Shown: in pieces, positions 1 to 64,000 of the stretch
Layout of the letters: every line of letters begins with the position of its first letter
Position numbering within the stretch: the first letter of the stretch is position 1
Position numbers and translations under genes: made by a program
From: an uncultured Clostridia bacterium
GTDB lineage: Bacteria > Bacillota > Clostridia > Christensenellales > Borkfalkiaceae
Direction: 5' to 3'
DNA length: 64,000 bases
Assembly (NCBI GenBank): GCA_944354125.1
Contig: CALVPT010000004.1
Span: 62,001 to 126,000, forward strand
The notes under the pieces: generated by a model
Databases searched by the model: none
The model's input: only the letters and a program-made list of their open reading frames with translations
Told to the model about the DNA's origin: nothing

Positions 1-2728
1 GACCATTGAAGCCCCACTCTTCGCGGATTATCTTCTTGAGCATTCCGACGCTGTGCGATGCGTTGGTTGCGCCGAGACGGTTGAATGCAACCATCATGCC
101 GAGTGCGCCCGCATCCTCTACCGCGCCCTGGAAGCCGCGCATATCGGTCTGACGGAATTTCTGTTCGTTCATGTATACGCATATACCCGAACGGTCGTGT
201 TCCTGATCGTTGAAGCCGATGTGCTTGGGTCCTACGATTATGCCCTTGGAGTTGGAGCCCTCTATCTGAGCGGCGCCGAGCACGTTGGTGAGCATGGGAT
301 CTTCGGAGAGGTATTCGGTATTTCTGCCGTTATAAGGCGTTCTGTGATAGTTGAGACCTGCACCCCAGATTTCATACTTCTTGAGCTGGAGTCCGTGGTT
401 GCCGAGGAGTACGCCCCAGTCATATGCAAGATCGGGGTTGAACGACGAGCCGAGCAGCGACTGCGAATTTACTGCGGGTCTGAAACCGTTAGTGAATCTT
501 CCGTCCTTGAAGCCCGTAGGACCGTCTGCCTGAGGTACGTTGGGGTTGTCTACGTTAGTGAGCACGTCAGATGTGGAACCGCCGTGGATTACTGCACCGA
601 TTGCCTCGTTTACCGAAATCTGGCTTACGAGCTTGTTCCAGAAATCATCGTTGATGTTCTCGAGCTGAGGCTGACCGATATTCGCTTCGCCGAACTTATA
701 CTTTTCGCCGAGGTCAACGCCGTCGGGATTTTCAACCGTTCCGTTTTCGGTTATCTCGTATGTCTTGCCGACAAGTTCGTCCTTCCACTCTTCAGCCTTG
801 TCGCTGCGAAGAATGGCAACAGATACTTCGGTGTTGTAGTTCTTGGGATAAGTGCCTTCCCAATCCTTCCTGGAGAGCTCGGTTACGGTGCCGGGCAGCC
901 AGTAGTTGAGCGATGCGTCGTCCATCTGGTTGGTGATTACCATGCCGTTTTCGCTCTTGGAATAGGTAGTGTTGTCGAATGCCGAGTTATTCCATACCTT
1001 TACGTTCTGAGCGTCGCCGTCAACTTCCTTGGAGGAGTCGATTGCCTTGATGACGTTGTTTACGGCATCGTGAGCGCCTGCGGCAGCGGTGAAGTAATAG
1101 TTGCCTTCGTCAAGTATGTACGTCTTGGCATTGGTGTAGTCGTAGCTTGCAAGGTACTTGGTAGGAACGGAGATTTCTACCGTTACGGTCTGACCTGCAG
1201 CGACTTCCACCTTCTTGGAGTTGAGGAACATTATAGCCGACTTCTCGACGAGATTGTCCTTGTCGTACTGGGTGTAGGGCTGAGATACATAGAGCTGAGC
1301 GAGGAAGAGACCCGTCTTGTCGCCATCGTTATGCACTGCAACCTTAGCCGTGATATTGCCGTCTACGCTGTCTTCAACGTTTACTTCGGTTATGGTCTGG
1401 GTATAGGGGATATAGGAAAGACCGTGACCGAAGGTATAGGAAACTTCCTTGTCATAGTCCCACGCGCCGCCCTGGGTGCTGCCCTTGGTGCTGTCCGCGT
1501 TGCCCTGACCCATTATTGCGTCGTAATATCTCGTCTCATAGTAGCTGTAGCCTGTGTAGATGCCCTCTGCCTCTACTATGTAGTAGCCGCCCGAATAGGA
1601 TGCGGAACCGCCGAACGAACCGGTTACGTCGTTGGATATTGCCGTGTTGCCCCATCTGTCGTCCCTGGTCGTCGAACCGTCGACTGCAAGCGTGTCATAG
1701 TCTGCATAGTAGCCGCCGCCGAAGTTCTGCATTGCAGGAGACGAAACGGAAGACGTTGCATATGTATCTGCCAGCGCGCCCGTAGCATTTACCTTGCCGG
1801 TAAGCACGTTAGCCACGCCCGTAAGCTGATAGTCGTTGGGAATGCCGATGTATGCGATGCCGTCGACTGCATAAGTGCCGCTCTTGAGCTGGCCTACCTC
1901 TATTGTACAGGAGGTATTGAGAAGTACGACGACCTTATCGCAAAGTTCCTTTGCCTTGGCGACGAGCGCGAGCTCTTCGGGCGAAAGCGCAAGGGGATCG
2001 CCGTAGTTGTTGCCGTAGTAGTCGAGACCTGAACCGGGCTTATAGGTCGTGCCTTCGCCGCCGGGTCTGCAGAATACGACGATGCCGACGTCGGACTCAG
2101 CGCTGCTCTCCCAGTTTTCTCCGCCCCACTCTGCATTGCTGTACATGGATACGGGAACTTCGGTTACCTTGAAGTCGGTGTAGTCGCCTGCCGAGAAATT
2201 AGCCTGGTTGTCAAAGGCAATTTCCGTACCTGTGACCTCGCCCGTCCAGGGGTTAACCGTCTCCACCTCGTGAGGGTTCATGATCTTTTCGTACATCGTC
2301 TTGACGCTTTCGTTAAGCTTTACGCCCGCATTTTCAAGCGCCTTTACGAGGTCTACCGAGTCGCTGTTGCCGCCCTTATCGGGTCCGTAGTAAGGGCCGT
2401 AGCCTGCCAGTCCGAAAAGCGCAACCGTCTGAGTATTGTCGCCCTTCAGGGGAAGAACTGTGTTTTCGTTCTTCATGATTACGGTTCCTTCCTCGCCCTC
2501 GCGGATGGCGAAATCCTTGGTTGCCTGCTGAAGCTCTTCTTCAGTCGCATAGTCGTTCACATACTTCGCCTTGGAAGTATCGGTTATGTACGACTCCGTG
2601 CCCAGAGCAGTATCGACCAAGGAACGGTTAGCATCTGCTATCGTATATCCTACGCTGGACAATACGATTACCGACGCCATCGTTGCCGTCAGTCCGCGAA
2701 ACAAAGGAATAAGTTTCTTTGTCTTCAT
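1..2728 (-). CDS. Glycoside hydrolase family 3 (beta-glucosidase type), permuted domain order; 3' end off the window
   Basis: Translated by hand from ATG at 2728 (AAGGAG 12 nt upstream); 909 residues are visible and no stop is reached. A hydrophobic stretch at residues 12-32 after MKTKK suggests a signal anchor, so the enzyme is probably surface-held. The alpha/beta sandwich domain normally found C-terminal in GH3 comes first (from about residue 60, with VIMKNENTVLPLKG), then a fibronectin III-like domain (after SYTFGHGLSYIPYT), and the TIM-barrel domain last. The barrel shows the GH3 sugar-binding motif KHIGFNDQEHDR near residue 835; the nucleophile Asp expected after EEWGFNG lies beyond the edge. 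Swapped GH3 enzymes are known from Ruminococcus and Butyrivibrio. Likely role: hydrolysis of beta-linked gluco-oligosaccharides. Substrate is not determinable from sequence. The long ORF on the opposite strand is a shadow. Confidence 0.9.
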   Translation of the reverse strand, partial: MKTKKLIPLFRGLTATMASVIVLSSVGYTIADANRSLVDTALGTESYITDTSKAKYVNDYATEEELQQATKDFAIREGEEGTVIMKNENTVLPLKGDNTQTVALFGLAGYGPYYGPDKGGNSDSVDLVKALENAGVKLNESVKTMYEKIMNPHEVETVNPWTGEVTGTEIAFDNQANFSAGDYTDFKVTEVPVSMYSNAEWGGENWESSAESDVGIVVFCRPGGEGTTYKPGSGLDYYGNNYGDPLALSPEELALVAKAKELCDKVVVLLNTSCTIEVGQLKSGTYAVDGIAYIGIPNDYQLTGVANVLTGKVNATGALADTYATSSVSSPAMQNFGGGYYADYDTLAVDGSTTRDDRWGNTAISNDVTGSFGGSASYSGGYYIVEAEGIYTGYSYYETRYYDAIMGQGNADSTKGSTQGGAWDYDKEVSYTFGHGLSYIPYTQTITEVNVEDSVDGNITAKVAVHNDGDKTGLFLAQLYVSQPYTQYDKDNLVEKSAIMFLNSKKVEVAAGQTVTVEISVPTKYLASYDYTNAKTYILDEGNYYFTAAAGAHDAVNNVIKAIDSSKEVDGDAQNVKVWNNSAFDNTTYSKSENGMVITNQMDDASLNYWLPGTVTELSRKDWEGTYPKNYNTEVSVAILRSDKAEEWKDELVGKTYEITENGTVENPDGVDLGEKYKFGEANIGQPQLENINDDFWNKLVSQISVNEAIGAVIHGGSTSDVLTNVDNPNVPQADGPTGFKDGRFTNGFRPAVNSQSLLGSSFNPDLAYDWGVLLGNHGLQLKKYEIWGAGLNYHRTPYNGRNTEYLSEDPMLTNVLGAAQIEGSNSKGIIVGPKHIGFNDQEHDRSGICVYMNEQKFRQTDMRGFQGAVEDAGALGMMVAFNRLGATNASHSVGMLKKIIREEWGFNG

Positions 2729-2901
2729 CTGTCTTCTCTTCTCCTTACATACATTTCTTTTATAACCCGTCGGCGTATTACTGCCGACTGCGTTATCAAA
2801 ACAATCACAGAATTTATATATTATGTGAAAACACAACTTATATCCAAATTTTTGTGAGATAATTTTTCAGGATATTTTATTGCTTCACATTTTCTGGGTT
2901 G

Positions 2902-2930
2902 AGTATAGCACGGCGAAAAAAATTTGTCCA
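2902..2930 (-). promoter_or_regulatory. Promoter for the GH3 gene
   Basis: On the minus strand TGGACA (2930-2925), 17-nt spacer, TATACT (2907-2902), about 170 nt upstream of the GH3 start. The hexamers are close to consensus and point to the only downstream minus-strand gene. Confidence 0.6.
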
Positions 2931-3076
2931 TATCTTTTGCTCATTTGATTGATATGTTGATAAATAAGCATTAATATGGTTTAATTTAATCAAAATTTGC
3001 TAAAATCAATCACAAAACAATCAACGAAAAAATATTGCCATACGCCGTGCAGGCGAAAAAATAAGAATAAAAAGAC
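2931..3076. other. AT-rich gene-free control region
   Basis: No gene seen between 2729 and 3154. This part is much more AT-rich than its flanks and is dotted with TGATTG/CAATCA motifs in both orientations (for example around 2945-2960 and 3004-3026). This layout is typical of regulator binding upstream of a sugar-hydrolase promoter, but the regulator is unknown. Confidence 0.35.
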
Positions 3077-3117
3077 AAAAAAAGGGCGGCGGTCAACCTC
3101 CTGGTTGACCGCCGCCC
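3077..3117 (-). terminator. Rho-independent terminator after galM
   Basis: Perfect 15-bp stem (3084-3098 with 3103-3117) with a TCCT loop, followed on the minus strand by seven Ts (3083-3077). It lies 37 nt past the galM stop. Confidence 0.92.
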
Positions 3118-3154
3118 GAAAATGACGCCGTCGATACTAGCCCTTACTTAAAAC

Positions 3155-4153
3155 TTAATTTTCGGACGAGAACGCGTACTTTATGTAATGACTGTAAGTT
3201 CTGCCGCCCTCGATTATCGGCTTTTCGAAACCTTCCTTATTTATGGCATCGGGGAAATACTGGGGCTCGAGGCAGAACGCCGAACGCGCATCGTAGACTC
3301 CGCCCCTGCACTTTGCATTGTTGAGGAAGTTTGCGGTATAGAACTGGAGCCCGGGCATGTCGGTATACACGTCCATCCTTATGCCGTCGCTCTTTGCCGA
3401 CGCTGCATACTCGCCGTCGAGCGCGAAGTTATGGTCGTATCCGCCCGACGCCAGCTTAATCTGCTCGTCGTCGGAGGACAAATCTCTGCCTATCTCCTTG
3501 AACTTAGTGAAGTCGAAGGGCGTGCCCTCCACCCCGACAATCTGCCCCGTAAGCACGGACGCCGAGTCAATCGGCGTATATCTGAGCGCATTTATCCTTA
3601 CGAGCGTATTGAGCGCCGAACCGTTGGTGCCGCTGAGATTGAAGAACGAATGATTTGTAGGATTCCAGAGCGTCTGTCCGCTCGCCTCGGCATCATACGT
3701 GACCTTAAGCGCGTCGCCTTCCAGCGCATATGTAACCCTTAGGACGAGATTTGCGGGCATGCCCTGGTCGCCGTCCTTGCTGAGCAGGGAAAACCTTACC
3801 TCGTCGCCGTTATCCTCGCCGTAAAACACGCGCTTGTCGTAGCCCTTGAAGCCGCCGTGATTTGTGTTCTTTCCGCCGTCGTTGAGGTCCAGCCTGTACT
3901 CCTTTCCGCCGAGCGTGAACTTTCCGCCCGAAATGCGGTTTGCCACCCTGCCTATGGTAGCGCCGAAATAGTTTGTCGTAGTCACGTAGCCGTCCACGGT
4001 GTCATAGCCCAGTACGAGCTCCCTGCCGTCATACTTTATGCTCTGTATGGTGGCGCCGTAGTTTATTACCGTTACCTCCAGCCTGTCTCCCTTGAGCGTA
4101 TAGGCATAGACCTGCCTGCCGCTTACCGTTCCGAATAATCTCTTTGTAACCAT
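3155..4153 (-). CDS. galM: Aldose 1-epimerase (galactose mutarotase)
   Basis: Interconverts alpha and beta anomers of galactose and glucose in the cytoplasm. The 332 residues are full length for the family. Visible signatures: NTNHGGFKGYDK with the first catalytic His near residue 97, NPTNHSFFNL with the second His near 167, and CLEPQYFPDAIN with the catalytic Glu near 304. The start has a strong AAGGAG 12 nt upstream. It follows the fucose isomerase-related gene by 165 nt on the same strand and ends in a strong terminator, so the two may share a transcript. Context with the GH3 enzyme suggests use of oligosaccharides. Confidence 0.95.
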   Translation of the reverse strand: MVTKRLFGTVSGRQVYAYTLKGDRLEVTVINYGATIQSIKYDGRELVLGYDTVDGYVTTTNYFGATIGRVANRISGGKFTLGGKEYRLDLNDGGKNTNHGGFKGYDKRVFYGEDNGDEVRFSLLSKDGDQGMPANLVLRVTYALEGDALKVTYDAEASGQTLWNPTNHSFFNLSGTNGSALNTLVRINALRYTPIDSASVLTGQIVGVEGTPFDFTKFKEIGRDLSSDDEQIKLASGGYDHNFALDGEYAASAKSDGIRMDVYTDMPGLQFYTANFLNNAKCRGGVYDARSAFCLEPQYFPDAINKEGFEKPIIEGGRTYSHYIKYAFSSEN

Positions 4154-4317
4154 ATGTGTATATATCTCCTTCGGGCAAGAGCAAAGGCATTACCCCTGCC
4201 CCTGAAAAAAAGTTTGAAACAAAATCATGCAGAGCCATTTTCTGCCCCGTGCAGGACGGGCACCTGCTCCGCGCCTAGGCGTCACAGCATGCAGCTGAGA
4301 GCCATAAGCCTGCAATA

Positions 4318-5799
4318 TCACGCCCTGAAGGGGTTTTCGCCGTCGTAGGGAAGATTTGCAGGGCGGTTATAGTCTATCTTCTCCGCGCCTAGATATCTGA
4401 ATACTTCGTAAATCTCCCTGCCGTAGCGGCCGAATGCCACCGCGCCGTGATGGGGGAAACCGTTTTCTATGAGCACGTGGCGGTAGAACCTGCCCATTTC
4501 GGGCACGGCAAACACGCCTATCGAGCCGAACGAGTGCGTTCTGACGGGCAGAACCTCGCCCTCAGCGACATACGAAAGCAGGCGGTTGTCCGCCGTGGAC
4601 TGCAGTCGGTAGAGGGTTATATTGCCAGGAGCTATGTCGCCCTCGAGCGTACCGAAAGTCACCTCTTCGGGGAGCGAGCGCGCCATTATCTTCTGGTTGC
4701 GCATTACGGGATTTATGAGCCTTTTCGAGCAGGTATTCCCGCAATGGAAGCCCATGAAGGTATCCGTCAGCTTATAGCCGAATTTGCCCTCTATCCCCTC
4801 TCTGTACAGTTCCTCGGGAAGGGTATTATTTATGTCCAGCAGGGTGACGCTTTCGCCCGACACGCAGGCGCCGATATATTCGGACAGGGCGCCGTATACG
4901 TCGACCTCGCAGGAGACGGGCAAGCCCATTCCCGTAAGGCGCGAATTTACATAGCAGGGCACGAAGCCGAACTGCGTCTGGAATGCCGGCCAGCATTTGC
5001 CTGCGATTGCCACATATTTTCTGCTGCCCTTGTGCGACGCCGCCCAGTCCAGAATGGTCAGCTCGTACCTGGCAAGCCTGGCGAGTATATCGGGACGGCT
5101 GTTGCCTGCGCCGAGCTCCTCCGTCATATTATTTACGACGGCGGAAATGCGGCTGTCGCCCTCATGCTTGTTGAAGCTCTCGAATAGGTCGAGCTCGGAA
5201 TTTTCCTCAATCTCGACGCCGAGATTATACAGCTGCTGTATGGGAGCGTTGCACGCAAAGAAGTTGGAAGGTCTGGGGCCGAACGTAATTATCTTGAGAT
5301 TTTTCAGTCCCACAATCGCCCTGGCTATGGGCACGAAACCGTGAATGAGCGATGCGCAGAAGTCGGCGTTGCCCACGGGATATTCGGGTATGTACGCCCT
5401 TACCCCTCTGAGCTTTAAATTATAGCTTGCATTGAGCATGCCGCAATATGCGTCGCCCCTGTCCGAGGAAAGCACGGAGATATTTTCCTCCGCCGCGGCA
5501 CAGAACATGACGGGACCGTCGAATTTTTCGGCGAGCATGGTCTCTGCAATTTCGGGGCCGAAGTTGCCCAGATATACGCACAGCGCATTGCACCCCGCCT
5601 TTTTTATATCGGCAAGCGCCGCCTGCATATGCAGCTCGCTTTCGACGATGCATACGGGACATTCATATATGTCCTCTCCTCCGAACTGACGGACATACGA
5701 CTGTACGAGCGCCTTTCTCCTGTTCACCGCAAGACTTTCGGGAAAGCAATCCCTTGAAACGGCAACTATGCCGATCCTGACTGCGGGTATGTTATACAT
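4318..5799 (-). CDS. L-fucose isomerase-related (fucose/arabinose isomerase family) protein
   Basis: A 493-residue cytoplasmic protein resembling the L-fucose/L-arabinose isomerase fold: an N-terminal half with alternating beta and alpha segments (YLGNFGPEIAETML), then a middle domain (AIAGKCWPAFQTQFGFVPC, with Cys and Trp) and a C-terminal barrel (GFHCGNTCSKRLINP). Start chosen at ATG 5799 (MYNIPAVRIG) because AAGGGGGT lies 8-12 nt upstream; the longer reading frame to 5961 begins with unlikely basic sequence. The divergent neighbour is an aldo/keto reductase. Small dyads (ttgcacgttagcgcgtgctcaa type, near 5810-5832, and TTTCGCATGAAA at 5861-5872) upstream may be operators. Exact sugar substrate is uncertain; many relatives are annotated only as fucose isomerase-like. 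Confidence 0.8.
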   Translation of the reverse strand: MYNIPAVRIGIVAVSRDCFPESLAVNRRKALVQSYVRQFGGEDIYECPVCIVESELHMQAALADIKKAGCNALCVYLGNFGPEIAETMLAEKFDGPVMFCAAAEENISVLSSDRGDAYCGMLNASYNLKLRGVRAYIPEYPVGNADFCASLIHGFVPIARAIVGLKNLKIITFGPRPSNFFACNAPIQQLYNLGVEIEENSELDLFESFNKHEGDSRISAVVNNMTEELGAGNSRPDILARLARYELTILDWAASHKGSRKYVAIAGKCWPAFQTQFGFVPCYVNSRLTGMGLPVSCEVDVYGALSEYIGACVSGESVTLLDINNTLPEELYREGIEGKFGYKLTDTFMGFHCGNTCSKRLINPVMRNQKIMARSLPEEVTFGTLEGDIAPGNITLYRLQSTADNRLLSYVAEGEVLPVRTHSFGSIGVFAVPEMGRFYRHVLIENGFPHHGAVAFGRYGREIYEVFRYLGAEKIDYNRPANLPYDGENPFRA

Positions 5800-5972
5800 A
5801 ATGTTTACCCCCTTGCACGTTAGCGCGTGCTCAATGTATTTCAATATGATGATATCATATTTCGCATGAAATGTTATCACACGCGAGCAACTTTTTTTAT
5901 ATTTTTTTCGCAAACTACTCAATTTGCAACGCAAAATGCGCAATATGCCCCTCCCCTGCACAGCGCCAACCG

Positions 5973-6001
5973 TTGACAGTCCGTCGGCATTGGGCTATAA
6001 T
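5973..6001 (+). promoter_or_regulatory. Consensus sigma-70 promoter for the aldo/keto reductase
   Basis: TTGACA (5973-5978), 17-nt spacer, TATAAT (5996-6001): a perfect housekeeping promoter only about 17 nt from the start codon, giving a very short leader. Confidence 0.88.
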
Positions 6002-6024
6002 AACGCATACGGAGCGACTGCAAC

Positions 6025-6981
6025 ATGAAATACACCCACATTGAAGGAATTGAAAAACCCGTATCGAGAATAGTCTTCGGCTGCTCGAACGACACCATGA
6101 ACGGCGGCGGAGACTTTTCGGAAGTGCTGGACGCCGCGCTTGAGGCAGGCATAAATACCTTTGACACGGCAAGGGTCTACGGCAAAAGCGAACGCTCGCT
6201 GGGAAGATGGCTCAAGTCCGGGCGCAGAGAAGACGTCATCGTCGAAACCAAGTGCTGTCACCCCTCCCTGCTGCGCCCTGACAGAGTGACCGCAAAGGAC
6301 ATAATGTCCGACTTCGACCGCTCTCTCGGGGAGCTGGGCACGGACTATGCCGACATACTGCTGTTGCACAGGGACAACGCAAAGGCGGATACGGGCAGCA
6401 TAATGGAGTGCCTAACCGCCCTGAAGGAGAGCGGCAGAATAAGGGCTTTCGGCGTATCCAACTGGACGCACGTGCGCATAGCCGAGGCAAACGCATATGC
6501 CGAGGCGCACGGCCTTGAAAAGATTGCGCTGTCCTCCCCCCATTTCGGACTTGCCGTTCAGCACGGAGACCCGTGGGGCGGCTGCGTGACCATAAGCGGA
6601 GACAATGCCGCGGCGAGAAAGTGGTACATTGAAAACGGCATGCCGATATTTGCATATTCGGGACTTGCAAGGGGACTTATGAGCGGCAGATACCGCGCCG
6701 ACGACAAAACGCTTGCCCGAAAGCTGGACGCCCCCACGAGGCGCGGATACCTGTATGAGGACAACCTGAGGCGGCTTGAGCGCGCCTTTGAACTTGCCGA
6801 AGCCAAGGGCTGCACGGTCGCCCAGCTGAGCGTTGCGTGGATGTTTGCGCAGGGTTTGGACGTATGCGCGATACTCTCACAGTCCTCCCCTAAACGCGTA
6901 TCGGAAAACGCCGCCGCGTGCGACGTTGTCATAACCGAAGAGGAGTCCGAATATCTGGACCTTAAAAGGGAAAAACTCTGA
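6025..6981 (+). CDS. Aldo/keto reductase
   Basis: A 318-residue cytoplasmic NAD(P)H-dependent oxidoreductase of the aldo/keto reductase superfamily. The catalytic tetrad is visible: Asp and Tyr in FDTARVYGKSE (about residues 47-52), Lys in VETKCC (about 76) and His in LLLHRD (about 115). The cofactor-binding end is suggested by ILSQSSPKRV near residue 288. It stands alone on the plus strand between two minus-strand genes. No clear AGGAGG precedes the ATG; GGAGCGACTGC is the best weak site. Substrate cannot be inferred, but the sugar-related left neighbours suggest a carbonyl compound from carbohydrate use. Confidence 0.92.
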   Translation: MKYTHIEGIEKPVSRIVFGCSNDTMNGGGDFSEVLDAALEAGINTFDTARVYGKSERSLGRWLKSGRREDVIVETKCCHPSLLRPDRVTAKDIMSDFDRSLGELGTDYADILLLHRDNAKADTGSIMECLTALKESGRIRAFGVSNWTHVRIAEANAYAEAHGLEKIALSSPHFGLAVQHGDPWGGCVTISGDNAAARKWYIENGMPIFAYSGLARGLMSGRYRADDKTLARKLDAPTRRGYLYEDNLRRLERAFELAEAKGCTVAQLSVAWMFAQGLDVCAILSQSSPKRVSENAAACDVVITEEESEYLDLKREKL

Positions 6982-7127
6982 CTTTCTGAAGTCTTAAAAT
7001 GCCGTTCGTCGGGGCATATTGCCGCACCAATTGAAATTTGCAGGGCATTGAACGCGCTACAAAATCAGCCATTGCTTGCCCTTCGGCGCACGGCATAAAA
7101 CATAAGCAAAACACAGATTAATAGCGA

Positions 7128-7164
7128 AAAAATGCGCCCCGAAAGCCGAAGGCTTTCGGGGCGC
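7128..7164 (-). terminator. Rho-independent terminator after lgt
   Basis: Perfect 14-bp stem (7134-7147 with 7151-7164), GAA loop, then a six-T run on the minus strand. It lies 19 nt past the lgt stop and also closes the space between convergent genes. Confidence 0.9.
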
Positions 7165-7182
7165 ACGCCTATATCTGAAAAT

Positions 7183-8070
7183 TTATTTTTCCTCGACGGG
7201 AGTCTTTTTGTCCTTGTCCTCCGCCTTTTCGCTATCCCTGACGGGCGGCTGAAGTTCGGGGTGTTTCATCTTGCCCTGAAGCACATACTTGAAGAGGAAT
7301 ATGAAACCTATGCCGAGCACGACCATTACTATCGACCAGAACTGCGAAGGCGTAAGCCCTGCGACGAACGAGCCGCGGTAGTCGTCCCTTACGAACTCTA
7401 TGAGGAAACGCCATACGCCGTAGGAGATGAGATAAACGCTGAAGTTATGGTTGAACTTGAACTTATAGTAGAGCACTATCATTATGACCGACAGCAATAC
7501 GAGGAAGATGCACTCGAAGAGCTGAGTGGGCACTACCTTTATATAGCCTGCGTCGGGCGTGTGCATCATTATGCCGTACCATGCGTCCGTTTCGGCGCCG
7601 TGGCAGCAGCCTGCAAACGTGCAACCTAATCTTCCGAAAGCGTGCGCAATCGTAATAGCAGGTGCGACAAAGGGTATGGCATCGCACAGTCCCGCATTCA
7701 TATGGTTGGAAAGAAGCTTGCTCTTTGCCCTGGGCGCAATGACGTATACGTATACATTCCACGCTATGAGGAAACTGCTTACGCCGCCTATAAGACCGCC
7801 CTGGAAGGTCATCGCCTCGCCGAGCTTGTAGCCCTGCGAAGGGTCCTCGATGTAGTCGTAGAGCGCCTGGAATACCATTGCCATGAACACGCCGAATGCG
7901 GTTGCAAATATGCCGAACAACAGAAGCTTATCTATCGCCTCTTCGTTGAAGTTCTTCTTGGTCATCGTTACGTACAGGAAGACGAAACAGCCTATTATGC
8001 CCGCCGCCATGCAAAGGCCGTAGGGATATACGCTGAGCTTTCCTATACTGAATAAAGGTCCGTCTATCAT
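7183..8070 (-). CDS. lgt: Prolipoprotein diacylglyceryl transferase family protein
   Basis: Membrane enzyme that moves a diacylglyceryl group from phosphatidylglycerol to the lipobox Cys of pre-lipoproteins. The 295 residues hold about seven hydrophobic segments. The family core is HAFGRLGCTFAGCC (about residues 143-156), equivalent to the usual GRxGNFxNxE loop, but with Cys residues replacing the Asn/Glu positions, as in some clostridial relatives; FLIEFVRDDYRG near 238 matches the conserved Arg-rich segment. The last 25 residues are a charged, Lys/Glu-rich tail. It has its own consensus promoter and terminator. The divergent core motif leaves some doubt about identical chemistry. Confidence 0.85.
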   Translation of the reverse strand: MIDGPLFSIGKLSVYPYGLCMAAGIIGCFVFLYVTMTKKNFNEEAIDKLLLFGIFATAFGVFMAMVFQALYDYIEDPSQGYKLGEAMTFQGGLIGGVSSFLIAWNVYVYVIAPRAKSKLLSNHMNAGLCDAIPFVAPAITIAHAFGRLGCTFAGCCHGAETDAWYGIMMHTPDAGYIKVVPTQLFECIFLVLLSVIMIVLYYKFKFNHNFSVYLISYGVWRFLIEFVRDDYRGSFVAGLTPSQFWSIVMVVLGIGFIFLFKYVLQGKMKHPELQPPVRDSEKAEDKDKKTPVEEK

Positions 8071-8115
8071 AAACTATGCATCCTCGCGGCAAAACTTATT
8101 CCGCCGCATATGCGC

Positions 8116-8144
8116 ATTATATCATTATTTTCAGCATATGTCAA
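8116..8144 (-). promoter_or_regulatory. Consensus promoter for lgt
   Basis: Minus strand TTGACA (8144-8139), 17-nt spacer, TATAAT (8121-8116), about 46 nt upstream of the lgt start. It lies between the leuA stop and lgt, so lgt is transcribed separately from leuA. Confidence 0.85.
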
Positions 8145-8174
8145 TAAACTGACGCACATTCAAAGGTTGCGCTT

Positions 8175-9836
8175 TTATTTGCCTGCAAGCAGGTTGTTGA
8201 CCGCTGAGGCGAGCGCCTTGTACGAGCTCTTTATTATGTCGTCGTCTATTCCCGCGCCCCAGAACGTCGCACCGTCGCGCTCGACGCCGACATACGAGAT
8301 TGCCTTGGAAGATGAGCCGACGGTCAGCGCGTGCTGTTCGTAGCCTATGAGGACATAGTCAGTGCCGAGATAGAACTTGATTGCGTTGGACACGGCGTCC
8401 AGTCTGCCGTTACCGTTTGCTTCCACCACGTCCCTCTTGCCCTTTTTGAGGAATGTAACCGCCGCATCTATGCCGTCGCCCTGACGGAAGTGACATTCGG
8501 GTATGTCGAAATATGCCCTCGAGTTGACATAGTTGTCTATGAACACCTCGTACACCTCGGAGGGCTTGAGCTCCTTATGCGCCCTGTCGGACACCGCCTT
8601 GGTCTTATAGCCCATATCCTCCTTCATTCTTGCAGGCATCTCTATGCCGTAGTTGGACATCATTATATAGCCTACGCCGCCCTTGCCGGACTGCGAATTG
8701 ATGCGTATGACGTCCGACTCGTACTCCCTGCCGACGTCGACGGGGTCGATGGGGATATACGGCACGTTCCATACGGTGAGATTGTGCTTTTTGCGGTATG
8801 CCATTCCCTTGGCGATTGCGTCCTGATGCGAACCCGAGAACGCCGCGAAAACAAGCTCGCCGGCATACGGCTGACGGGGACTGACGGGCATTGAGGTGAA
8901 CTGCGTGTAGAGCGCGGCAACCTTGGGCATATCCGAAAAGTCCAGTCTGGGACTTACGCCCTGCGAATACATATTGCCTGCAAGCGTGACTATGTCGGCA
9001 TTGCCCGTGCGCTCGCCGTTGCCGAAGAGCGTACCCTCTATCCTGTCGGCGCCTGCCAGAAGTCCGAATTCAGCCGCGGCTACGCCCGTGCCCCTGTCGT
9101 TGTGGGGATGAAGCGATATGACGACGCTATCCCTGTACTTTACGTGTTTGCAGATATATTCCACCTGCTGCGCATATACGTGCGGCATTGCGTTTTCGAC
9201 CGTCGCAGGCAGGTTGATTATTGCCTTTCTGTCCGCCGTAGGCTGCCATATGTCGAGCACGGCGTTGACCACCTCCAGCGCATACTCGGGTTCCGTCCCC
9301 GTGAACGATTCGGGGGAATATTCGAAGCGGTAGTCCGCCCCCTCCTCCTCGGCGAGCTTTTTCAATAGCTCTGCGCCGTCGGTCGCAATCTTCTTTATCT
9401 CTTGCTTGTTCTTGCCGAACACCTGCTCCCTCTGGGCAACGGAGGTCGAATTGTAGACGTGCACTATGACGTTCTTTGCGCCCTTTACAGCCGCAAAGGT
9501 CTTCTTTATTATGTTCTCCCTCGCCTGGGTCAGCACCTGAATGGTGACGTCGTCGGGAATGAGATTGCCGTCTATGAGCGTCCTTAAAAAGTTATATTCC
9601 GTATCGCTTGCCGCAGGGAAACCCACCTCTATTTCCTTGAAACCTATGTCTACGAGCAGTTTGAAAAACTGCACCTTGGTCTCGAGCGACATAGGCTCGA
9701 TTAAGCTCTGGTTGCCGTCCCTGAGGTCTACCGAGCACCATACGGGCGCGCAGCTTACGGCGTCTTTTTCCGCCCAGTCCATGCACCTTTCGGGGGGAAG
9801 AAAATACTGTTTGGCATATTTTGTGTTGTTAAGCAT
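8175..9836 (-). CDS. leuA: 2-isopropylmalate synthase
   Basis: Condenses acetyl-CoA with 2-oxoisovalerate, the first committed step of leucine synthesis. The 553-residue length matches the long (leuA2-like) form. The N-terminal HMGL-type barrel shows the metal and substrate motif DLRDGNQSLIEP near residues 37-48 and metal ligands in HPHNDRGTG near 243. The C-terminal regulatory (leucine-sensing) domain runs from about residue 420 to the end. The gene stands alone behind a T-box leader, so it should be expressed when uncharged tRNA-Leu accumulates. No other leucine genes are in the window. Confidence 0.95.
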   Translation of the reverse strand: MLNNTKYAKQYFLPPERCMDWAEKDAVSCAPVWCSVDLRDGNQSLIEPMSLETKVQFFKLLVDIGFKEIEVGFPAASDTEYNFLRTLIDGNLIPDDVTIQVLTQARENIIKKTFAAVKGAKNVIVHVYNSTSVAQREQVFGKNKQEIKKIATDGAELLKKLAEEEGADYRFEYSPESFTGTEPEYALEVVNAVLDIWQPTADRKAIINLPATVENAMPHVYAQQVEYICKHVKYRDSVVISLHPHNDRGTGVAAAEFGLLAGADRIEGTLFGNGERTGNADIVTLAGNMYSQGVSPRLDFSDMPKVAALYTQFTSMPVSPRQPYAGELVFAAFSGSHQDAIAKGMAYRKKHNLTVWNVPYIPIDPVDVGREYESDVIRINSQSGKGGVGYIMMSNYGIEMPARMKEDMGYKTKAVSDRAHKELKPSEVYEVFIDNYVNSRAYFDIPECHFRQGDGIDAAVTFLKKGKRDVVEANGNGRLDAVSNAIKFYLGTDYVLIGYEQHALTVGSSSKAISYVGVERDGATFWGAGIDDDIIKSSYKALASAVNNLLAGK

Positions 9837-9875
9837 AACTCTCCTTACAGCGTCTTTATATTATATATAAAAACA

Positions 9876-10133
9876 GGCACGGTAATCTCTTAAAGAGACG
9901 CCGTGCCTTGCGTGGTACCACTCTTCTTTACGGAAAAATTTCCGCCTTACGGCTGCCATATACAGCCCGTCCCCTTTACGGCGGACAACCCGTACGCGCC
10001 TACTTTACTTTTCTGCGCGTCTGCTCCGCGGCGAGTTCGCCCTCCTCCTTCGGCCGTCTTGCACCGTACGACGACTCTCTGAATCCCGAAAAAAGGTTAC
10101 TGCTCCGCTTCAACGCATTATAGATATTGAACT
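9876..10133 (-). ncRNA. T-box leader (leucine-type) controlling leuA
   Basis: On the minus strand the T-box core AGAGTGGTACCACGC lies at about 9924-9910 and is followed by a terminator hairpin (9907-9876, CCGTGCC/GGCACGG ends) and a T-rich run. Upstream are the stem I features AGTA, AGAGAG and GGTGCAAG. The candidate specifier is the leucine codon CTC at 10035-10033, set in GCGAACTCGCC. The T-box is known to read uncharged tRNA and form an antiterminator, so leuA transcription continues only on leucine starvation. The specifier call is an inference supported by the downstream gene. Confidence 0.93.
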
Positions 10134-10139
10134 GTATCC

Positions 10140-10168
10140 ATAATAACATATGCCGCGGAAAAAATCAA
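10140..10168 (-). promoter_or_regulatory. Promoter of the leuA T-box transcript
   Basis: Minus strand TTGATT (10168-10163), 17-nt spacer, TATTAT (10145-10140), just upstream of the first conserved T-box element. Confidence 0.65.
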
Positions 10169-10184
10169 GGGGTAAATTTAAAAA

Positions 10185-11564
10185 TCACTCAAGATTCTTG
10201 GGTTTATAGTTCTTCCTGAGGCAGGGGATTGCGATATAGAATCCCAGCGCTATGAACATGCTTATCGACCAGCCTATCGCCCACGCCCAGCATACGCCTG
10301 CAAAGCCCATGCCTGCATCGACGAGGATATAGACGAATATGACCCTTAAGATGAGGTCGGTGAACGTCGAGATGGTGAAGCCGAGGTTTCCGCCGCAGCC
10401 CCTTACGGCGCCGTCGGAAACTATCTTTACGCAGACGACGGGCAGGAATGCCGAAACTATCTGCAGGAAGAGTATCGAGCAGTCTATTGCCTCCTGCGTG
10501 GGGTTATCTATGAACGCCATGGTGAGCGGCAGGGGCAGAAGTTCGCACAGGACCAGGAAGATAAGGCTGGTTATCATTGCATAGACGAGTACGGCGAGAT
10601 AGCCTACCTTTATTCTCTTATATTCGCCAGCCGCCTTGTTCTGCGAACAGAAGTTTGCAAGGCCGTTGGTCATTGTGCTGACGCCGACGTTGGCTATCTG
10701 GCAGAGCTTGAACGCAGTGGTGAAACCTGCTGCGGCGTCGTAGCTTATGAGGTTTATCTTCTTCTGAACGAAGAGGTTGCCGACGGATACGAAGCTGTTC
10801 TGAAGTATTATGGGAATGGAAGTGATTATGAGGTCACGGCATATGTATTTGTTGAACCTTCTCGCGCCTTCTCCGCCCACTTCCCTGAGCTTTCTTACGA
10901 GAACTATTACGGTGAGAACGCACGCCGCCGCCTGGGATATGAGCGTAGCCCATGCCGCGCCTGCGACGTCCCAGTGGAAAGCGCATACGAACAGGAAGTC
11001 GAGGCCGACGTTGACGACCGACGAGAACACTAGGAACAAAAAAGGCGATTTGCTGTCGCCGAGCGCCGAGCAGATGCCGCATCCCACGTTATACAGGAAT
11101 ACAAAGGGCATGGACAGCACGTAAATGTTGAGATATGACAGGGCGTTGTCCAGTATGAATCCCTCGTCGACGTCGAGCGCGTACATGGAGGGCTTTGCCA
11201 GCGCGAAGCCTAGCACCATTACCACCGCGCACATTATGGCGAAGGATATCATGGCGGTGTTCACCGTCTCCCTCACCTTCTGGCTGTTCTTGGCGCCGAA
11301 ATACCGCGAAACGATTACCGAACAGCCGCCGTTACAGCCGAGCGCGAACGCAAGCAGGATATTGACGATTATCGTCGCCTCGCCCACCGCCGTGAGCGCG
11401 TTCTGTCCGTCCGCCGCGAAGTTGCCGACTATTATCAGGTCGACGAGCGAGTATGCCTGCTGCACCATCGCGCTGCCGAGAAGGGGCAGCGAATAGAAGA
11501 GCAGCATCTTCCAGACATTTCCCTTTGTCAGATCGATTGTCTTTGCCTTAGTCCTTTCCTTCAT
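10185..11564 (-). CDS. MATE family multidrug/cation efflux transporter
   Basis: A 459-residue inner-membrane protein with about twelve hydrophobic segments arranged as two homologous halves. The N-terminal signature LPLLGSAMVQQAYSLVDLI and VGNFAADGQNALTAVG are typical of the MATE/DinF family, which exports organic compounds in exchange for Na+ or H+. It starts at ATG 11564 with AAGGACTATGA-type pairing upstream. It is a single gene between ssb and the leuA leader. Substrates are unknown. Confidence 0.9.
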   Translation of the reverse strand: MKERTKAKTIDLTKGNVWKMLLFYSLPLLGSAMVQQAYSLVDLIIVGNFAADGQNALTAVGEATIIVNILLAFALGCNGGCSVIVSRYFGAKNSQKVRETVNTAMISFAIMCAVVMVLGFALAKPSMYALDVDEGFILDNALSYLNIYVLSMPFVFLYNVGCGICSALGDSKSPFLFLVFSSVVNVGLDFLFVCAFHWDVAGAAWATLISQAAACVLTVIVLVRKLREVGGEGARRFNKYICRDLIITSIPIILQNSFVSVGNLFVQKKINLISYDAAAGFTTAFKLCQIANVGVSTMTNGLANFCSQNKAAGEYKRIKVGYLAVLVYAMITSLIFLVLCELLPLPLTMAFIDNPTQEAIDCSILFLQIVSAFLPVVCVKIVSDGAVRGCGGNLGFTISTFTDLILRVIFVYILVDAGMGFAGVCWAWAIGWSISMFIALGFYIAIPCLRKNYKPKNLE

Positions 11565-11656
11565 AGTCCGTACCTTAATTTGTTCCGGGGTCTGACGCCC
11601 CTTGTGTGGTGTGCCGTACGTTCTTCATTCCCGTACGGTACACCATTATAGCACTA

Positions 11657-11682
11657 AAACCGCCGAATGGTATCGGCGGTTT
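11657..11682 (-). terminator. Probable terminator after ssb
   Basis: Ten-bp perfect stem (AAACCGCCGA at 11657-11666 with TCGGCGGTTT at 11673-11682) about 65 nt past the ssb stop. The minus-strand T-run is short (TTTTAG), so termination may be weak. Confidence 0.5.
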
Positions 11683-11747
11683 CAAATTAACGGCAATGTT
11701 TTTTTATCACAAAAAAATATGTGAGATACGTAAACAGATAACTTTTT

Positions 11748-12443
11748 TTACTCCTTTATGTGCTCGGCGTCCTGATGGCGGGGCAGCGAATAGAGGTCGA
11801 ACTCCTCGTCTATGTCGAAATCGCTGTCGTCGTCGAAGGTGGCGAGCTTGGACACGGATACCTCGTACGCCGTCATGGTGACGAAGGTGTCGTCGGGCTG
11901 TTTCTTCTGGTATTCCCTAGACTGAATTCTGCCTGAGAGCGCCACTTTGTCGCCGACCTGCAGGTTGCGCACGAAGCGCGCGTTTCTGCCCCACGCTATG
12001 GTGGGAATGTAGTCGCTCTTGTTATATGAGCGGTTGACGGCTATGAGAAGGTCGGCAATCTCCCTGTTGAAGGGCGTCGTGCGGTAGACGGGCGGCTTGC
12101 AGATGTACCCCGAAAGCACAATCGAGTTGGGATTTTTGCCCGGATGGCTTGTGAGTATTTCCCTGACGAACACCGTAAGCATGAGCCGCGATTTGCCGTT
12201 TTCGAGCTTATTGTAGGAACGGAACTGACCGAGCGCGCACAGCTCGTCGCCCCTCTTCATTCCCTCGCCCATCAGCCGTTCGGAGATAGTCACGGGCAAC
12301 AAGTCGGTCTGACCCGACAGCCTTGCGACCTCGACGAAAAATTCATAGAATCCCTCCCCGAATACCTCGTGAGAGAATACGGCGTCAGACGCAATTTTTC
12401 CGCAGATGTAGACCCTGTTATTCTTTTCGGTCGTGTAGTTCAT
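11748..12443 (-). CDS. Single-stranded DNA-binding-like protein with two OB folds
   Basis: A 231-residue protein made of two successive OB-fold units: the first about residues 8-103 (NRVYICGKIASDAVFSHE ... LMLTVFVREI) and the second about 106-205 (NSIVLSGYICKPPVYRTTP ... VALSGRIQSREYQKK). The acidic tail (DDDSDFDIDEEFDL) is like the partner-binding tail of SSB. Two-fold SSB-like proteins of this size occur in Clostridia; the main SSB is usually shorter with one fold, so this may be an accessory paralog. Start set at ATG 12443 because GAGGTG is the ribosome site; the upstream in-frame GTG at 12452 lies inside that site. Role in replication or repair is inferred. Confidence 0.75.
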   Translation of the reverse strand: MNYTTEKNNRVYICGKIASDAVFSHEVFGEGFYEFFVEVARLSGQTDLLPVTISERLMGEGMKRGDELCALGQFRSYNKLENGKSRLMLTVFVREILTSHPGKNPNSIVLSGYICKPPVYRTTPFNREIADLLIAVNRSYNKSDYIPTIAWGRNARFVRNLQVGDKVALSGRIQSREYQKKQPDDTFVTMTAYEVSVSKLATFDDDSDFDIDEEFDLYSLPRHQDAEHIKE

Positions 12444-12477
12444 TGTTTTCACCTCTTTTTTTGTATTTCATATTTCG

Positions 12478-13242
12478 TCAGCTCAGCGGCACCTGCCTGC
12501 CTTCGACGTTGATTGTGTAATTCTCACGATAGATAAGCTCGCCGATGGGCACGAAAGTATAGCCCCTGTTCTTGAGCGTCTCTATTATGATGGGTACGGC
12601 CTCGGCGGTATGAAGCCCGTTGTTGTGCATGAGTATTATGGAGCCGTTTTTTACGCCGTTTATGACGCGCATGGCTATGTCCGTCGCCGAAAGATCCCTC
12701 CAGTCGAGCGAGTCCACGTCCCACTGAATGGAATAATATCCCTCCTCCGCCGCGGTGGAGATGAGCTCGTCGTCGTAGTCGCCGTAGGGCGGACGGAACA
12801 GCTCTACCTTCTTGCCCGTTATGTCCTCTATCGCCTGCGAAGAGGTCGAAAGTTCCAGGCGTATTTCCTCGGCATTCTGCTTGGACATATATGAATGAGT
12901 TGCCGAATGAGTGCCTATTTCGTGGCCTGCCCCGTCTATCTTCTTGACATACTCGGGATATTTTTCCGTCCAGAACTCAACCATGAACCACGTAGCCTTT
13001 ACCTCGCCGACGCGCAGGGCCTTCAGAATGTCGTCCGTATGGTCGACGCCCCACGCGCAGTCGAAGGATATCGAGACGAGTTTTTCCTCCCGTTCGACCG
13101 AATATATCGGCAGCCTGCCAGGCACGTTGCCGTACCAGACGGCATACGCGCCCGAATAGTATGCCGAAAGACAAAGGGCGGTTATGACCACCGCCGTGAT
13201 AAAGCACAGTATAACGCTTCTGAATTTAACTATTACCGCCAA
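12478..13242 (-). CDS. Polysaccharide deacetylase, PdaB-like sporulation family
   Basis: An N-terminal membrane anchor (about residues 6-28) is followed by a NodB homology domain. Motif 1 is SFDCAWG, as in the PdaB/PdaA-type spore deacetylases (SFDAAWG) rather than TFDDG. Motif 2 HEIGTHSATH supplies the two metal His; RPPYGDYDDE is motif 3; SIILMHNNGLHT carries the last catalytic His. No ATG fits: the best start is TTG 13242, with GGGAGAG six nt upstream, giving 254 residues; the frame stays open to 13458. PdaB is needed for spore cortex maturation in Bacillus, which fits SpoVAC elsewhere in the window. Confidence 0.85.
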   Translation of the reverse strand: MAVIVKFRSVILCFITAVVITALCLSAYYSGAYAVWYGNVPGRLPIYSVEREEKLVSISFDCAWGVDHTDDILKALRVGEVKATWFMVEFWTEKYPEYVKKIDGAGHEIGTHSATHSYMSKQNAEEIRLELSTSSQAIEDITGKKVELFRPPYGDYDDELISTAAEEGYYSIQWDVDSLDWRDLSATDIAMRVINGVKNGSIILMHNNGLHTAEAVPIIIETLKNRGYTFVPIGELIYRENYTINVEGRQVPLS

Positions 13243-13476
13243 AAGACTCTCCCATTTTAGCAAGACGATAATGGGGAAACAATTACCGTTTTGCCGAAAA
13301 ACGTATTTTTTTGCCGAAAGCCAGCCGCCCGTCCGCACGGCTTTGTTTACATATAGTCTATTATCCCGACGGCGCAAATAGAACCTGTATTCCGCCTTCC
13401 GATTTGACCCGTCGCGCCCGGCTGTCGGATTTATTTGCGATATATCGGGCAATTTCAAGAAAGTTGCAAATATCGT

Positions 13477-13506
13477 TTGCGTTTTTTACAAAAATTGTAC
13501 TATTAT
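13477..13506 (+). promoter_or_regulatory. Candidate promoter for the phospholipase-like/MFS pair
   Basis: TTGCGT (13477-13482), 18-nt spacer, TATTAT (13501-13506), followed 55 nt later by the start codon with AGGAGAGG. Confidence 0.45.
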
Positions 13507-13560
13507 ATGAATAAGGTATTACATCTTTGTGGTACCTTAATCGTCAAGGAGAGGACAACA

Positions 13561-14436
13561 ATGCCTGCAACTTATGCTCATTACCGCTTCGCAAGGCAGA
13601 TGCTTGACATTTTGCCCGACAGTCTGAATGCGGCAGCCAAGGACTTCCCCTCGCTCTTTCTTACGGGGGCGCAGGGACCCGACCTGATGTTCTTTTACAG
13701 GCCGCTTAAATTCAACGCCGTCAACAAGGTAGGCTATGACCTGCACGACGAGAGCGGCAGACTTTTCTTTTCAAACGCGCGCAACATTATTTCGGACAGT
13801 CCCAAAAGGCGCGACTACAAGGCGTATGCCCTGGGACTTCTTTGCCACTACGCGCTGGACAAGGCGTGCCACGGATACATTGAAAACAAGATAAGAATTT
13901 CGGGCGTCAGCCATTCGGAAATAGAAAAGGAATTCGACAAGTACCTGATGCGCCTGGACGGGGAGAACCCATTCACTTTCGACCTTTCCTGCGGCGTGGA
14001 AAAGGACGAAAAGGTCGCCGCGGCGATTGTCCCATTCTTCAACAACCTGAAAAGCGACTTCAAAAAGATAACTGCGGAGGACGTTCGGGGCGCGCTGGGC
14101 GGATTCAGAAAATATAACCGCCTGATGCAGGGCAGGTCGGCGGCAGGCAGGGCGGTGATTTCCGCCGCGCTGAGGCTGAGCGGCAAGTACGAAAAGCTGC
14201 ACCCCATGTTCTACGCCCACACCGACTCGGAAGCCTGCGAGGACAGCAATCTGCGCCTTGAAAAGCTATTTTTAAAGGCAAAGTCGAGCTGCCTTTCGCT
14301 TGTGGCAAAGTTCTTCGAATGCGCACGCGCGGACAGGGCATTGGGCGAGGACTTTGCGCCTACGTTCGGCCCGTGCGAGGGCTGGCAGGACATTCCCGTT
14401 TTAACCCCCGAAGAGGAAAAACAATATGAAATTTAA
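13561..14436 (+). CDS. Zinc-dependent phospholipase C family protein
   Basis: A 291-residue protein of the zinc-dependent phospholipase C/S1-P1 nuclease-like fold. Metal-binding residues are visible in MPATYAHYRFA (N-terminal His), TGAQGPDLMFFY (Asp), LHDESGRLFF and GLLCHYALDKACHGYI (His/Asp/His, near residues 96-108). There is no signal peptide, so it is probably cytoplasmic, as in many clostridial members of unknown substrate. Start ATG 13561 follows AGGAGAGG by 5 nt. Its stop overlaps the next gene by 11 nt, implying translational coupling to the transporter. Confidence 0.8.
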   Translation: MPATYAHYRFARQMLDILPDSLNAAAKDFPSLFLTGAQGPDLMFFYRPLKFNAVNKVGYDLHDESGRLFFSNARNIISDSPKRRDYKAYALGLLCHYALDKACHGYIENKIRISGVSHSEIEKEFDKYLMRLDGENPFTFDLSCGVEKDEKVAAAIVPFFNNLKSDFKKITAEDVRGALGGFRKYNRLMQGRSAAGRAVISAALRLSGKYEKLHPMFYAHTDSEACEDSNLRLEKLFLKAKSSCLSLVAKFFECARADRALGEDFAPTFGPCEGWQDIPVLTPEEEKQYEI

Positions 14437-15748
14437 ACTTACCGACAGCGAAAAGAAATGGGTTTGGTACGACGTGGGCAACTCCGCGTTTACCCTGCTC
14501 GTATGCACGATTATTCCCATTTACTTCAACACGCTTGCAGAAAACGCAGGCATCTCCGAGACCGACTACCTTGCATACTTCGGCTATGCCACGAGCGCTT
14601 CCACCCTGCTCGTCGCGCTGATGGGTCCTACCCTGGGCACGCTTTCGGACATAAGCGGACTGAGGAAAAAGTTATTCTCCGTAATGGTTCTGATAGGCGC
14701 GGCTGGCTGCATAATCTTGAGCTTTATAAGTTCGTGGCTGTGGTTTCTGCTCCTGTTCGTTATAGCCAAGTCGGCATATTCCGTCAGCCTTGTCATCTAT
14801 GACTCCATGCTAGGCGACGTCACATCTCCCGAGAGGATGGACGAAGTTTCCTCCTACGGCTACGGTCTGGGATACATAGGCAGCTGCGCCCCCTTCATTC
14901 TCTCGCTCATACCCGTAATACTCGCAATGCAGGGCATGCTGTCGCAGGCAGTCGCAATGCCGATAGCATTTATAATCGTCGCCGTATGGTGGGTAGGTTT
15001 TTCCGTACCGCTTTGGAAAGATTACAGACAGATTCACTTCGTCGACAGCGCTTCCCACCCCGTAAAGACGGGTGCAAAGAACCTTGCAAAGGTATTCAAA
15101 GAACTCTGGCACGAAAAGAAAATTCTCTTCTTCCTCATTGCCTTCTTCTGCTACATAGACGGCGTATATACCATAATAGACATGGCTACGGCGTACGGTC
15201 AGTCGCTCGGACTGGACACGACGATGCTGCTCATAGCCCTGTTAGTCACGCAGATAGTCGCCTTCCCCTCCGCCATACTGCTCGGCAAGCTCTCGCGGAG
15301 CGTCAGAATAGAGATTATAATAGGCATTTGCATTGCGGCATACCTGGGCATAAGCGTATATGCCATCTTCCTCAACGAGATTTACGAGTTCTGGATTCTC
15401 GCCGTATGCGTAGGACTTTTCCAGGGCACTATACAGGCGCTTTCGCGTTCCTACTATGCAAAGATAATTCCGCTTGAAAAGTCGGGCGAGTACTTCGGCG
15501 TATACGACATTTTCGGCAAGGGCGCGGCGTTCACGGGCACGCTCCTCGTCTCGATAGTCACCCAGGCGACGGACAACCAGAACTACGGCGTAGGCTCGCT
15601 TGCGGTAATGTTCGCGCTTGGCATAGCGTTCTTTATCCTCGCCGTGCGCTGCAAGGACAAGACGGCGGCGGAACGCTCCTCCGTCGATTCGCCCTCGGGC
15701 GAGCGCGTCGAGATAGCCGCGGCAAGCGGCGACGTCAGCGACGAATGA
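14426..15748 (+). CDS. MFS transporter, UMF1/Atg22-like
   Basis: A 440-residue membrane protein with about twelve hydrophobic segments. The start WVWYDVGNSAF and the late motif EYFGVYDIFGKGAAFTG mark the UMF1 (Atg22-like) family of major facilitator carriers, whose substrates in bacteria are poorly defined. ATG 14426 overlaps the end of the phospholipase-like gene. A charged hydrophilic tail (about 25 residues) follows the last membrane segment. A terminator closes the pair. Confidence 0.88.
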   Translation: MKFKLTDSEKKWVWYDVGNSAFTLLVCTIIPIYFNTLAENAGISETDYLAYFGYATSASTLLVALMGPTLGTLSDISGLRKKLFSVMVLIGAAGCIILSFISSWLWFLLLFVIAKSAYSVSLVIYDSMLGDVTSPERMDEVSSYGYGLGYIGSCAPFILSLIPVILAMQGMLSQAVAMPIAFIIVAVWWVGFSVPLWKDYRQIHFVDSASHPVKTGAKNLAKVFKELWHEKKILFFLIAFFCYIDGVYTIIDMATAYGQSLGLDTTMLLIALLVTQIVAFPSAILLGKLSRSVRIEIIIGICIAAYLGISVYAIFLNEIYEFWILAVCVGLFQGTIQALSRSYYAKIIPLEKSGEYFGVYDIFGKGAAFTGTLLVSIVTQATDNQNYGVGSLAVMFALGIAFFILAVRCKDKTAAERSSVDSPSGERVEIAAASGDVSDE

Positions 15749-15780
15749 CGCCTTAAATGATGTTGTACTTTTTCAAAAAG

Positions 15781-15808
15781 GCAGTTCAAAACGCGAACTG
15801 CTTTTTTT
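15781..15808 (+). terminator. Terminator after the MFS gene
   Basis: GCAGTTC (15781-15787) pairs with GAACTGC (15795-15801), followed by seven Ts; 33 nt past the stop. Confidence 0.82.
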
Positions 15809-15840
15809 GCGCGTAAAACGAATACATTTTTGACCATATA

Positions 15841-15869
15841 TTGACAAGCAATGCGCAATATGATAATAT
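15841..15869 (+). promoter_or_regulatory. Promoter of the first zinc-ribbon gene
   Basis: TTGACA (15841-15846), 17-nt spacer, TAATAT (15864-15869), 34 nt before the start codon. Confidence 0.8.
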
Positions 15870-15903
15870 AATAACGATAGGTTATAGATTACGGAGAATT
15901 GTT

Positions 15904-16269
15904 ATGTACTGTATACACTGCGGAAAGGAAATTGCCGACGACAGCAATTTCTGCCCCCATTGCGGCAAATACGTCGCCACAAACGGTCCCGTCGGCACAC
16001 AGCAGATGTCCGGCAACGTCTACCGATCGTCGGTTGACGACGACAACATAGGCTGGGGAGTTCTGGGCTTTTTCTTCCCCATAGTGGGACTCATTCTCTT
16101 CCTCGTGTGGAACAGAGACTACCCCAAGAGAGCCAGAATGTGCGGCAAAGGCGCGCTCATTGCCGTAATTGTATATGTAGCATTCATATTGGCAATAGTA
16201 CTGATTGCGATATTCTTTGTGACGTTAGGCATTATCGCGTCGGGCGGAATGATGTCCGTTTGCGTGTAG
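15904..16269 (+). CDS. Zinc-ribbon membrane protein (paralog 1)
   Basis: 121 residues. Residues 3-24 form a zinc ribbon (CIHCGKEIADDSNFCPHCG, two CxxC pairs), then a short polar linker, a first hydrophobic helix (GWGVLGFFFPIVGLILFLVW, about 50-69), a basic loop with a conserved MCGKGA, and a second helix. Start ATG 15904 has GGAGAA 8 nt upstream; the longer frame is not supported. A tandem paralog follows. The function is unknown; zinc-ribbon plus membrane helices is common in small Firmicutes proteins that may sense or bind partners at the membrane. Confidence 0.8.
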   Translation: MYCIHCGKEIADDSNFCPHCGKYVATNGPVGTQQMSGNVYRSSVDDDNIGWGVLGFFFPIVGLILFLVWNRDYPKRARMCGKGALIAVIVYVAFILAIVLIAIFFVTLGIIASGGMMSVCV

Positions 16270-16346
16270 ACGGCGGATTTTATTAGTCTTATTCGATGAA
16301 ACGTCGAATAATATATTACAAATGATTCAGGAGGATATGAAAAAAA

Positions 16347-16697
16347 ATGTTTTGCAAGTATTGCGGCAAGGAAATCCCGGACGACTCTACTTTCTGTCCC
16401 GGATGCGGCGCAAATCTGAAGGAGGGCACCCCTCCGCCCCAGATTCCGCAGCCCCCTGTGTTTAACCCCGAGGACGCTCCGAGCTTCGGATTTGCCTTTC
16501 TCTGCTTTTTGTTCCCCATAGTCGGACTCATTCTCTACCTCGTGTGGAAGAACACTCTGCCCCTCAGGGCAAAGTCCTGCGGAAAGGGCGCAATTGTCGG
16601 CGTAATCGTGTATGTCATATTCTACATACTGTATGCGATTCTTCTGGCTGCGGCTATAGGCGCATATGCCGCTCTGCCCGTTTGCCCCGTTCTTTGA
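16347..16697 (+). CDS. Zinc-ribbon membrane protein (paralog 2)
   Basis: 116 residues with the same plan as the gene 77 nt upstream: zinc ribbon CKYCGKEIPDDSTFCPGCG at 3-21, a proline-rich linker (TPPPQIPQPPVF), helix FLCFLFPIVGLILYLVWK, the conserved loop RAKSCGKGAIVGVIVYV and a C-terminal helix. Aligning by eye, the two proteins share the ribbon, the PIVGLIL-LVW helix and the CGKGA loop, so they arose by tandem duplication. GGAGGA lies about 14 nt upstream of ATG. No known function. Confidence 0.8.
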   Translation: MFCKYCGKEIPDDSTFCPGCGANLKEGTPPPQIPQPPVFNPEDAPSFGFAFLCFLFPIVGLILYLVWKNTLPLRAKSCGKGAIVGVIVYVIFYILYAILLAAAIGAYAALPVCPVL

Positions 16698-16713
16698 CAA
16701 ACTTAAAGATTTT

Positions 16714-16742
16714 AAGCCCCGAACCTTGCGTTCGGGGCTTTT
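16714..16742 (+). terminator. Terminator after the zinc-ribbon pair
   Basis: Perfect 11-bp stem AAGCCCCGAAC (16714-16724) with GTTCGGGGCTT (16730-16740), loop CTTGC, followed by Ts. Confidence 0.85.
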
Positions 16743-16770
16743 GCTTTGCCGTCTTGCCCGTGGGCAGTTA

Positions 16771-16813
16771 AAAAGGGGGCGCGGCAGAGCTTTTACCTGC
16801 TCTGCCGCGCCCC
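16771..16813 (-). terminator. Terminator at the end of the long minus-strand run
   Basis: Perfect 15-bp GC-rich stem (16776-16790 with 16799-16813), then a T-run on the minus strand. It lies 18 nt past the flavoprotein stop, and with the facing plus-strand terminator it insulates convergent transcription. Confidence 0.88.
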
Positions 16814-16830
16814 TTAAGAATGTTGACGCA

Positions 16831-17454
16831 TTATCTTATGAAGTTGGTCTTAGCCTTCTTTACTATGACGGGTCTTTCAAGCTCGGTACCCTTTGCGTTT
16901 TCCAAAAGCTTTAAAATCCACGCCATGTTGGAGCCTATCGCCCTCATGACGGATATGCCCTCCTCATCCTGCATGGCCTGTTCGGCGTTGCTGCCGAATA
17001 CCATGTTCCAGTACGTCGAGGGAACCTGAATCATGCTGCTTATCTGCAGATATTTATTGAGCACATCGTAGGAAGCCGTGGTGCCAGCGCGCCTTGCGGC
17101 GACGACTACCGCGCCCGGCTTGAACTTCATGTTCCTGCCGTAGGCGTAGAACAGTCTGTCCATGAGCGCCACCATAGCGCCTGCAGGGGAAGCATAGTGC
17201 ACGGGTGCGCCGAATATGTAGCCGTCCGCCTCCTTGACCTTTTCGCCTATTTGGTTTAGGGGGTCGTCATTGAATATGCACTTGCCCGTCTTCTGGCAGC
17301 TGTTGCAACCTATGCAGGTATGTACCGCCTTAGCGCCCAGACAGACAATCTCGCTGTCGACGCCCTGCGCCTTCAACTCGTCGGCGATTACCCTGAGTGC
17401 GGCATCAGTCGTGCCGTGCTCGTGCGCCGAACCGTTTATCATGAGAACTTTCAT
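16831..17454 (-). CDS. NADPH-dependent FMN reductase / iron-sulfur flavoprotein-like protein
   Basis: 207 residues with a flavodoxin fold: MKVLMINGSAHEHGTT is the phosphate-binding loop for FMN, and APVHYASPAGAMVALMDRLF the second FMN loop. Between them is a Cys cluster CIGCNSCQKTGKC (about residues 47-59), close to the compact cluster of archaeal and clostridial iron-sulfur flavoproteins, so a 4Fe-4S centre is possible. Likely a cytoplasmic electron-transfer or redox protein; donor and acceptor unknown. Start ATG 17454 is preferred because GAGGTG is the ribosome site; the in-frame GTG at 17463 lies within it. Last gene of the aro/dnaG run. Confidence 0.85.
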   Translation of the reverse strand: MKVLMINGSAHEHGTTDAALRVIADELKAQGVDSEIVCLGAKAVHTCIGCNSCQKTGKCIFNDDPLNQIGEKVKEADGYIFGAPVHYASPAGAMVALMDRLFYAYGRNMKFKPGAVVVAARRAGTTASYDVLNKYLQISSMIQVPSTYWNMVFGSNAEQAMQDEEGISVMRAIGSNMAWILKLLENAKGTELERPVIVKKAKTNFIR

Positions 17455-17466
17455 TGTTGTCACCTC

Positions 17467-18147
17467 TTATAAACTCTTTAATTTTGCCTCTATGAGCGGC
17501 ATATATTTGAGCTCGTATCCGTCCGCGTTGGGATGGGTGCAATCGCCCCTGCCCCAGCCGTAACTGTCGAACGTGAACGCGTCCCTGTGCACGGGTATAA
17601 AGGTATTGAGTCCGCTTTCCGAATACAGGTCGACATAGGGCACGCCCCACTTTCTGCAGAGCTCCAGCGCTCTCTCGCCGTAAAGCCTTTGAAGTCTGTC
17701 GTCGCGCCTGCCCATATTGTGGGGACGGACGAAGAGTATTTTCGCCCTCGAAAAATGCGTCATCAGCGCGCATACGACCTCTTCGAAACAGCGCGAAAAG
17801 CTCATGCCCTTATCGGCCTTGAATATATCGAAGCCCGAATATCCTTCGGTGACCTCGCCGAGCGGCACGTCGGGAAGAGTGCTGCCCTCGGATATGTTGC
17901 AGTCGTTCGTAAAGCCGTCAAAGACAATATAGTCCGCCTGCTCGCCGTTTTGTATTGCCGTTGCAACCTGTTCGACAAGCCAGCTCTTGCCCTGCCTGTA
18001 ACCTACCCTCGCGCCGCCTACGGCATACTTTTCAAACGTCATGCCGAGGTGCTCCGAGAGATATTCCCCCACGCCGCGGCCGCCGTTGCCCGAGCCGTAC
18101 ATTATGCTGTCGCCGAATACCAACAGCCTTTTATCCGAATAGTCCAT
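17467..18147 (-). CDS. SGNH/GDSL hydrolase
   Basis: 226-residue esterase or lipase-like protein. The four SGNH blocks are visible: GDSIMYG with the nucleophile Ser near residue 14, Gly in AVGGARVGY, Asn in FDGFTNDCN near 81, and the Asp/His pair in GDCTHPNADGY near 205-208. There is no signal peptide, so it is cytoplasmic. It starts 2 nt after the cdsZ stop and ends 12 nt before the flavoprotein gene. Substrate unknown; family members deacylate small esters or acetylated sugars. Confidence 0.88.
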   Translation of the reverse strand: MDYSDKRLLVFGDSIMYGSGNGGRGVGEYLSEHLGMTFEKYAVGGARVGYRQGKSWLVEQVATAIQNGEQADYIVFDGFTNDCNISEGSTLPDVPLGEVTEGYSGFDIFKADKGMSFSRCFEEVVCALMTHFSRAKILFVRPHNMGRRDDRLQRLYGERALELCRKWGVPYVDLYSESGLNTFIPVHRDAFTFDSYGWGRGDCTHPNADGYELKYMPLIEAKLKSL

Positions 18148-18149
18148 CG

Positions 18150-18851
18150 TTACACTTTATACAGGAAACGGTGACAGTTTTCGCACTCCACCACCCTGCC
18201 TTCCGACACGGTCTCCTTGTCGGCGAGCGACAGCTCCATGCCGCACTTGGAACACCTGTCCGACTTAATTTCGCACAGAATGGGGAATATTCTCTCCGCG
18301 CGCTTTGCCTTATATTTTTTGAGAACGCCCTCGTCGATGTCCTTTGCAATGTTTTCGAGTTCGGCGGACACCTTTGCCGCCGCCTCCTGACGGGTCTTTT
18401 TGTATTCCTGATATGCGTTCTTGAGGTCGGGGTACTGCTTCTGTGCGGCGAGCACCTTTTTCTTGAGCGCCAGATATTCGTCCTGGGTCTCCTTTGCAAC
18501 CGATATGAGGTTGTTCACTTCGCCCTTCAAAGACTTTAAACTGTCGGTCAGCTGCTGAGCGCTGCGCTGATAGAAGGATATGTCCGCGCCGCCTGCGACC
18601 AACTCGTCTATGTGCTCGTAGTCCTTGAGCGTTTCGGCAATCTCCTCGTACTTGCCCGTAAGCCTTTCGAAGAGCGAGGCAAGCTCCTGCGATTTGCCCT
18701 CCAGCTGGTCTAGCTTTTCGGACGCCTTCTTGAGGAAATTCTGCGTCTGGAGATACTTCTTTCTCTCGTCGGAGTTTGCAAGCTCCTCCTCCAGCGCAAG
18801 CAGTTCGGAATCCTTCTTCTGATAGTTCAAAAGCTGTGTAATCTGTGACAT
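18150..18851 (-). CDS. Coiled-coil protein with C4 zinc ribbon (CdsZ/COG1579 family)
   Basis: 233 residues: residues 1-180 are almost entirely heptad-rich coiled coil, and the C terminus carries a C4 zinc ribbon (CSKCGMELS near 203 and CENCHRFLYKV at the end). This is the COG1579/DUF164 family, conserved next to nif3 and trmK in Firmicutes. Its role is not well defined; a nucleic-acid or ribosome-linked function is usually proposed. Spacing to nif3 is 15 nt, so it is co-transcribed. Confidence 0.88.
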   Translation of the reverse strand: MSQITQLLNYQKKDSELLALEEELANSDERKKYLQTQNFLKKASEKLDQLEGKSQELASLFERLTGKYEEIAETLKDYEHIDELVAGGADISFYQRSAQQLTDSLKSLKGEVNNLISVAKETQDEYLALKKKVLAAQKQYPDLKNAYQEYKKTRQEAAAKVSAELENIAKDIDEGVLKKYKAKRAERIFPILCEIKSDRCSKCGMELSLADKETVSEGRVVECENCHRFLYKV

Positions 18852-18866
18852 ATTATACTCCTTATG

Positions 18867-19655
18867 TCACGCAAGCCCTTCGTCGTAGTACATCGACGAC
18901 GGCACACGCAACTGTCTTTTTACGTTTTCATATATGCGGCCGAATCCATATGCCTCCGCGCTGTAGTGCGTCAGCTCTATGACCACCATGCCGCACTCGG
19001 TGAGTTCGGCTATTTCGTGGTGCTTTAAATCTGAGGAGACGAACGCCTTTACGCCCTGAGCCTTTGCAAAGCTCATTGCCGCGCCGTCGCAGCCCGCTCC
19101 GCAGAATGATGCCACCTTGTCTATGACTATGTCCGCGTTCCCGAACGCCACCGCGCGGTGCGTCCTGAACGTGCTTTCTATGTGCTTTAAAAATTGCCCG
19201 ACCGTAACGGGCGCAATCTCGTATGCCCTGCCGTATGCTCCTCCCTCAATGGTTGCAAGCACGGAGCAGCTCTTGCCGCCCAGCCCTTCCATGAGGTAAT
19301 AGTCTATCCCCTCGGGCGCGGCGTCGAAATTGAGGTGCATCGATATGACCGAAATGCCCTTTTTCATGCACTCGGCAATCGCCGCAGCCTTGCCGTCGGT
19401 CACCGCATCCAGGCGGCTTATTCCGCCGTATATGGCAGGGTGATGGGTGACTATGAGGTTATAGCCGAGCTTTACCGCCTCGGCTACGGCATTTTTGGAA
19501 AAGTCGAGCGAAAAGAGGCAACCTGTCACCTCCCCGCCCATGTCTATGATTATTCCGCTGTTGTCGTACAGTTTATACTTTGCGCAGAAGTCGTCCGAAA
19601 GCTTTACGGGCGCGACCCGACTTTCGAGCACGTTTAAGATGTCCTGAGGTTTCAT
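18867..19655 (-). CDS. Nif3-like dinuclear metal centre protein (YqfO/GTP cyclohydrolase I type 2 family)
   Basis: 262 residues. Metal-site motifs are visible: LIVTHHPAIYGGISRL (two His near residue 65), SMHLNFDAAPEGIDYYL (His/Asp near 103), and SDLKHHEIAEL plus IELTHYSAEAYGF near 222-245. The start at ATG 19655 overlaps the trmK stop as ATGA. The molecular function of Nif3 proteins is unsettled; they are toroidal hexamers with a two-metal site. Confidence 0.9.
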   Translation of the reverse strand: MKPQDILNVLESRVAPVKLSDDFCAKYKLYDNSGIIIDMGGEVTGCLFSLDFSKNAVAEAVKLGYNLIVTHHPAIYGGISRLDAVTDGKAAAIAECMKKGISVISMHLNFDAAPEGIDYYLMEGLGGKSCSVLATIEGGAYGRAYEIAPVTVGQFLKHIESTFRTHRAVAFGNADIVIDKVASFCGAGCDGAAMSFAKAQGVKAFVSSDLKHHEIAELTECGMVVIELTHYSAEAYGFGRIYENVKRQLRVPSSMYYDEGLA

Positions 19656-20290
19656 GCCCCGAGTGCCTCCTTTAAAAGGGCGATTTGTCTTTTGAGCGAG
19701 GAGCATTCCGCCCCCTCGCAGCAGCCGCCGAGATAAGTTTGCTTTTTTTCAAGCTCTGTCGCGGCATAGCTTGCAAATATCGGATTTTTGAGGCTGTCTC
19801 TTCCGAACTCCAGCTCTACTTCCGAATACTCCGCCATTTTGCCCGTGCGTTCGCCCTTGATGACGAAGTAATACTTTCCGTCCTCGATTATGTCGTCGCG
19901 CACAATGGCGCAGCCGCGCTCAATGAGATACCGCCTTAAAAGCGGCGCGTTTTTCATCGGCTGAAAGACGAACTTTTCGGGAATGAACGCCGAGGAAAGA
20001 ATTTTTATTATCTCCTCTCCGCCCATGCCTGCAATCAACACCTCGTCAACGTCGGCATCGATGCCCTCCAGCCCGTCGCAGCAGACAGACTTTACCCTGC
20101 CCTCCTCAATGTATGGGGCGAGCAGTTTCTGCGCCTTGGAAAGGCTCTTTGCGCTGATATCCGCAATGACCGCGCGCTCGCAAATGCCCCTGTCTAAGGC
20201 GAACTCAGTGCAATATCCGTGGTCGCAGCCGACATCGGCAAGCGTACGGCACTTATCGAGATAGGCGCACAGCTCCTCTATCCTGCCCAT
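19652..20290 (-). CDS. trmK: tRNA (adenine(22)-N(1))-methyltransferase
   Basis: 212-residue Rossmann methyltransferase that makes m1A22 in tRNA. S-adenosylmethionine site: LADVGCDHGYCTE near residues 17-29 and ADISAKSL near 43; catalytic region IAGMGGEEI near 86. A C-terminal helical part matches the family length. It begins 2 nt after the rpoD stop and overlaps nif3 by 4 nt. Confidence 0.93.
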   Translation of the reverse strand: MGRIEELCAYLDKCRTLADVGCDHGYCTEFALDRGICERAVIADISAKSLSKAQKLLAPYIEEGRVKSVCCDGLEGIDADVDEVLIAGMGGEEIIKILSSAFIPEKFVFQPMKNAPLLRRYLIERGCAIVRDDIIEDGKYYFVIKGERTGKMAEYSEVELEFGRDSLKNPIFASYAATELEKKQTYLGGCCEGAECSSLKRQIALLKEALGA

Positions 20291-20292
20291 TG

Positions 20293-21351
20293 TCAGGTAT
20301 CGAGGAAGTCCTTGAGGTGCTTTGAGCGCGAGGGATGACGCAACTTTCTCAAAGCCTTTGCCTCTATCTGACGGATACGCTCACGCGTGACGTTGAATTC
20401 CTTGCCCACTTCCTCCAGCGTTCTGGGTCTGCCGTCGTCCACGCCGTATCTCAGTCTTAAGACCTTCTCCTCGCGGGGAGTCAGGCTGTTTAAGACGGAC
20501 AGAAGCGTTTCCTTGAGCATGGTGGTGGAAACGCTGTCCGAAGGCGTTACCGCCCTGTCGTCCTCTATGAAGTCGCCGAGGTGGGAATCTTCCTCCTCGC
20601 CTATGGGCGTTTCGAGCGATACGGGGTCCTGGGCTATCTTCTGAATCTCCCTGACTCTGTCCTCGGATATGCCCATCTCCTTGGCTATTTCCTGAGGGGT
20701 GGGCTCTCTGCCGAGCGCCTGGAGAAGTATTCTCGAAACCCTGGTGAGCTTGTTTATAGTCTCGACCATGTGCACGGGTATTCTTATAGTGCGCGCCTGG
20801 TCGGCAATCGCCCTGGTTATCGCCTGTCTTATCCACCATGTCGCATAGGTGGAGAACTTGAACCCCTTCTGATAGTCGAACTTTTCAACCGCCTTCATGA
20901 GGCCGAGATTGCCCTCCTGAATGAGGTCCAAAAAGAGCATTCCCCTGCCGACGTACCTCTTTGCGATGGATACAACCAGCCTTAAGTTTGCCTCCGACAG
21001 CTCCTTTTTTGCCTCCTCGTCGCCTTCCTGCATTCTCCTTGCAAGCTCTATCTCGTCCTCGGCGGAGAGAAGGGGCACTTTGCCGATGTCCTTAAGGTAC
21101 ATCTTGACGGGGTCGTCAAGCCCTATGTCCGACAGAGCCTGTTCGTAGAGTTCCTTGTCCCTTTCGGCCTCGTCGATTATCTGTATGCCTGCATCGGCTA
21201 TCGACTTGTAAACGAAGTCCATCTGCGTAGGCGTCGTCTCATATTTTTCCATGACGTCGCAAAGGGCGTTGGTCGTTATCGCACCCTTGGGTGAATAGGT
21301 GTCGATAATCTGTTTTAACACTTCGTTTAATTTCTGTTCGGTTAAATTCAT
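20293..21351 (-). CDS. rpoD: RNA polymerase primary sigma factor
   Basis: 352 residues, the compact Firmicutes form. Region 1.2 is around [17 protein letters not shown], region 2 ([32 protein letters not shown]) recognises -10 DNA and binds core polymerase, region 3 follows, and region 4 ([19 protein letters not shown]) is the -35 HTH. ATG 21351 shares one base with the dnaG stop (TAATG), so translation is coupled. The many TTGACA/TATAAT promoters in the window fit its expected specificity. Confidence 0.98.
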
Positions 21352-23144
21352 TATTTTACTCCGTTTTTGATTTTCTGCTTTTGTCTTGTCAGTTCGACTA
21401 TTGTTTCGCCTATCCTCGCACGGTCGGCAAGGTCGGCGCACTGTTCAAGCTTTTTGCTCTCTTCCTTAATCTTTAAATCGAGGGCGTGCTCCCTGAGCTT
21501 TATAAGGCAATCGGAAAAGTATTTCCTCGATACCTCTCCCGAAAAGCCCGCGCCCTCCGAATAGTCGAGTATGTAGGAAAGTTCCTCATACTCGGGCGTA
21601 TTTTCGTCGAAAAATTCGAACAGCTCGCTTAAATGTATGTCCTCTTCCATCAGCTTTTTGGAGCGGACGTAGCGCGCGATTATTTCGTGAACGGGGTCGG
21701 CGAACTCGATTTCCGATATGTCGACGTCCTTTACGTAGTCCGCGCCGAACAGAAAGCTGGAGACGACGAAGCGCGAGGCAAGCTTTATGGCATCGGCGTT
21801 GTCCGTGCGCTGGGTCGGCTGTTCGGCGACCTTTGCCGCCTTTTCGCGCGGCTGATTTTCAAGGTCGCGGCGGAGCGATTCGAAGGAGATGCCGCTCATT
21901 GCCCTTAGCTTTTTCAAAAGCTCTTCCTTTTCGGCGTTGCTCTCGGCGGTATTTATTATCTTTATCGCCTCGGCGACAAACTTGCGCTTGTCCTCCGTTC
22001 GGGTGAGGTCGAATCCCTTCTTAAGGACGTCTATCTTGTAGTCGATGAGCGGCATGGCGCTGTCTAAACACTGCCTGTATGCCTCGTTGCCCATCTTCTT
22101 TATGACGTCGTCGGGGTCCAGCCCTTCGGGAAGGGGAACGACCCTTACGTTCAGCCCCTCTTCCTTGAGTATATCCAGTCCCCTCAGGTTTGCCTTCTGC
22201 CCCGCGGCATCGCCGTCGTAGCTTATCAGCACGGTGTCGGTATACCGCTTTATCAGCCGCGCCTGGTCCTGCGTGAGCGAAGTGCCCATGCTGGCGACTA
22301 CGTTTTTAAAGCCTGCCTGATAGAGCGAAATGGTGTCCATATACCCCTCTACCATTATGACTTCCCTAATAGTCTGCGCACGTTTGAGCTTTTTTAAAAG
22401 GTTTATGTTGTACAGGTTCTTGCGCTTGGTGAAAACTATCGTATCGCGCGTGTTGACGTACTTTGCAAAGTTGGTCTTTTTGAGCACTCTGCCGCCGAAG
22501 CCTATTACCTCGTCGTACGAATTGATTATGGGATATATAAGCCTGCCGCCCTGCGCGTCGGTAAGTCTGCCGTCGACCTCGTTCACCGTTCCGCTGTCTA
22601 AAATGTCCTGCTTTGAATAGCCCTTGGCGAGCAGGAATTTAGGGAGGTCGGTATAGTTCAGACTTGCGCCCAGCCCGAACGAACGGACTATGTTGGCAGG
22701 TATTTTGCGGCTTAAGATGTATTCGATGTGCGCGTCCGCCTTGCCCGAATTGAGATTGTCGAGGTAAAAGTGCGCGCAGTCGTTGAGTATCTTTAATACG
22801 GTATCCTTTTTGCGCTTTAATTCCGCCGTTCTGCCGTTATCGTCCTCCTGCTTGGGCATGGGTATTTTTGCCCTGTCGGCGAGCATTTTGACGCCTTCTA
22901 TGAAGTCGACCGACTCCATCTCGCAGACAAATTTTATCACGTCGCCCGAGGCGCCGCACCCGAAACAGTGATAGTATTGGTTTGCCTCGTTAATGGCAAA
23001 GGAGGGCGTCTTTTCGTGGTGGAAAGGACAGCAAGCCCAATAGCTTCCGCCCCTCTTTTCCAGCGAGATATAGCTTTCGGCAACCTCGACTATATTAACT
23101 TTTTCCTTTAAGTTCCTTAGAAATTCCTGATCGACACCGCTCAT
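21351..23144 (-). CDS. dnaG: DNA primase
   Basis: 597 residues. N-terminal CHC2 zinc finger ([12 protein letters not shown] and [13 protein letters not shown], about 38-70), catalytic TOPRIM core ([15 protein letters not shown] and [11 protein letters not shown], near 270-320), and a C-terminal helicase-binding region from about 450. It makes RNA primers at the replication fork. Gene order dgt-dnaG-rpoD-trmK-nif3-cdsZ is the classic macromolecular synthesis block of Firmicutes. The ribosome site before the start is weak. Confidence 0.97.
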
Positions 23145-23185
23145 CTTTGCAATACGCGTCCCCCCTTGTCAGGGGACAAAAATTT

Positions 23186-24223
23186 TCAGTTGATTTCGTC
23201 TATAAACGACCAGCCGCGCGGAACGAATATCCTGTTGAAAACGTACACGGCGTACCTGTCCGTCATAGAGGATATGTAGTCGCACACCGCCTCGTCGGGG
23301 CTGAATCGCTCGGCAAGCTCCATGAAATTTTTCGGCAGCCTTTCGGGCTTTTCGGTAAAATACTCATACATGGCGGAAAGCATGCGCTCCGCCTTTTCCT
23401 CCTCGCCCATGGCGTATTTGGTGCGGTACACCCGTTCGAACATGAACGCGCGGAGGGCGTCGCTTGCCTGTCTTACCCCGTCCTCCATCTGAACGCAAGG
23501 CTTGCCGTAACTTGCGTTGAACACCGAGGTTATCGCCGTATTTATGCGCTCCCTCGAGGTCGAGCCTAAAACTTCGACAATGTCTTTCGGCACGTCGTCC
23601 GCCTTTAAGACGCCTGCGCGTATGGCGTCGTTCAGATCGTGATTTATGTAAGCCACTCTGTCGGCAATGCAGACGCACTTGCCCTCGAGCGTGCACGGCT
23701 TGTCCGCGCTGCCGAACTTGTTGTGATTGAGTATGCCGTCGCGCACCTCGTAGGTGAGGTTTAGACCCTTTCCGTCCTTTTCCAGCACGTCGACCACCCT
23801 TACAGACTGTTCGTTGTGCCTGAAACCCTTGGGGGATAATTTGTTAAGTATGCGCTCGCCGCTGTGCCCGAACGGAGTATGTCCCAGATCGTGCCCTAGC
23901 GCTATCGCCTCCGCAAGGTCCTCATTGAGGGAGAGAACGCGCGCAAGCGAACGCGAAATCTGCGACACGTCGAGCGTATGCGTAAGCCGCGTGACGTAGT
24001 GGTCGCCTTCGGGGGAAAAGAATACCTGCGTCTTGTTTTTGAGGCGCACGAAAGCCTTGGAATAGATTATTCTGTCCCTGTCGCGCTGATATTCCGTGCG
24101 CATGGGGCAGGGCTCTTCCTCCCTCTGTCTGCCGCGAGTAGCCTCAGACTTTGCGGCATAAGGGGATAAAAAAGCCTGCTCGTACGCATACCTCTTTTCC
24201 CTTATCGACTTAAAATTATCCAT
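23186..24223 (-). CDS. dGTP triphosphohydrolase-like HD-domain protein
   Basis: 345 residues of the dGTPase-like family. HD-domain metal ligands: RLTHTLDVSQISR (His near 81), ALGHDLGHTPFGHSGE (His-Asp near 109), and HN in NHNKFG. ADRVAYINHDLNDA provides the final Asp. These enzymes cut dNTPs to nucleosides and triphosphate. Placement just before dnaG matches YqfF/dgt-like order in other Clostridia. ATG 24223 was chosen; an in-frame TTG lies 6 nt upstream and no strong ribosome site is visible for either. Confidence 0.9.
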   Translation of the reverse strand: MDNFKSIREKRYAYEQAFLSPYAAKSEATRGRQREEEPCPMRTEYQRDRDRIIYSKAFVRLKNKTQVFFSPEGDHYVTRLTHTLDVSQISRSLARVLSLNEDLAEAIALGHDLGHTPFGHSGERILNKLSPKGFRHNEQSVRVVDVLEKDGKGLNLTYEVRDGILNHNKFGSADKPCTLEGKCVCIADRVAYINHDLNDAIRAGVLKADDVPKDIVEVLGSTSRERINTAITSVFNASYGKPCVQMEDGVRQASDALRAFMFERVYRTKYAMGEEEKAERMLSAMYEYFTEKPERLPKNFMELAERFSPDEAVCDYISSMTDRYAVYVFNRIFVPRGWSFIDEIN

Positions 24224-24278
24224 TTTCAATTAATATATACGAAAAAGTTTGCCGTTTTCCTCTTTTTTCTGATATTTT

Positions 24279-25004
24279 TTATTTTGCAAAGCCGCCGCCG
24301 ACGGACAACACCTCGCCCGTGACGTAGCTGTTTTCGGCAAGATAGAGGCACGCCTTGGCGACGTCCTCGCCCGTGCCCAGCCTGCCGAGAGGTATCTGCG
24401 CAATCAGATCTTCCATCTCGACGTCCGTAAGATGATTGTTCATCTCGGTATCTATGACGCCCGGGGAAACGCAGTTCACGCGCACGTACGAGGGCGCAAG
24501 CTCCTTTGCAAGCGCCTTGGTAAAGGCAATCACGGCGCCCTTTGACGCCGAATATGCCACCTCGCAGCTCGCCCCGACTTCGCCCCAGATCGATGCCACG
24601 TTTATGATTGCTCCGCCGCCGTTGCATATCATGTTGTCGGTGACTTCCCTGCTGCACAGAAATACTCCGCCGACATTGACGGAGAGCACCCTCTGCCAGT
24701 CCTCCGCCGATGTATCCTGTATGACGCGGATGAGCGATATGCCTGCATTGTTTATGAGTACGTCCACCTTGCCGTAGATGCGGAACACTTCCTTGAACAT
24801 GTCCTTAACCTGCTTTTCGTCCGACACGTCGGCGCGCATGAGCACGGGACAATATCCCTGTTCGTTGAATTCCGCCTGGGCGGCGAGAGCCGCCTCCTCG
24901 TCGCGGCAGTAGTTGAGTATGACCTCATATCCCTGCTGTAAAAATTCCTGCGCGATGGCCTTGCCTATTCCCCTTGTGCCGCCTGTAATTAGCACGGTCT
25001 TCAT
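24279..25004 (-). CDS. Short-chain dehydrogenase, FabG-like 3-oxoacyl-ACP reductase
   Basis: 241-residue Rossmann oxidoreductase. NADPH loop TGGTRGIGKA (8-17), NNAG (about 86), catalytic Ser in NVASIWGE, and Tyr/Lys in YSASKGA near 152-156. The LSVGGGF end matches the FabG-like subgroup. It could reduce 3-oxoacyl-ACP in fatty acid synthesis, but no other fab genes are adjacent, so another carbonyl substrate is possible. Confidence 0.88.
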   Translation of the reverse strand: MKTVLITGGTRGIGKAIAQEFLQQGYEVILNYCRDEEAALAAQAEFNEQGYCPVLMRADVSDEKQVKDMFKEVFRIYGKVDVLINNAGISLIRVIQDTSAEDWQRVLSVNVGGVFLCSREVTDNMICNGGGAIINVASIWGEVGASCEVAYSASKGAVIAFTKALAKELAPSYVRVNCVSPGVIDTEMNNHLTDVEMEDLIAQIPLGRLGTGEDVAKACLYLAENSYVTGEVLSVGGGFAK

Positions 25005-25056
25005 ATTATCTATAACCCTTCCTCTCTGTGTTCACCCGAAACAATCGGGCATAAAT

Positions 25057-25548
25057 TTAACTTTGGGCGACTATTATGTCGGCAATCTCCTCGGGCGACT
25101 TGTCGTCGGTATCAATGACGACGTCCGCCGCCTCCTCGTAAACCTTAGAACGGTCTTTGAGTATGGCATGCACGCGCTCTTCGAGGTTGCCCTGCAGAAG
25201 AGGACGGGAACTGTCCCCCTTTACGCGCGCAATGACCGTCTCCGCACGGGTGCGGAGATAGAAAATTTTTCCGTTCTTTTTGAGCTCTTCGACGTTGCTC
25301 CTTCTGAGCACTACTCCGCCGCCGAGGGAAATCACATACCCGTCGAGCGCCGAAACCTCTTTTACCGTCTGACTTTCGATATCCCTGAACGCCTGTTCGC
25401 CCAAGTCGCGGAATATGGCGTTTATTTCGCCGTGACGCCTGACAATTATCTCGTCGGTGTCGACGACGCTGAAACCGTATATGTTTTCGAGGGCGCGCGC
25501 CACCGTCGTCTTGCCGCTGCCCATCATTCCGCAGAGCACTATGTTCAT
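25057..25548 (-). CDS. aroK: Shikimate kinase
   Basis: 163 residues. Walker A GMMGSGKTT (7-15), DTDEII (substrate Asp near 31), RDLGEQAFRDIE, GGGVVLRRSN near 76, and the lid Arg in SSRPLLQGN near 113. It phosphorylates shikimate at O3 with ATP. Start ATG 25548 overlaps the aroQ stop as ATGA; the longer frame is rejected. Last aro gene of the run. Confidence 0.95.
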   Translation of the reverse strand: MNIVLCGMMGSGKTTVARALENIYGFSVVDTDEIIVRRHGEINAIFRDLGEQAFRDIESQTVKEVSALDGYVISLGGGVVLRRSNVEELKKNGKIFYLRTRAETVIARVKGDSSRPLLQGNLEERVHAILKDRSKVYEEAADVVIDTDDKSPEEIADIIVAQS

Positions 25549-25955
25549 AATTTGAAGCTCTCCGCGGCGAGAATGTAGCTGTTCTTGCCGAAGCCTATTA
25601 CTACGCCCCTGCACACTTCGGACAATACCGACTTATGCCTGAACTCCTCGCGCGCGTGCACGTTGGACATATGCACCTCTACTACGGGAATGTCTATGGC
25701 GGCAATCGCGTCCCTTATGGCATAGCTGTAATGAGTGAACGCGCCAGCGTTCAGAATTATTCCGTCCGCCTTTGCGTTGTGGAGAGCCGTGCATATTTCT
25801 CCCTCTATGTTGCTCTGGAAGAAAGTGCACTCGTCGTCCTTGAAACGGGCGGCTATCTCCCTGTTGATGTCCTCGAGCGACTGGCTGCCGTAGACGCCCT
25901 TTTCGCGCCTGCCCGTCATGTTGAGGTTTACTCCGTTGATGAACAGAAATTTCAT
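25545..25955 (-). CDS. aroQ: Type II 3-dehydroquinate dehydratase
   Basis: 136 residues, small dodecameric type II form. Motifs: LFINGVNLNMTGRREKGVYG (catalytic Arg and Tyr near 17-22), NAGAFTHYSYAIRDA (near 74-88) and EVHMSNVHAREEFRHKS (catalytic His near 98). Converts 3-dehydroquinate to 3-dehydroshikimate. ATG 25955 overlaps the aroE stop (ATGA). Confidence 0.95.
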   Translation of the reverse strand: MKFLFINGVNLNMTGRREKGVYGSQSLEDINREIAARFKDDECTFFQSNIEGEICTALHNAKADGIILNAGAFTHYSYAIRDAIAAIDIPVVEVHMSNVHAREEFRHKSVLSEVCRGVVIGFGKNSYILAAESFKL

Positions 25956-26752
25956 AGTCCGAGCTCCTTTAAATATGCCTCGAAAAGCCTCTTTGCCACG
26001 CCGTCGTCGGGGGCAATGCCGAAATATATGCACTCGGCATAGTATGCCTGATAGAAGAGCATGGCTCTGCCGTTTAAAATCTTCTTGCCGAGTCCTTCGG
26101 CAATCTCGAGAAAACGGCTCTTTTCGGGGGTGTATATGAGGTCGAGGGCGACTTCGCACCCCGACAATACGTCCTCGCCGACGGGGGAGATGCCCACCGT
26201 CTTGTGCATGCCCACGCCCGTGGCGTTGATTATGAGATATCTCTTTTCGGGCAGGACTTCCTTTACGCACTTTATGCCCTTGAATTCGGCGGCTACCGCC
26301 TCGGCGTTGGACGTGAACTTGTCGTAAATCTCCACTTCCGCGCCGTCGTCCAAAAGCTTTTTGGCTACGCTCCTGCCTGCTCCGCCAGCGCCTAAGAGCA
26401 ATACCTTTTTGCCCTTTGCGTCTATTCCTGCGTTGGTCAGCATCAGCATGAATCCCAGTCCGTCGGTATTATAGCCCGTCAGCGTGGAGGTAATGACCGT
26501 ATTTACCGCGCCGAACACGGGGGCATCCCCGTCCAGCTTTTTAAGGTGAGGTATGACCGAAAGCTTGAAGGGTATCGTGACGTTGAGCCCGTCATACTCC
26601 GAAAGCAGACCGTCTATCCTGTCCTCGAACTGCTCTTCGGGTATGGATATATTGTCGTATGTAATCTCTTTGCCGAGATATTTTGCTATGAATGAGTGCA
26701 TCTCGGGACTGGTAGAGCGCGAGACGTCCTTTCCTATTACTGCCAATTTCAT
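25952..26752 (-). CDS. aroE: Shikimate dehydrogenase
   Basis: 266 residues. Substrate motif SRSTSPEMHSF (11-21), catalytic Lys in NVTIPFKLSVI near 63, AVNTV, YNTDGLGF (Asp near 97), and NADP loop LLGAGGAGRSV near 119. Reduces 3-dehydroshikimate to shikimate. It has a 27-nt gap from aroB and overlaps aroQ by 4 nt. Confidence 0.95.
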   Translation of the reverse strand: MKLAVIGKDVSRSTSPEMHSFIAKYLGKEITYDNISIPEEQFEDRIDGLLSEYDGLNVTIPFKLSVIPHLKKLDGDAPVFGAVNTVITSTLTGYNTDGLGFMLMLTNAGIDAKGKKVLLLGAGGAGRSVAKKLLDDGAEVEIYDKFTSNAEAVAAEFKGIKCVKEVLPEKRYLIINATGVGMHKTVGISPVGEDVLSGCEVALDLIYTPEKSRFLEIAEGLGKKILNGRAMLFYQAYYAECIYFGIAPDDGVAKRLFEAYLKELGL

Positions 26753-26779
26753 AAAAATATTCTCCTTTTCATGTGCCGT

Positions 26780-27835
26780 TCAGCCACGAAGCTTTGCCGC
26801 GCACTCGCCTATGAGTGCGGCATACTGCTCTATGGGCAGCACGATTTCCTGACATCTGCCGCGCGTGCAGGGGGCGACTATAGACACCCTGGACTGCACG
26901 TCGTTCTTCTTGTCGTACTTTGCAACGCAAGCCGCCTTTTCCGCATCGGCATACGACGGCACTCTGCCTATGACCTTTGCGATCAGTTTACGCAGGCTGT
27001 CGGCATAGTCCTTTTCAATCTTTCCGAGGCGTTCGGCTATGAATATCTCGTAATACATGCCTATCAAGACGAACTCGCCGTGCGACTTGCGCTTGTAATA
27101 GAGTTCGAAAGCGTGACCCGTGGTATGCCCGAGATTGAGTGTCTTGCGCGCGCCGCCCGTATCCCTTTCGTCGCCAGTGACGACGTCCGCCTTGTGCTGT
27201 ATGCAGGGAAGGGTTATGCGCTCGGCAAAGTCCTGGTCGGAAAGATTGCGGCAACTTACGAGCATATCGTATATTTTTCCGTCGAGCGCGCCGTACTTTA
27301 TTATCTCTCCGAGGCCGCAGCGTATTTCGCGCCTAGGCAAGCTCTTGAGGAACATTGGGTCGACTATTACTTCCTGCGGCTGATAGAACGTGCCCACGAC
27401 GTTCTTTACGCCGTCGAGGTCGATTGCCGTCTTGCCGCCAACCGAACTGTCTACCTGCGAAAGGAGCGTAGTCGGAATCTGAACTATTCTTACTCCCCTC
27501 ATGTATAGCGACGCGGCAAGCCCTGCTATGTCGCCGACTACGCCGCCGCCGAGCGCGACGACAACGGACGAGCGCGTCATTCCTGCCGATATCATATGGC
27601 GGAGTATGCCGAGGAGAACGTTATAGTTCTTGCTCGCCTCGCCTGCCCTGATTACGTGCACCGCCGCGCCTTTGAACGTCCCCGAAATGAGTTCGCCGTA
27701 TATTTTGAATACGTTGGAATCGGTTATGACGAATATGCCCTTGCCCGAAATTTTGGGCGCATACTCTTCAAATGCGCCGCTTCCGCAGTGAATTACGCTC
27801 CTTACGGAGGGCGTGTCTATCAATATATCCTGCAT
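26780..27835 (-). CDS. aroB: 3-dehydroquinate synthase
   Basis: 351 residues. NAD-binding GGGVVGDIAGLAASLYMRG near 95-113, QIPTTLLSQVDSSVGGKTAI near 118-137, metal ligands in GLGEIIKYG (Glu near 178) and NLGHTTGHAFE (two His near 235-239). Converts DAHP to 3-dehydroquinate. It begins 4 nt after aroC. Confidence 0.96.
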   Translation of the reverse strand: MQDILIDTPSVRSVIHCGSGAFEEYAPKISGKGIFVITDSNVFKIYGELISGTFKGAAVHVIRAGEASKNYNVLLGILRHMISAGMTRSSVVVALGGGVVGDIAGLAASLYMRGVRIVQIPTTLLSQVDSSVGGKTAIDLDGVKNVVGTFYQPQEVIVDPMFLKSLPRREIRCGLGEIIKYGALDGKIYDMLVSCRNLSDQDFAERITLPCIQHKADVVTGDERDTGGARKTLNLGHTTGHAFELYYKRKSHGEFVLIGMYYEIFIAERLGKIEKDYADSLRKLIAKVIGRVPSYADAEKAACVAKYDKKNDVQSRVSIVAPCTRGRCQEIVLPIEQYAALIGECAAKLRG

Positions 27836-27839
27836 ATCT

Positions 27840-28967
27840 TCAGGGCAGAAGATTGTATCTGCCCGTAACCTCCTTCATGTTGTCTCCGCCCAGGCGTTCG
27901 GACACGACCTCAGCAAGCGCGAACGCTACCACGCTCTCTAAGATGACCTCGCACGCGCATATCGCCGCGACGTCGCTTCTCTCGCTCGCCGCCGTGCAGG
28001 GCTGTCCGCTTACATAGTCCACCGTCCTGAGTCCCTTCATGAGCGTGGGTATGGGCTTCATAGCCGCGCGGAGAACTATCTCCTCGCCGTTGGACATTCC
28101 GCCCTCTATGCCGCCGGCATTGTTGGTATGGCGGCAAAACCTGCCGTCCTCGAGGAATATCTCGTCGTGAACGGCGCTTCCCTGACGCCTGCCGACTTCG
28201 AAACCCATTCCGACTTCCGCGCCCTTTATCGCCTGCACGCTCATCATGGCAGAGCAAAGACGCGCGTCTAACTTCTGTGTATAACTCATGCAGCTGCCGA
28301 AGCCGCTCTTCAGTCCCTTTACCCTTATTTCGACTATGCCGCCTGCGGTATCGCCATGAGCCTTGAGCTCGTCAATCTTTGCCATTGCCTCCGCCTGCTT
28401 TTCGCCGTCGAGCATAAAAAGCGGCTGGCTCTTTGCGCCCTCAAGCTCCTCGAAGGAGTGATATGCGCCGTCCTCTATGCCGCACACGCAGCGGACATAG
28501 CCGCTTATCTCCACGCCGAGCGCCCTTAAATACTGCCTTGCGACAGTACCTGCGACGACTCTGGCCGCCGTCTCCCTTGCGCTGGCGCGCTCAAGAATGT
28601 TCCTAGCGTCGGTCTGGTCGTACTTTATCACGCCCGTGAGGTCGGCGTGACCGGGACGAACCTTTGTCAGCCTTCTTAGCGATGTATCCGCGCCCTCGGG
28701 CGCCATGCACGCCGCCCAGTTTTCATAGTCGCGGTTTCTGACGGCAAACGCCAGAGGACTTGCAAGCGTCAGTCTGTTTCTCACGCCCGACAGGATTTCC
28801 ACACTGTCTTTTTCTATCTTCTGTCTGCCGCCCCTGCCGTATCCGCCCTGACGGAGCGCGAGATATCTGTCTATTTCCTCTATGTCTATTGCGAGATTGG
28901 AGGGCAATCCCTCTATTATCCCTACGAGCATCTTGCCGTGGGATTCGCCTGCGGTTGTAAGTTTCAT
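27840..28967 (-). CDS. aroC: Chorismate synthase
   Basis: 375 residues. Family signatures: TTAGESHGKMLVGIIEGLP at the N terminus, RPGHADLTGVIKY near 105-117 and RASARETAARV near 128. Makes chorismate from EPSP using reduced FMN. Two adjacent ATGs are possible (28970 and 28967); the second is preferred because it is 5 nt from AAGGAG and gives the usual M-K-L-T-T-A-G-E-S-H start. The upstream gene's stop overlaps this start region. No aroA or DAHP synthase gene is in the window. Confidence 0.96.
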   Translation of the reverse strand: MKLTTAGESHGKMLVGIIEGLPSNLAIDIEEIDRYLALRQGGYGRGGRQKIEKDSVEILSGVRNRLTLASPLAFAVRNRDYENWAACMAPEGADTSLRRLTKVRPGHADLTGVIKYDQTDARNILERASARETAARVVAGTVARQYLRALGVEISGYVRCVCGIEDGAYHSFEELEGAKSQPLFMLDGEKQAEAMAKIDELKAHGDTAGGIVEIRVKGLKSGFGSCMSYTQKLDARLCSAMMSVQAIKGAEVGMGFEVGRRQGSAVHDEIFLEDGRFCRHTNNAGGIEGGMSNGEEIVLRAAMKPIPTLMKGLRTVDYVSGQPCTAASERSDVAAICACEVILESVVAFALAEVVSERLGGDNMKEVTGRYNLLP

Positions 28968-29992
28968 CATTTCTCCTTGAATATCTGATAGTTTGCAGAG
29001 GTCGCGACGATGGTTATGTCCCCGTCATACTTCGTATAGAAGGGCGAAGCGTAGTTATATACGTTTGAGAGCGCCGCCGAATCGGGATAACCCGAGAAAT
29101 TTTCGCCCACGCTGACCACCGCATGACGGGGCGTTATGAGGTCGAAAAAGGGAGCATACGTATTGCTCTCTCCGCCGTGCCCGGGAACGGTTAAGAAATC
29201 GCACTTTTCAAGTTCCACCGAGTGCCCGTCCACCGCGCAATATGGCTGATTCAACTGCCTGCAAAGCCCGTATTCGGTGACTATCCGCTCGAGCGTTTCC
29301 ACCCTGGCGTCCGAGGTGAATAGAAAGCAGTTTTCGCCGTATTCCAGCCACAGTACGGCAGATGCCTTTTCTATGTTGACGGCGGTCGCGCTCTGGTTGA
29401 GTTCGGCATATTCGCCGTTCGGACTTAAGGAATTTACGGGCGACAGAAAGCTGAAAAACCAGCCGTTCTGCCCGTCCGACACGCCCTCGCCTACCTGAGC
29501 CGTAATGCAGGGCACGTCCTTCTCCTCCAGCGCGGTCATGAGTCGGTGATACTCCTCCGTCACTCTCGTATTCTTGCAATACGGTATGTACGCCGCGCCT
29601 ATTTCCTTATGGAGCACTACCTCCGACAGCCCTCCGCAATGTTCGTCCTTGACCGAGGTGCAGACGAGATAGTCAATCTTTTCAACCCCTCTCCTGTTGA
29701 GCAGTGTCAGAAGCGAAAGCATATTGTCGTAGTCGCCGTTGCCGCCGTCTATGAGCATGGTCTTTCCGCCCGGAAGCTCGACGAGCGAACAGTCGCCGAA
29801 GGCGACGTCGAGAAAGGTTATTCTAAGCTCGTCCGCATTTCTCTCCTCGGCGCGGACGACGTATGCCGAAAGGTACTTTACGGGCACGAAACAATTTATT
29901 ATGATTGTCGCTATGCAGGCCGCCAGAACCAGCGCGGCAACGGCTATGCCCAGCGCCGCACCGAAGGCCTTTCTCTTCTTTGTACGTTTCAT
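28967..29992 (-). CDS. Membrane-anchored metallo-beta-lactamase-fold protein (ComEC C-terminal-like) with degenerate metal motif
   Basis: 341 residues: basic N terminus, one membrane helix (about 11-34), then an extracellular MBL fold (ITFLDVAFGDCSLVELPGG, LIDGGNGDYDN) like the ComEC-type nucleases or lipases. The key HxHxDH loop reads CTSVKDEHCGG (near 107-117): the first two ligands are Ser and Lys and the Asp is Glu, with only the last His left. Later ligands look normal: FTSDARVE and VPGHGGESN. So it may bind metal differently or be inactive. It is the first gene of the aro run and overlaps aroC. Function in this operon unclear. Confidence 0.8.
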   Translation of the reverse strand: MKRTKKRKAFGAALGIAVAALVLAACIATIIINCFVPVKYLSAYVVRAEERNADELRITFLDVAFGDCSLVELPGGKTMLIDGGNGDYDNMLSLLTLLNRRGVEKIDYLVCTSVKDEHCGGLSEVVLHKEIGAAYIPYCKNTRVTEEYHRLMTALEEKDVPCITAQVGEGVSDGQNGWFFSFLSPVNSLSPNGEYAELNQSATAVNIEKASAVLWLEYGENCFLFTSDARVETLERIVTEYGLCRQLNQPYCAVDGHSVELEKCDFLTVPGHGGESNTYAPFFDLITPRHAVVSVGENFSGYPDSAALSNVYNYASPFYTKYDGDITIVATSANYQIFKEK

Positions 29993-30070
29993 CTCGGGTA
30001 AACTTCAAACAGTGCGTTTTATATACAATAATACATAATAATTATACATTAGTCCGCCCCGTTTGTAAAT

Positions 30071-30107
30071 AAAAAAATGAGCGGTTTTTCCACAAAACCG
30101 CTCATTT
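30071..30107 (-). terminator. Terminator of the pfl operon
   Basis: Fourteen-bp stem (30075-30088 with 30094-30107) followed by seven Ts and ATTT on the minus strand, about 130 nt past the glycyl-radical gene. Confidence 0.88.
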
Positions 30108-30239
30108 TGTACATACATATATGACATTTAAGCAAACCGCGCCGAACAGGCGCGCATATGCGCCCGCAATTGCATATTATGAGGGCATATTCAGCACCTT
30201 ATGCTTGCTTTGCGCGCTTAAATGCCGACCGCAAATAAC

Positions 30240-30470
30240 TTATAAGCTCTCGTGAATGGTACGGCTTATTACGTCGTCCTGCTGTTCCTTGGTGAGCTTG
30301 TTGAAGTTAACCGCATAGCCCGATACCCTGATTGTAAGCTGAGGGTACTTTTCGGGATGAGCCTGCGCGTCGAGAAGCGTTTCGCGGTTGAATACGTTTA
30401 CGTTGAGATGATGTCCGCCGTCTGCCACATAGGCATCGAGCATATTTACAAGATTATCTGCCCTTGACAT
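30240..30470 (-). CDS. Separate glycyl-radical domain of pyruvate formate-lyase (GrcA-like)
   Basis: A 76-residue protein equal to the last part of a normal PFL chain. [20 protein letters not shown] and [15 protein letters not shown] hold the radical Gly51 in RVSGYA. It begins exactly where the 676-residue pflB stops: E. coli PFL continues GKDD-E-VRKTNLAGLMDGY, here pflB ends GKED and this protein starts [14 protein letters not shown]. It has its own strong ribosome site (AAGGAG, 8 nt from ATG 30470). Stand-alone GrcA/YfiD proteins repair oxygen-cut PFL in other bacteria, but there a full PFL also exists. Here this piece must supply the radical, so PFL works as a two-chain enzyme (inference). 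Confidence 0.93.
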
Positions 30471-30781
30471 AATTTATTTCTCCTTGTTTTAATTTTAAAA
30501 TTTGGTGCACCGTTAGCGGTAACTATTTAAGAATCGCCCTTAACTCGTCAAATTTGTTTTCGTCACCAGAAAACAAATTTACGAAACTCATAAATTATTC
30601 TAGGGCGCAAGCAGGGTTCCCCTGCGCCTGCGCACCCAAATTGTGGCTTCGCCACCTCGGTAGGTGAAAACACTTGATTTCTAAATATTCGTGAGCCCTT
30701 TAATATCAAGTGTTGAGGGCAACGCCCTTAACTCGTCAAATTTGTTTTCGTCACCAGAAAACAAATTTACGAACCCTCCTA
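30471..30781. repeat. Structured 311-bp spacer between the PFL halves with 51-bp direct repeats
   Basis: No ORF. Two identical 51-bp copies (30535-30585 and 30723-30773) each hold a 12-bp inverted repeat (AAATTTGTTTTC/GAAAACAAATTT, 7-nt loop). Between them are a 10-bp stem (30669-30678 with 30705-30714), a GTGGC-GAA-GCCAC hairpin (about 30642-30655) and a long GC-rich imperfect hairpin (about 30602-30637). There is no T-run typical of a terminator. On the minus-strand mRNA it would be a heavily folded segment between the two cistrons. Confidence 0.85.
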
Positions 30782-32812
30782 TTAGTCTTCCTTTCCGAGC
30801 GAGGCAGGCGTTACCGAGAAGGTATTAGAAATGCCGTCCCTGGAATACTCGTAGGGAAGCTTTGCGACCGACTCGAGCGAGGCGAGCGCGCCGCTCTTGT
30901 CCCTGCCGTGCATGGGGTTAGCGCCGGGAGCGAGGGGCTGACCTGCCCTTCTGCCGTCGGGCGTGTTGCCCGTCTTTTTGCCGTATACCACGTTGCTGGT
31001 TATAGTGAGAATGGACATGGTGGGTACGCTCTGGCGGTAGGTATAGTGACTCTTTACCTTGTTCATGAAGGTCTTTACGAGCCATACCGCAATCTCGTCC
31101 GCACGGTCGTCGTTGTTGCCGTACTGGGGATATTCGCCCTCCGTTCTGAAGTCTACCACAAGTCCCTCCTCGTTGCGGATGGGATATACCTTTGCGTACT
31201 TAATCGCCGAAAGCGAGTCAACCGCGCAGGAAAGACCGGCTATGCCCGTGGCGAAGAAGCGGCGCACGTTGGTATCGTGCAATGCCATCTCCAGCGCCTC
31301 GTATGAGTACTTGTCGTGCATATAGTGAATGAGGTTGAGCGTGTTGACGTACAGCCTTGCCAGCCAGTCCATCATCTGCTCGTACTTGACTATGACATCA
31401 TCGTAAGCGAGGGGACCGTCGCCGAGCACGGGCGCAAACATGGGCGATACCTGTAAGGGCTTGCCCGTCTTTTTATCCTTGGTGAGCTCGTCCTTGCCGC
31501 CGTTGATTGCATAGAGAAGGCACTTTGCGAGATTTGCCCTCGCGCCGAAGAACTGCATATCCTTGCCCACTCTCATGCAGCTTACGCAGCAGGCGATGCA
31601 GTAGTCGTCGCCCATCTCGGGACGCATGAGGTCGTCGCTTTCGTACTGAATTGCGGATGTCTCGATAGAGGTCTCGGCGCAGAATTTCTTGAAACCTGCG
31701 GGCAGACGCTTGGACCACAGCACGGTGAGGTTGGGTTCGGGTGCGGGGCCGAGGTTCTTGAGCGTATGAAGTATTCTGAACGACGACTTGGTGACGAGCG
31801 TTCTGCCGTCTACGCCCATGCCGCCTATGCTTTCGGTAACCCATGTAGGGTCGCCCGAGAAGAGTTCGTTATACTCCTTGATTCTCATGAACTTGACTAT
31901 TCTCAGCTTCATTACGAACTGGTCGATGAGCTCCTGAGCCTCAACTTCGGTGAGAATGCCCCTTGCGATATCCCTTTCGATATATATGTCGAGGAAGGTG
32001 GAATTTCTGCCGATGGACATCGCCGCGCCGTTCTGATCCTTTACCGCGCCGAGATAGCCGAAGTAAAGTGCCTGAATGGCCTCCTGTGCGGTGGACGCAG
32101 GCTGAGAGATATCCTTGCCGTATATCTCCGCCATCTTCTTGAGGTCGCCGAGCGCCTTAATCTGCTCGGACAGTTCCTCCCTGTCCCTGACCCTGTCGGG
32201 GGTCATGTCGCCGTCGATCAAGTCCTTATCCTTCTTCTTCTGCTCGATGAGATAGTCAACGCCGTAGAGCGCTACTCTGCGGTAATCTCCGACTATTCTG
32301 CCCCTTCCGTATGTGTCGGGAAGACCTGTGAGAATGTGCGCCGTGCGCGCCCTGCGCATTTCGGGCGTGTATGCGTCATATACGCCGTCGTTGTGCGTCT
32401 TGCGGTACTTGGTGAATATGGTCTTGACCTCGGGGTCGAGCTCGTAGCCGTACATGTTGAGCGCCTGCTCAGCCATCTTTATTCCGCCGAAGGGCTGCAA
32501 AGAGCGCTTGAAGGGCTCGTCCGTCTGGAGACCGACTATCTTTTCGAGCTCCTTGTCGATATAGCCTGCGCCATGGCTCGTGAGGGTGGACACGATCTTG
32601 GTATCCGCCTTGAGCACGCCGCCTGCCTCCCTCTCCTTTGCGGAGAGATCCAAAATCTCTCCCCACAGCTTTTTAGTCGCCTCGGTAGGGCCTGCGAGGA
32701 AGGAATCGTCTCCCTCATAGGGGGTATAGTTGCGCTGAATGAAATCGCGTACGTTTACTTCGTCGTCGCTCCATTTGCCGGGGTTGAACCCCTCCCACTG
32801 CTTATAAAACAT
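30782..32812 (-). CDS. pflB: Pyruvate formate-lyase, catalytic body lacking the glycyl-radical tail
   Basis: 676 residues instead of about 750. The chain covers the ten-strand barrel, with the catalytic pair Cys408-Cys409 in [43 protein letters not shown] and [19 protein letters not shown]. It ends ...[15 protein letters not shown] with tandem stops (TAA TAG), just before the part that carries the radical Gly in known enzymes. The missing 76 residues are encoded by the next gene. Cleaves pyruvate with CoA to acetyl-CoA and formate under anaerobic conditions. Ribosome site AGGAGAG precedes ATG 32812. Not a decayed gene: the junction is clean and both parts keep every known catalytic residue. 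Confidence 0.96.
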
Positions 32813-32905
32813 CTGAAACTCTCCTGTAAAAGATACTTTTTTTCTGGTAAATGAAGTTATCGGCGCGCCGCGCCTGCATGTCGCCCGACGTGCGCCGAAA
32901 AGGCA

Positions 32906-33205
32906 TCAGCCCTGTGATTTTTTGTGTTCTTCGGTCTTGCTCTCTATCCAGTACTCCAGAATTTCGGGAGGCTGATAGCCCGTGCACCGCGCGAACTCCC
33001 TGCCGTCCTCGGCAAGTATTACCGTCGGCACGCGCACGATTGAAAACCTTTGTATTACTTCGCCGTCGTCCTCGGCGTCCAGCCTTATGAACTTATAGCC
33101 GAACTGCCTTGCAAGCTCGTTAAGCGGCGCTATGAGCGCGTGACAGCTTGCGCAGGAATCGCCCGAAATCTCTATTATGCACATTCCGCTCAGATCAGCA
33201 TTCAT
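32906..33205 (-). CDS. Small thioredoxin-like protein
   Basis: 99 residues with a thioredoxin fold: CIIEISGDSCASCHALIAPL has a CxxC (Cys18/Cys21, CASC) in the expected place, and the cis-Pro is in VRVPTVIL near 58-62. Start ATG overlaps the pflA stop (ATGA), so it is made with the activase. A redox-active or protective role for the radical enzyme or its activase is inferred from position only. Confidence 0.82.
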   Translation of the reverse strand: MNADLSGMCIIEISGDSCASCHALIAPLNELARQFGYKFIRLDAEDDGEVIQRFSIVRVPTVILAEDGREFARCTGYQPPEILEYWIESKTEEHKKSQG

Positions 33206-33924
33206 TTTTTTACTCCTAAAATCGCCCTGGCATTGAGCACCCTCTCTTTGGTCGGGGGCTGTGTATCCTTCAACGCATAGTCGATGCCGAGCGACTTGTA
33301 TTTGTTGACGCCCATCGTATGATAGGGCAATACTTCGACCTTTCTGACCGTCCTGAGAGTGCCGATAAATCCGGCGAGGCGGTGCAGATATTCATCGTTG
33401 TCGGTGATGCCGGGAACGAGCACGTGGCGCATCCACATATCCTTGCCGATATCCGAAAGATAGCGGGCAAACGCCAGAATATTCTCATTGGAATGACCCG
33501 TAAGCTTTCTGTGTTCGCCGTCGTCTATGTGCTTTATGTCCAAAAGCACGAGGTCGGTGACGGCAAGAAGTCCGTCAAACCTGTGCGCGTCCTTAATGTC
33601 GAACATTATGCCCGAGGTATCCAGCGCGGTGGAGACGCCTGCCCTCTTTATGAGGGCGAAAAGTTCCCCGACGAACGCCGCCTGCGCCATAGGTTCGCCG
33701 CCCGAGACGGTTATGCCGCCTCCGCCCGTGAAATAATTTTTATAGCGGAGCGCATTTTTTGCCACCTCTTCGGCGGAATACTTTTTGCCTGCGCCGAACG
33801 TCCACGTATCGGGATTGTGACAGTACTTGCAGCGCATCGGGCAACCCTGCATGAACACGACGAAGCGTATTCCCGGACCGTCGACCGTACCAAAGGATTC
33901 AAACGAATGAATGTATCCTTCCAC
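33202..33924 (-). CDS. pflA: Pyruvate formate-lyase activating enzyme (radical SAM)
   Basis: 240 residues. The radical SAM cluster CPMRCKYCH (CxxxCxxC, near 29-36) binds 4Fe-4S and S-adenosylmethionine; GGGGITVSGGEPMAQ is the SAM-binding GGE motif; DTSG and LLDIKHID are typical of the PflA/NrdG family. It abstracts H from the PFL glycine. The start is GTG 33924 (VEGYIHSFES), placed 5 nt after GGAGG; no fitting ATG exists. First gene of the pfl operon, preceded by a structured leader and a consensus promoter. Confidence 0.94.
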   Translation of the reverse strand: MEGYIHSFESFGTVDGPGIRFVVFMQGCPMRCKYCHNPDTWTFGAGKKYSAEEVAKNALRYKNYFTGGGGITVSGGEPMAQAAFVGELFALIKRAGVSTALDTSGIMFDIKDAHRFDGLLAVTDLVLLDIKHIDDGEHRKLTGHSNENILAFARYLSDIGKDMWMRHVLVPGITDNDEYLHRLAGFIGTLRTVRKVEVLPYHTMGVNKYKSLGIDYALKDTQPPTKERVLNARAILGVKK

Positions 33925-33945
33925 AAGCACCTCCGCATAAAATAA

Positions 33946-33980
33946 GGGCAAACTACCGCACGCATGCGATACCTTTGCCC
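33946..33980 (-). promoter_or_regulatory. Hairpin in the pflA leader next to the ribosome site
   Basis: GGGCAAA (33946-33952) pairs with TTTGCCC (33974-33980), with a further nearly complete inner stem (TACCGCA/TGCGATA). On the minus strand it is followed by TTATTTTATG and then GGAGG for pflA. It could act as an attenuator or control ribosome access. Confidence 0.45.
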
Positions 33981-34069
33981 AGACGAACGACTTTAATACA
34001 GTGTGCCGCTCCACGCGGTGAGTCCGCTAATAATCGTCAGTTACGGCAACACCTTTCGACTACACTGCG

Positions 34070-34098
34070 ATTATAACATACCGACGCGCCCTTGTCAA
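34070..34098 (-). promoter_or_regulatory. Consensus promoter of the pfl operon
   Basis: Minus strand TTGACA (34098-34093), 17-nt spacer, TATAAT (34075-34070). Transcription would start near 34063, giving a leader of about 140 nt before pflA. Confidence 0.88.
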
Positions 34099-34173
34099 CA
34101 CCTTTACAACAAAATGTTGCCGTATATTTTTGAATAAGACACAACATATTGTATTTTTGCCAGAAACTTACAA

Positions 34174-34623
34174 CTATATGAACGAATAGATCAGTCCTAC
34201 CGCCACGCCCGAAAATACGCCGAACACTATTATGGCTCCCGCCACGGTGAACATCTTTGCCGCCATGCCGTAAATCCAGCCCTCGGTCTTGAATTCTATG
34301 GCAGGCGATGCGACGGAATTGGCAAAACCCGTGATGGGCACTATGCTGCCTGCCCCTGCATACCGCCCTATTCTGTCGTATACGCCGAGACCGGTAAGAA
34401 GGCAGCCTAAAAATATGAGTATTGCCGAAACCGCGCCTGCGAGCACGTCGCCCTTAAGCCCCGCATACTCGAGCATGAACCTTATAAACTGCCCTATCGA
34501 GCAGATAAGTCCGCCCACGCCGAACGCCGCCGCGCAATTTTTAAGATGCTTGGTGGGAGGGTCGTGCTGTTTTACGTAGTTGAGATAGTTTGCGTTATAG
34601 TTTTCCCTGTGTTTGCCTGTCAT
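34174..34623 (-). CDS. spoVAC: Stage V sporulation protein AC
   Basis: 149-residue membrane protein of the SpoVA channel that moves dipicolinic acid into the developing spore. The conserved stretch PITGFANSVASPAIEFKTEG lies near 97-116, with flanking hydrophobic helices. Other spoVA genes (spoVAD, spoVAEB) are not in the window, so this copy is isolated, as in some Clostridia that hold several spoVA fragments. It overlaps a possible 35-codon ORF upstream. Confidence 0.92.
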   Translation of the reverse strand: MTGKHRENYNANYLNYVKQHDPPTKHLKNCAAAFGVGGLICSIGQFIRFMLEYAGLKGDVLAGAVSAILIFLGCLLTGLGVYDRIGRYAGAGSIVPITGFANSVASPAIEFKTEGWIYGMAAKMFTVAGAIIVFGVFSGVAVGLIYSFI

Positions 34624-34702
34624 TTTTAAGAATTTCCCCCTTGGCTCCCTTGATAAAAGTCTCCCTCTCGTCGCGCCGCGTCAGGTCTATTTCCCTTCTC
34701 AT
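34595..34702 (-). CDS. Possible small charged peptide (35 aa)
   Basis: ATG 34702 overlaps the SDR stop as ATGA, and the frame runs 35 codons (MRREIDLTRRDERETF ... QTQGKL) into the first 29 nt of spoVAC in another frame. The coupling geometry looks real and the composition is highly charged, but there is no homology I recognise. It may be a genuine small protein or only a translational bridge between the SDR gene and spoVAC. Confidence 0.35.
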   Translation of the reverse strand: MRREIDLTRRDERETFIKGAKGEILKNDRQTQGKL

Positions 34703-35517
34703 TGGTGAAACATCCTCTCGTCGATATACAGCGTAAGCTTTTCGGGCATCATACGCGTTGCAAGCCGCTTTGCAGTGTTCATTGCGCCGCACGTCTTTAT
34801 TATCGGCGGTCTGTCGGACATGAGCGTCTTATATATGTCCTCCGCCACGCGCGAGGGCTTCATGCCGCTCTGCTCCATATTGGCGAGCGCCGCAACCGCC
34901 CTGTTGACCGACCTGGAATAGGCGCCGTTTTCCTCCTCCGTATACACCTTGCGCTTGAACGAGAAGTTTGTGGCGGTACCTCCGGGGAGAACGGCCGTAA
35001 CGCGGATATTGTAGCGGTTGAGTTCGGCGTTTGCCTCCCTTGCCAGCATTTCGAGCGCCGCCTTGGACGAGGAGTAGAACGCATCGAATAAAATGGGAAC
35101 GTCGCCGCCGAGCGAGCCGACGAGCACAATCTTGCCGCCCTTCTTCTTCATATGCGGTATTGCCGCCTGCATGGCGCGCAGCGCACCGAAGAAATTGACT
35201 TCGAAGAGATACTTATAGTCGCTCTCCCTGGCGTGTTCTATGGGCGCAGCCATCGAATAGCCTGCGCAGTATATGAGCGCGGAAAGCCCGTGCCGTTCGG
35301 CGGATGAACGGATTGCCTCCGCCGCCTCCGTTCCGTGCGCGACGTCCGCGCAGATGTTGACGACCTTGGCATTGTTGCACGCCGTCCTTGAGATATTTGT
35401 CACCGCCCAGCCCCTGTTGACGAGGCGGACACACGTTTCGTAGCCTATGCCCGAACTGCCGCCGACGACCACGGCGGAGGGGCGCATATTTTGCGTTGAC
35501 GATGTAGCATTTTCCAT
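34699..35517 (-). CDS. Short-chain dehydrogenase/reductase
   Basis: 272 residues. NAD(P) loop VVGGSSGIGYETC (about 15-27), YCAGYS in place of NNAG near 82, catalytic Ser in VLVGSLGG, and Tyr/Lys in YSSSKAAL near 149-153. The C-terminal half is helical and ends without a membrane segment. Start ATG 35517 is chosen from the family N terminus; its ribosome site is weak. Possibly a 3-ketosphinganine/ketoacyl-type reductase, but the substrate cannot be fixed. Confidence 0.82.
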   Translation of the reverse strand: MENATSSTQNMRPSAVVVGGSSGIGYETCVRLVNRGWAVTNISRTACNNAKVVNICADVAHGTEAAEAIRSSAERHGLSALIYCAGYSMAAPIEHARESDYKYLFEVNFFGALRAMQAAIPHMKKKGGKIVLVGSLGGDVPILFDAFYSSSKAALEMLAREANAELNRYNIRVTAVLPGGTATNFSFKRKVYTEEENGAYSRSVNRAVAALANMEQSGMKPSRVAEDIYKTLMSDRPPIIKTCGAMNTAKRLATRMMPEKLTLYIDERMFHQ

Positions 35518-35653
35518 ACAATTAGCATTCCGCAGAGCGCAAAAAATATTCGCCCCGAGCAATGCGCAAGGGGCGAAAAATATATAAATGTTGTACAATG
35601 GGGCGATGTGCTGCCTCCGCGCCGAAAGATTGCCAGACGTCGGGAGGACATGT

Positions 35654-36427
35654 TCAGCCGAAAGCTATGTCGAGAATCATCATGAGCGCAAACCCCAGGA
35701 CTATGCCTGCCGTCGCCTTGCCCTTATGTACGGCAAAGCTTTCGGGCACGAGTTCGGCGCAGACTACGGCTATCATTGCGCCCGAGGAAAAGGCGAGCGC
35801 AAAGGGCAGAAGCCAGTTTATTACGGTGACGGCAAGCGCGCCTATGACGCCTGCGACAATCTCCACCGCGCCAGAGAGCTGACCGATAAAGAAACTCTTT
35901 GCGCGCGACATTCCGTTTGCCCTCAGGGGAAATGCTACACACATACCCTCGGGGAAGTTCTGTATGCCTATGCCTATCGCCAGCATAGCCGCGGCGGCTA
36001 GCCCTGCCTCTCCGCCGCCAATGAGCGCGCCGAAAGCCACGCCTACGGCAAGACCTTCGGGAATGTTGTGCACGGTGACTGCCACGCACATTACGGCAGA
36101 CGGCCTCCCCCTGCCGCTCTCCCTGCCCATGGCGAGAGTCATTATAAAGTCGGTCAGCATTATTATGAAGCCGCCGAGCACAAAGCCCGACGTAAGTACG
36201 ATATAGGCGTTGTCGCCGCCGCGCTCGAGCGCGGGAAGGAGCAACGAGAAAAAGGACGAGGCGAGCATTATGCCTGCCGCGCCCGCAGTCATTATGCAGA
36301 AGGCGGTCTTTCCCACCTTCTTACAGAAAAAGACGAGCGACGCGCCGGCCGACGTCATAAACCACGTAAAGAGCGTGGCAATGAGAGCCTGCAGCCACCC
36401 GTCGAGCCCAACAAACCAATCCAACAA
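35654..36427 (-). CDS. ZIP family metal transporter
   Basis: 257 residues, eight predicted membrane helices. Metal-site helices HNIPEGLAVGVAFG (TM4, near 120) and IQNFPEGMCVAFPL (TM5, near 153) define ZIP carriers of Zn2+, Fe2+ or Mn2+. The start is TTG 36427, 7 nt after GGGAG; the nearby ATG is out of frame. An inverted repeat (CTCCCGTAAG ... CTTACGGGAG, about 36434-36476) covers the ribosome site, so translation may be regulated by RNA folding. Confidence 0.9.
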   Translation of the reverse strand: MLDWFVGLDGWLQALIATLFTWFMTSAGASLVFFCKKVGKTAFCIMTAGAAGIMLASSFFSLLLPALERGGDNAYIVLTSGFVLGGFIIMLTDFIMTLAMGRESGRGRPSAVMCVAVTVHNIPEGLAVGVAFGALIGGGEAGLAAAAMLAIGIGIQNFPEGMCVAFPLRANGMSRAKSFFIGQLSGAVEIVAGVIGALAVTVINWLLPFALAFSSGAMIAVVCAELVPESFAVHKGKATAGIVLGFALMMILDIAFG

Positions 36428-36497
36428 AATTCATCTCCCGTAAGACAGTATTTTTTATAGTCTATGCCTTACGGGAGCAAAATTGTGCACCTTTTCA

Positions 36498-36531
36498 TGC
36501 CGCACGGCGCGCCACCTCGCGCCGTGCGGCA
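36498..36531. other. Strong palindrome without T-run
   Basis: Perfect 14-bp stem TGCCGCACGGCGCG/CGCGCCGTGCGGCA (36498-36511 with 36518-36531), loop CCACCT. Neither strand has a T-run, so it is not a classic terminator. It lies between the acpP terminator and the ZIP gene. Confidence 0.6.
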
Positions 36532-36557
36532 AAATGCCCGATTAAAACTTTAATATA

Positions 36558-36591
36558 AAAAAATGTGCGGAGCACAATATGTGTTCCGCAC
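36558..36591 (-). terminator. Terminator after acpP
   Basis: Twelve-bp stem with one G-T pair (36565-36591) followed by seven Ts on the minus strand, 20 nt past the acpP stop. Confidence 0.88.
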
Positions 36592-36610
36592 GCAAATAAA
36601 TCAGATAAAA

Positions 36611-36832
36611 TTATAAGGTTTCAAGAGTTTTGATGAGGTCGCCGACCGTCTTGATCGATGCCACTTTGTCATCGGGAATGGTCTTGCCCGTGTTGTCCTC
36701 GAGCTGCATCAAGAGCTCAACGACGTCGAGGGAATCGGCTCCGAGGTCTTCGACAATCCTGCTCTCCAAGGTGACCTTGGACTGGGGAATACCGAGCTGT
36801 TCTGAAAGTATCTTTGCAATTTCGTCCAACAT
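36611..36832 (-). CDS. acpP: Acyl carrier protein
   Basis: 73 residues (75 if the upstream ATG at 36838 is used). DLGADSLDVVELLMQLED holds Ser, the 4'-phosphopantetheine attachment site. Carries growing acyl chains in fatty acid synthesis. The second ATG (36832) is 9 nt after GGAG, a better spacing than the first (3 nt). It follows tex by 48 nt and ends in a terminator. No fab genes adjoin it. Confidence 0.95.
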   Translation of the reverse strand: MLDEIAKILSEQLGIPQSKVTLESRIVEDLGADSLDVVELLMQLEDNTGKTIPDDKVASIKTVGDLIKTLETL

Positions 36833-36886
36833 AATCATTATCTCCTATCGGTTATACTTTGATTTTATATCAATTGCCCTTGATTG

Positions 36887-39055
36887 TCAAGTATTTTTTT
36901 GTTTGGCGGTCTTTGAGAGCTGCTTTATGGACAGCCCTATGCGCTGTTTTTTGACGTCGAGATTGATTATCACCGCCTTTACGCGCTGACCTACCTTAAG
37001 GACGTCCGAAGGGTGCTTTATATACTTGTCGGTTATCTCGGATATGTGCACGAGTCCGTCCTGATGCACGCCTATGTCTATGAACGCGCCGAAGTCGATT
37101 ACGTTGCGCACCGACCCCTCTACCACCATTCCGACGGAGAGGTCCTCTATGCTCATTATGTCCCTTCTCAGGACGGGCGCAGGCAGGCTGTCCCTTATGT
37201 CCCTGCCCGGCTTTACGAGTTCGGTGACGACGTCCGAAAGGGTAGCCTTGTCCAGTCCCGAATACTCCGCCGCCTTGTCCTCGCCGAATGCCTTTACCTT
37301 GGAAGGCAACTCCTTGAGTCCGCCGCTCTTTACGTCTTCGTCCGTATAGCCGAAGAGTTGCAAGAGCTTTTCTGCCTTGTCATAGCTTTCGGGGTGAACG
37401 GCGGTATTGTCGAGTATGTTTTCGCCGTCGGGAATTCTAAGGAAGCCTGCGCACTGCTCGTACGCCTTTGCGCCGAGCTTGGGCACCTTTAAAAGCTGTG
37501 CGCGCTTTGTAAACTTGCCGTTTTCTTCCCTGTATGCGACTATGTTCTTTGCAACTCCCGAATTGAGTCCCGCGACAAACTTTAACAGATATGCGCTCGC
37601 CGTGTTGAGGTCTACGCCTACGCTGTTTACGCAGTCCTCCAGCACTCCGCCGAGGACGGCGTCAAGCCTCTTTTTGTCCATATCGTGCTGATACTGCCCT
37701 ACGCCTATCGACTTAGGGTCGATTTTTATGAGCTCTGCCAAGGGGTCCTGTAACCTTCTCGCAATGGATATTGCCGAACGCTTTGTAAGGTCGAGATCGG
37801 GGAATTCCTCCACGGCGAGGGGGCTTGCAGAATATACGCTGGCGCCTGCCTCGTTGACAACCGCGTAGCTTACGGGTCGGTCAATCTCCTTTAAAAGTTC
37901 GGCGACGAATATCTCCGTCTCCTTGCCCGCCGTGCCGTTGCCTATCGAAATGACGTCCACCTTATACTTATCGATGAGGTCCTTTATTATCTTCTTGCTC
38001 TCCTCAATCTTGCTGTGAGGGGGAACGGGATAGATTACCGACGTATCCAGCACCTTGCCCGTCTCGTCAACGACCGCCACCTTGCAGCCCGTGCGGTAGC
38101 CGGGGTCGAGCCCGAGCGTCACCTTGCCCTTTACGGGCGGCTGCAAAAGCAGGGGACGGAGATTGACTTCGAACATGTGTATCGCCTGTTCGCTCGCCCT
38201 GTCGGTGAGTATGGAGCGCACCTCCCTTTCGACAGACGGTTCAATGAGCCTGTCGTAGCCGTCGGAAGCCGCCTCCCTTATGAGGTCGGCGCAGGCGCCC
38301 TTGCTCGTTACGTACTTAGCCGCGCACACCCTCTTGGCAAGGTCGGCATCGAATGCAATCCTGACCTTGAGGCACTCTTCCTTTTCGCCCCTGTTTATGG
38401 CGAGAATTCTGTGGTCCTTTATCTCGGACACGAGCTCGGAATAGTCGGCATACATGTCGTAGGTGCCCTTTTCGTCACTCTTTACGAGCTTGACCTGCAC
38501 CTCGCCGTGATTTTCCATGAGCGTCCTGAGTTTCTTTCTCAGTTCTGCATTGTCGGAGATTATCTCGGCGATTATGTCCTTAGCGCCGTCTATTGCGTCC
38601 TTCGCGCTCGCGACTCCGAGCTCTTCGTTTATGTACTTTTCCGCCTCGGCATAGGGGTCGCCCTGCTGGGCGAGTATGAAATCGGCAAGCGGCTGAAGTC
38701 CCTTTGCGATTGCCACCGAAGCCCTCGTCTTTTTCTTCTGCTTGAAGGGACGGTATACGTCCTCTATCTCGGTCATGGTCTGGCAGGCATCGATGGACTT
38801 CTGTATCTCATCGGTCATCTTGCCCTGCTCGGTGATTGCCGCCGCAACCTCGCCCTTGCGCTTTTCGAGATTTTTGAGGTATTCATACCTGTCCGAAAAA
38901 CGCCTTAAAAGCTGGTCGTCTATGCCGCCCGTCATCTCCTTTCTGTACCTCGCGATGAAGGGAATTGTGTTGCCCTCGTCGAGAAGCTTTACGACGTTCT
39001 GAGCGTGGTCGGGTCTCAATTGAAATTCATCTGTCAGTTGCTTTACGATTTCCAT
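36887..39055 (-). CDS. tex: Tex-type RNA-binding S1 domain protein
   Basis: 722 residues. N-terminal helical Tex region (IPFIARYRKEMTGGIDDQLLR), YqgF/RuvX-like nuclease fold (TLGLDPGYRTGCKVAVVDETG near 322), helix-hairpin-helix part (VDLNTASAYLLKFVAGLN), and a C-terminal S1 RNA-binding domain (SVGMVVEGSVRNVIDFGAFIDIG, near 640-715). A conserved accessory factor related to Spt6, linked to transcription and RNA binding. It begins 4 nt after alkD. Confidence 0.95.
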   Translation of the reverse strand: MEIVKQLTDEFQLRPDHAQNVVKLLDEGNTIPFIARYRKEMTGGIDDQLLRRFSDRYEYLKNLEKRKGEVAAAITEQGKMTDEIQKSIDACQTMTEIEDVYRPFKQKKKTRASVAIAKGLQPLADFILAQQGDPYAEAEKYINEELGVASAKDAIDGAKDIIAEIISDNAELRKKLRTLMENHGEVQVKLVKSDEKGTYDMYADYSELVSEIKDHRILAINRGEKEECLKVRIAFDADLAKRVCAAKYVTSKGACADLIREAASDGYDRLIEPSVEREVRSILTDRASEQAIHMFEVNLRPLLLQPPVKGKVTLGLDPGYRTGCKVAVVDETGKVLDTSVIYPVPPHSKIEESKKIIKDLIDKYKVDVISIGNGTAGKETEIFVAELLKEIDRPVSYAVVNEAGASVYSASPLAVEEFPDLDLTKRSAISIARRLQDPLAELIKIDPKSIGVGQYQHDMDKKRLDAVLGGVLEDCVNSVGVDLNTASAYLLKFVAGLNSGVAKNIVAYREENGKFTKRAQLLKVPKLGAKAYEQCAGFLRIPDGENILDNTAVHPESYDKAEKLLQLFGYTDEDVKSGGLKELPSKVKAFGEDKAAEYSGLDKATLSDVVTELVKPGRDIRDSLPAPVLRRDIMSIEDLSVGMVVEGSVRNVIDFGAFIDIGVHQDGLVHISEITDKYIKHPSDVLKVGQRVKAVIINLDVKKQRIGLSIKQLSKTAKQKNT

Positions 39056-39059
39056 ATCC

Positions 39060-39731
39060 TTATCTCTTTAAACTCTTCAAATAGTTTTTTTGGTCGGTAT
39101 TAAGTCGGAAACTTTCCGCCGATTTCTGTATGGCCTTGTTGTGCGTCGCCCTGTCGAGCGTGCCCTGCCGTAAAAATTCTGTGCCCCTTTCGTAGTGCTT
39201 TACGATAACCTCGCAGACAAGCCACGCCGCCGCCATGTGCACGTAGTATTTTGTGCAGTCGGCGCGCGTAAGGCAATCGAATATGTAGCCCAGATATTGC
39301 TCCTCCACGTAGAATGAAAGGAGGGTCGTCAGGGCGTAGCGCTGGTAGAATTCCCTGCCGTCAGACAAAAATTTGTCCATGTACGGTCTGAACTCCTCCC
39401 TGTGCCGAACTATGCACTTTGCCGAAAAGCAGTCGCACAGCGCCCAGTTGTCAATGAGCGCTACGCAGGGCTCAAGGTATTTCAAAAACTCCGCGTATGC
39501 CAGCCTTGCCGCCGCCGCAAGCTTTACGAACTTTACCTCGTAGCGGTCGTCGCGGACGGCAAACAGCTCGTCAATGCGCGGAACATATTTTTTTGCTATC
39601 TTCCTCAGCTCGGGCACCCTTACCCCTATTAAACTCTCTGCGGAACAGTTTATAAGTCCTGCGTTAAACGCGGCATATTTTTCGTCCCTGTGCGCTTCAA
39701 GTTCTGTCAAAAGCTCGTCTAAGAGCGTCAT
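39060..39731 (-). CDS. DNA alkylation repair protein (AlkD-like)
   Basis: 223 residues, all-helical HEAT-like repeat fold of the AlkD family. Visible: VRVPELRKIAKKY (near 33), IDNWALCDCFSAK (Trp/Asp, near 92-104) and HNKAIQKSAES at the C terminus. Members excise bulky or cationic alkyl bases without base flipping. The first 35 nt overlap the end of the glycosylase gene upstream, which is unusual and implies tight coupling. Confidence 0.87.
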   Translation of the reverse strand: MTLLDELLTELEAHRDEKYAAFNAGLINCSAESLIGVRVPELRKIAKKYVPRIDELFAVRDDRYEVKFVKLAAAARLAYAEFLKYLEPCVALIDNWALCDCFSAKCIVRHREEFRPYMDKFLSDGREFYQRYALTTLLSFYVEEQYLGYIFDCLTRADCTKYYVHMAAAWLVCEVIVKHYERGTEFLRQGTLDRATHNKAIQKSAESFRLNTDQKNYLKSLKR

Positions 39732-40209
39732 GCCATATCCCTTCCTTGGGTTTTGTATTTGCAGGACTGGTGGACGGCAGCTTTATGTACGGAATGCCTA
39801 TGTCCCTGTAGTGCCTTTCGAAGAGCTGACTTGCCTTGCCGCCGTTTAAAAGTATAAACTCTATCGGGCAATTTTGCAATACCTCTTGAAGATTTACTAC
39901 CGTAAAATTTTTTATGGCGGCGTCCGAAGAGCCCTTAATCGTGCATTTTTGCACCATATCCCACAGCGCGATGTTGTGACGGCTTAAAAAATCGCGCTTG
40001 TCCTGCACGGACACGGGCAACTCCTCTTTGAAAAACGACGCAAGTATGCGCCAGAACGAGTTGAGCTTATTGCCGTAATAAAAGCTGACTTCGCGGCTCT
40101 TTACCGACGGGAAACTGCCCAAAATGAGCACGCGGCTGCCGCCGTCGAAGAAGGGCGGAAAGCCGCATACCTGCCCGTCAGCGGGCAAAGCGTCAGTATC
40201 CGTAATCAC
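39697..40209 (-). CDS. Uracil-DNA glycosylase superfamily (hypoxanthine-DNA glycosylase type)
   Basis: 170 residues. Motif 1 VLILGSFPSVKS near 28-39 and YYGNKLNSFWRIL near 44-57 match family 6 (deoxyinosine-specific) members; LPSTSPAN near 143-150 is motif 2. These enzymes remove deaminated adenine or uracil. It sits in a run M16-UDG-AlkD, overlapping both neighbours (4 nt and 35 nt). Confidence 0.87.
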   Translation of the reverse strand: MITDTDALPADGQVCGFPPFFDGGSRVLILGSFPSVKSREVSFYYGNKLNSFWRILASFFKEELPVSVQDKRDFLSRHNIALWDMVQKCTIKGSSDAAIKNFTVVNLQEVLQNCPIEFILLNGGKASQLFERHYRDIGIPYIKLPSTSPANTKPKEGIWHDALRRAFDRT

Positions 40210-41441
40210 GATATGGGCTTGTCCACGTTGCCGACTATCGCCGTCGCCTTATAGGTTGAGTCGAAGTTGTACTCCGTGGCCTCCATCACGTCGTCAAGCG
40301 TTACGGCGGTTATGTCCGCAATTCTCTTTTCAAAGTCGTAGATGTTGCCCGTATATATGAGTTCCTTTCCATAGAGGAGCATCTGCGAGCTGGTGCTCTC
40401 CTGCGCGAATATCGACGAGGAAAGCAGCTGCTCCTTGCCGCGCAGGAACTCCTCCTTGGTCATCGTCTTTTTCTTCATGTCCTCTATGCAGCCGTAGATT
40501 GCCTCCACCGAGCGCATATAGTCGTCGGCATTGACGCCGGCATATATGACGAGCGAACCCGTCTTTTCGAACATCGACATATAGGAATATACGGTATAGG
40601 CAAGTCCCATCTGCTCCCTGACCGTCTTGAAGAGCCTTGAGGACATGCTGCCGCCGAATACGGCGTTCATTATGCTCGTCGCGTCCGACAGCCTTTCGTA
40701 TCTCTTCATCGACGGGTATGCTATGGCGATGTGAATCTGCTCTATATCCTTCTTTTTGAAGAGGTTGCCCGACTTTAAGCTTACTTTGAGTTCGCCGCCC
40801 TTCTTCTCCGTCCTGGGAAGACTGCCGAAGTACTCTACGGCTAACTTTTCGGCAAGCTCTACGGAGATGTTGCCCGCCATGGATATGACTATGTTGTCCG
40901 TCGTGTACCTGTCCTTCATGTAGGCGTCCACGTCAGACTTTTTGAAGCCCCTGACGTTCTCCTTAGGGCCTAAGATGTTCCTGCCGTAGTTCTCCTCGCC
41001 GAAGAACGCGCGCGAAAGAAGGTCCAGGCAGAGGTCGTCGGGCGTATCCTCGTTCATGCTTATCTCCTCGACTATGACGCCCTTTTCCCTTACCATCTCC
41101 TCTTCGGGGAAGACGCTGTTCAAAAACAGGTCGGAGAGTATTTCGAATGCCTCCGCCGCGTGGTTGGAGGTCGACTTTGCATAGTAACAGGTGATGTCCT
41201 TGCCCGTAAAGGCGTTGACCTGGGCGCCGATTGCATCCATGCTGTCCGAAATTTCGAACGCCGTGCGCTTTTTGGTGCCCTTGAACATCATGTGTTCTAT
41301 GAAGTGGGATATGCCGTCCTGCTTATCCGTCTCGTAGGACGCGCCCGTGCCCACTATTATGCCCATGGTGACGGAGAGAAGTCCCGTCATCTGCTTTACA
41401 ATAAGTCTTATGCCGTTGTCGAGCTGTTTGAAATGAACCAT
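40206..41441 (-). CDS. M16 family zinc peptidase (MlpA/YmxG-like)
   Basis: 411 residues, one M16 half-pair. The inverted zinc motif HFIEH (near 46-50) with downstream Glu in EKGVIVEEISMNED near 119-126 is intact, so it should be an active metallopeptidase, probably a homodimer. The location directly after a YlxY-like deacetylase matches the ylxY-mlpA pair of Bacillus. ATG shares one base with the deacetylase stop (TAATG). Confidence 0.93.
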   Translation of the reverse strand: MVHFKQLDNGIRLIVKQMTGLLSVTMGIIVGTGASYETDKQDGISHFIEHMMFKGTKKRTAFEISDSMDAIGAQVNAFTGKDITCYYAKSTSNHAAEAFEILSDLFLNSVFPEEEMVREKGVIVEEISMNEDTPDDLCLDLLSRAFFGEENYGRNILGPKENVRGFKKSDVDAYMKDRYTTDNIVISMAGNISVELAEKLAVEYFGSLPRTEKKGGELKVSLKSGNLFKKKDIEQIHIAIAYPSMKRYERLSDATSIMNAVFGGSMSSRLFKTVREQMGLAYTVYSYMSMFEKTGSLVIYAGVNADDYMRSVEAIYGCIEDMKKKTMTKEEFLRGKEQLLSSSIFAQESTSSQMLLYGKELIYTGNIYDFEKRIADITAVTLDDVMEATEYNFDSTYKATAIVGNVDKPIS

Positions 41442-42142
41442 TATTCTCCTAAATTGTAAGAAACAGTTACCGCGGAATATCCGCTTTGTCTTACGTTGTT
41501 TAATATTTGAGGAAGAGCCTTTACCGTGACATCCTTGGGATGCATGAGTATGAACTCCCCGTTTTCAAGATTTTCGGTCGCCCTCTTTACTATGAGGTCA
41601 ACGTCGCCGTCGCGCCAGTCTATCGTGTCGCGGCTCCACATTATCGTCTTAAGTCCCAGCGACTCGCTTGCCGACAGCGTCGCATCCGAAAATGCGCCCG
41701 ACGGCGGCGCGAAGAGCGCCGTTTGCGTGCCTAAAACCGCATCGATGAGCTTGACGCTGACGGAGATTTCCTCTACGTTCTCAGCGTAGCTCAGCTTGTC
41801 GTGGTCGCGGTGGAAATACCCGTGCGAGCCGACCTCGTGACCGCGCGAGGCAATCTCCCTGAGGCAGTCCACGTTGTCGTCCGCCCAGCATCCGCCGACG
41901 AAAAATGTAGCCTTTGCGCCGTACTCGTCCAGTATATCGAGAATCTTCATAACGTTGTCCGTATTCTCGTATACGTTGAACATGAGGCTCACCCCTCTCG
42001 GCGAGGGCGAACGGTAATACAGGTTCCCCCTGTCGGAGGACACCGTCTCGGCGCCTCCGCCGACAAATCCCACGACTATTGTCGCCGTTATTACAAGACA
42101 CAGCACGACGTTTACTATAACAGAAATGATCTTATTTTTCAA
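41441..42142 (-). CDS. YlxY-like polysaccharide deacetylase family protein
   Basis: 233 residues with an N-terminal membrane anchor (about 5-28) and a NodB domain. Motif 2 is intact (GHEVGSHGYFHRDH, His near 107-112), and APPSGAFSDATL and FILMHPKD are recognisable. Motif 1, normally TFDDG or SFDAAWG, reads LMFNVYENTD, so the usual catalytic Asp is Asn. It may be inactive or act on a different substrate. Linked to the M16 peptidase as in B. subtilis ylxY-mlpA. Confidence 0.85.
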   Translation of the reverse strand: MKNKIISVIVNVVLCLVITATIVVGFVGGGAETVSSDRGNLYYRSPSPRGVSLMFNVYENTDNVMKILDILDEYGAKATFFVGGCWADDNVDCLREIASRGHEVGSHGYFHRDHDKLSYAENVEEISVSVKLIDAVLGTQTALFAPPSGAFSDATLSASESLGLKTIMWSRDTIDWRDGDVDLIVKRATENLENGEFILMHPKDVTVKALPQILNNVRQSGYSAVTVSYNLGE

Positions 42143-42234
42143 TAGTTTGCCCCTAAATACGATAGTTATTTATATTCTATTTACGAGCTTTGACTATTTT
42201 TCCTGAAAATTTATTTTTTCGTGCTTATTTTTGA

Positions 42235-44610
42235 CTACTTAAGCGTAACTATGGTCACGCCTATCTCTCCCTCGCCGTATCTGCCCGAGCGGAACTCCTT
42301 GACGTGCCTGTGTTTTTTTAACCGTCCGGCGATGGCGTTTCTCAGTCTGCCCGTGCCTGCGCCGTGGATTATCTTGACCTCTTCGAGGTTGTCCATGACC
42401 GCCTTGTCGAGGAAATTTTCAACTTCGACGAGCGCCTCGTCCACGTTCATGCCTATGACGTTGAGTTCCATCTGCGGCTGCGAAGGCGTGAATTTTCTGA
42501 CCACTTTGACCTTTTCCTTGGGCGGTTCGGTGCGCTTTTTGGGTGACTGCGGCACAATCTGAAGATTTGTTATCGCCGTCCTCATGCGGATGCTGCCCAT
42601 GGCTATTTCCGCCTCGCCCTTGCGCGCGTTGACCGATATGACGTCGCCCTGGCTGTCGGCAGATTTGACGTATACCCTCTGACCGACTTTGAGATTGTCC
42701 GCCGTGGCGTCAGTAAAGTTGACTATGCTGGTCACTCCCTGCTCGTCGTCGTACGCCTCGTCGCCTATCCTGTTTTTGAGCGTGCGCGCCTTTATTAGGT
42801 CGGACTCCTTAATCTCGCTCTGTCTGAATATGCCTTCGAGTTCGCTTAAAAGCTCTTCGGCGCGCTGAGTGCGCTCGTTAATTATCCTCCTGCTCTCCGC
42901 CCTTGCCGAAATTCCAAGCTTTTCGCGCTCCTTGTTGAGCTTGTCGACGAGCGCGTTCGCTTCGGCGAGCTTTTTGTCCAGCTCGCGCTTGGTCACCTCG
43001 TTTTCTTCGAGGATTTTCTGCGATTCGACGCGGTTTTCCTCGGCCTTTCTTATGATGTTCTCGTAGTTCCTGCCGCCCTCCGAGAGATAGCTTTCCGCCT
43101 TTTCGAGTATGGCGCCGTCCATGCCCAGCCTTCTGGATATGGCAAGCGCGTTGCTCGCGCCGGGCGCGCCTATCTTTATGCTGTAAAGCGGCTTAAGCGT
43201 GGCGCGGTCGAACTCCATGGCGGCATTTTCTATGCCCTTTTCGGCATAGGCAAATTCCTTGAGCGCCGTAAAGTGCGTGGTTATTATTCCCTTGCTGCCC
43301 ACAGCGAGAAGATGTTCGCATATCGCCCTTGCCAGCGCCTGACCTTCGTCGGGGTTGGTGCCGCCGCCGAGCTCGTCGATGAGAACGAGACTTCTGTCGT
43401 CGGCGTTGTCGCATATCGAAATTACGTTGGTTATGTGGCTGGAGAAGGTCGAAAGGCTCTCCTCTATGCTCTGGCTGTCGCCGACGTCGCAGAACACCTC
43501 CCTGAAGGCGCAGACCGTGCTGCCCTCAGACGCGGGTATGAATATGCCGCACTGAGCCATGAGGCAGAAAAGCCCCACCATCTTCAAAGTTACCGTCTTG
43601 CCGCCCGTATTCGCGCCCGAAAGGAGCAGAAAGTTATAGTCCTTGCCCAGCTCTACCGAGACGGGCACAACTTTATCCTTGTCTATGAGGGGATGCCTGC
43701 CTTTTATTATGTCAATGTATCCCCTGCCGTTGACCTTGGGGCATACCGCCTTTTTGGAGTAGGAATATTCCGCCCTGGCATAGCAGCAATCTATCTCGGA
43801 AAGGTGCGCCTCGTCCTGTTGCAGGCGGTCGCTCATTGCGCCGATTCTCGAGGAAAAGCCCTTTAAGATGCGCTCGATTTCCTCCTTTTCGTCTATGCGC
43901 AGGGCGATCAGTTCGTTATTCAGGTTGAGCACGTATTCGGGCTCTATGAAAAAGGTTGCGCCCGACTGCGAGCGGTCGTGCACGAAGCCCTTTACCCTGC
44001 TCTTGTATTCGGCTTTGACGGGCACTACGTAGCGGTCGTTTCTTATGGTGACTATGCCGTCCTGCAAGTACTGCGAATCCTTGCCCGAGGCGTATTCCGA
44101 AAGCGTGCTCCTTATCCTCTCGTTGAGCGACTTTATCCTGGAGCGTATGGAAAAGAGCGCATCGCTTGCATAGTCGCTCATCTCCTCGGGGGAGAGTATT
44201 GCAGATGCAATCTCCTCCTCCAGACGGGCGTCAAAATAGAGGTTATGCGCGACGGACTTAAGATACTTTATGCCCTCGTCCTCTATCGCCGATATGCCCT
44301 CGTATGCCGTCCTTGCCGAGCGCAGAAGGCAGTTTACGTCCAACAGCTCGCCCATCGAAAGCGTCGAACCCTTGGACGCCCTTACGACAAGGTCGCCGAC
44401 CTCGGGGAAATGCTCGACTTTGCCGACGCCGTAGCGATAGAGAAGCTTATCTCCCTCGGCGCACGCCGAAAGGCGCGCGCGCACCTCCTCTATGTCCGAA
44501 GAGGGCGCAAGCGCGAGCATTGCGCTTTTGCTCCTGTCGAGAGTGCAGTACTCCGCGCAGGCGGCTAAAATCTTATTGAGTTCAAGTTTTTCAAGGCTCT
44601 TTGCGTTCAT
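42235..44610 (-). CDS. mutS2: MutS2 endonuclease/ribosome-collision factor
   Basis: 791 residues. MutS-type ATPase core with Walker A SGANTGGKTVTLKM near 333, Walker B SLVLIDELGGGTNPDEG near 408, a long coiled coil at about 515-620, and a C-terminal Smr nuclease domain (LNVIGMNVDEALVEVENFLD ... HGAGTGRLRN, about 715-790). Lacks the mismatch-recognition domain of MutS1. In Bacillus it acts on collided ribosomes; earlier work linked it to recombination control. Starts ATG 44610. Confidence 0.96.
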   Translation of the reverse strand: MNAKSLEKLELNKILAACAEYCTLDRSKSAMLALAPSSDIEEVRARLSACAEGDKLLYRYGVGKVEHFPEVGDLVVRASKGSTLSMGELLDVNCLLRSARTAYEGISAIEDEGIKYLKSVAHNLYFDARLEEEIASAILSPEEMSDYASDALFSIRSRIKSLNERIRSTLSEYASGKDSQYLQDGIVTIRNDRYVVPVKAEYKSRVKGFVHDRSQSGATFFIEPEYVLNLNNELIALRIDEKEEIERILKGFSSRIGAMSDRLQQDEAHLSEIDCCYARAEYSYSKKAVCPKVNGRGYIDIIKGRHPLIDKDKVVPVSVELGKDYNFLLLSGANTGGKTVTLKMVGLFCLMAQCGIFIPASEGSTVCAFREVFCDVGDSQSIEESLSTFSSHITNVISICDNADDRSLVLIDELGGGTNPDEGQALARAICEHLLAVGSKGIITTHFTALKEFAYAEKGIENAAMEFDRATLKPLYSIKIGAPGASNALAISRRLGMDGAILEKAESYLSEGGRNYENIIRKAEENRVESQKILEENEVTKRELDKKLAEANALVDKLNKEREKLGISARAESRRIINERTQRAEELLSELEGIFRQSEIKESDLIKARTLKNRIGDEAYDDEQGVTSIVNFTDATADNLKVGQRVYVKSADSQGDVISVNARKGEAEIAMGSIRMRTAITNLQIVPQSPKKRTEPPKEKVKVVRKFTPSQPQMELNVIGMNVDEALVEVENFLDKAVMDNLEEVKIIHGAGTGRLRNAIAGRLKKHRHVKEFRSGRYGEGEIGVTIVTLK

Positions 44611-44669
44611 AATCGAATAAGTTTAGTACGGCATTGCGCCGCATTCATGTTTTAAGGCACTCCGCCCCG

Positions 44670-46853
44670 TCAAAGTATGGGCGTTTCGCTGTGCCCTTTC
44701 GTATAGTTTCTGAACAGGTTTTTAAGCTGCGATACGTCGGCAGCGGCTCTTTCCGCCGCCTCGGGGTCGGACTGCACGGAAAAGTCGTAAAGTCTGCCCG
44801 TATAGCAATTTTCGGAGACGAGTTCGGCGCAGTTAAATATCTCGAAGCGGCAACTGCCGACTTCATATCTCCTCAGCGTAAACTGTCTGTTGCCCTCGTC
44901 GGTAAGAGTATAGCGCGCCCTTCTGTCGCAGGAGGAACAGCTCCTGCCGAACGGACAATATATTAGATCCATAAGCTTTATGTCGCCTGCCGTAAGCACG
45001 AATGTGTTTTCGCCGACGAGCGGCTTTGACTCCCTTGCGGTCAGCTCCTTGGAGAGGGCGACATAGTCCGCCTTTATTTGGGAAAGCGCAATCGAGTTAG
45101 ATATGTTTGCGCCCGTGCCTATAAAGAGCTTTACGCCCAGCTCACGCGCAAGTTCGGGGGCGTAATTGGAGCCGCAGTATATGCCGTCGAACGCCGAAAT
45201 GACGGGCTTTAACTTCTCTATCTCCTCGCCCGTCAGAAGGGGCGGAAGATATAAGAATTTTTCGCCCTGAAACGCGCTTGCAAGCGGCGAAAACCTGCTG
45301 AAATAGCTCCTCGGTTTTATTATGCCTATATCCGCTTTCAGTCCGCACAGAGTTTCTGCAACCGTTGCCGTCTTTTTGTTGACGACGGGCGATATTTTAG
45401 CCGTTTTCGGCAGGACGGGCACGCTGCACTCCTCGCCCCTGCCTCCGCAGAACGAATAGTAGTCGGCATATACCGTGCGCCTGAAAGAGTTCAGAAGCGA
45501 GGCAGGCACGAATGCCCCTTCTTCGACATTCACCGCGACATATTTGGGGGTGAACGGGTATGTATCGACCTTGTCGAACGCCTTTACTATGTCCTCTTTC
45601 AAGGTGGGACGGCTGACCGCCGCCTGCACTTCGAATTCGGAAAGATAACTCTTTCCTCCGAACTCCGCCTCTATTTTCCGTCCCGTGCGGACGGTAACGC
45701 TGAGCGGTATGCGCTTTGTGCGGCGCTGAGGAGCAAGGCCGGCGTTTAATGAGGCGTCCGTAGTTATGAACGCCTTGTCGCCGTTTCTGAGCTTTGCGTT
45801 GGAGCGCACTATAAAGCCGCCCTTGCATGGAGCGACGTATGTCGCGCCTGCCACCTCTTTGCCGTCACGAAGTATCTTAAAGCAGTCGCCCTCGCCGCAC
45901 CTTTCGCGCGTGTTGACGACATATCTGCCGTTTATGGGCAAAACCGTACCCAGATATTCGCCTATATGCCCCTGCACGGCAGAGGATATGAACGACTTAT
46001 CCTGCCCGAAGGCAAGACCCTTTGTGTAATTGCCGCGGTTATATGTGCGCTTCAATGCGGAAAGGTCGGCAGGCGATTGGGTACCGCCGAGTATGTTTTT
46101 ATAATAATTGACTGCCGCCGCCACGTATTCGGGACGGCGCATTCTGCCCTCGATTTTGAAGGAATACACGCCTGCATCCCTGTATTTTAAGATGTTTTCG
46201 CCTGCGCACAGGTCGGAGGGCGAAAGGCGGTATGCCCTGTCCTCGAACCCCTTTCGGTCTATCGAATAGAGCTTGCGGCAGGGCTGTTTGCATCTGCCGC
46301 GGTTGCCCGAATTGCCGCCCGCGAAGGAGGAAAAATAACACTGTCCCGAAAAGCAGGTGCACAGCGCGCCCTGCACGAACACCTCGGTCTCTATTATCTT
46401 TGCTATCTCCTCTATGTCCTTGAACGCCGTCTCCCTTGCGAGAATGACGCGCGAAAAGCCGAGCTTTTTGGCGAGCCGCGCCCCGTATGCGTTGCACGTG
46501 CCTGCCTGCGTGGAAAGATGCAGACATATTTCGGGACAGACTTTCTTGAGATATGTCCCGAGGTACATATCCTGAATTATAAGCGCGTCGGCGCCCGTGT
46601 TATGGGCGCGCACGGCGGTCTCGACAAAGGAGGGCACTTCCTCCTCCTTTACAAGCGTATTCATGGCAACGTGCACCCTTACGCCGAAAAAGTGGGCATA
46701 CGCTATGAGCTTTTCGAGCGCGGGGAAGTCAAAATTTTCCGCCGAACTCCTCGCCGAAAAACTGGTCAGCCCGAGATATATGGCGTCCGCTCCGCAATCT
46801 ATCGCCGCATATGCGCTCTTTTCGTCGCCCGCTGGGGCAAGTATTTCACTCAT
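44670..46853 (-). CDS. U32 family peptidase-like protein (RlhA-like) with DUF3656-type C terminus
   Basis: 727 residues. The U32 signature EVFVQGALCTCFSGQCYFSS (about 157-176) holds the Cys residues that bind an iron-sulfur cluster in RlhA/TrhP-type RNA hydroxylases; HLSTQAGTCNAYGA lies near 110. A beta-rich central domain (about 300-420) and a second barrel-like C-terminal part follow, ending with Cys-rich CPFGRSCSSCDRR. Its likely role is tRNA or 23S rRNA base hydroxylation rather than proteolysis, by family analogy. The stop precedes mutS2 by 59 nt; the start overlaps the HAD gene by 8 nt. Confidence 0.87.
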   Translation of the reverse strand: MSEILAPAGDEKSAYAAIDCGADAIYLGLTSFSARSSAENFDFPALEKLIAYAHFFGVRVHVAMNTLVKEEEVPSFVETAVRAHNTGADALIIQDMYLGTYLKKVCPEICLHLSTQAGTCNAYGARLAKKLGFSRVILARETAFKDIEEIAKIIETEVFVQGALCTCFSGQCYFSSFAGGNSGNRGRCKQPCRKLYSIDRKGFEDRAYRLSPSDLCAGENILKYRDAGVYSFKIEGRMRRPEYVAAAVNYYKNILGGTQSPADLSALKRTYNRGNYTKGLAFGQDKSFISSAVQGHIGEYLGTVLPINGRYVVNTRERCGEGDCFKILRDGKEVAGATYVAPCKGGFIVRSNAKLRNGDKAFITTDASLNAGLAPQRRTKRIPLSVTVRTGRKIEAEFGGKSYLSEFEVQAAVSRPTLKEDIVKAFDKVDTYPFTPKYVAVNVEEGAFVPASLLNSFRRTVYADYYSFCGGRGEECSVPVLPKTAKISPVVNKKTATVAETLCGLKADIGIIKPRSYFSRFSPLASAFQGEKFLYLPPLLTGEEIEKLKPVISAFDGIYCGSNYAPELARELGVKLFIGTGANISNSIALSQIKADYVALSKELTARESKPLVGENTFVLTAGDIKLMDLIYCPFGRSCSSCDRRARYTLTDEGNRQFTLRRYEVGSCRFEIFNCAELVSENCYTGRLYDFSVQSDPEAAERAAADVSQLKNLFRNYTKGHSETPIL

Positions 46854-47676
46854 ATTTATACCCGAACTCTTCTATTACCCTCTTGACCGCGCCCTCGTCG
46901 TTGGTGACGGTGACAAAGTCTGCGTGCGCCTTCAGCTCCTCCACGGCATTGCCCACGGCGACTCCCGTGCCTGCCGCCTCTATCATGGCGAGGTCGTTGA
47001 GGTTGTCGCCCACCGCCACGGTCTCCGAAAGGGGAATATGGTAATATTCGGACAGAAATTTTACCGCCGAGCCCTTGGTTTCGCCCTTGGGAGACACCTC
47101 GACGAGGACTGCCGCCGAACAGGTTATTTCGAACCTGTCGCCGAACCTCTTCAAAAGATATTCGTACAGCCTTTCCCTGTCCTCGGCATAGCAAAGGGAG
47201 GCAATTTTAAGCGCCTTGATGCAGTTATCCTCCACAAATTCGGAGAGCTTTCTGTCCGTATGTTTTGCCGTTATTCCCGTGATTTGTTCATACAGCTTGA
47301 GCGAGGGATTGTCGCTGTCTATGTCCGTATAGAACCCGTAAGTCGTATATACCTGCACGGTTGCGCCGAACTCCTCGAGGGCGGCGCAGATTTCCGCCGC
47401 GTCGCGGCAGGACATTACCGCCTCCCTTATTATTCTGCCCGTGGCTATGTCGGCGATGGTCGAGCCCTGGCTTGCCGCGACCAGTCCGCTGAGCCCTATC
47501 TGCCTTAACCTGGGGAGCACGGAGGGCAATATTCTGCCCGTGCATACGGCGAATATTCCGCCGAGAGAGCGGTATTCGTCTATCGCGCTTATTACCTCCG
47601 CGCCGACGTTGTTTTCGCTGTCGGCGAGCGTGCCGTCAAAATCGGATACAATGAGTTTACAGTTTAGTCTCTTCAT
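46846..47676 (-). CDS. HAD family (Cof-type, IIB) hydrolase
   Basis: 276 residues. HAD motif I SDFDGTLADSE (nucleophile Asp near 11), motif II TGRILPS, motif III Lys in SPKGETKGSAVK and motif IV VGDNLNDLAMIEAAG near 220. The type IIB cap lies between motifs II and III. Probably a sugar- or nucleotide-phosphate phosphatase. ATGA overlap with the uvrC stop. Confidence 0.92.
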   Translation of the reverse strand: MKRLNCKLIVSDFDGTLADSENNVGAEVISAIDEYRSLGGIFAVCTGRILPSVLPRLRQIGLSGLVAASQGSTIADIATGRIIREAVMSCRDAAEICAALEEFGATVQVYTTYGFYTDIDSDNPSLKLYEQITGITAKHTDRKLSEFVEDNCIKALKIASLCYAEDRERLYEYLLKRFGDRFEITCSAAVLVEVSPKGETKGSAVKFLSEYYHIPLSETVAVGDNLNDLAMIEAAGTGVAVGNAVEELKAHADFVTVTNDEGAVKRVIEEFGYKYE

Positions 47677-49484
47677 ACATTTTCATCGAAATATTTCTTT
47701 ATTCTCGCCGCAAGTTCGCTGCCTATGCCCTCTGCCGTGGCAAGCTCTTCAACGCTCGCCGCCATTATGGCGTTTATGTTGGAGAATCTGTCCATGAGCG
47801 CCTTTGCCTTCGCCTTGCCGACGCCGTCAATCTCGCTTAAAAGACTTGCAAGATTGCGCTTTGTATGCACGCTGCGGAAATAGGTTATTGCAAACCTGTG
47901 CGCCTCGTCCCTGATTCTCTGCACCATTCTCAGCGAATAGTCGCGGCGCGGAATTATTACGCCATCGTCGCTGTTTACAGTGAAGATTAGTTCCTCCTGC
48001 TTGGCTATGGAGATAAGGTCGATATCCGTCGCGCCCAGCTCGTCGAACACCTCTTTGACCGCCGAGAGCTGACCCTTGCCGCCGTCGATTACAATGAGGT
48101 CGGGCTTGGGGAAGCGCTCCTCCTCGTCGGTGCCTATCTTTTTAAGCCTGCGCGTCAGAACTTCTTTCAATGAGGCGAAGTCGTCCGCGCCCTCTACCGT
48201 CTTTATCTTGAAGCGGCGGTAGGAATTTCTGTCCGCCTCGCCGTCTATGAATACGACCATAGAGCCGACTTTATCTACGCCCGACACGTTGGAGATATCG
48301 TAACACTCCATCCTGCGCGGATAGCGCGACAGCGACAGCTGCTCTTTTAGGCGGTTGCAGGCGTTTATTGTCATGTCGTCCTTGTGCTTTATCCTGTCGA
48401 CAGACCGCTCGAGATAGTCAGCGGCGTTGTCCTTAGCCATCTTCAGAAGTTCTGCCTTTATGCCCTGCTTTGCGAGCGTGACGGTTACGTTCTTGCCGAG
48501 TTTATCCCTGAAAAACTGCTCGACGAGCTGACGTTCGGCATAACCCTCGAGTATGAGTTCGGGCGGCGGCTCGTGCGAGGAATAGTACAGCGTTATGAAC
48601 GAGGTAAGCGCCTCGGCATCGTTTTCGTGCGCGTCGTCGAGGGCGAACGAGAACCCGCCCTGCATTATGCCCTTGCGCGTGACGAGCACGTTTATTGCCG
48701 AATACAGTCCGTTAGTCGCATATGCGACTATGTCGGCGTCTATCGCCTTGTTTATCGCCGTCACCCTCTTTGCCTCCAGCTTGGAAAGCATGTTCATCTT
48801 GTTGCGGTAGTCAAGCGCAAGCTCGAACGCCTCGTTCTCGGCGGCGGCAATCATCTTTTCCTTAAGCTTTTCCTGCGCGCCCTTGTAGTCGCCGTCCAGA
48901 AAGGCAAGCGCACCCCTCACCCTTTCGGCATATTCCTCCTTGCTGACCTTATGGGCGCAGGGCGCAAGGCACCTGCCTAGGTGGAAGTTGAGGCACTCCC
49001 TCTTGGGCTTGGCGCCGATTGCCGTATGGCACAGCCGAACGTTGTATAAAAGCTGGCAGGTTTCGAGTATGTCCTTATAGTTAATGCCGCCCATGAACGG
49101 ACCGAAATAGCGGCACCCGTCCTTTTTTATCTTTCTGGTGACGTAAAAGCCGGGGAAGTCGTCGCGCATGTCGACCTTTATATACGGATAGGTCTTGTCG
49201 TCCTTGAGGAGTATGTTGTACTTGGGTTTGTATTTCTTTATAAGGTTATTTTCAAGCGCGAGCGCATCGATTTCGGTTGCGGTGATTATATAGTTGAAGT
49301 CTGCGATGTTTTCGACCATCTGCATGACCTTCTGCGGCTTGGGCGAGGAATGAAAGTACTGCCTGACGCGGTTTTTCAAGACGCGCGCCTTGCCTACATA
49401 GATGACGTTGCCGTACTTATTCAACATTATATAAACGCCCGGATTGTCGGGCAGAAGGCTGAGTTTTTCCCTTATTACGTCCAT
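47673..49484 (-). CDS. uvrC: Excinuclease ABC subunit C
   Basis: 603 residues. GIY-YIG nuclease (PGVYIMLNKYGNVIYVGKA, 15-33), the Cys-rich segment CLNFHLGRCLAPC near 170, UVR domain near 205-240, RNase H-like endonuclease core (MECYDISNVSG, LIVIDGGKGQL) and C-terminal double HhH (SLLSEIDGVGKAKAKALM). Cuts DNA on both sides of UvrB-marked damage. First gene of a four-gene run (uvrC-HAD-U32-mutS2). Confidence 0.97.
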   Translation of the reverse strand: MDVIREKLSLLPDNPGVYIMLNKYGNVIYVGKARVLKNRVRQYFHSSPKPQKVMQMVENIADFNYIITATEIDALALENNLIKKYKPKYNILLKDDKTYPYIKVDMRDDFPGFYVTRKIKKDGCRYFGPFMGGINYKDILETCQLLYNVRLCHTAIGAKPKRECLNFHLGRCLAPCAHKVSKEEYAERVRGALAFLDGDYKGAQEKLKEKMIAAAENEAFELALDYRNKMNMLSKLEAKRVTAINKAIDADIVAYATNGLYSAINVLVTRKGIMQGGFSFALDDAHENDAEALTSFITLYYSSHEPPPELILEGYAERQLVEQFFRDKLGKNVTVTLAKQGIKAELLKMAKDNAADYLERSVDRIKHKDDMTINACNRLKEQLSLSRYPRRMECYDISNVSGVDKVGSMVVFIDGEADRNSYRRFKIKTVEGADDFASLKEVLTRRLKKIGTDEEERFPKPDLIVIDGGKGQLSAVKEVFDELGATDIDLISIAKQEELIFTVNSDDGVIIPRRDYSLRMVQRIRDEAHRFAITYFRSVHTKRNLASLLSEIDGVGKAKAKALMDRFSNINAIMAASVEELATAEGIGSELAARIKKYFDENV

Positions 49485-49584
49485 ATTGCACCGAGTTTAA
49501 TTATAACACCATATTTATATTTTTGCAAGCAGGCGCATATAAAATGCGCCGCGATATGCCCGTCCCCTTGCTCTTTTTTACGAC

Positions 49585-49620
49585 AAAATGGGCGGAGGCG
49601 CACTCGCGCCTCCGCCCATT
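49585..49620 (-). terminator. Terminator after arsR
   Basis: Perfect 15-bp stem (49587-49601 with 49606-49620), loop ACTC, followed by TTTTG on the minus strand; 20 nt past the arsR stop. Confidence 0.75.
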
Positions 49621-49640
49621 TGAACTTTCCGCATACGGCC

Positions 49641-49985
49641 TCAGCAGCCGAGAAATTCGACGCCCTTGAGCATTACGTCGTTTACGGTGTCGTTGACGAG
49701 CGAATAGGTTATAATCTTGCCCCTCCGCTCGCACTTGACTATGCCGAGATTTTTTAAAAGCCTGAGCTGGTGGCTCACCGTCGTCTGGTTTATCTCCAGC
49801 ACGCGGGAAAGGTCGGTTACGCACATCTCCGATATGGCGAGCGCAGACAACATCCTCACCCTTGTATGGTCGGCAAAGACCGCGAAAAAGCAGGTTATGC
49901 TGTCCAGAACGTCGCCTTCGGGCACATACTCCTCAATAAGTTCCTTTGTACGTCTGTCGAGCAACATCATATCCTGCACGCGCAT
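49641..49985 (-). CDS. ArsR/SmtB family metal-responsive repressor
   Basis: 114 residues with a winged HTH: EMCVTDLSRVLEINQTTVSHQLRLL (recognition region about 52-76) and wing KCERRGKIITYSL. Single Cys in CVTDL and one in the last residues (FLGC) could be metal ligands, a pattern unlike CadC (CVCDL). It sits 93 nt downstream of copA and has its own promoter, so it may control the copA operator. ATG 49985 is only 3-4 nt after AAGGAGG; the GTG 6 nt later is better spaced. Confidence 0.88.
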   Translation of the reverse strand: MRVQDMMLLDRRTKELIEEYVPEGDVLDSITCFFAVFADHTRVRMLSALAISEMCVTDLSRVLEINQTTVSHQLRLLKNLGIVKCERRGKIITYSLVNDTVNDVMLKGVEFLGC

Positions 49986-50006
49986 CAGCCTCCTTTATGC
50001 GACATT

Positions 50007-50036
50007 ATTATAATGGCTGATATGTTCGTGCGTCAA
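50007..50036 (-). promoter_or_regulatory. Promoter of arsR
   Basis: Minus strand TTGACG (50036-50031), 18-nt spacer, TATAAT (50012-50007), between copA and arsR. arsR can therefore be made without copA. Confidence 0.65.
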
Positions 50037-50078
50037 TATGACATTTTATCGTATATTGTCACAAAGGCGAAAGGTTTG

Positions 50079-52601
50079 TCACTTGCTCTCTATCGACGAT
50101 ACCGAATAGCCTGCGTCAACTATGACCTCGGTGAGTTTGTCGTCTGGAATGTCCTCGCGGCTCCTTACGACGGCGAGATTTTTCTTGAGCTTTACGTCCG
50201 CCGAAACTACTCCGGGAACTGCCGAAAGCGCCTTTTCTACCCTTGACGCGCAGTGATCGCAGCACATGCCGTCAACGTGAATTATCTTCTTCATATATTC
50301 ATTCTCCTCTGCTTCGGGTCTTTCTTCCGCCTTATTATCAGAAGGCTTTATATCCTTCCCCGAAGTCTTTAAATTTTTATTTTTATATCTCAACAGCCTC
50401 AGCGCATTGCCGACTACGAAGAGCGAACTTAAGCTCATGCACAGCGCGGCAATCATGGGATTGAAAGTAAAGTTGACAGCCGCCAGCGCGCCTGCCGCAA
50501 CGGGTATCATTACGACGTTGTAGAAGAACGCCCAGAACAGGTTTTCCTTTATGTTCCTTACCGTCGCGCGGCTTAAATCTATCGCCGTGTCCAGCTCCTT
50601 CAAATCACCGCCAACCAGCACCACTCCGGCGCTGTCTATCGCCACGTCCGTGCCGTTGCCTATGGCTATTCCCACGTCTGCCTGCTTGAGCGCGGGGGAA
50701 TCGTTTATGCCGTCGCCTACCATCGCGACGACGCCGCCCACCTTCTGCACGTTTTCAACCGTCCTGAGCTTATCCTCGGGCAGGACTTCGGCCACATAGT
50801 CGTCTATGCCAACGCTTGCGGCGACCGCCTTTGCCGTAGCTTCGTTGTCGCCCGTAAGCATCGCAACCCTTATGCCCCTGTTTTTAAGAAGGGCTATAGC
50901 CTCGGCGCTGGACGGCTTTATGCTGTCCGCCACGGCAATCAGCGCGATTATCCTGTCGTCTTCGGCAAGATACATTACCGTCTTGCCCTCTTTTGCCAGC
51001 CTGCCTGCGGCGTCCTTAATCTTTGACTGAACCTTGATATGCCCTACTAAAGCGGCGTTGCCGAGAAGATATTTTTTGCCTCCTTCAACCGCCTTCGCGC
51101 CCTTGCCGACGACGTATTCGAACCCGTCCACTTTGACCGAGCTTTCGCAGTATTCGCTTATGCACTTGGCGAGGGGATGATTGGAATTGTTCTCTATTCC
51201 GCCCGCAATCGCCTTGACCCTGTCCTCCGTCTCTCCGAACGTCAGAACGTCGGTAACGCGCGGCTTGCCCTCGGTAATTGTCGCCGTCTTGTCGAGCAGT
51301 ACACAGTTGATCTCGCACGTCTTTTGCAGATTTTCGGCATCCTTATACAGTACGCCGAGAGACGCCGCCTTGCCGGTCGCCGTCATTACCGCCACGGGAG
51401 TGGCAAGTCCCAGCGCGCACGGGCAGGACACCACGAGCACGGATATTGCATACGTCACGCTGTGTTCGGCGACGAATGCGCCGTCGATAAGCAGCCATAA
51501 GAGGAAGGTAATAACTGCAATCGCCGTGACTATGGGCACGAATATGCCTGCCACCTTGTCGGCAAATTTCTGTATGGGCGCCTTGGACGCGCCTGCCTCC
51601 CTTACCATCTTTATTATCTTGGAAAGAGTGGTCTCCCTGCCTACCTTTTCGGCGCGAACTTTAATGACGTTGCCCGTGTTTATGGACGCCGTGGTGACGA
51701 AATCGCCCTCCGTAACCTCCACCGGCAGACTTTCGCCCGTTATAGCCGACTTATCGACGAATGAATGGCCGCCGACTATGACGCCGTCCACGGGCACATA
51801 GTCGCCCTGCATTACGATTACCGTATCGCCGACTTTTACTTCTTTTACGGGAACGGTCTTTCTCTCGCCGTCAATTTCGACCGTGACGCTGTCGGGGGCG
51901 AGGCGCAGAAGTTTTTCGACCTCGTCGCCCGTCCTCTTCTTGGACTTCTCTTCCAGCCACTTGCCGACGGTCACGAGCGTTAAAATGGTTGCCGCGCTCT
52001 CGAAATACAGCTCCATATGCAGGTCATACCACGCCGAATTGCCGCCGTAAGCGCCTATGAATATGAGCACGGTTAAAACGAACGAATATATATATGAAAC
52101 GCCTGCGCCCAGCGCGACGAGCGTATCCATATTCGGCACTCGCTTAATGAGCGCCATAAAGCCCTTGGTGAAGAACTTATAGTTTACGACTATGACCGCC
52201 GTCGTGAGTATTAACTGATAGAGCGCGAACCACTCTGCATAGCCCTCCATGGGATTGAGGAAGAAGGGCAGCGGCGCGCCCAGCATGTGTCCCATAGAGA
52301 CATACAAAAGGGGCACGAGTATGCACACCGAAACTATGAAGCGGACGAACAGCTTCTTATCCTCCGACTCAGCCTTATCCGCGGGAGCCTCGCCCTCCTC
52401 GTAGATGCCGTAGCCGAGCGACTCCACGCAGGAGAAAATCTTATCTTCCGAAAGCCTGGTCTCGTCGAAGTCTACTTTCATGGACTTGCCTACAAGGCTG
52501 ACTTCGGCGCACTTGACTCCCTCCAGACGGTTTACGGAGCGCTCTATGCCCGACGAGCACGCCGAACAGGTCATGCCCGTGATGTCGTATTGCTTTTCCA
52601 T
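50079..52601 (-). CDS. copA: Copper-translocating P1B-type ATPase with fused C-terminal chaperone domain
   Basis: 840 residues: N-terminal heavy-metal domain (GMTCSAC near 9-15), eight membrane helices, A-domain TGES near 271, ion-site CPC (SCPCALGLATP near 397), phosphorylation loop, HP motif (NNSNHPLA) and hinge GDGINDSPAL, then an extra C-terminal domain with GMCCDHCASRVE near 777, like CopZ fused to the pump. Exports Cu+. The phosphorylation loop reads DKTATITEG (Asp437) whereas DKTGT is near invariant in P-type ATPases. Controlled by a 13-bp inverted repeat over the promoter. Confidence 0.93.
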   Translation of the reverse strand: MEKQYDITGMTCSACSSGIERSVNRLEGVKCAEVSLVGKSMKVDFDETRLSEDKIFSCVESLGYGIYEEGEAPADKAESEDKKLFVRFIVSVCILVPLLYVSMGHMLGAPLPFFLNPMEGYAEWFALYQLILTTAVIVVNYKFFTKGFMALIKRVPNMDTLVALGAGVSYIYSFVLTVLIFIGAYGGNSAWYDLHMELYFESAATILTLVTVGKWLEEKSKKRTGDEVEKLLRLAPDSVTVEIDGERKTVPVKEVKVGDTVIVMQGDYVPVDGVIVGGHSFVDKSAITGESLPVEVTEGDFVTTASINTGNVIKVRAEKVGRETTLSKIIKMVREAGASKAPIQKFADKVAGIFVPIVTAIAVITFLLWLLIDGAFVAEHSVTYAISVLVVSCPCALGLATPVAVMTATGKAASLGVLYKDAENLQKTCEINCVLLDKTATITEGKPRVTDVLTFGETEDRVKAIAGGIENNSNHPLAKCISEYCESSVKVDGFEYVVGKGAKAVEGGKKYLLGNAALVGHIKVQSKIKDAAGRLAKEGKTVMYLAEDDRIIALIAVADSIKPSSAEAIALLKNRGIRVAMLTGDNEATAKAVAASVGIDDYVAEVLPEDKLRTVENVQKVGGVVAMVGDGINDSPALKQADVGIAIGNGTDVAIDSAGVVLVGGDLKELDTAIDLSRATVRNIKENLFWAFFYNVVMIPVAAGALAAVNFTFNPMIAALCMSLSSLFVVGNALRLLRYKNKNLKTSGKDIKPSDNKAEERPEAEENEYMKKIIHVDGMCCDHCASRVEKALSAVPGVVSADVKLKKNLAVVRSREDIPDDKLTEVIVDAGYSVSSIESK

Positions 52602-52635
52602 AAAATTATTTACCCTTTAATTTTTTAGCAAGGGA

Positions 52636-52678
52636 ATTATAACATTTAATTCCTACCTTGTCAATAGGAATTAAATGT
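52636..52678 (-). promoter_or_regulatory. copA promoter inside a 13-bp inverted-repeat operator
   Basis: Minus strand TTGACA (52664-52659), 17-nt spacer, TATAAT (52641-52636). Perfect 13-bp arms (ACATTTAATTCCT at 52642-52654, AGGAATTAAATGT at 52666-52678) flank the -35 box, one arm filling the spacer and one upstream. A bound dimer would cover the promoter. Candidate regulator: the ArsR protein downstream. Confidence 0.85.
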
Positions 52679-52776
52679 AAAGATGAAAAAACGATTCGGG
52701 ACAAAAAATTTTTACCATTGAGGGGTAAAAACGCTTGATTTTTTGGTGATATTTATATAAACTTAATAAGACCTTT

Positions 52777-52866
52777 GCAGAGGTGGCAGAGTGGTCGAAT
52801 GCGCACGACTCGAAATCGTGTTACGTAGGAATACGTACGGAGGTTCGAATCCTCTCCTCTGCGCCA
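52777..52866 (+). tRNA. tRNA-Ser, anticodon CGA
   Basis: Complete cloverleaf with a long variable arm. Acceptor GCAGAGG pairs with CCTCTGC, T-arm GGTTCGAATCC, anticodon stem CACGA/TCGTG with loop CTCGAAA giving CGA (codon UCG), and encoded CCA at 52864-52866. A weak promoter TTGATT/TATAAA lies upstream (52735-52761). It marks the border to the mobile region. Confidence 0.97.
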
Positions 52867-52874
52867 AACGAGTA

Positions 52875-52926
52875 TAATCCGAACCTGAAACCGATTTTAG
52901 TCGGCGGAGCGTTCGGATTATTTTTA
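52875..52926 (+). terminator. Terminator after tRNA-Ser
   Basis: TAATCCGAAC (52875-52884) pairs perfectly with GTTCGGATTA (52911-52920) around a smaller CCGA/TCGG stem, then a T-run. Confidence 0.82.
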
Positions 52927-52947
52927 TATCTATGAAAGTGGCAGCTA

Positions 52948-52975
52948 TTGATTTTTAGCTTTTTTATGGTATAAT
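52948..52975 (+). promoter_or_regulatory. Promoter of the GNAT gene
   Basis: TTGATT (52948-52953), 16-nt spacer, TATAAT (52970-52975), 34 nt before the start codon. Confidence 0.65.
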
Positions 52976-53009
52976 AGGCAAACAATAAACTGTAATTTGA
53001 GGAGAAATA

Positions 53010-53450
53010 ATGAAAATATATCAAGTAAATAATAAATGGAATTATTTGCGATTGTTATTACTTGCGGATGAACAGGAAAGTATGATTGAAAAGTATCTTG
53101 ATAAAGGTACTATGTATGTTCTTGACGATAACGGTGTAAAGGCGGAAATCGTAGTTTGCGACGAGGGAAACGGTGTTTTGGAAATCAAAAATCTTGCCGT
53201 AGAGCCACAATTCAAGCGGCAAGGCTATGGCAAGAAATTGGTTGATTTCGTTTGTGAGCATTACAAGGGAAAATATAATACTTTACAAGTTGGTACGGGC
53301 GATAGTCCGCTAACCGTTCCGTTTTATGAGAAGTGCGGTTTTAAGCATTCGCACAAAGTTAAAAACTTTTTTATAGATAATTACGACCACCCGATTTACG
53401 AGTGTGGAATACAACTTATAGATATGATTTACTTTGTAATGACATTATGA
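53010..53450 (+). CDS. GNAT family N-acetyltransferase
   Basis: 146 residues. Acetyl-CoA site AVEPQFKRQGYGKKLVDFV near 67-85 (Q/RxxGxG/A), and a late FYEKCGF motif near 109. AT-rich and AT-ending codons contrast with the core chromosome, suggesting acquisition. GAGGAG precedes ATG. Acceptor unknown; similar clostridial proteins are common on mobile DNA. Confidence 0.85.
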   Translation: MKIYQVNNKWNYLRLLLLADEQESMIEKYLDKGTMYVLDDNGVKAEIVVCDEGNGVLEIKNLAVEPQFKRQGYGKKLVDFVCEHYKGKYNTLQVGTGDSPLTVPFYEKCGFKHSHKVKNFFIDNYDHPIYECGIQLIDMIYFVMTL

Positions 53451-53506
53451 TATATTTCAATTTATTTGTTTGTGTGGAAATACCTTATGATTAAAATTGA
53501 AGTATA

Positions 53507-53645
53507 GCCCACTATACTTCGCAAGCGAAGTCGTGGGCTCTGCGAGGCTTTTATTCCACGCACGAGAAAAGGGTTTCAGGGGAAGGCTTCCCCTGACGAG
53601 GCGAGCGTTTACGCTCGGCAAGTGGCTTGCCACTTGCGTACCTCG
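53507..53645. repeat. Cluster of hairpins upstream of the interrupted recombinase
   Basis: Four perfect or near-perfect hairpins in 140 bp: GCCCAC..ACTTCGC-AA-GCGAAGT..GTGGGC (53507-53538), CAGGGGAAG/CTTCCCCTG (53577-53595), CGAGCGT-TT-ACGCTCG (53602-53617), GCAAGTGG/CCACTTGC (53618-53637). The last two are enclosed by CGAGG/CCTCG (53597-53601 with 53641-53645), giving a branched shape. No ORF between 53451 and 53741. Confidence 0.7.
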
Positions 53646-53675
53646 CTATCCCAAAATTGCAAGAAAAAATTTTTA

Positions 53676-53713
53676 ATATATGACTATATCTGTCATATAT
53701 GCTATGTTATAAT
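53676..53713 (+). promoter_or_regulatory. Inverted repeat and -10 box before the host recombinase
   Basis: ATATATGAC (53676-53684) and GTCATATAT (53692-53700), 7-nt loop, followed by TATAAT (53708-53713). Possible autoregulatory operator or a recombinase site; the -35 box is poor. Confidence 0.4.
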
Positions 53714-53741
53714 ACCCTCATCAAAATGAGGAGCAATTTCA

Positions 53742-53959
53742 ATGAAAGCCGTAATCTACGCCCGTTATTCAAGCGACAACCAAAGAGAAGAGAGCATTGA
53801 CGGTCAGCTTCGTGAATGTATGGAGTACGCCAAGTTCAACGGCATAGACGTCGTGAACAGTTACATAGACCGTGCGCTCTCCGCAAAGACTGACAACCGC
53901 CCTAACTTCCAGCGTATGATTAAGGACAGTTATAAGGGCTTATTTGACGTTGTCCTCGT
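53742..53959 (+). pseudogene. Serine recombinase, 5' fragment (interrupted in codon 73)
   Basis: AVIYARYSSDNQREESIDGQ carries the nucleophile Ser (residue 10) and the resolvase fold start. The reading frame runs into element DNA after GLFDVVLV and stops 10 nt later (53969). Joined in frame to 63003, it continues WKLDRFARNRYDS, the conserved Asp-Arg-x-x-Arg motif. The two halves are thus one gene split by a 9-kb insertion. AGGAGC lies 11 nt before ATG. Confidence 0.93.
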
Positions 53960-53979
53960 TGAGACATAAATTTATGGAC
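53958..53979. other. attL junction of the 9-kb element
   Basis: Core GT at 53958-53959 inside the host GTG (Val) codon, then the inner half-site TGAGACATAAATTTATGGAC (53960-53979). Its reverse complement matches the half-site at the other end in 16 of 20 positions. Confidence 0.85.
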
Positions 53980-54047
53980 ACTCTCAAAATAAAGGTATCA
54001 GAGACAAAAAGTAAGCGTATGAGTTCGGTCAACCCATACGCTTTTTG

Positions 54048-55673
54048 TTATTTATCGGAATTATTGAGTTTATGCCGTAAAACGGAAGCTATATCGATTT
54101 TGTACACGATATCTATTTCCCGTTCTTTGCCTGTGATTTTCGGCAAGCCACCGACGATGATACGGTCTATCAGCTCATAGCACATCTCACGTGTAAGTTC
54201 CGGCGCTTCGAGATACTTCTTTATGTTCCGTATAAAGTCATCGGCACTCTGTATCGTATTTTCCGTTTCGGTCAGTTTTGCTTCCAACGCCTCGATTTCA
54301 GCTTCAAGTTTCTTTTGCTCATCGGAATATTTTTGGATAAAGTTCAGGCAGATATCTTCGGGCATTTTACCTTTTAGCCTGTCTTCATAGGCAAGCTGCA
54401 TAAGGCAGGATAGTTCTTCAATACGTTTCAGTTTTCCTTGTAATTCCTTTTTTACGGCTTTTATAGATTTTTCCTGCACTTCCGCATTGTGCCGGATAAA
54501 CTCTTCACGGATAGCCTTTTCGTCAAGCACGATCCGCTGCGCCATGTCCCGTATATCGTCAAGGATTATTTTTTCGAGAGTCTTTGCCGCTATGTGATGG
54601 GAAAAGCATATCGTCTTACCGAAACGCATATGGTCGCCGCAGTTAAACGCATATTTATTGTTTCCGACGCTGTTCAACTTCATTTTGCAACCGCAGTCGG
54701 CGCAATAAAGAAATCCCGATAAAGGATGCGTATAGCCCGTAGCGGTTTTCCTGCCCTGCGCGACAGACTTTTCACGTTCGCGTACTCTATCCCAAAGCTC
54801 CTGCGAGATGATAGGCGGATGCGTATTATAGACGACAACCCATTCGCTTTGGTCTTTCTTAAATCTCTTGTGGTTCTTATACGATACGGACGTGGACATT
54901 AACTGCGGCATATGCCCGATATATACTATGTTTTTCAGCATAGAGGCAATCGTGATTTGCCCCCAAAGTCTGCGGTCACCCGGCTTGCCCTTATGGCCGA
55001 GTTTTTCAAAGGCGTATTGTCCGGGGCAAGGGACATTTTCTTCGTTTAATATCTCGGATATCCTCCTCGGACTGATTCCAGACGCGTACATTTCGAATAT
55101 CCTGCGGACTATCGGCGCTGTTTCTTCGTCGATGATGAACGTCCGTTTTTCGTCCGTGCCTTTGATATAGCCGTAAGTGGCTTTCTTGCCGTGGAACACG
55201 CCTTCTTTGGCTTTCGCTTTCCATACGGCGCGAATTTTTTTGCTGGTATTCGCGGCATGCCACTCGTTAAACACGTTCATAATGGGCATCATTTCCATAG
55301 CCCCGCTGTCACGATTTTCCGTGTCCACATTATCTTGTATGGCTATGAAACGTATCCCGAACGCGGGGAATACATAATCGACGTATTGACCGACCTCGAT
55401 ATAGTTCCTGCCGAAACGGGACAGGTCTTTGACGATGATGGTATTGATTACGCCCGTCTTTGCGTCGTCCAAAAGCCGTTGCACTTCGGGGCGTTGAAAA
55501 GTCGTGCCCGACACGCCGTCGTCTATGTATTCGTCGTGAATTTCAAAACCATGCTCCTCGGCATATTTGCGTAAGATAGTACGTTGGTTGTCGATAGATA
55601 CCGATTCGCCCTGACGTTCGTCCTCTTGGGAAAGTCTGTAATATAATCCCGCGATATAGTGTTTCTGTTTCAT
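54048..55673 (-). CDS. Large serine recombinase (TndX/TnpX-like)
   Basis: 541 residues. N-terminal resolvase domain with nucleophile Ser15 in LYYRLSQEDE and VKDLSRFGRNYIEVG (Asp-Arg-Arg motif, near 86-100); recombinase domain (GVFHGKKATYGYIKG); zinc ribbon with FLYCADCGCKM and FNCGDH; coiled-coil region near 405-490; and a DUF4368-type end. It should carry out integration and excision of the element. The start is ATG 55673, 4 nt after GAGGTGA; the ATG at 55688 lies before the ribosome site. Its 3' end is about 90 nt from attL, as usual for integrase genes. Confidence 0.95.
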   Translation of the reverse strand: MKQKHYIAGLYYRLSQEDERQGESVSIDNQRTILRKYAEEHGFEIHDEYIDDGVSGTTFQRPEVQRLLDDAKTGVINTIIVKDLSRFGRNYIEVGQYVDYVFPAFGIRFIAIQDNVDTENRDSGAMEMMPIMNVFNEWHAANTSKKIRAVWKAKAKEGVFHGKKATYGYIKGTDEKRTFIIDEETAPIVRRIFEMYASGISPRRISEILNEENVPCPGQYAFEKLGHKGKPGDRRLWGQITIASMLKNIVYIGHMPQLMSTSVSYKNHKRFKKDQSEWVVVYNTHPPIISQELWDRVREREKSVAQGRKTATGYTHPLSGFLYCADCGCKMKLNSVGNNKYAFNCGDHMRFGKTICFSHHIAAKTLEKIILDDIRDMAQRIVLDEKAIREEFIRHNAEVQEKSIKAVKKELQGKLKRIEELSCLMQLAYEDRLKGKMPEDICLNFIQKYSDEQKKLEAEIEALEAKLTETENTIQSADDFIRNIKKYLEAPELTREMCYELIDRIIVGGLPKITGKEREIDIVYKIDIASVLRHKLNNSDK

Positions 55674-55677
55674 GGGT

Positions 55678-55872
55678 TCACCTCGCATTGTTAGTAGTGC
55701 GCTGTACGGCGATGGTTTTCATCGTTTTCTCAAAATCCTTGCCGCCGCGGAAATACCTGCGGACATAATACGTCTGCCTATCCACGGTTTTTCTTTTACT
55801 GATAGACGGAGCGAAGATATAACAGTTCTCGTAATCTTCGCCGCTGTAAAATGCTTTTTGTACTGCGTTCAT
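55678..55872 (-). CDS. Small protein next to the recombinase (64 aa)
   Basis: Basic 64-residue protein (MNAVQKAFYSGEDYENCYIF ... TNNAR) with an excellent ribosome site (AGGAGGTAAAAA-ATG). Its stop lies in the ribosome site of the recombinase gene, so the two are coupled. YENCYIF and Arg/Lys-rich middle (SISKRKTVDRQTYYVRRYFRGG) could bind DNA. Candidate recombination directionality factor or structural partner, but I recognise no family. Confidence 0.75.
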   Translation of the reverse strand: MNAVQKAFYSGEDYENCYIFAPSISKRKTVDRQTYYVRRYFRGGKDFEKTMKTIAVQRTTNNAR

Positions 55873-55901
55873 TTTTTACCTCCTGAAATTTGATTTGTTC
55901 T

Positions 55902-56048
55902 GTCTTTCGACGGAGAAAAAACAAACGGAAACGCAAGGTCTTTCCCTTATCCGTTCTGCTCGTTGCTTTCCGTCAAGGGTTGCCGAAGGCAATGCACCTT
56001 GCCCTTGACGGGAAGGGCGTTTCCGTTTACACTCTCCGTCCGAAAGAC
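55902..56048. repeat. Large nested palindrome after rep (candidate single-strand origin)
   Basis: Outer arms GTCTTTCG (55902-55909) and CGAAAGAC (56041-56048), next ACGGAG/CTCCGT, then AAACGGAAACGC (55923-55934) with GCGTTTCCGTTT (56017-56028), then CCGTCAAGGG (55970-55979) with CCCTTGACGG (56002-56011), and an inner TTGCC-GAA-GGCAA. It starts 9 nt past the rep stop. A 147-nt folded structure in this position resembles single-strand origins of rolling-circle plasmids. Confidence 0.6.
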
Positions 56049-56056
56049 AAATATTT

Positions 56057-56950
56057 TTAGTTTGCCTTCGGCATTTTCTCAATGACTTCCTTGCTGACTT
56101 TACCCATGACCTCGCCGTCCACCATGCAGGTGAAGTCATCCGCAAGAACGGCTTTTCTGTCATCTATCCCGCAAGGACAGAGAATGTCCTCGTTCATCAC
56201 GTCGGAAACGAAGTAAGTGGGCAGGTCGCCGCCGTAGATCAGACGTTCGCCCGACTTTTCTATGTATTTCATCAGATAGCCGAGCGAATGCTGCACTTCC
56301 ATCGGCGAGCCGAGCGCTTGGAAATCGTTGCGCCCGTACCGTTCCAAAAAATAGGTGTTCTGATGCGCCGTTTGCATTCGGTGGACTTTGGTGCTGTAAT
56401 CTTTGGTTTCCACGATCTCTCCGACCATTCCGCCCGGCGGGATGTAGAAGATACCGTGGAAATGCAATCTGCCTGTTTCACCGCCGCGCTCCCATACGCC
56501 GACATGCTTCCAGCCTTTGCGGGCGACGAGGTGTTTGAATGTGTTACGGAGCGACTTACGAAAACTCTCTTCGGTATGCAGCGTGTCCGAGAACGTAAAC
56601 GTGCAAAAGAAATTCCAATCCCTTTGCAGATTTACTTTTTTGGATAAGCGTACTTTTCGGCGAATTTTGTTAGTAGTTTTACGCTCGTTGTTTCGCTCAA
56701 CGTATTCTTTTCGCTGCTCCTTATCCGGGATAGTCTCTTCCATAGCTTTCCGCATATAGGCTTTGCGTTCTTTGCGGGGCAACTTTTGGCTCTCCTTATA
56801 AGCGGCTTCAAACTGCTCTTTCTTTTCGACCTCCTCAACGGATAGCGGGCGGGCTGCCCGTCGTCGCTTGTGTCCCTGCGGAAAATTTTCTTTCGGGGTG
56901 GCGATGTAATGGCTTCCGTCAAATGAGATTTTGGCTGCTCTGTACGGCAT
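56057..56950 (-). CDS. HUH rolling-circle replication initiator (Rep)
   Basis: 297 residues. Motif 1 WNFFCTFTFSD near 112-122, HUH motif RLHFHG with His163/His165, and a Tyr motif HSLGYLMKYIEKS (Tyr225/Tyr229). This arrangement is that of replication-associated proteins of small rolling-circle plasmids and phages. It nicks an origin and covalently binds DNA. A lysine/arginine-rich N-terminal region (about 28-110) may contact DNA. Start ATG 56950, 9 nt after AGGAGG. Suggests the excised circle can replicate. Confidence 0.85.
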   Translation of the reverse strand: MPYRAAKISFDGSHYIATPKENFPQGHKRRRAARPLSVEEVEKKEQFEAAYKESQKLPRKERKAYMRKAMEETIPDKEQRKEYVERNNERKTTNKIRRKVRLSKKVNLQRDWNFFCTFTFSDTLHTEESFRKSLRNTFKHLVARKGWKHVGVWERGGETGRLHFHGIFYIPPGGMVGEIVETKDYSTKVHRMQTAHQNTYFLERYGRNDFQALGSPMEVQHSLGYLMKYIEKSGERLIYGGDLPTYFVSDVMNEDILCPCGIDDRKAVLADDFTCMVDGEVMGKVSKEVIEKMPKAN

Positions 56951-57474
56951 TGTTTTGTTCCTCCTTCGATTTTTTTGCATAGCATAAACCTTAAACTCGC
57001 AAGGTTTTTGCGACTTCAAGAATTTTCTTTGAGAAAAATTCTACAAGCCAAACCGGAAGGTTTCTTTCCGGTTTGAAAAAATTTTAGCACCTAAATACGA
57101 CAGTTTTTGACGTGTTATAAAAACTTTTTTCACAAGCGTACAAAAAATCAGTGCCAAAACCTGTCCTTAATTCCGAGAGATTTTTACTCTATCACGGGAA
57201 TTTTCTGATTGGAAGGAACAAAAACGGGCTGTATTCGGAGCAATTTCGGGCATTTGGGTAGAGTAAAGTGTTATATCAGGGCATAAAAGGTATTTTCAGA
57301 CGACAGGATAACAAACTCGTTGGCAGAATGTTAGCAAGCCTGTCTATAACGTTTCCATAGTTTGTAAATAGCAAATACAAAATGAGGTGTTGTTTACCCA
57401 AACTGAATACATAGAAAAAGGCAGGCGTCGTACAACGTCTGCCTTCAATGAAAGATTAAGTTAAGCGGCATATA
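56951..57474. other. Gene-free region upstream of rep, candidate double-strand origin
   Basis: No credible ORF in 524 bp. AT-rich with two hairpins near rep: an imperfect AGAATTTTC/GAAAAATTCT (about 57019-57042) and AAACCGGAA (57050-57058) with TTCCGGTTT (57066-57074). A Rep nick site is expected near such a stem-loop, but none can be assigned by reading. Confidence 0.5.
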
Positions 57475-58146
57475 TCAGTACGCGCCGTAAAGCGAATAAT
57501 ATCTCTGACGGATGCTTGCTTTTCTGCTGTTGATTTTCCCTCTTCCGATGCCGAGTTCGGCGCAGACTTCGGATTGTACCATGCCGTTCATATAGCAGTT
57601 CAAAATGGCAAGCTCTAATGCGGAAAGCTGTAACGCGTCTACAAGCTCATCGTATTTCGTGTAGTCTGTCTGCTCATGTTCAAAGCAGTTCACGGGATCC
57701 ATAGGCAACGCCTTATAATCCGTAAAGTCTATGGATTCAACGACAGTCCCGCGCCTGTCCGGTCTGTTACGTAGAAGATTGATGAAGTGGTCTACTTCAC
57801 GATAGCAGGCAAGTTTTATGGTGATCTCTTTTCCCTTGCGATCTTTGCCGTAAATTTCATTGGCTGTATGACCGACGAATTGATAGAGAAAGCAGATTGC
57901 GGTCTGTGCTACGTCATAACCGTCCGATACGATATAGTCTATCTCACTCATATGGTGCAGGTCTTTGATGAGTCCGATATACAGTTTGTCTGCTACTTTC
58001 ATATCGAACTTTTTGACGGTACGGAGCGCCTGCAATGCTATCATTTCGCCCATGAGTTTTACGTTATCGGCAGAGATAGGTTCTGCGAACAAATCGCCTT
58101 CGTTGCGATACTTTCCGTTTGAGAACTTTGTTACCAACATTTCCAT
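57475..58146 (-). CDS. HTH protein of the integrative element, sigma region 4-like
   Basis: 223 residues. The C-terminal part (LSALELAILNCYMNGMVQSE ... RYYSLYGAY, about 175-223) resembles an HTH like sigma-70 region 4. The N-terminal and middle parts (residues 1-150) have no motif I know. ATG 58146 follows GAGGTG by 5 nt; the longer frame is rejected. A regulator of element genes is likely. Similar proteins are found on clostridial conjugative and integrative elements. Confidence 0.75.
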   Translation of the reverse strand: MEMLVTKFSNGKYRNEGDLFAEPISADNVKLMGEMIALQALRTVKKFDMKVADKLYIGLIKDLHHMSEIDYIVSDGYDVAQTAICFLYQFVGHTANEIYGKDRKGKEITIKLACYREVDHFINLLRNRPDRRGTVVESIDFTDYKALPMDPVNCFEHEQTDYTKYDELVDALQLSALELAILNCYMNGMVQSEVCAELGIGRGKINSRKASIRQRYYSLYGAY

Positions 58147-58975
58147 TTTAACACCTCTGTTTTTCTCGCTTCCGCGAGTATTTGTATTTGCCTTTTTCGG
58201 GCAACAGGCGGAGGTGCATAGGACGGTAAACGGAAAGCATCTTCTCAATCGGTCTGCGGAAGTCAACGGGGCAAAGCCAAAATCGTTGCGTTATACGCGT
58301 GCAAAACGGATTGTAAGCGAAAAAAGAGCCGAGCAAGGAAACTCCTTACTCAGCTCAAAAGTTGTTTCTATGGGTGTTTTCTGCGACGATTTTGCGGCCG
58401 TTGACGTCCGCGAAGGCCTATGCTACCATAGCCGACCGAAAAAGCAAATTCAAGAGGTACATGGAACGGGAATAAAGCCAATGAAAGAAAGCATTGCGCG
58501 GCGGAAAAAGCGGCAGCCGATCCCCAAGCGGGTTAGCGGGGACGGCTCCGCGCCGCCGCGCTTTCGGTTTGGTTTTCCGTGTTGTTCTTGTTTGCTTTTT
58601 CGTGGCGTGTGCTTGGCTGCGGCGAGCGAAGCGAGCCGCACTTGTCTATGCCAAGCACACGCCACGGTGCCAAATAAATTTTTCATCCTGATTTTCCTGA
58701 TTTTTGCTCTGTTTTTGCATGTCAAAACCGCCCCTTGTGAGAGCGGCTTTGCGGATGGATAAAAGTTTGAGCAAATTTATTTTGAGAGCGTTTCCAAAAC
58801 TAACTGCGATAAATAGGTGTGAGCTAATCGCAGCGGTGGAAGGGCGGTTTGTTGTTCCTCCGCTTCCACCTTTTTGATAAGTTATCATAGGATGCATTTC
58901 ATCTGTATGTTTTTGAAGTATATCATACAGAACCAATAATTTGATTTTCTGTTCAGCGTGTCTCGACATAGCATT
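58147..58975. other. 829-bp gene-free zone with a 17-bp inverted repeat
   Basis: No convincing gene. The key feature is CGTGGCGTGTGCTTGGC (58601-58617) with GCCAAGCACACGCCACG (58650-58666), a perfect 17-bp stem, holding an inner TGCGGC/GCCGCA (58618-58623 with 58635-58640). Other smaller dyads occur at about 58513-58547 and 58825-58870. GC content is far higher here than in the cargo block next to it. Candidate origin of transfer, second replication site, or structured RNA. Confidence 0.6.
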
Positions 58976-61090
58976 CTATTTTTTATTGATAATATCAATG
59001 GGCGTTTTTTTCACCAACTTAAAAACGGGTAATATCGCAGATATTGCGACTGCACCAAAACAAATTCCCAACATTGAAATAATGGACAAAAATCCAACAA
59101 TAAATAGCGGTATAAAATAAATTGTATTAAGTATCCCGCAAATGATACTGACAGCTATCAATGAAAACGAAAAATCAATTAAAGCGATTATACCGCTTTC
59201 CGTCATACAAATACATAAAATATCCTTTTTTCTTGCGCCTAACGCGCGTAAAATACCAAGTTCTTTTTTACGGCATTCAAAACTTGTATTCAAAAAATTC
59301 ATCATAAGTAAGGCCGCAAATACTGCAAATACAGTTGCTCCTATTTGAAACGGTAAAAGAAGATAGTCTCTAAAAAAATACAAAGGAGACATTAAACCAC
59401 TATAAGGCGACTGTATTTTAACTGATTTTTCCCGACCGCTTTCCTCAGTATAATTCAACTGATTGAAAAGTTTTAAGTCTGCATTCTCATTTCCACTCAA
59501 TTTTAGAACTAAACGATTTATATCGACTGAATATCCATGTAAACTTTCACTAAAACCTTTTTTTAAGTACATAAAACTAATAACCGAATTAACAGATGTA
59601 CCTACAATATCAGCATTATAAGGATCATTGGTTTTGAGGGTTTCCATACTAATATCATCGTATTGTTTATAATATTCCCTGTTCAGTTCGGTGGAAAAAA
59701 CGCCGCAGATTGTCAAGTTTCCTCGCCCTAATTTTTTTCCAATCAGTTCATCGGGCGTCTGGATGCGTATAGTTTCTCCGTTTTCTGTTTTGTAGCCAAA
59801 TCGTATAAACATATCGGCATGCATATCCGTGATCGCTACCTCGTCATAAGTTTGCGGAAGTCGACAGATATCCTTGTCTTTAAATCGTTTATCGGGTTCC
59901 AATTTAGCATCTTCATCGCCCGTTACTGAATCTATTTCGATACAGGTACTTGATGAAAGAGCAAGTCGGCAATATACGGAATTTGAGTCCTCCCTTTTGG
60001 TTTCTCCCAAATTCAACTCCGACCAATCCGCAGTAGCAACGGGAGAAATAACTGTCATCGGTTCTTTTCCGTTATTAAATTCTTTGATTATATTAAGCTG
60101 CTTTTCGGCAAACGGCAAATAATCAAGCCCATTATGACCATAATATTTATTATCTGCTTCAACAATAATCATTTGAAAATCGTTGTCACGCAGTATGGTC
60201 AGTTCGGTTCGATACTCGTTCACCATGCTTGCCGTAAATGAAAATCCGAATAACGTAAATGCCACCACTGCTAACAGTATGGATATAGCCAAACGAACGG
60301 GGTTAGAACTTAATCCATGTACCCCTATTAAAAGAGCACGTTTAAACGGCAGTTTACTCTTTATAAAATGACATTCATCAGTCGTTTTTTCATTCGGTAC
60401 TTCATTCAAATAAGAATCATTTATTATTTTTCCATCCGACAATTCAACAATTCTGTCGCCGTACCGCAATGCACTCTCATAATCATGGGAAACTACTATA
60501 ACCAACCTTTTTTCCGAAAGTTTTTTCAAAAGCTCATAAAGTTCGGCACTTGTTTTGCTGTCCAAAGCGCCGGTAGGTTCATCGGCCAAAATTATTTCCG
60601 GATTTTTTATTAGAGCACGAGCAATGGCAACACGTTGTTTCTGCCCGCCTGAAAGTTCATTAATTTTACGATTAAACAACGTGTTGCCTCGGTTATCTGT
60701 CAAATCAACTAAACGTAATACCATATCGACATCTTCACGAGTATATTTTCTGCCTTGCAATTCTAAAGCGAGTTTAATATTATCTTCCACAGAGTAAGTA
60801 TCAATTAAATTATACTCTTGAAACACAAAACCGATACAAGTATTTCTATAATTATCAAAATCCATTGCAGAAAAATTTTTGCTGGATTTTCCTTTGACAA
60901 TGATTTCTCCGTCCGTAGGTTGATCTACTCCTCCCAGTAAATTTAAAAAAGTAGACTTTCCAGAACCGCTTTTACCCAAGATGAATACAAAGCCGGTTTG
61001 ACAGAAGTTTATTGTCAAGTTATCCAATGCCGTTGTTTTTACGCCTTTGCTTGTTTCATAAATTTTAGTTAAATTCTTGACAGATAACAT
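58976..61090 (-). CDS. MacB-like ABC transporter (ATPase fused to FtsX-type permease)
   Basis: 704 residues. N-terminal ATPase (1-225): Walker [11 protein letters not shown]-loop FQEYNL, signature [15 protein letters not shown], Walker [14 protein letters not shown]-loop VVSHD. One membrane helix near 265-285, a large outside domain (about 290-590) and three helices with FtsX core near 600-700 ([14 protein letters not shown]). These act as mechanotransducers or exporters for peptides or lipoproteins. Very AT-rich. It begins 10 nt after the hydrolase gene, so the pair probably works together. Confidence 0.92.
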
Positions 61091-61100
61091 TTTTATTACC

Positions 61101-62451
61101 CTAATCTACAAGATTATCATCTTTCCATTCCAATAAAGAATGACCGATCCTTAAAGTTTTTGTGTTATTATCTAATTGATCGGCAAAGGTAACCAATCGC
61201 ATTCTATTCCCGTTATTATAGTATTCTCTACTGAATGCTACTGATGAAGCAAACCAATTTTCTTCTACTTCGATATTTTTACTCTTATATGCTTCAATAC
61301 TTTCCTCTGTAACATCTTTTAATCCTTTCCACTCTTTTGCGTCGTCATAAAAACACATTTTTTTGTTGTACCGAATATTTATGTCTTCAGCCGTATTGTT
61401 TTTTACTTTAATTGTCCATGTACTACCTTCTTTATCTACAATTGAAAGACCGAGGTATGCAGAATTAGAATAATCTGTATTCACATATGTATAATGGCTA
61501 CCATAAATATCAGCAGGCCAACATCCACCTTTCTCGCCGATTGCGTCGGTCATGTCTATGCCAGCATATTTATAAGCAGCGTACATCATCTCAGAACAAT
61601 ACCAATCCTCGCTGTTTATATCTGTATTTAATCGGTCATATGCTCCAGCATGCCAAAGATTATATTCCTTCCCTAATTGTTTATAATGGAAATATTTTAC
61701 ATCTTCTCTTTGCGCCGAAGTAACGCCTCTTACTCCCAAAATTTTAACTTGGAAGTTGACCATACGATTGTCATCTAAAAATCCGAACTGTGTTCCGCCC
61801 TTGACACAATCAATTGTTTGTATATATTCACCCTTATCGCTCTTGTGATCTAAATCATAAATACATGCGACGTGACCGATATTGTTTAGAATGGTCTGCG
61901 TCTCAAGTAAAATATCCCCTTCTTTGATAGCACCATAATAAAACATGGAGCATACGAAATCTCGTTGAAACACACTCGCTGGAGTTATCTCATCGTCATA
62001 TCCTCTATTTGCGAAATCTCTGTAAATCTCCCTATTTTTACCAGCATTACTATTGTATTTCAATATGTAATCGGCATCGGCAGATGATGAACGGGGTGCT
62101 ATGGTCAAATTTGTAGGATTCCCCGCATTTTCTATTACCGCTGCAGTGTAATCCTGTATAGTTGTCTCATAATTATAATAATTTGCACTGAAATCCTCAA
62201 TCTCACACATTTCATGGCCAGTAGCCGTTACTTTTTCTGATGCCTGATCATAATATGATTGAAAAATATCTTCATATGATAAAATTTCAATGGGCGATTT
62301 TTCAATCTGTTTTTCAGCAGCCGTTTCTGCTCTTGCTGAAATTGATATCTCCATAAACGAAACAAACACTCATAAACATACTAAGGAATATCAATAAACT
62401 AATAATAATTGTTGTACCTTTTAACTTTTTTGAAGTCTTAAAATAATTCAT
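61101..62451 (-). pseudogene. Secreted permuted NlpC/P60 (YiiX/YebB-like) cysteine hydrolase, +1 frameshift after the signal peptide
   Basis: The first frame (ATG 62451, after AAGGAGAG) gives MNYFKTSKKLKG and a long hydrophobic stretch, then reads off at 62314. Shifting by one base near 62370 joins it to the 421-residue mature part beginning SFMEISISARA|ETAAEK, a signal-peptidase site. The mature part has GDILLETQ and IGHVACIYD (His166 in the shifted-frame numbering) then WYCSEMMYAAY (Cys258): the His-before-Cys order of permuted papain-like hydrolases. A beta-rich C-terminal domain follows. The shift may be a base error, a programmed site or gene decay; I therefore list it as broken. Confidence 0.75.
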
Positions 62452-62521
62452 CGTTTTCTCTCCTTTTTTGTTAATAACATAATATTGATATATAATTCTA
62501 CGATTTTTTAAAAAACAAAAA

Positions 62522-62556
62522 AGCATAAAAGTTGTCCTTATGACATCTTTTATGCT
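62522..62556 (-). terminator. Attenuator hairpin in the cargo leader
   Basis: AGCATAAAAG (62522-62531) pairs with CTTTTATGCT (62547-62556), with a run of Ts (TTTTTTGTTTTTT) on the minus strand. It lies before the hydrolase gene and within the leader transcript, so it must be overcome for cargo expression. Confidence 0.8.
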
Positions 62557-62576
62557 TATACGCAACATGTGTACAT
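62556..62576 (-). CDS. Leader peptide MYTCCV
   Basis: Six codons (ATG TAC ACA TGT TGC GTA, stop TAA) with a strong AGGAGG site about 10 nt upstream. The stop codon touches the attenuator stem. A stalled ribosome would therefore block the terminator, as in inducible antibiotic-resistance and amino-acid operons. Tandem Cys codons hint that charging of tRNA-Cys or a drug could be the signal (inference). Confidence 0.65.
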   Translation of the reverse strand: MYTCCV

Positions 62577-62670
62577 TGGAAAACACCTCCTTTTCCGTTA
62601 AACCATCACTTTAACATTTTTTCTTTATTTCCATTCCTATTATTCAACCTAACCTGTAATCTATATTTAT

Positions 62671-62699
62671 ATATTATCACATATTTATCTCATTGTCAA
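62671..62699 (-). promoter_or_regulatory. Promoter of the cargo operon
   Basis: Minus strand TTGACA (62699-62694), 17-nt spacer, TAATAT (62676-62671). Predicted start near 62664, giving a leader of about 210 nt. Confidence 0.8.
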
Positions 62700-62980
62700 T
62701 ACTAAACAATAAAATATTTCCGCGATTTATCACAAATCGATTATTCATATAAAACACAATCCGAATCTTTGGACATCCCGAAGACATAAGGACTCGTAAA
62801 TTGCTCGTGAATACATTGTTATCGACAGATTTTCCAAGTCTTATGCTGAAAACATAGAAAAAAGCAGATTGAGGAACCCGCTCGCTCTGCTTCTTCTTTC
62901 CCCCTCGGTTCGTCCTTTTTCTCGCACTCTACGGTTATGCTTTACCGTCTTACGTTAATAATAGAGAGGCCTACAAAAAT

Positions 62981-63002
62981 GTCCATAAAAATATGTGACA
63001 GT
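62981..63002. other. attR junction of the 9-kb element
   Basis: Half-site GTCCATAAAAATATGTGACA (62981-63000) followed by core GT (63001-63002) and host sequence GTGGAAATTGG. Joined to attL it gives a near-palindromic attP centred on GT and an uninterrupted attB. Confidence 0.85.
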
Positions 63003-63630
63003 GTGGAAATTGGACCGCTTTGCGCGCAACCGTTACGATAGCGCACACTACAAAACCATACTCAAACGCAACGGCGTGAGGGTACTTTCAGCAAAGGAAA
63101 CCATTTCCGAGGGCGCGGAGGGTATCCTGCTCGAATCTATGTTGGAGGGCTATGCAGAGTACTACTCCATAGAACTCGCCGAAAAAGTTAAGCGCGGCTT
63201 GACGGAGAACGCATTGAAAGCCAAGGCAAACGGCGGAACCTGCACGTTCGGCTATACGGTTGACAGCGACAGGCACTACCAGATTGACCCGCCCGCCGCG
63301 CTCATCGTGCGCGAGGTGTTTCAGCTTTACGCCGACGGCAAGACAATGAAAGAGATTAAGGACATTTTGAACGCAAAAGGTTTGACCAACTCGCGTGGGA
63401 AAGAATTTACCTTTAACACGATACAGCGTATGCTTTCAAACCGGAAGTATATAGGCGAATATCATTTCGGCGAAGTAACAATTCCCGACTCTATGCCTGC
63501 AATCGTGGACAAGGAGCTGTTCGAGAAAGTGCAGCAAATGCTTGTCAAGAACAAGAAAGCCCCTTCGCGCCACAAAGCAGAGGACGACTACCTGCTCACC
63601 ACAAATGTAATTTACGCAAATGGACAATAA
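63003..63630 (+). pseudogene. Serine recombinase, 3' fragment
   Basis: In frame with the 5' fragment at 53742: WKLDRFARNRYDSAHYKTIL has the catalytic Arg residues, then the recombinase domain (GTCTFGYTVDSDRHYQIDPP, IKDILNAKGLTNSRGKEFTF). It diverges from family sequence after EDDYLLTT, where relatives read KLFCGxCG, and stops after seven unrelated codons. So the zinc-ribbon and later part is missing. The whole rejoined ORF would be 281 residues. Confidence 0.9.
63604..63625. other. Possible second junction in the recombinase gene
   Basis: Family similarity ends at AA (63604-63605), within the expected Lys codon. The next 20 nt, TGTAATTTACGCAAATGGAC, end in ATGGAC at the same distance from the core as in attL (53960-53979). 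This could be the left end of another element of the same kind. The other end is outside the window. Confidence 0.4.
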
Positions 63631-63668
63631 AAAAAATAAATAAAGCACGCCAATTCAATGTAAGAAAA

Positions 63669-63694
63669 AGTCGCTTGATTAAGCGGCTTTTTTT
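63669..63694 (+). terminator. Terminator downstream of the recombinase fragment
   Basis: AGTCGCTT/AAGCGGCT stem with GATT loop and seven Ts. Confidence 0.75.
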
Positions 63695-63713
63695 GTGTAT
63701 AAAGTTTTTTGTC

Positions 63714-63742
63714 TTGCCATTTTTATCGGGATGTGCTATACT
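63714..63742 (+). promoter_or_regulatory. Promoter of the right-edge gene
   Basis: TTGCCA (63714-63719), 17-nt spacer, TATACT (63737-63742), opening a long folded leader. Confidence 0.65.
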
Positions 63743-63748
63743 GTAATC

Positions 63749-63898
63749 GCCACTTAAACTTCATATTTCCATGCAATGGATACGGATAGGCATTTCGTAT
63801 CTCTATTTTCCATTGCATGGGAAGTTTGAGTGGCATCAATCGGAGATACAGATGCAGGGCGTGTCTTCGGTTGGACGCGCCCTTTAATTTTGCCCTGC
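63749..63898 (+). ncRNA. Structured leader of unknown class
   Basis: GCCACTTAAACTTC (63749-63762) pairs with GAAGTTTGAGTGGC (63821-63834), and CCATGCAATGGA (63769-63780) with TCCATTGCATGG (63809-63820). A terminator-like hairpin GGGCGTGTC/GACGCGCCC (63857-63882, then TTTAATTTT) competes with GCAGGGC/GCCCTGC (63854-63860 with 63892-63898). Two exclusive folds before a start codon look like a riboswitch or attenuator, but I cannot assign a known class. Confidence 0.5.
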
Positions 63899-63928
63899 CG
63901 AATAAAATTTGTATCAGGAGGGTAAAAA

Positions 63929-64000
63929 ATGAAAAAGAAAGTGGCTGTAATAGTATTGGCTGTTATTATGGCATTCTCTTGTTCGTTCGGGCTTACGGCC
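63929..64000 (+). CDS. Start of a secreted protein (cut by right edge)
   Basis: Twenty-four codons: MKKKVAVIVLAVIMAFSCSF then GLTA, a typical signal peptide with a basic start and hydrophobic core; the Cys could be a lipobox (AFSC) but the context is poor. AGGAGGG lies 6-7 nt before ATG. Nothing can be said about the mature protein. Confidence 0.75.
   Translation, partial: MKKKVAVIVLAVIMAFSCSFGLTA

Follow-up and report, generated by a model that had tools for sequence, protein, structure and literature searches.

Our analysis of the window, the whole 64,000-nt stretch of DNA from an uncultured Clostridia bacterium, suggests that an integrated element within it copies itself as single-stranded circles, and this element may be a relative or hitchhiker of filamentous phages. 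With a probability of roughly 0.6, we read it as a mobile element of the single-strand-DNA type whose replication backbone is common to the filamentous phages of Clostridia, and which replicates as a rolling circle from a nick in a hairpin (hp2), with a palindrome as a start site. On this reading, hp2 would be the nick origin, and the palindrome would act as the origin of the complementary strand or as a single-strand promoter, in the service of the recombination genes. Sequence comparison shows the conserved DNA sites, their layout, the family link, and the insertion, and the features concerned are as follows.

53742..53959, plus strand: outer serine-recombinase gene, 5' part, the target (Resolvase domain, 61 bits; rejoined frame)
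53960..63002, no strand: complete integrated element (9,043 bp, counting the GT core dinucleotide once)
54048..55688, minus strand: large serine recombinase of the element (PF00239, PF07508, PF13408, PF14287: Resolvase, Recombinase, zinc-ribbon, DUF4368)
55678..55872, minus strand: 64-aa ORF between palindrome and recombinase (tblastn layout of relatives)
55900..56048, minus strand: palindrome (A), candidate complementary-strand origin or single-strand promoter (fold z, covariation; model R1, 129.2 bits)
56057..56950, minus strand: HUH Rep, REP_ORF2-G2P family (PF23343; invariant HFH and YxxKY; model pLDDT 88.6)
56951..57474, no strand: gene-free stretch upstream of rep, about 0.5 kb, no ORF of note
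57475..58146, minus strand: sigma-like protein gene (PHROG sigma, E 0.0038; Foldseek, ECF sigma factors)
58493..58582, plus strand: hp1 hairpin with CAAGCGGGTTAGCG loop (-27.7 kcal/mol, z -2.4; aligned with phage and element copies)
58604..58663, plus strand: hp2, candidate nick origin, a hairpin whose ACTTGTCTATG bulge is unpaired (model R2, 67.7 bits; common to filamentous-phage prophages)
58976..61090, minus strand: cargo, ABC transporter ATPase-FtsX permease (PF00005, PF02687)
61101..62369, minus strand: cargo, secreted amidase-like protein (weak C92 match; PF05708 at 20.4 bits, under the cut-off of 27)
63003..63630, plus strand: outer serine-recombinase gene, 3' part (Recombinase and Resolvase domains; rejoined frame)

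An element nested in a recombinase gene

When the flanks (53742-53959 and 63003 onward) are rejoined, they give an uninterrupted, in-frame serine-recombinase reading of 281 aa, and the element is therefore nested in another recombinase gene. The comparison shows a precise insertion by a serine recombinase at the GT core, and the right end of the element is identical, at the same base, in another genome (locus L056). The linkage of Rep to a large serine recombinase, as proposed in the initial annotation, is confirmed by the four Pfam domains of the gene at 54048-55688 (minus strand). The 64-aa ORF next to it accompanies this recombinase class only, as judged from the tblastn layout of relatives, and a Pfam search gave no match for it. 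A run of short inverted repeats lies at 53500-53640, just upstream of the interrupted outer gene, and a tRNA gene (52777-52863) about 0.9 kb upstream of that gene could be where the outer element is attached.

Locus L056 is nearly identical to the first 5.5 kb of the element (window 62992-57443, which covers the cargo together with hp2/hp1 and the greater part of the sigma-like gene), with an identity of 1.0 in all but a few 50-nt steps, whereas its rep is about 85% alike and its palindrome has unalike letters but the same fold. The front part has thus been joined to a different rep-palindrome-recombinase part.

The Rep protein and its family

The rep ORF encodes 297 aa from an ATG start (MPYRAAK...) and matches PF23343, REP_ORF2-G2P, at 41.5 bits (cut-off 27.8), as do 31/31 family members. 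Both the HUH motif H163-F-H165 and Y225-x-x-K-Y229, with the putative catalytic tyrosines, are invariant in the 31 aligned relatives, so that the clear HUH motif first noticed in this protein stands and neither motif is degenerate on alignment. The predicted structure matches HUH-like folds, but weakly. Foldseek against the PDB places viral Rep domains among the top rows, but at E ≥ 0.015, while predicted viral structures yielded microvirus replication proteins at E of about 1e-5. VIA-align gave Z of about 6.7-7 to Reps and 8.3 to Helitron, yet ribosomal S6 also reached 7-8, in a list from whose rows inovirus Reps are absent; these scores do not separate a Helitron, S6, or Rep fold.

The Rep sequence has no relative in the PDB. 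In viral contigs, the Rep pattern by sequence alone gave 0 confirmed out of 8 stretches, and the 31-row Rep alignment found five loci, two close and three distant, with two of the distant ones on 4.4-kb contigs. Three places in the window's own genome carry this Rep family. A second element in that genome (L151, G000:C10, 5821-10475), adjoining TIR-like ORFs, contains a tyrosine integrase, a sigma-like gene, a palindrome-like site (25.7 bits), ORF310 (HTH), a type-B Rep, and hp2. The same genome also holds a dead relative (L152, G000:C6, ~8149-9657) with a decayed Rep, a divergent palindrome, and sigma-like and recombinase remnants, in which hp2 lies on the opposite strand upstream of the decayed Rep.

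A palindrome that keeps its fold

The palindrome starts within 10 nt of the rep stop and is built from the helices CTTTC/GAAAG, AAACG/CGTTT, and CAAGGG/CCCTTG with an inner hairpin. Its fold reaches -44.1 kcal/mol with DNA parameters versus -20.9 ± 3.0 for shuffled sequences (z -7.7; 0/200 as low), and the opposite strand folds with z -8.0. The multi-level palindrome described earlier, 9 nt after Rep, is thereby upheld in both nesting and position.

TAAACG occurs no more than 60 nt from the stop in 65 of the 87 Rep matches (first loci), and 64 of these also have the 3' arm, the one exception being cut by a contig end; 60 copies are distinct. We first aligned 46 of the 60, leaving out extra-stem forms and the aberrant L045, and then 31 that are more closely alignable (30 distinct). 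In these 31 rows, 88.0% of cells pair, 23 of 44 pairs have changes on both sides, and double-change cells number 92 versus 33.4 ± 4.5 in shuffles, although part of this excess is expected from a structure drawn from the same rows. The covariation score was 0.212, versus at most 0.117 for slid partners. By this sequence evidence the palindrome is a selected site: compensatory changes preserve the fold in 60 distinct copies that follow related Reps. A conserved folded single strand adjoining a rolling-circle Rep, the mark of an sso, is thus present by covariation, R1 model, and position.

The palindrome is not confined to Rep genes. Across 297 genomes of the order, the R1 model found 74 places at E ≤ 1e-3, counted on one strand each, and 44 of them follow a Rep match on its 3' side at a distance of 60 nt or less; among places of at least 60 bits the fraction is 42/49, and of the other seven strong ones two are at contig ends (G188:C3, G237:C28) and the remainder are real copies with no adjacent Rep. 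Beside type-B Reps, the palindrome lies 1.5 kb away and is divergent. Copies lacking Rep have a serine recombinase, a sigma-like gene with a recombinase behind it, or a tyrosine integrase immediately downstream, so the palindrome would serve integration genes as well.

Its two boxes are invariant and their spacing is rigid. On the 5' arm, TAAACG and CAAGG are 15-17 nt apart in 59/60 measured palindromes (16 nt in 52), and the complementary boxes on the 3' arm are 17-56 nt apart; 22 of 23 palindromes with no adjacent Rep, a set that includes L192-L194 and L232 as grouped with the Rep-less copies, are spaced at 15-16 nt. By eye, the two-box motif matches the sigma-A consensus poorly. As a double-strand promoter it does not recur elsewhere, and we rejected it as a general promoter because 65 of its 69 matches are the palindromes themselves. 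The sigma-like protein of the element is probably ECF-like by fold, its best structural matches in Foldseek being ECF sigma factors (top rows, best E 1.7e-3; model pLDDT 74), and some of its 18 relatives show weak region-4/HTH Pfam matches.

A second conserved hairpin beyond rep

The hp2/hp1 module (58493-58672) lies beyond the sigma-like gene, on the opposite strand from rep, and was first noticed behind palindrome-less Reps. The hp2 region (58595-58672) folds at -31.7 kcal/mol (z -7.0) and has the layout GGCGTGTGCTTG...CACTTGT...CAAGCACACGCC. Its model, R2, was built on 30 copies including that of the window, which match by construction; in 30/30 of these aligned copies CTTGT is unpaired beside the outer stem, and some weaker copies have CTCGT. 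The stem letters are near invariant across phage prophages, Rep elements, Rep-less islands, and gene-less repeats, while the Reps differ by more than half. Within the order, hp2 is present in 92/297 genomes.

We scored 88 Reps for hp2 position; the counts given here have L082 and L107 moved out of the palindrome class because the palindrome model has no match there. For palindrome-type Reps with at least 2 kb of upstream sequence, hp2 lies on the opposite strand 0.4-3.1 kb upstream in 40 of 47, L009 being counted only via the hairpin of a neighboring type-B element, and was not found for the other 7. Behind the other Reps it lies on the same strand, 107-170 nt downstream in 18 of 22, two of the four misses ending within 270 nt of a contig end. 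The hp2 strand is always opposite to that of the palindrome. On a 64-row Rep tree, a single change accounts for the two arrangements (SH-aLRT 94; 15.8 in shuffles), against four or more changes of recombinase class, which argues that Rep and hairpins travel together and the recombinase is exchanged. A strict coevolution of hp2 with Rep is unsupported: the bulge letters require 16 changes for seven classes on the Rep tree, a count that we do not weigh as evidence.

A search for element ends by TTTATGGACA yielded 13 ends in 18 loci, three unrelated matches having been left out. Three of the 13 (L006, L009, and L020) are inside an hp2, and in L020 the flanks rejoin to an intact hp2. These three loci (L020 at 400-6750) hold elements of the window's recombinase class inserted in another element's hp2.

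The gene-free region noted before rep is real (56951-57474, about 0.5 kb), and its near part is conserved in the three closest aligned relatives, L007, L056, and L009. Its hairpin at 57049-57075 is small (z -3.3) and weaker than the palindrome or hp2. The initial proposal that sso and dso flank rep therefore holds insofar as conserved hairpins lie on both sides, but the partner of the palindrome is hp2/hp1 at 58493-58672 and not the gene-free gap. Given the intact Rep motifs, the covarying palindrome, and the second conserved hairpin beyond rep, the arrangement is best read as a pair of origins, one on each side of rep.

Both sites together in islands and gene-less repeats

The hairpin hp2 and the palindrome are retained together in Rep-less restriction-modification islands and in gene-less repeats of about 390 bp. 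Two genomes (L143 and L144) carry nearly the same Rep-less island with restriction-modification-type genes, a TIR-like gene, hp2, palindrome, sigma, and serine recombinase, the cargo being named a type I restriction-modification set by eye from sequence. The gene-less units, with differing flanks, occur in 19/39 genomes of one family, some of these matches being partial, and 11 of 30 loci tried were aligned. In L198-L206, L217, and L227, such repeats consist of hp2, hp1, palindrome, and the right end GCTAGTTTCAAAAGT.AGTGACTAA followed by a T-run. The gene-less repeats suggested an IS91/REP-like transposon with palindrome and hp2 as termini; we dropped this reading because the pair does not enclose the cargo and recombinase of the Rep elements, whose ends are formed by recombinase sites.

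A link to filamentous phages

The window hairpin hp2 is also found behind the Rep of filamentous-phage prophages, some with Zot/pI. In L229, a type-B Rep stands beside a Zot (PF05707 at 21.6 bits, cut-off 20.3; PHROG Zot, E 1.2e-8) that has matches in 37/297 genomes; a family Rep encoded on the same strand lies no more than 3 kb from 9 of the 14 Zot places at E ≤ 1e-90, and at least six of those (G327, G152, G155, G288, G182, and G246), a lower bound as some hp2 rows are not listed, have hp2 behind Rep. The element and a candidate helper phage thus have a cis site in common, in the window and behind Zot-linked Reps. No Zot was detectable in the other type-B loci, though phage-type neighbors are common to them, and queries with PF05707 and the L229 Zot found no Zot/pI in the window's genome, element included. 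As to the plasmid-like life cycle first suggested for the element, the system is akin to filamentous-phage prophages and not to ordinary plasmids, and 0 of 72,556 plasmid records match the Rep, as is likewise the case for the type-B Rep. A possible helper neighbors the palindrome-type element of locus L025 (G182, 612-8409): Zot-like genes and others of phage type, carried on the opposite strand, sit about 3 kb away.

Proposed mechanism and alternatives

From these features we infer excision, nicking, priming, and packaging. The recombinase would excise a circle, on whose plus strand (as the window is oriented) Rep would nick hp2 in its unpaired C-T-T-G-T and so drive rolling-circle synthesis. 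Once that strand is displaced, the palindrome would fold on it, and host RNA polymerase, perhaps aided by the ECF-like sigma factor of the element, would start there and prime the complementary strand. Because a nick on the plus strand at hp2 makes the displaced strand the template of the genes 3' of the palindrome, the same start may also give early recombinase expression for reintegration. This geometry is, by analogy, that of reviewed ssDNA promoters, and the palindrome would prime the second strand as well, as Frpo does. The identity of the nicked hairpin is one that we infer, as CTTG is present in the paired CCCTTG of the palindrome too. Of the excised circle with a rolling-circle route put forward initially, the intact Rep motifs and conserved hairpins speak for the route, but the joined-end (attP) pattern of a circle had 0 exact matches in viral_contigs.

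Other readings assign the two sites differently. Known nick sites contain CTTG, and the palindrome, with its invariant and similar CCCTTG and its position directly 3' of Rep in most cases, might itself be the Rep nick origin (dso), leaving hp2 as a complementary-strand or packaging site. We had preferred this at first on account of CCCTTG and now think it unlikely, since there are copies with no upstream Rep at all and, near type-B Reps, divergent ones 1.5 kb off; moreover, CCCTTG is paired while the CTTGT of hp2 sits in an unpaired bulge, and it is hp2 that insertions strike. We also think it quite improbable that the palindrome works at the RNA level, as a leader or attenuator for the recombinase/sigma operon. 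In the cases read, a ribosome-binding site does follow within about 30 nt, as does a start codon, belonging to a small ORF or to a sigma or recombinase gene, but the walked helices (46 rows) hold 24 G-T versus 47 A-C cells, the latter derived largely from one column, and this lack of a G-U excess gives no sign of RNA and points to DNA. Rfam had no match to the palindrome in the window at E ≤ 1 and none in eight relatives (gathering scores) or four gene-less-repeat loci (E ≤ 0.5), and the gene-less repeats retain the palindrome. To a bidirectional terminator or a chance palindrome we give almost no credence; the site does lie between two genes and folds on both strands, but near-invariant unpaired letters, rigid spacing, the absence of a T-run, and 0/200 shuffles folding as well all speak against it.

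A possible, though doubtful, alternative is that hp2/hp1 is (also) the filamentous-phage packaging signal and that the element is a phage satellite extruded in helper inovirus virions. The near invariance of the hp2 stem across element kinds despite divergent Reps is what one would expect if a common factor recognized the site, filamentous virions accommodate any DNA length, and in G182 such an element lies 3 kb from Zot-like phage genes (L025). Satellites of ssDNA phages are known, namely RS1 and the plasmid pDolos, as summarized in PMC11389934. The window's genome, however, has no Zot, no coat gene was noticed in the element, and replication alone would also explain the hp2 conservation. Our results also lead us to speculate, tentatively, on a guild of ssDNA parasites on Clostridia filamentous phages, in which Rep-bearing cargo elements, Rep-less restriction-modification islands, and the ~390-bp gene-less units would all rely on a single nick/packaging hairpin and a single palindrome, acting as single-strand promoter and origin, and would be copied and extruded by helper inoviruses. 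The ECF-like sigma of the element would switch on the recombinase from the entering single strand, and members would sometimes integrate into the helper's origin hairpin.

If the favored reading, an integrated element with a phage-like rolling-circle backbone, is true, defense and transporter genes of gut Clostridia move on single-stranded circles that borrow filamentous-phage replication and perhaps virions, a route hardly studied in Gram-positive bacteria. The two covariance-supported DNA sites are directly testable for nicking, priming, and packaging, the hairpins provide a means to detect such elements without any gene, and the insertions into hp2 are an example of elements integrating into one another's replication origins.

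Comparison with known systems

Neither these hairpins nor elements of this sort in Clostridia are reported in the titles and abstract openings that a literature search retrieved. The inoviruses of Gram-positive bacteria, for example Enterocloster, as outlined in PMC10061712 and PMC6813254, come close: their Zot-linked Reps belong to the Rep family found here and have the same hp2 behind them, and some inoviruses are described as using serine recombinases (PMC6813254). Unlike them, the window element has no Zot/pI found and no coat gene noticed, and it carries ABC-transporter cargo and a palindrome of its own. RS1 and pDolos, in the outline of PMC11389934, are likewise dependent relatives of filamentous phages with replication genes and no morphogenesis genes, but they belong to other hosts, whereas we see an integrative family of serine-recombinase type that includes cargo islands as well as gene-less forms, and for which helper dependence is only putative.

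ICEBs1 with its sso1 and other rolling-circle ICEs or AICEs, as presented in PMC4595007, resemble the element in being integrated, in autonomous rolling-circle replication (proposed here), and in a structured single-strand origin; the element differs in having no conjugation genes, a G2P-type Rep, and a palindrome with no Rfam relative. Frpo and the ssDNA promoters of conjugative plasmids, as summarized in PMC11541004 and PMC8708921, are also folded single strands upstream of establishment genes on the would-be template strand, but the palindrome has no good -35/-10 for the main sigma factor and the element brings an ECF-like sigma. Streptococcal IMEs are described as integrating at nicked oriT sites (PMC7563843), and relatives of the window element similarly integrate at a short site inside another element's hp2, here with a serine recombinase and a phage-type origin in place of an ICE oriT. 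Rolling-circle integrative elements and inovirus relatives or satellites are thus kinds already known, and the element is a variant of these.
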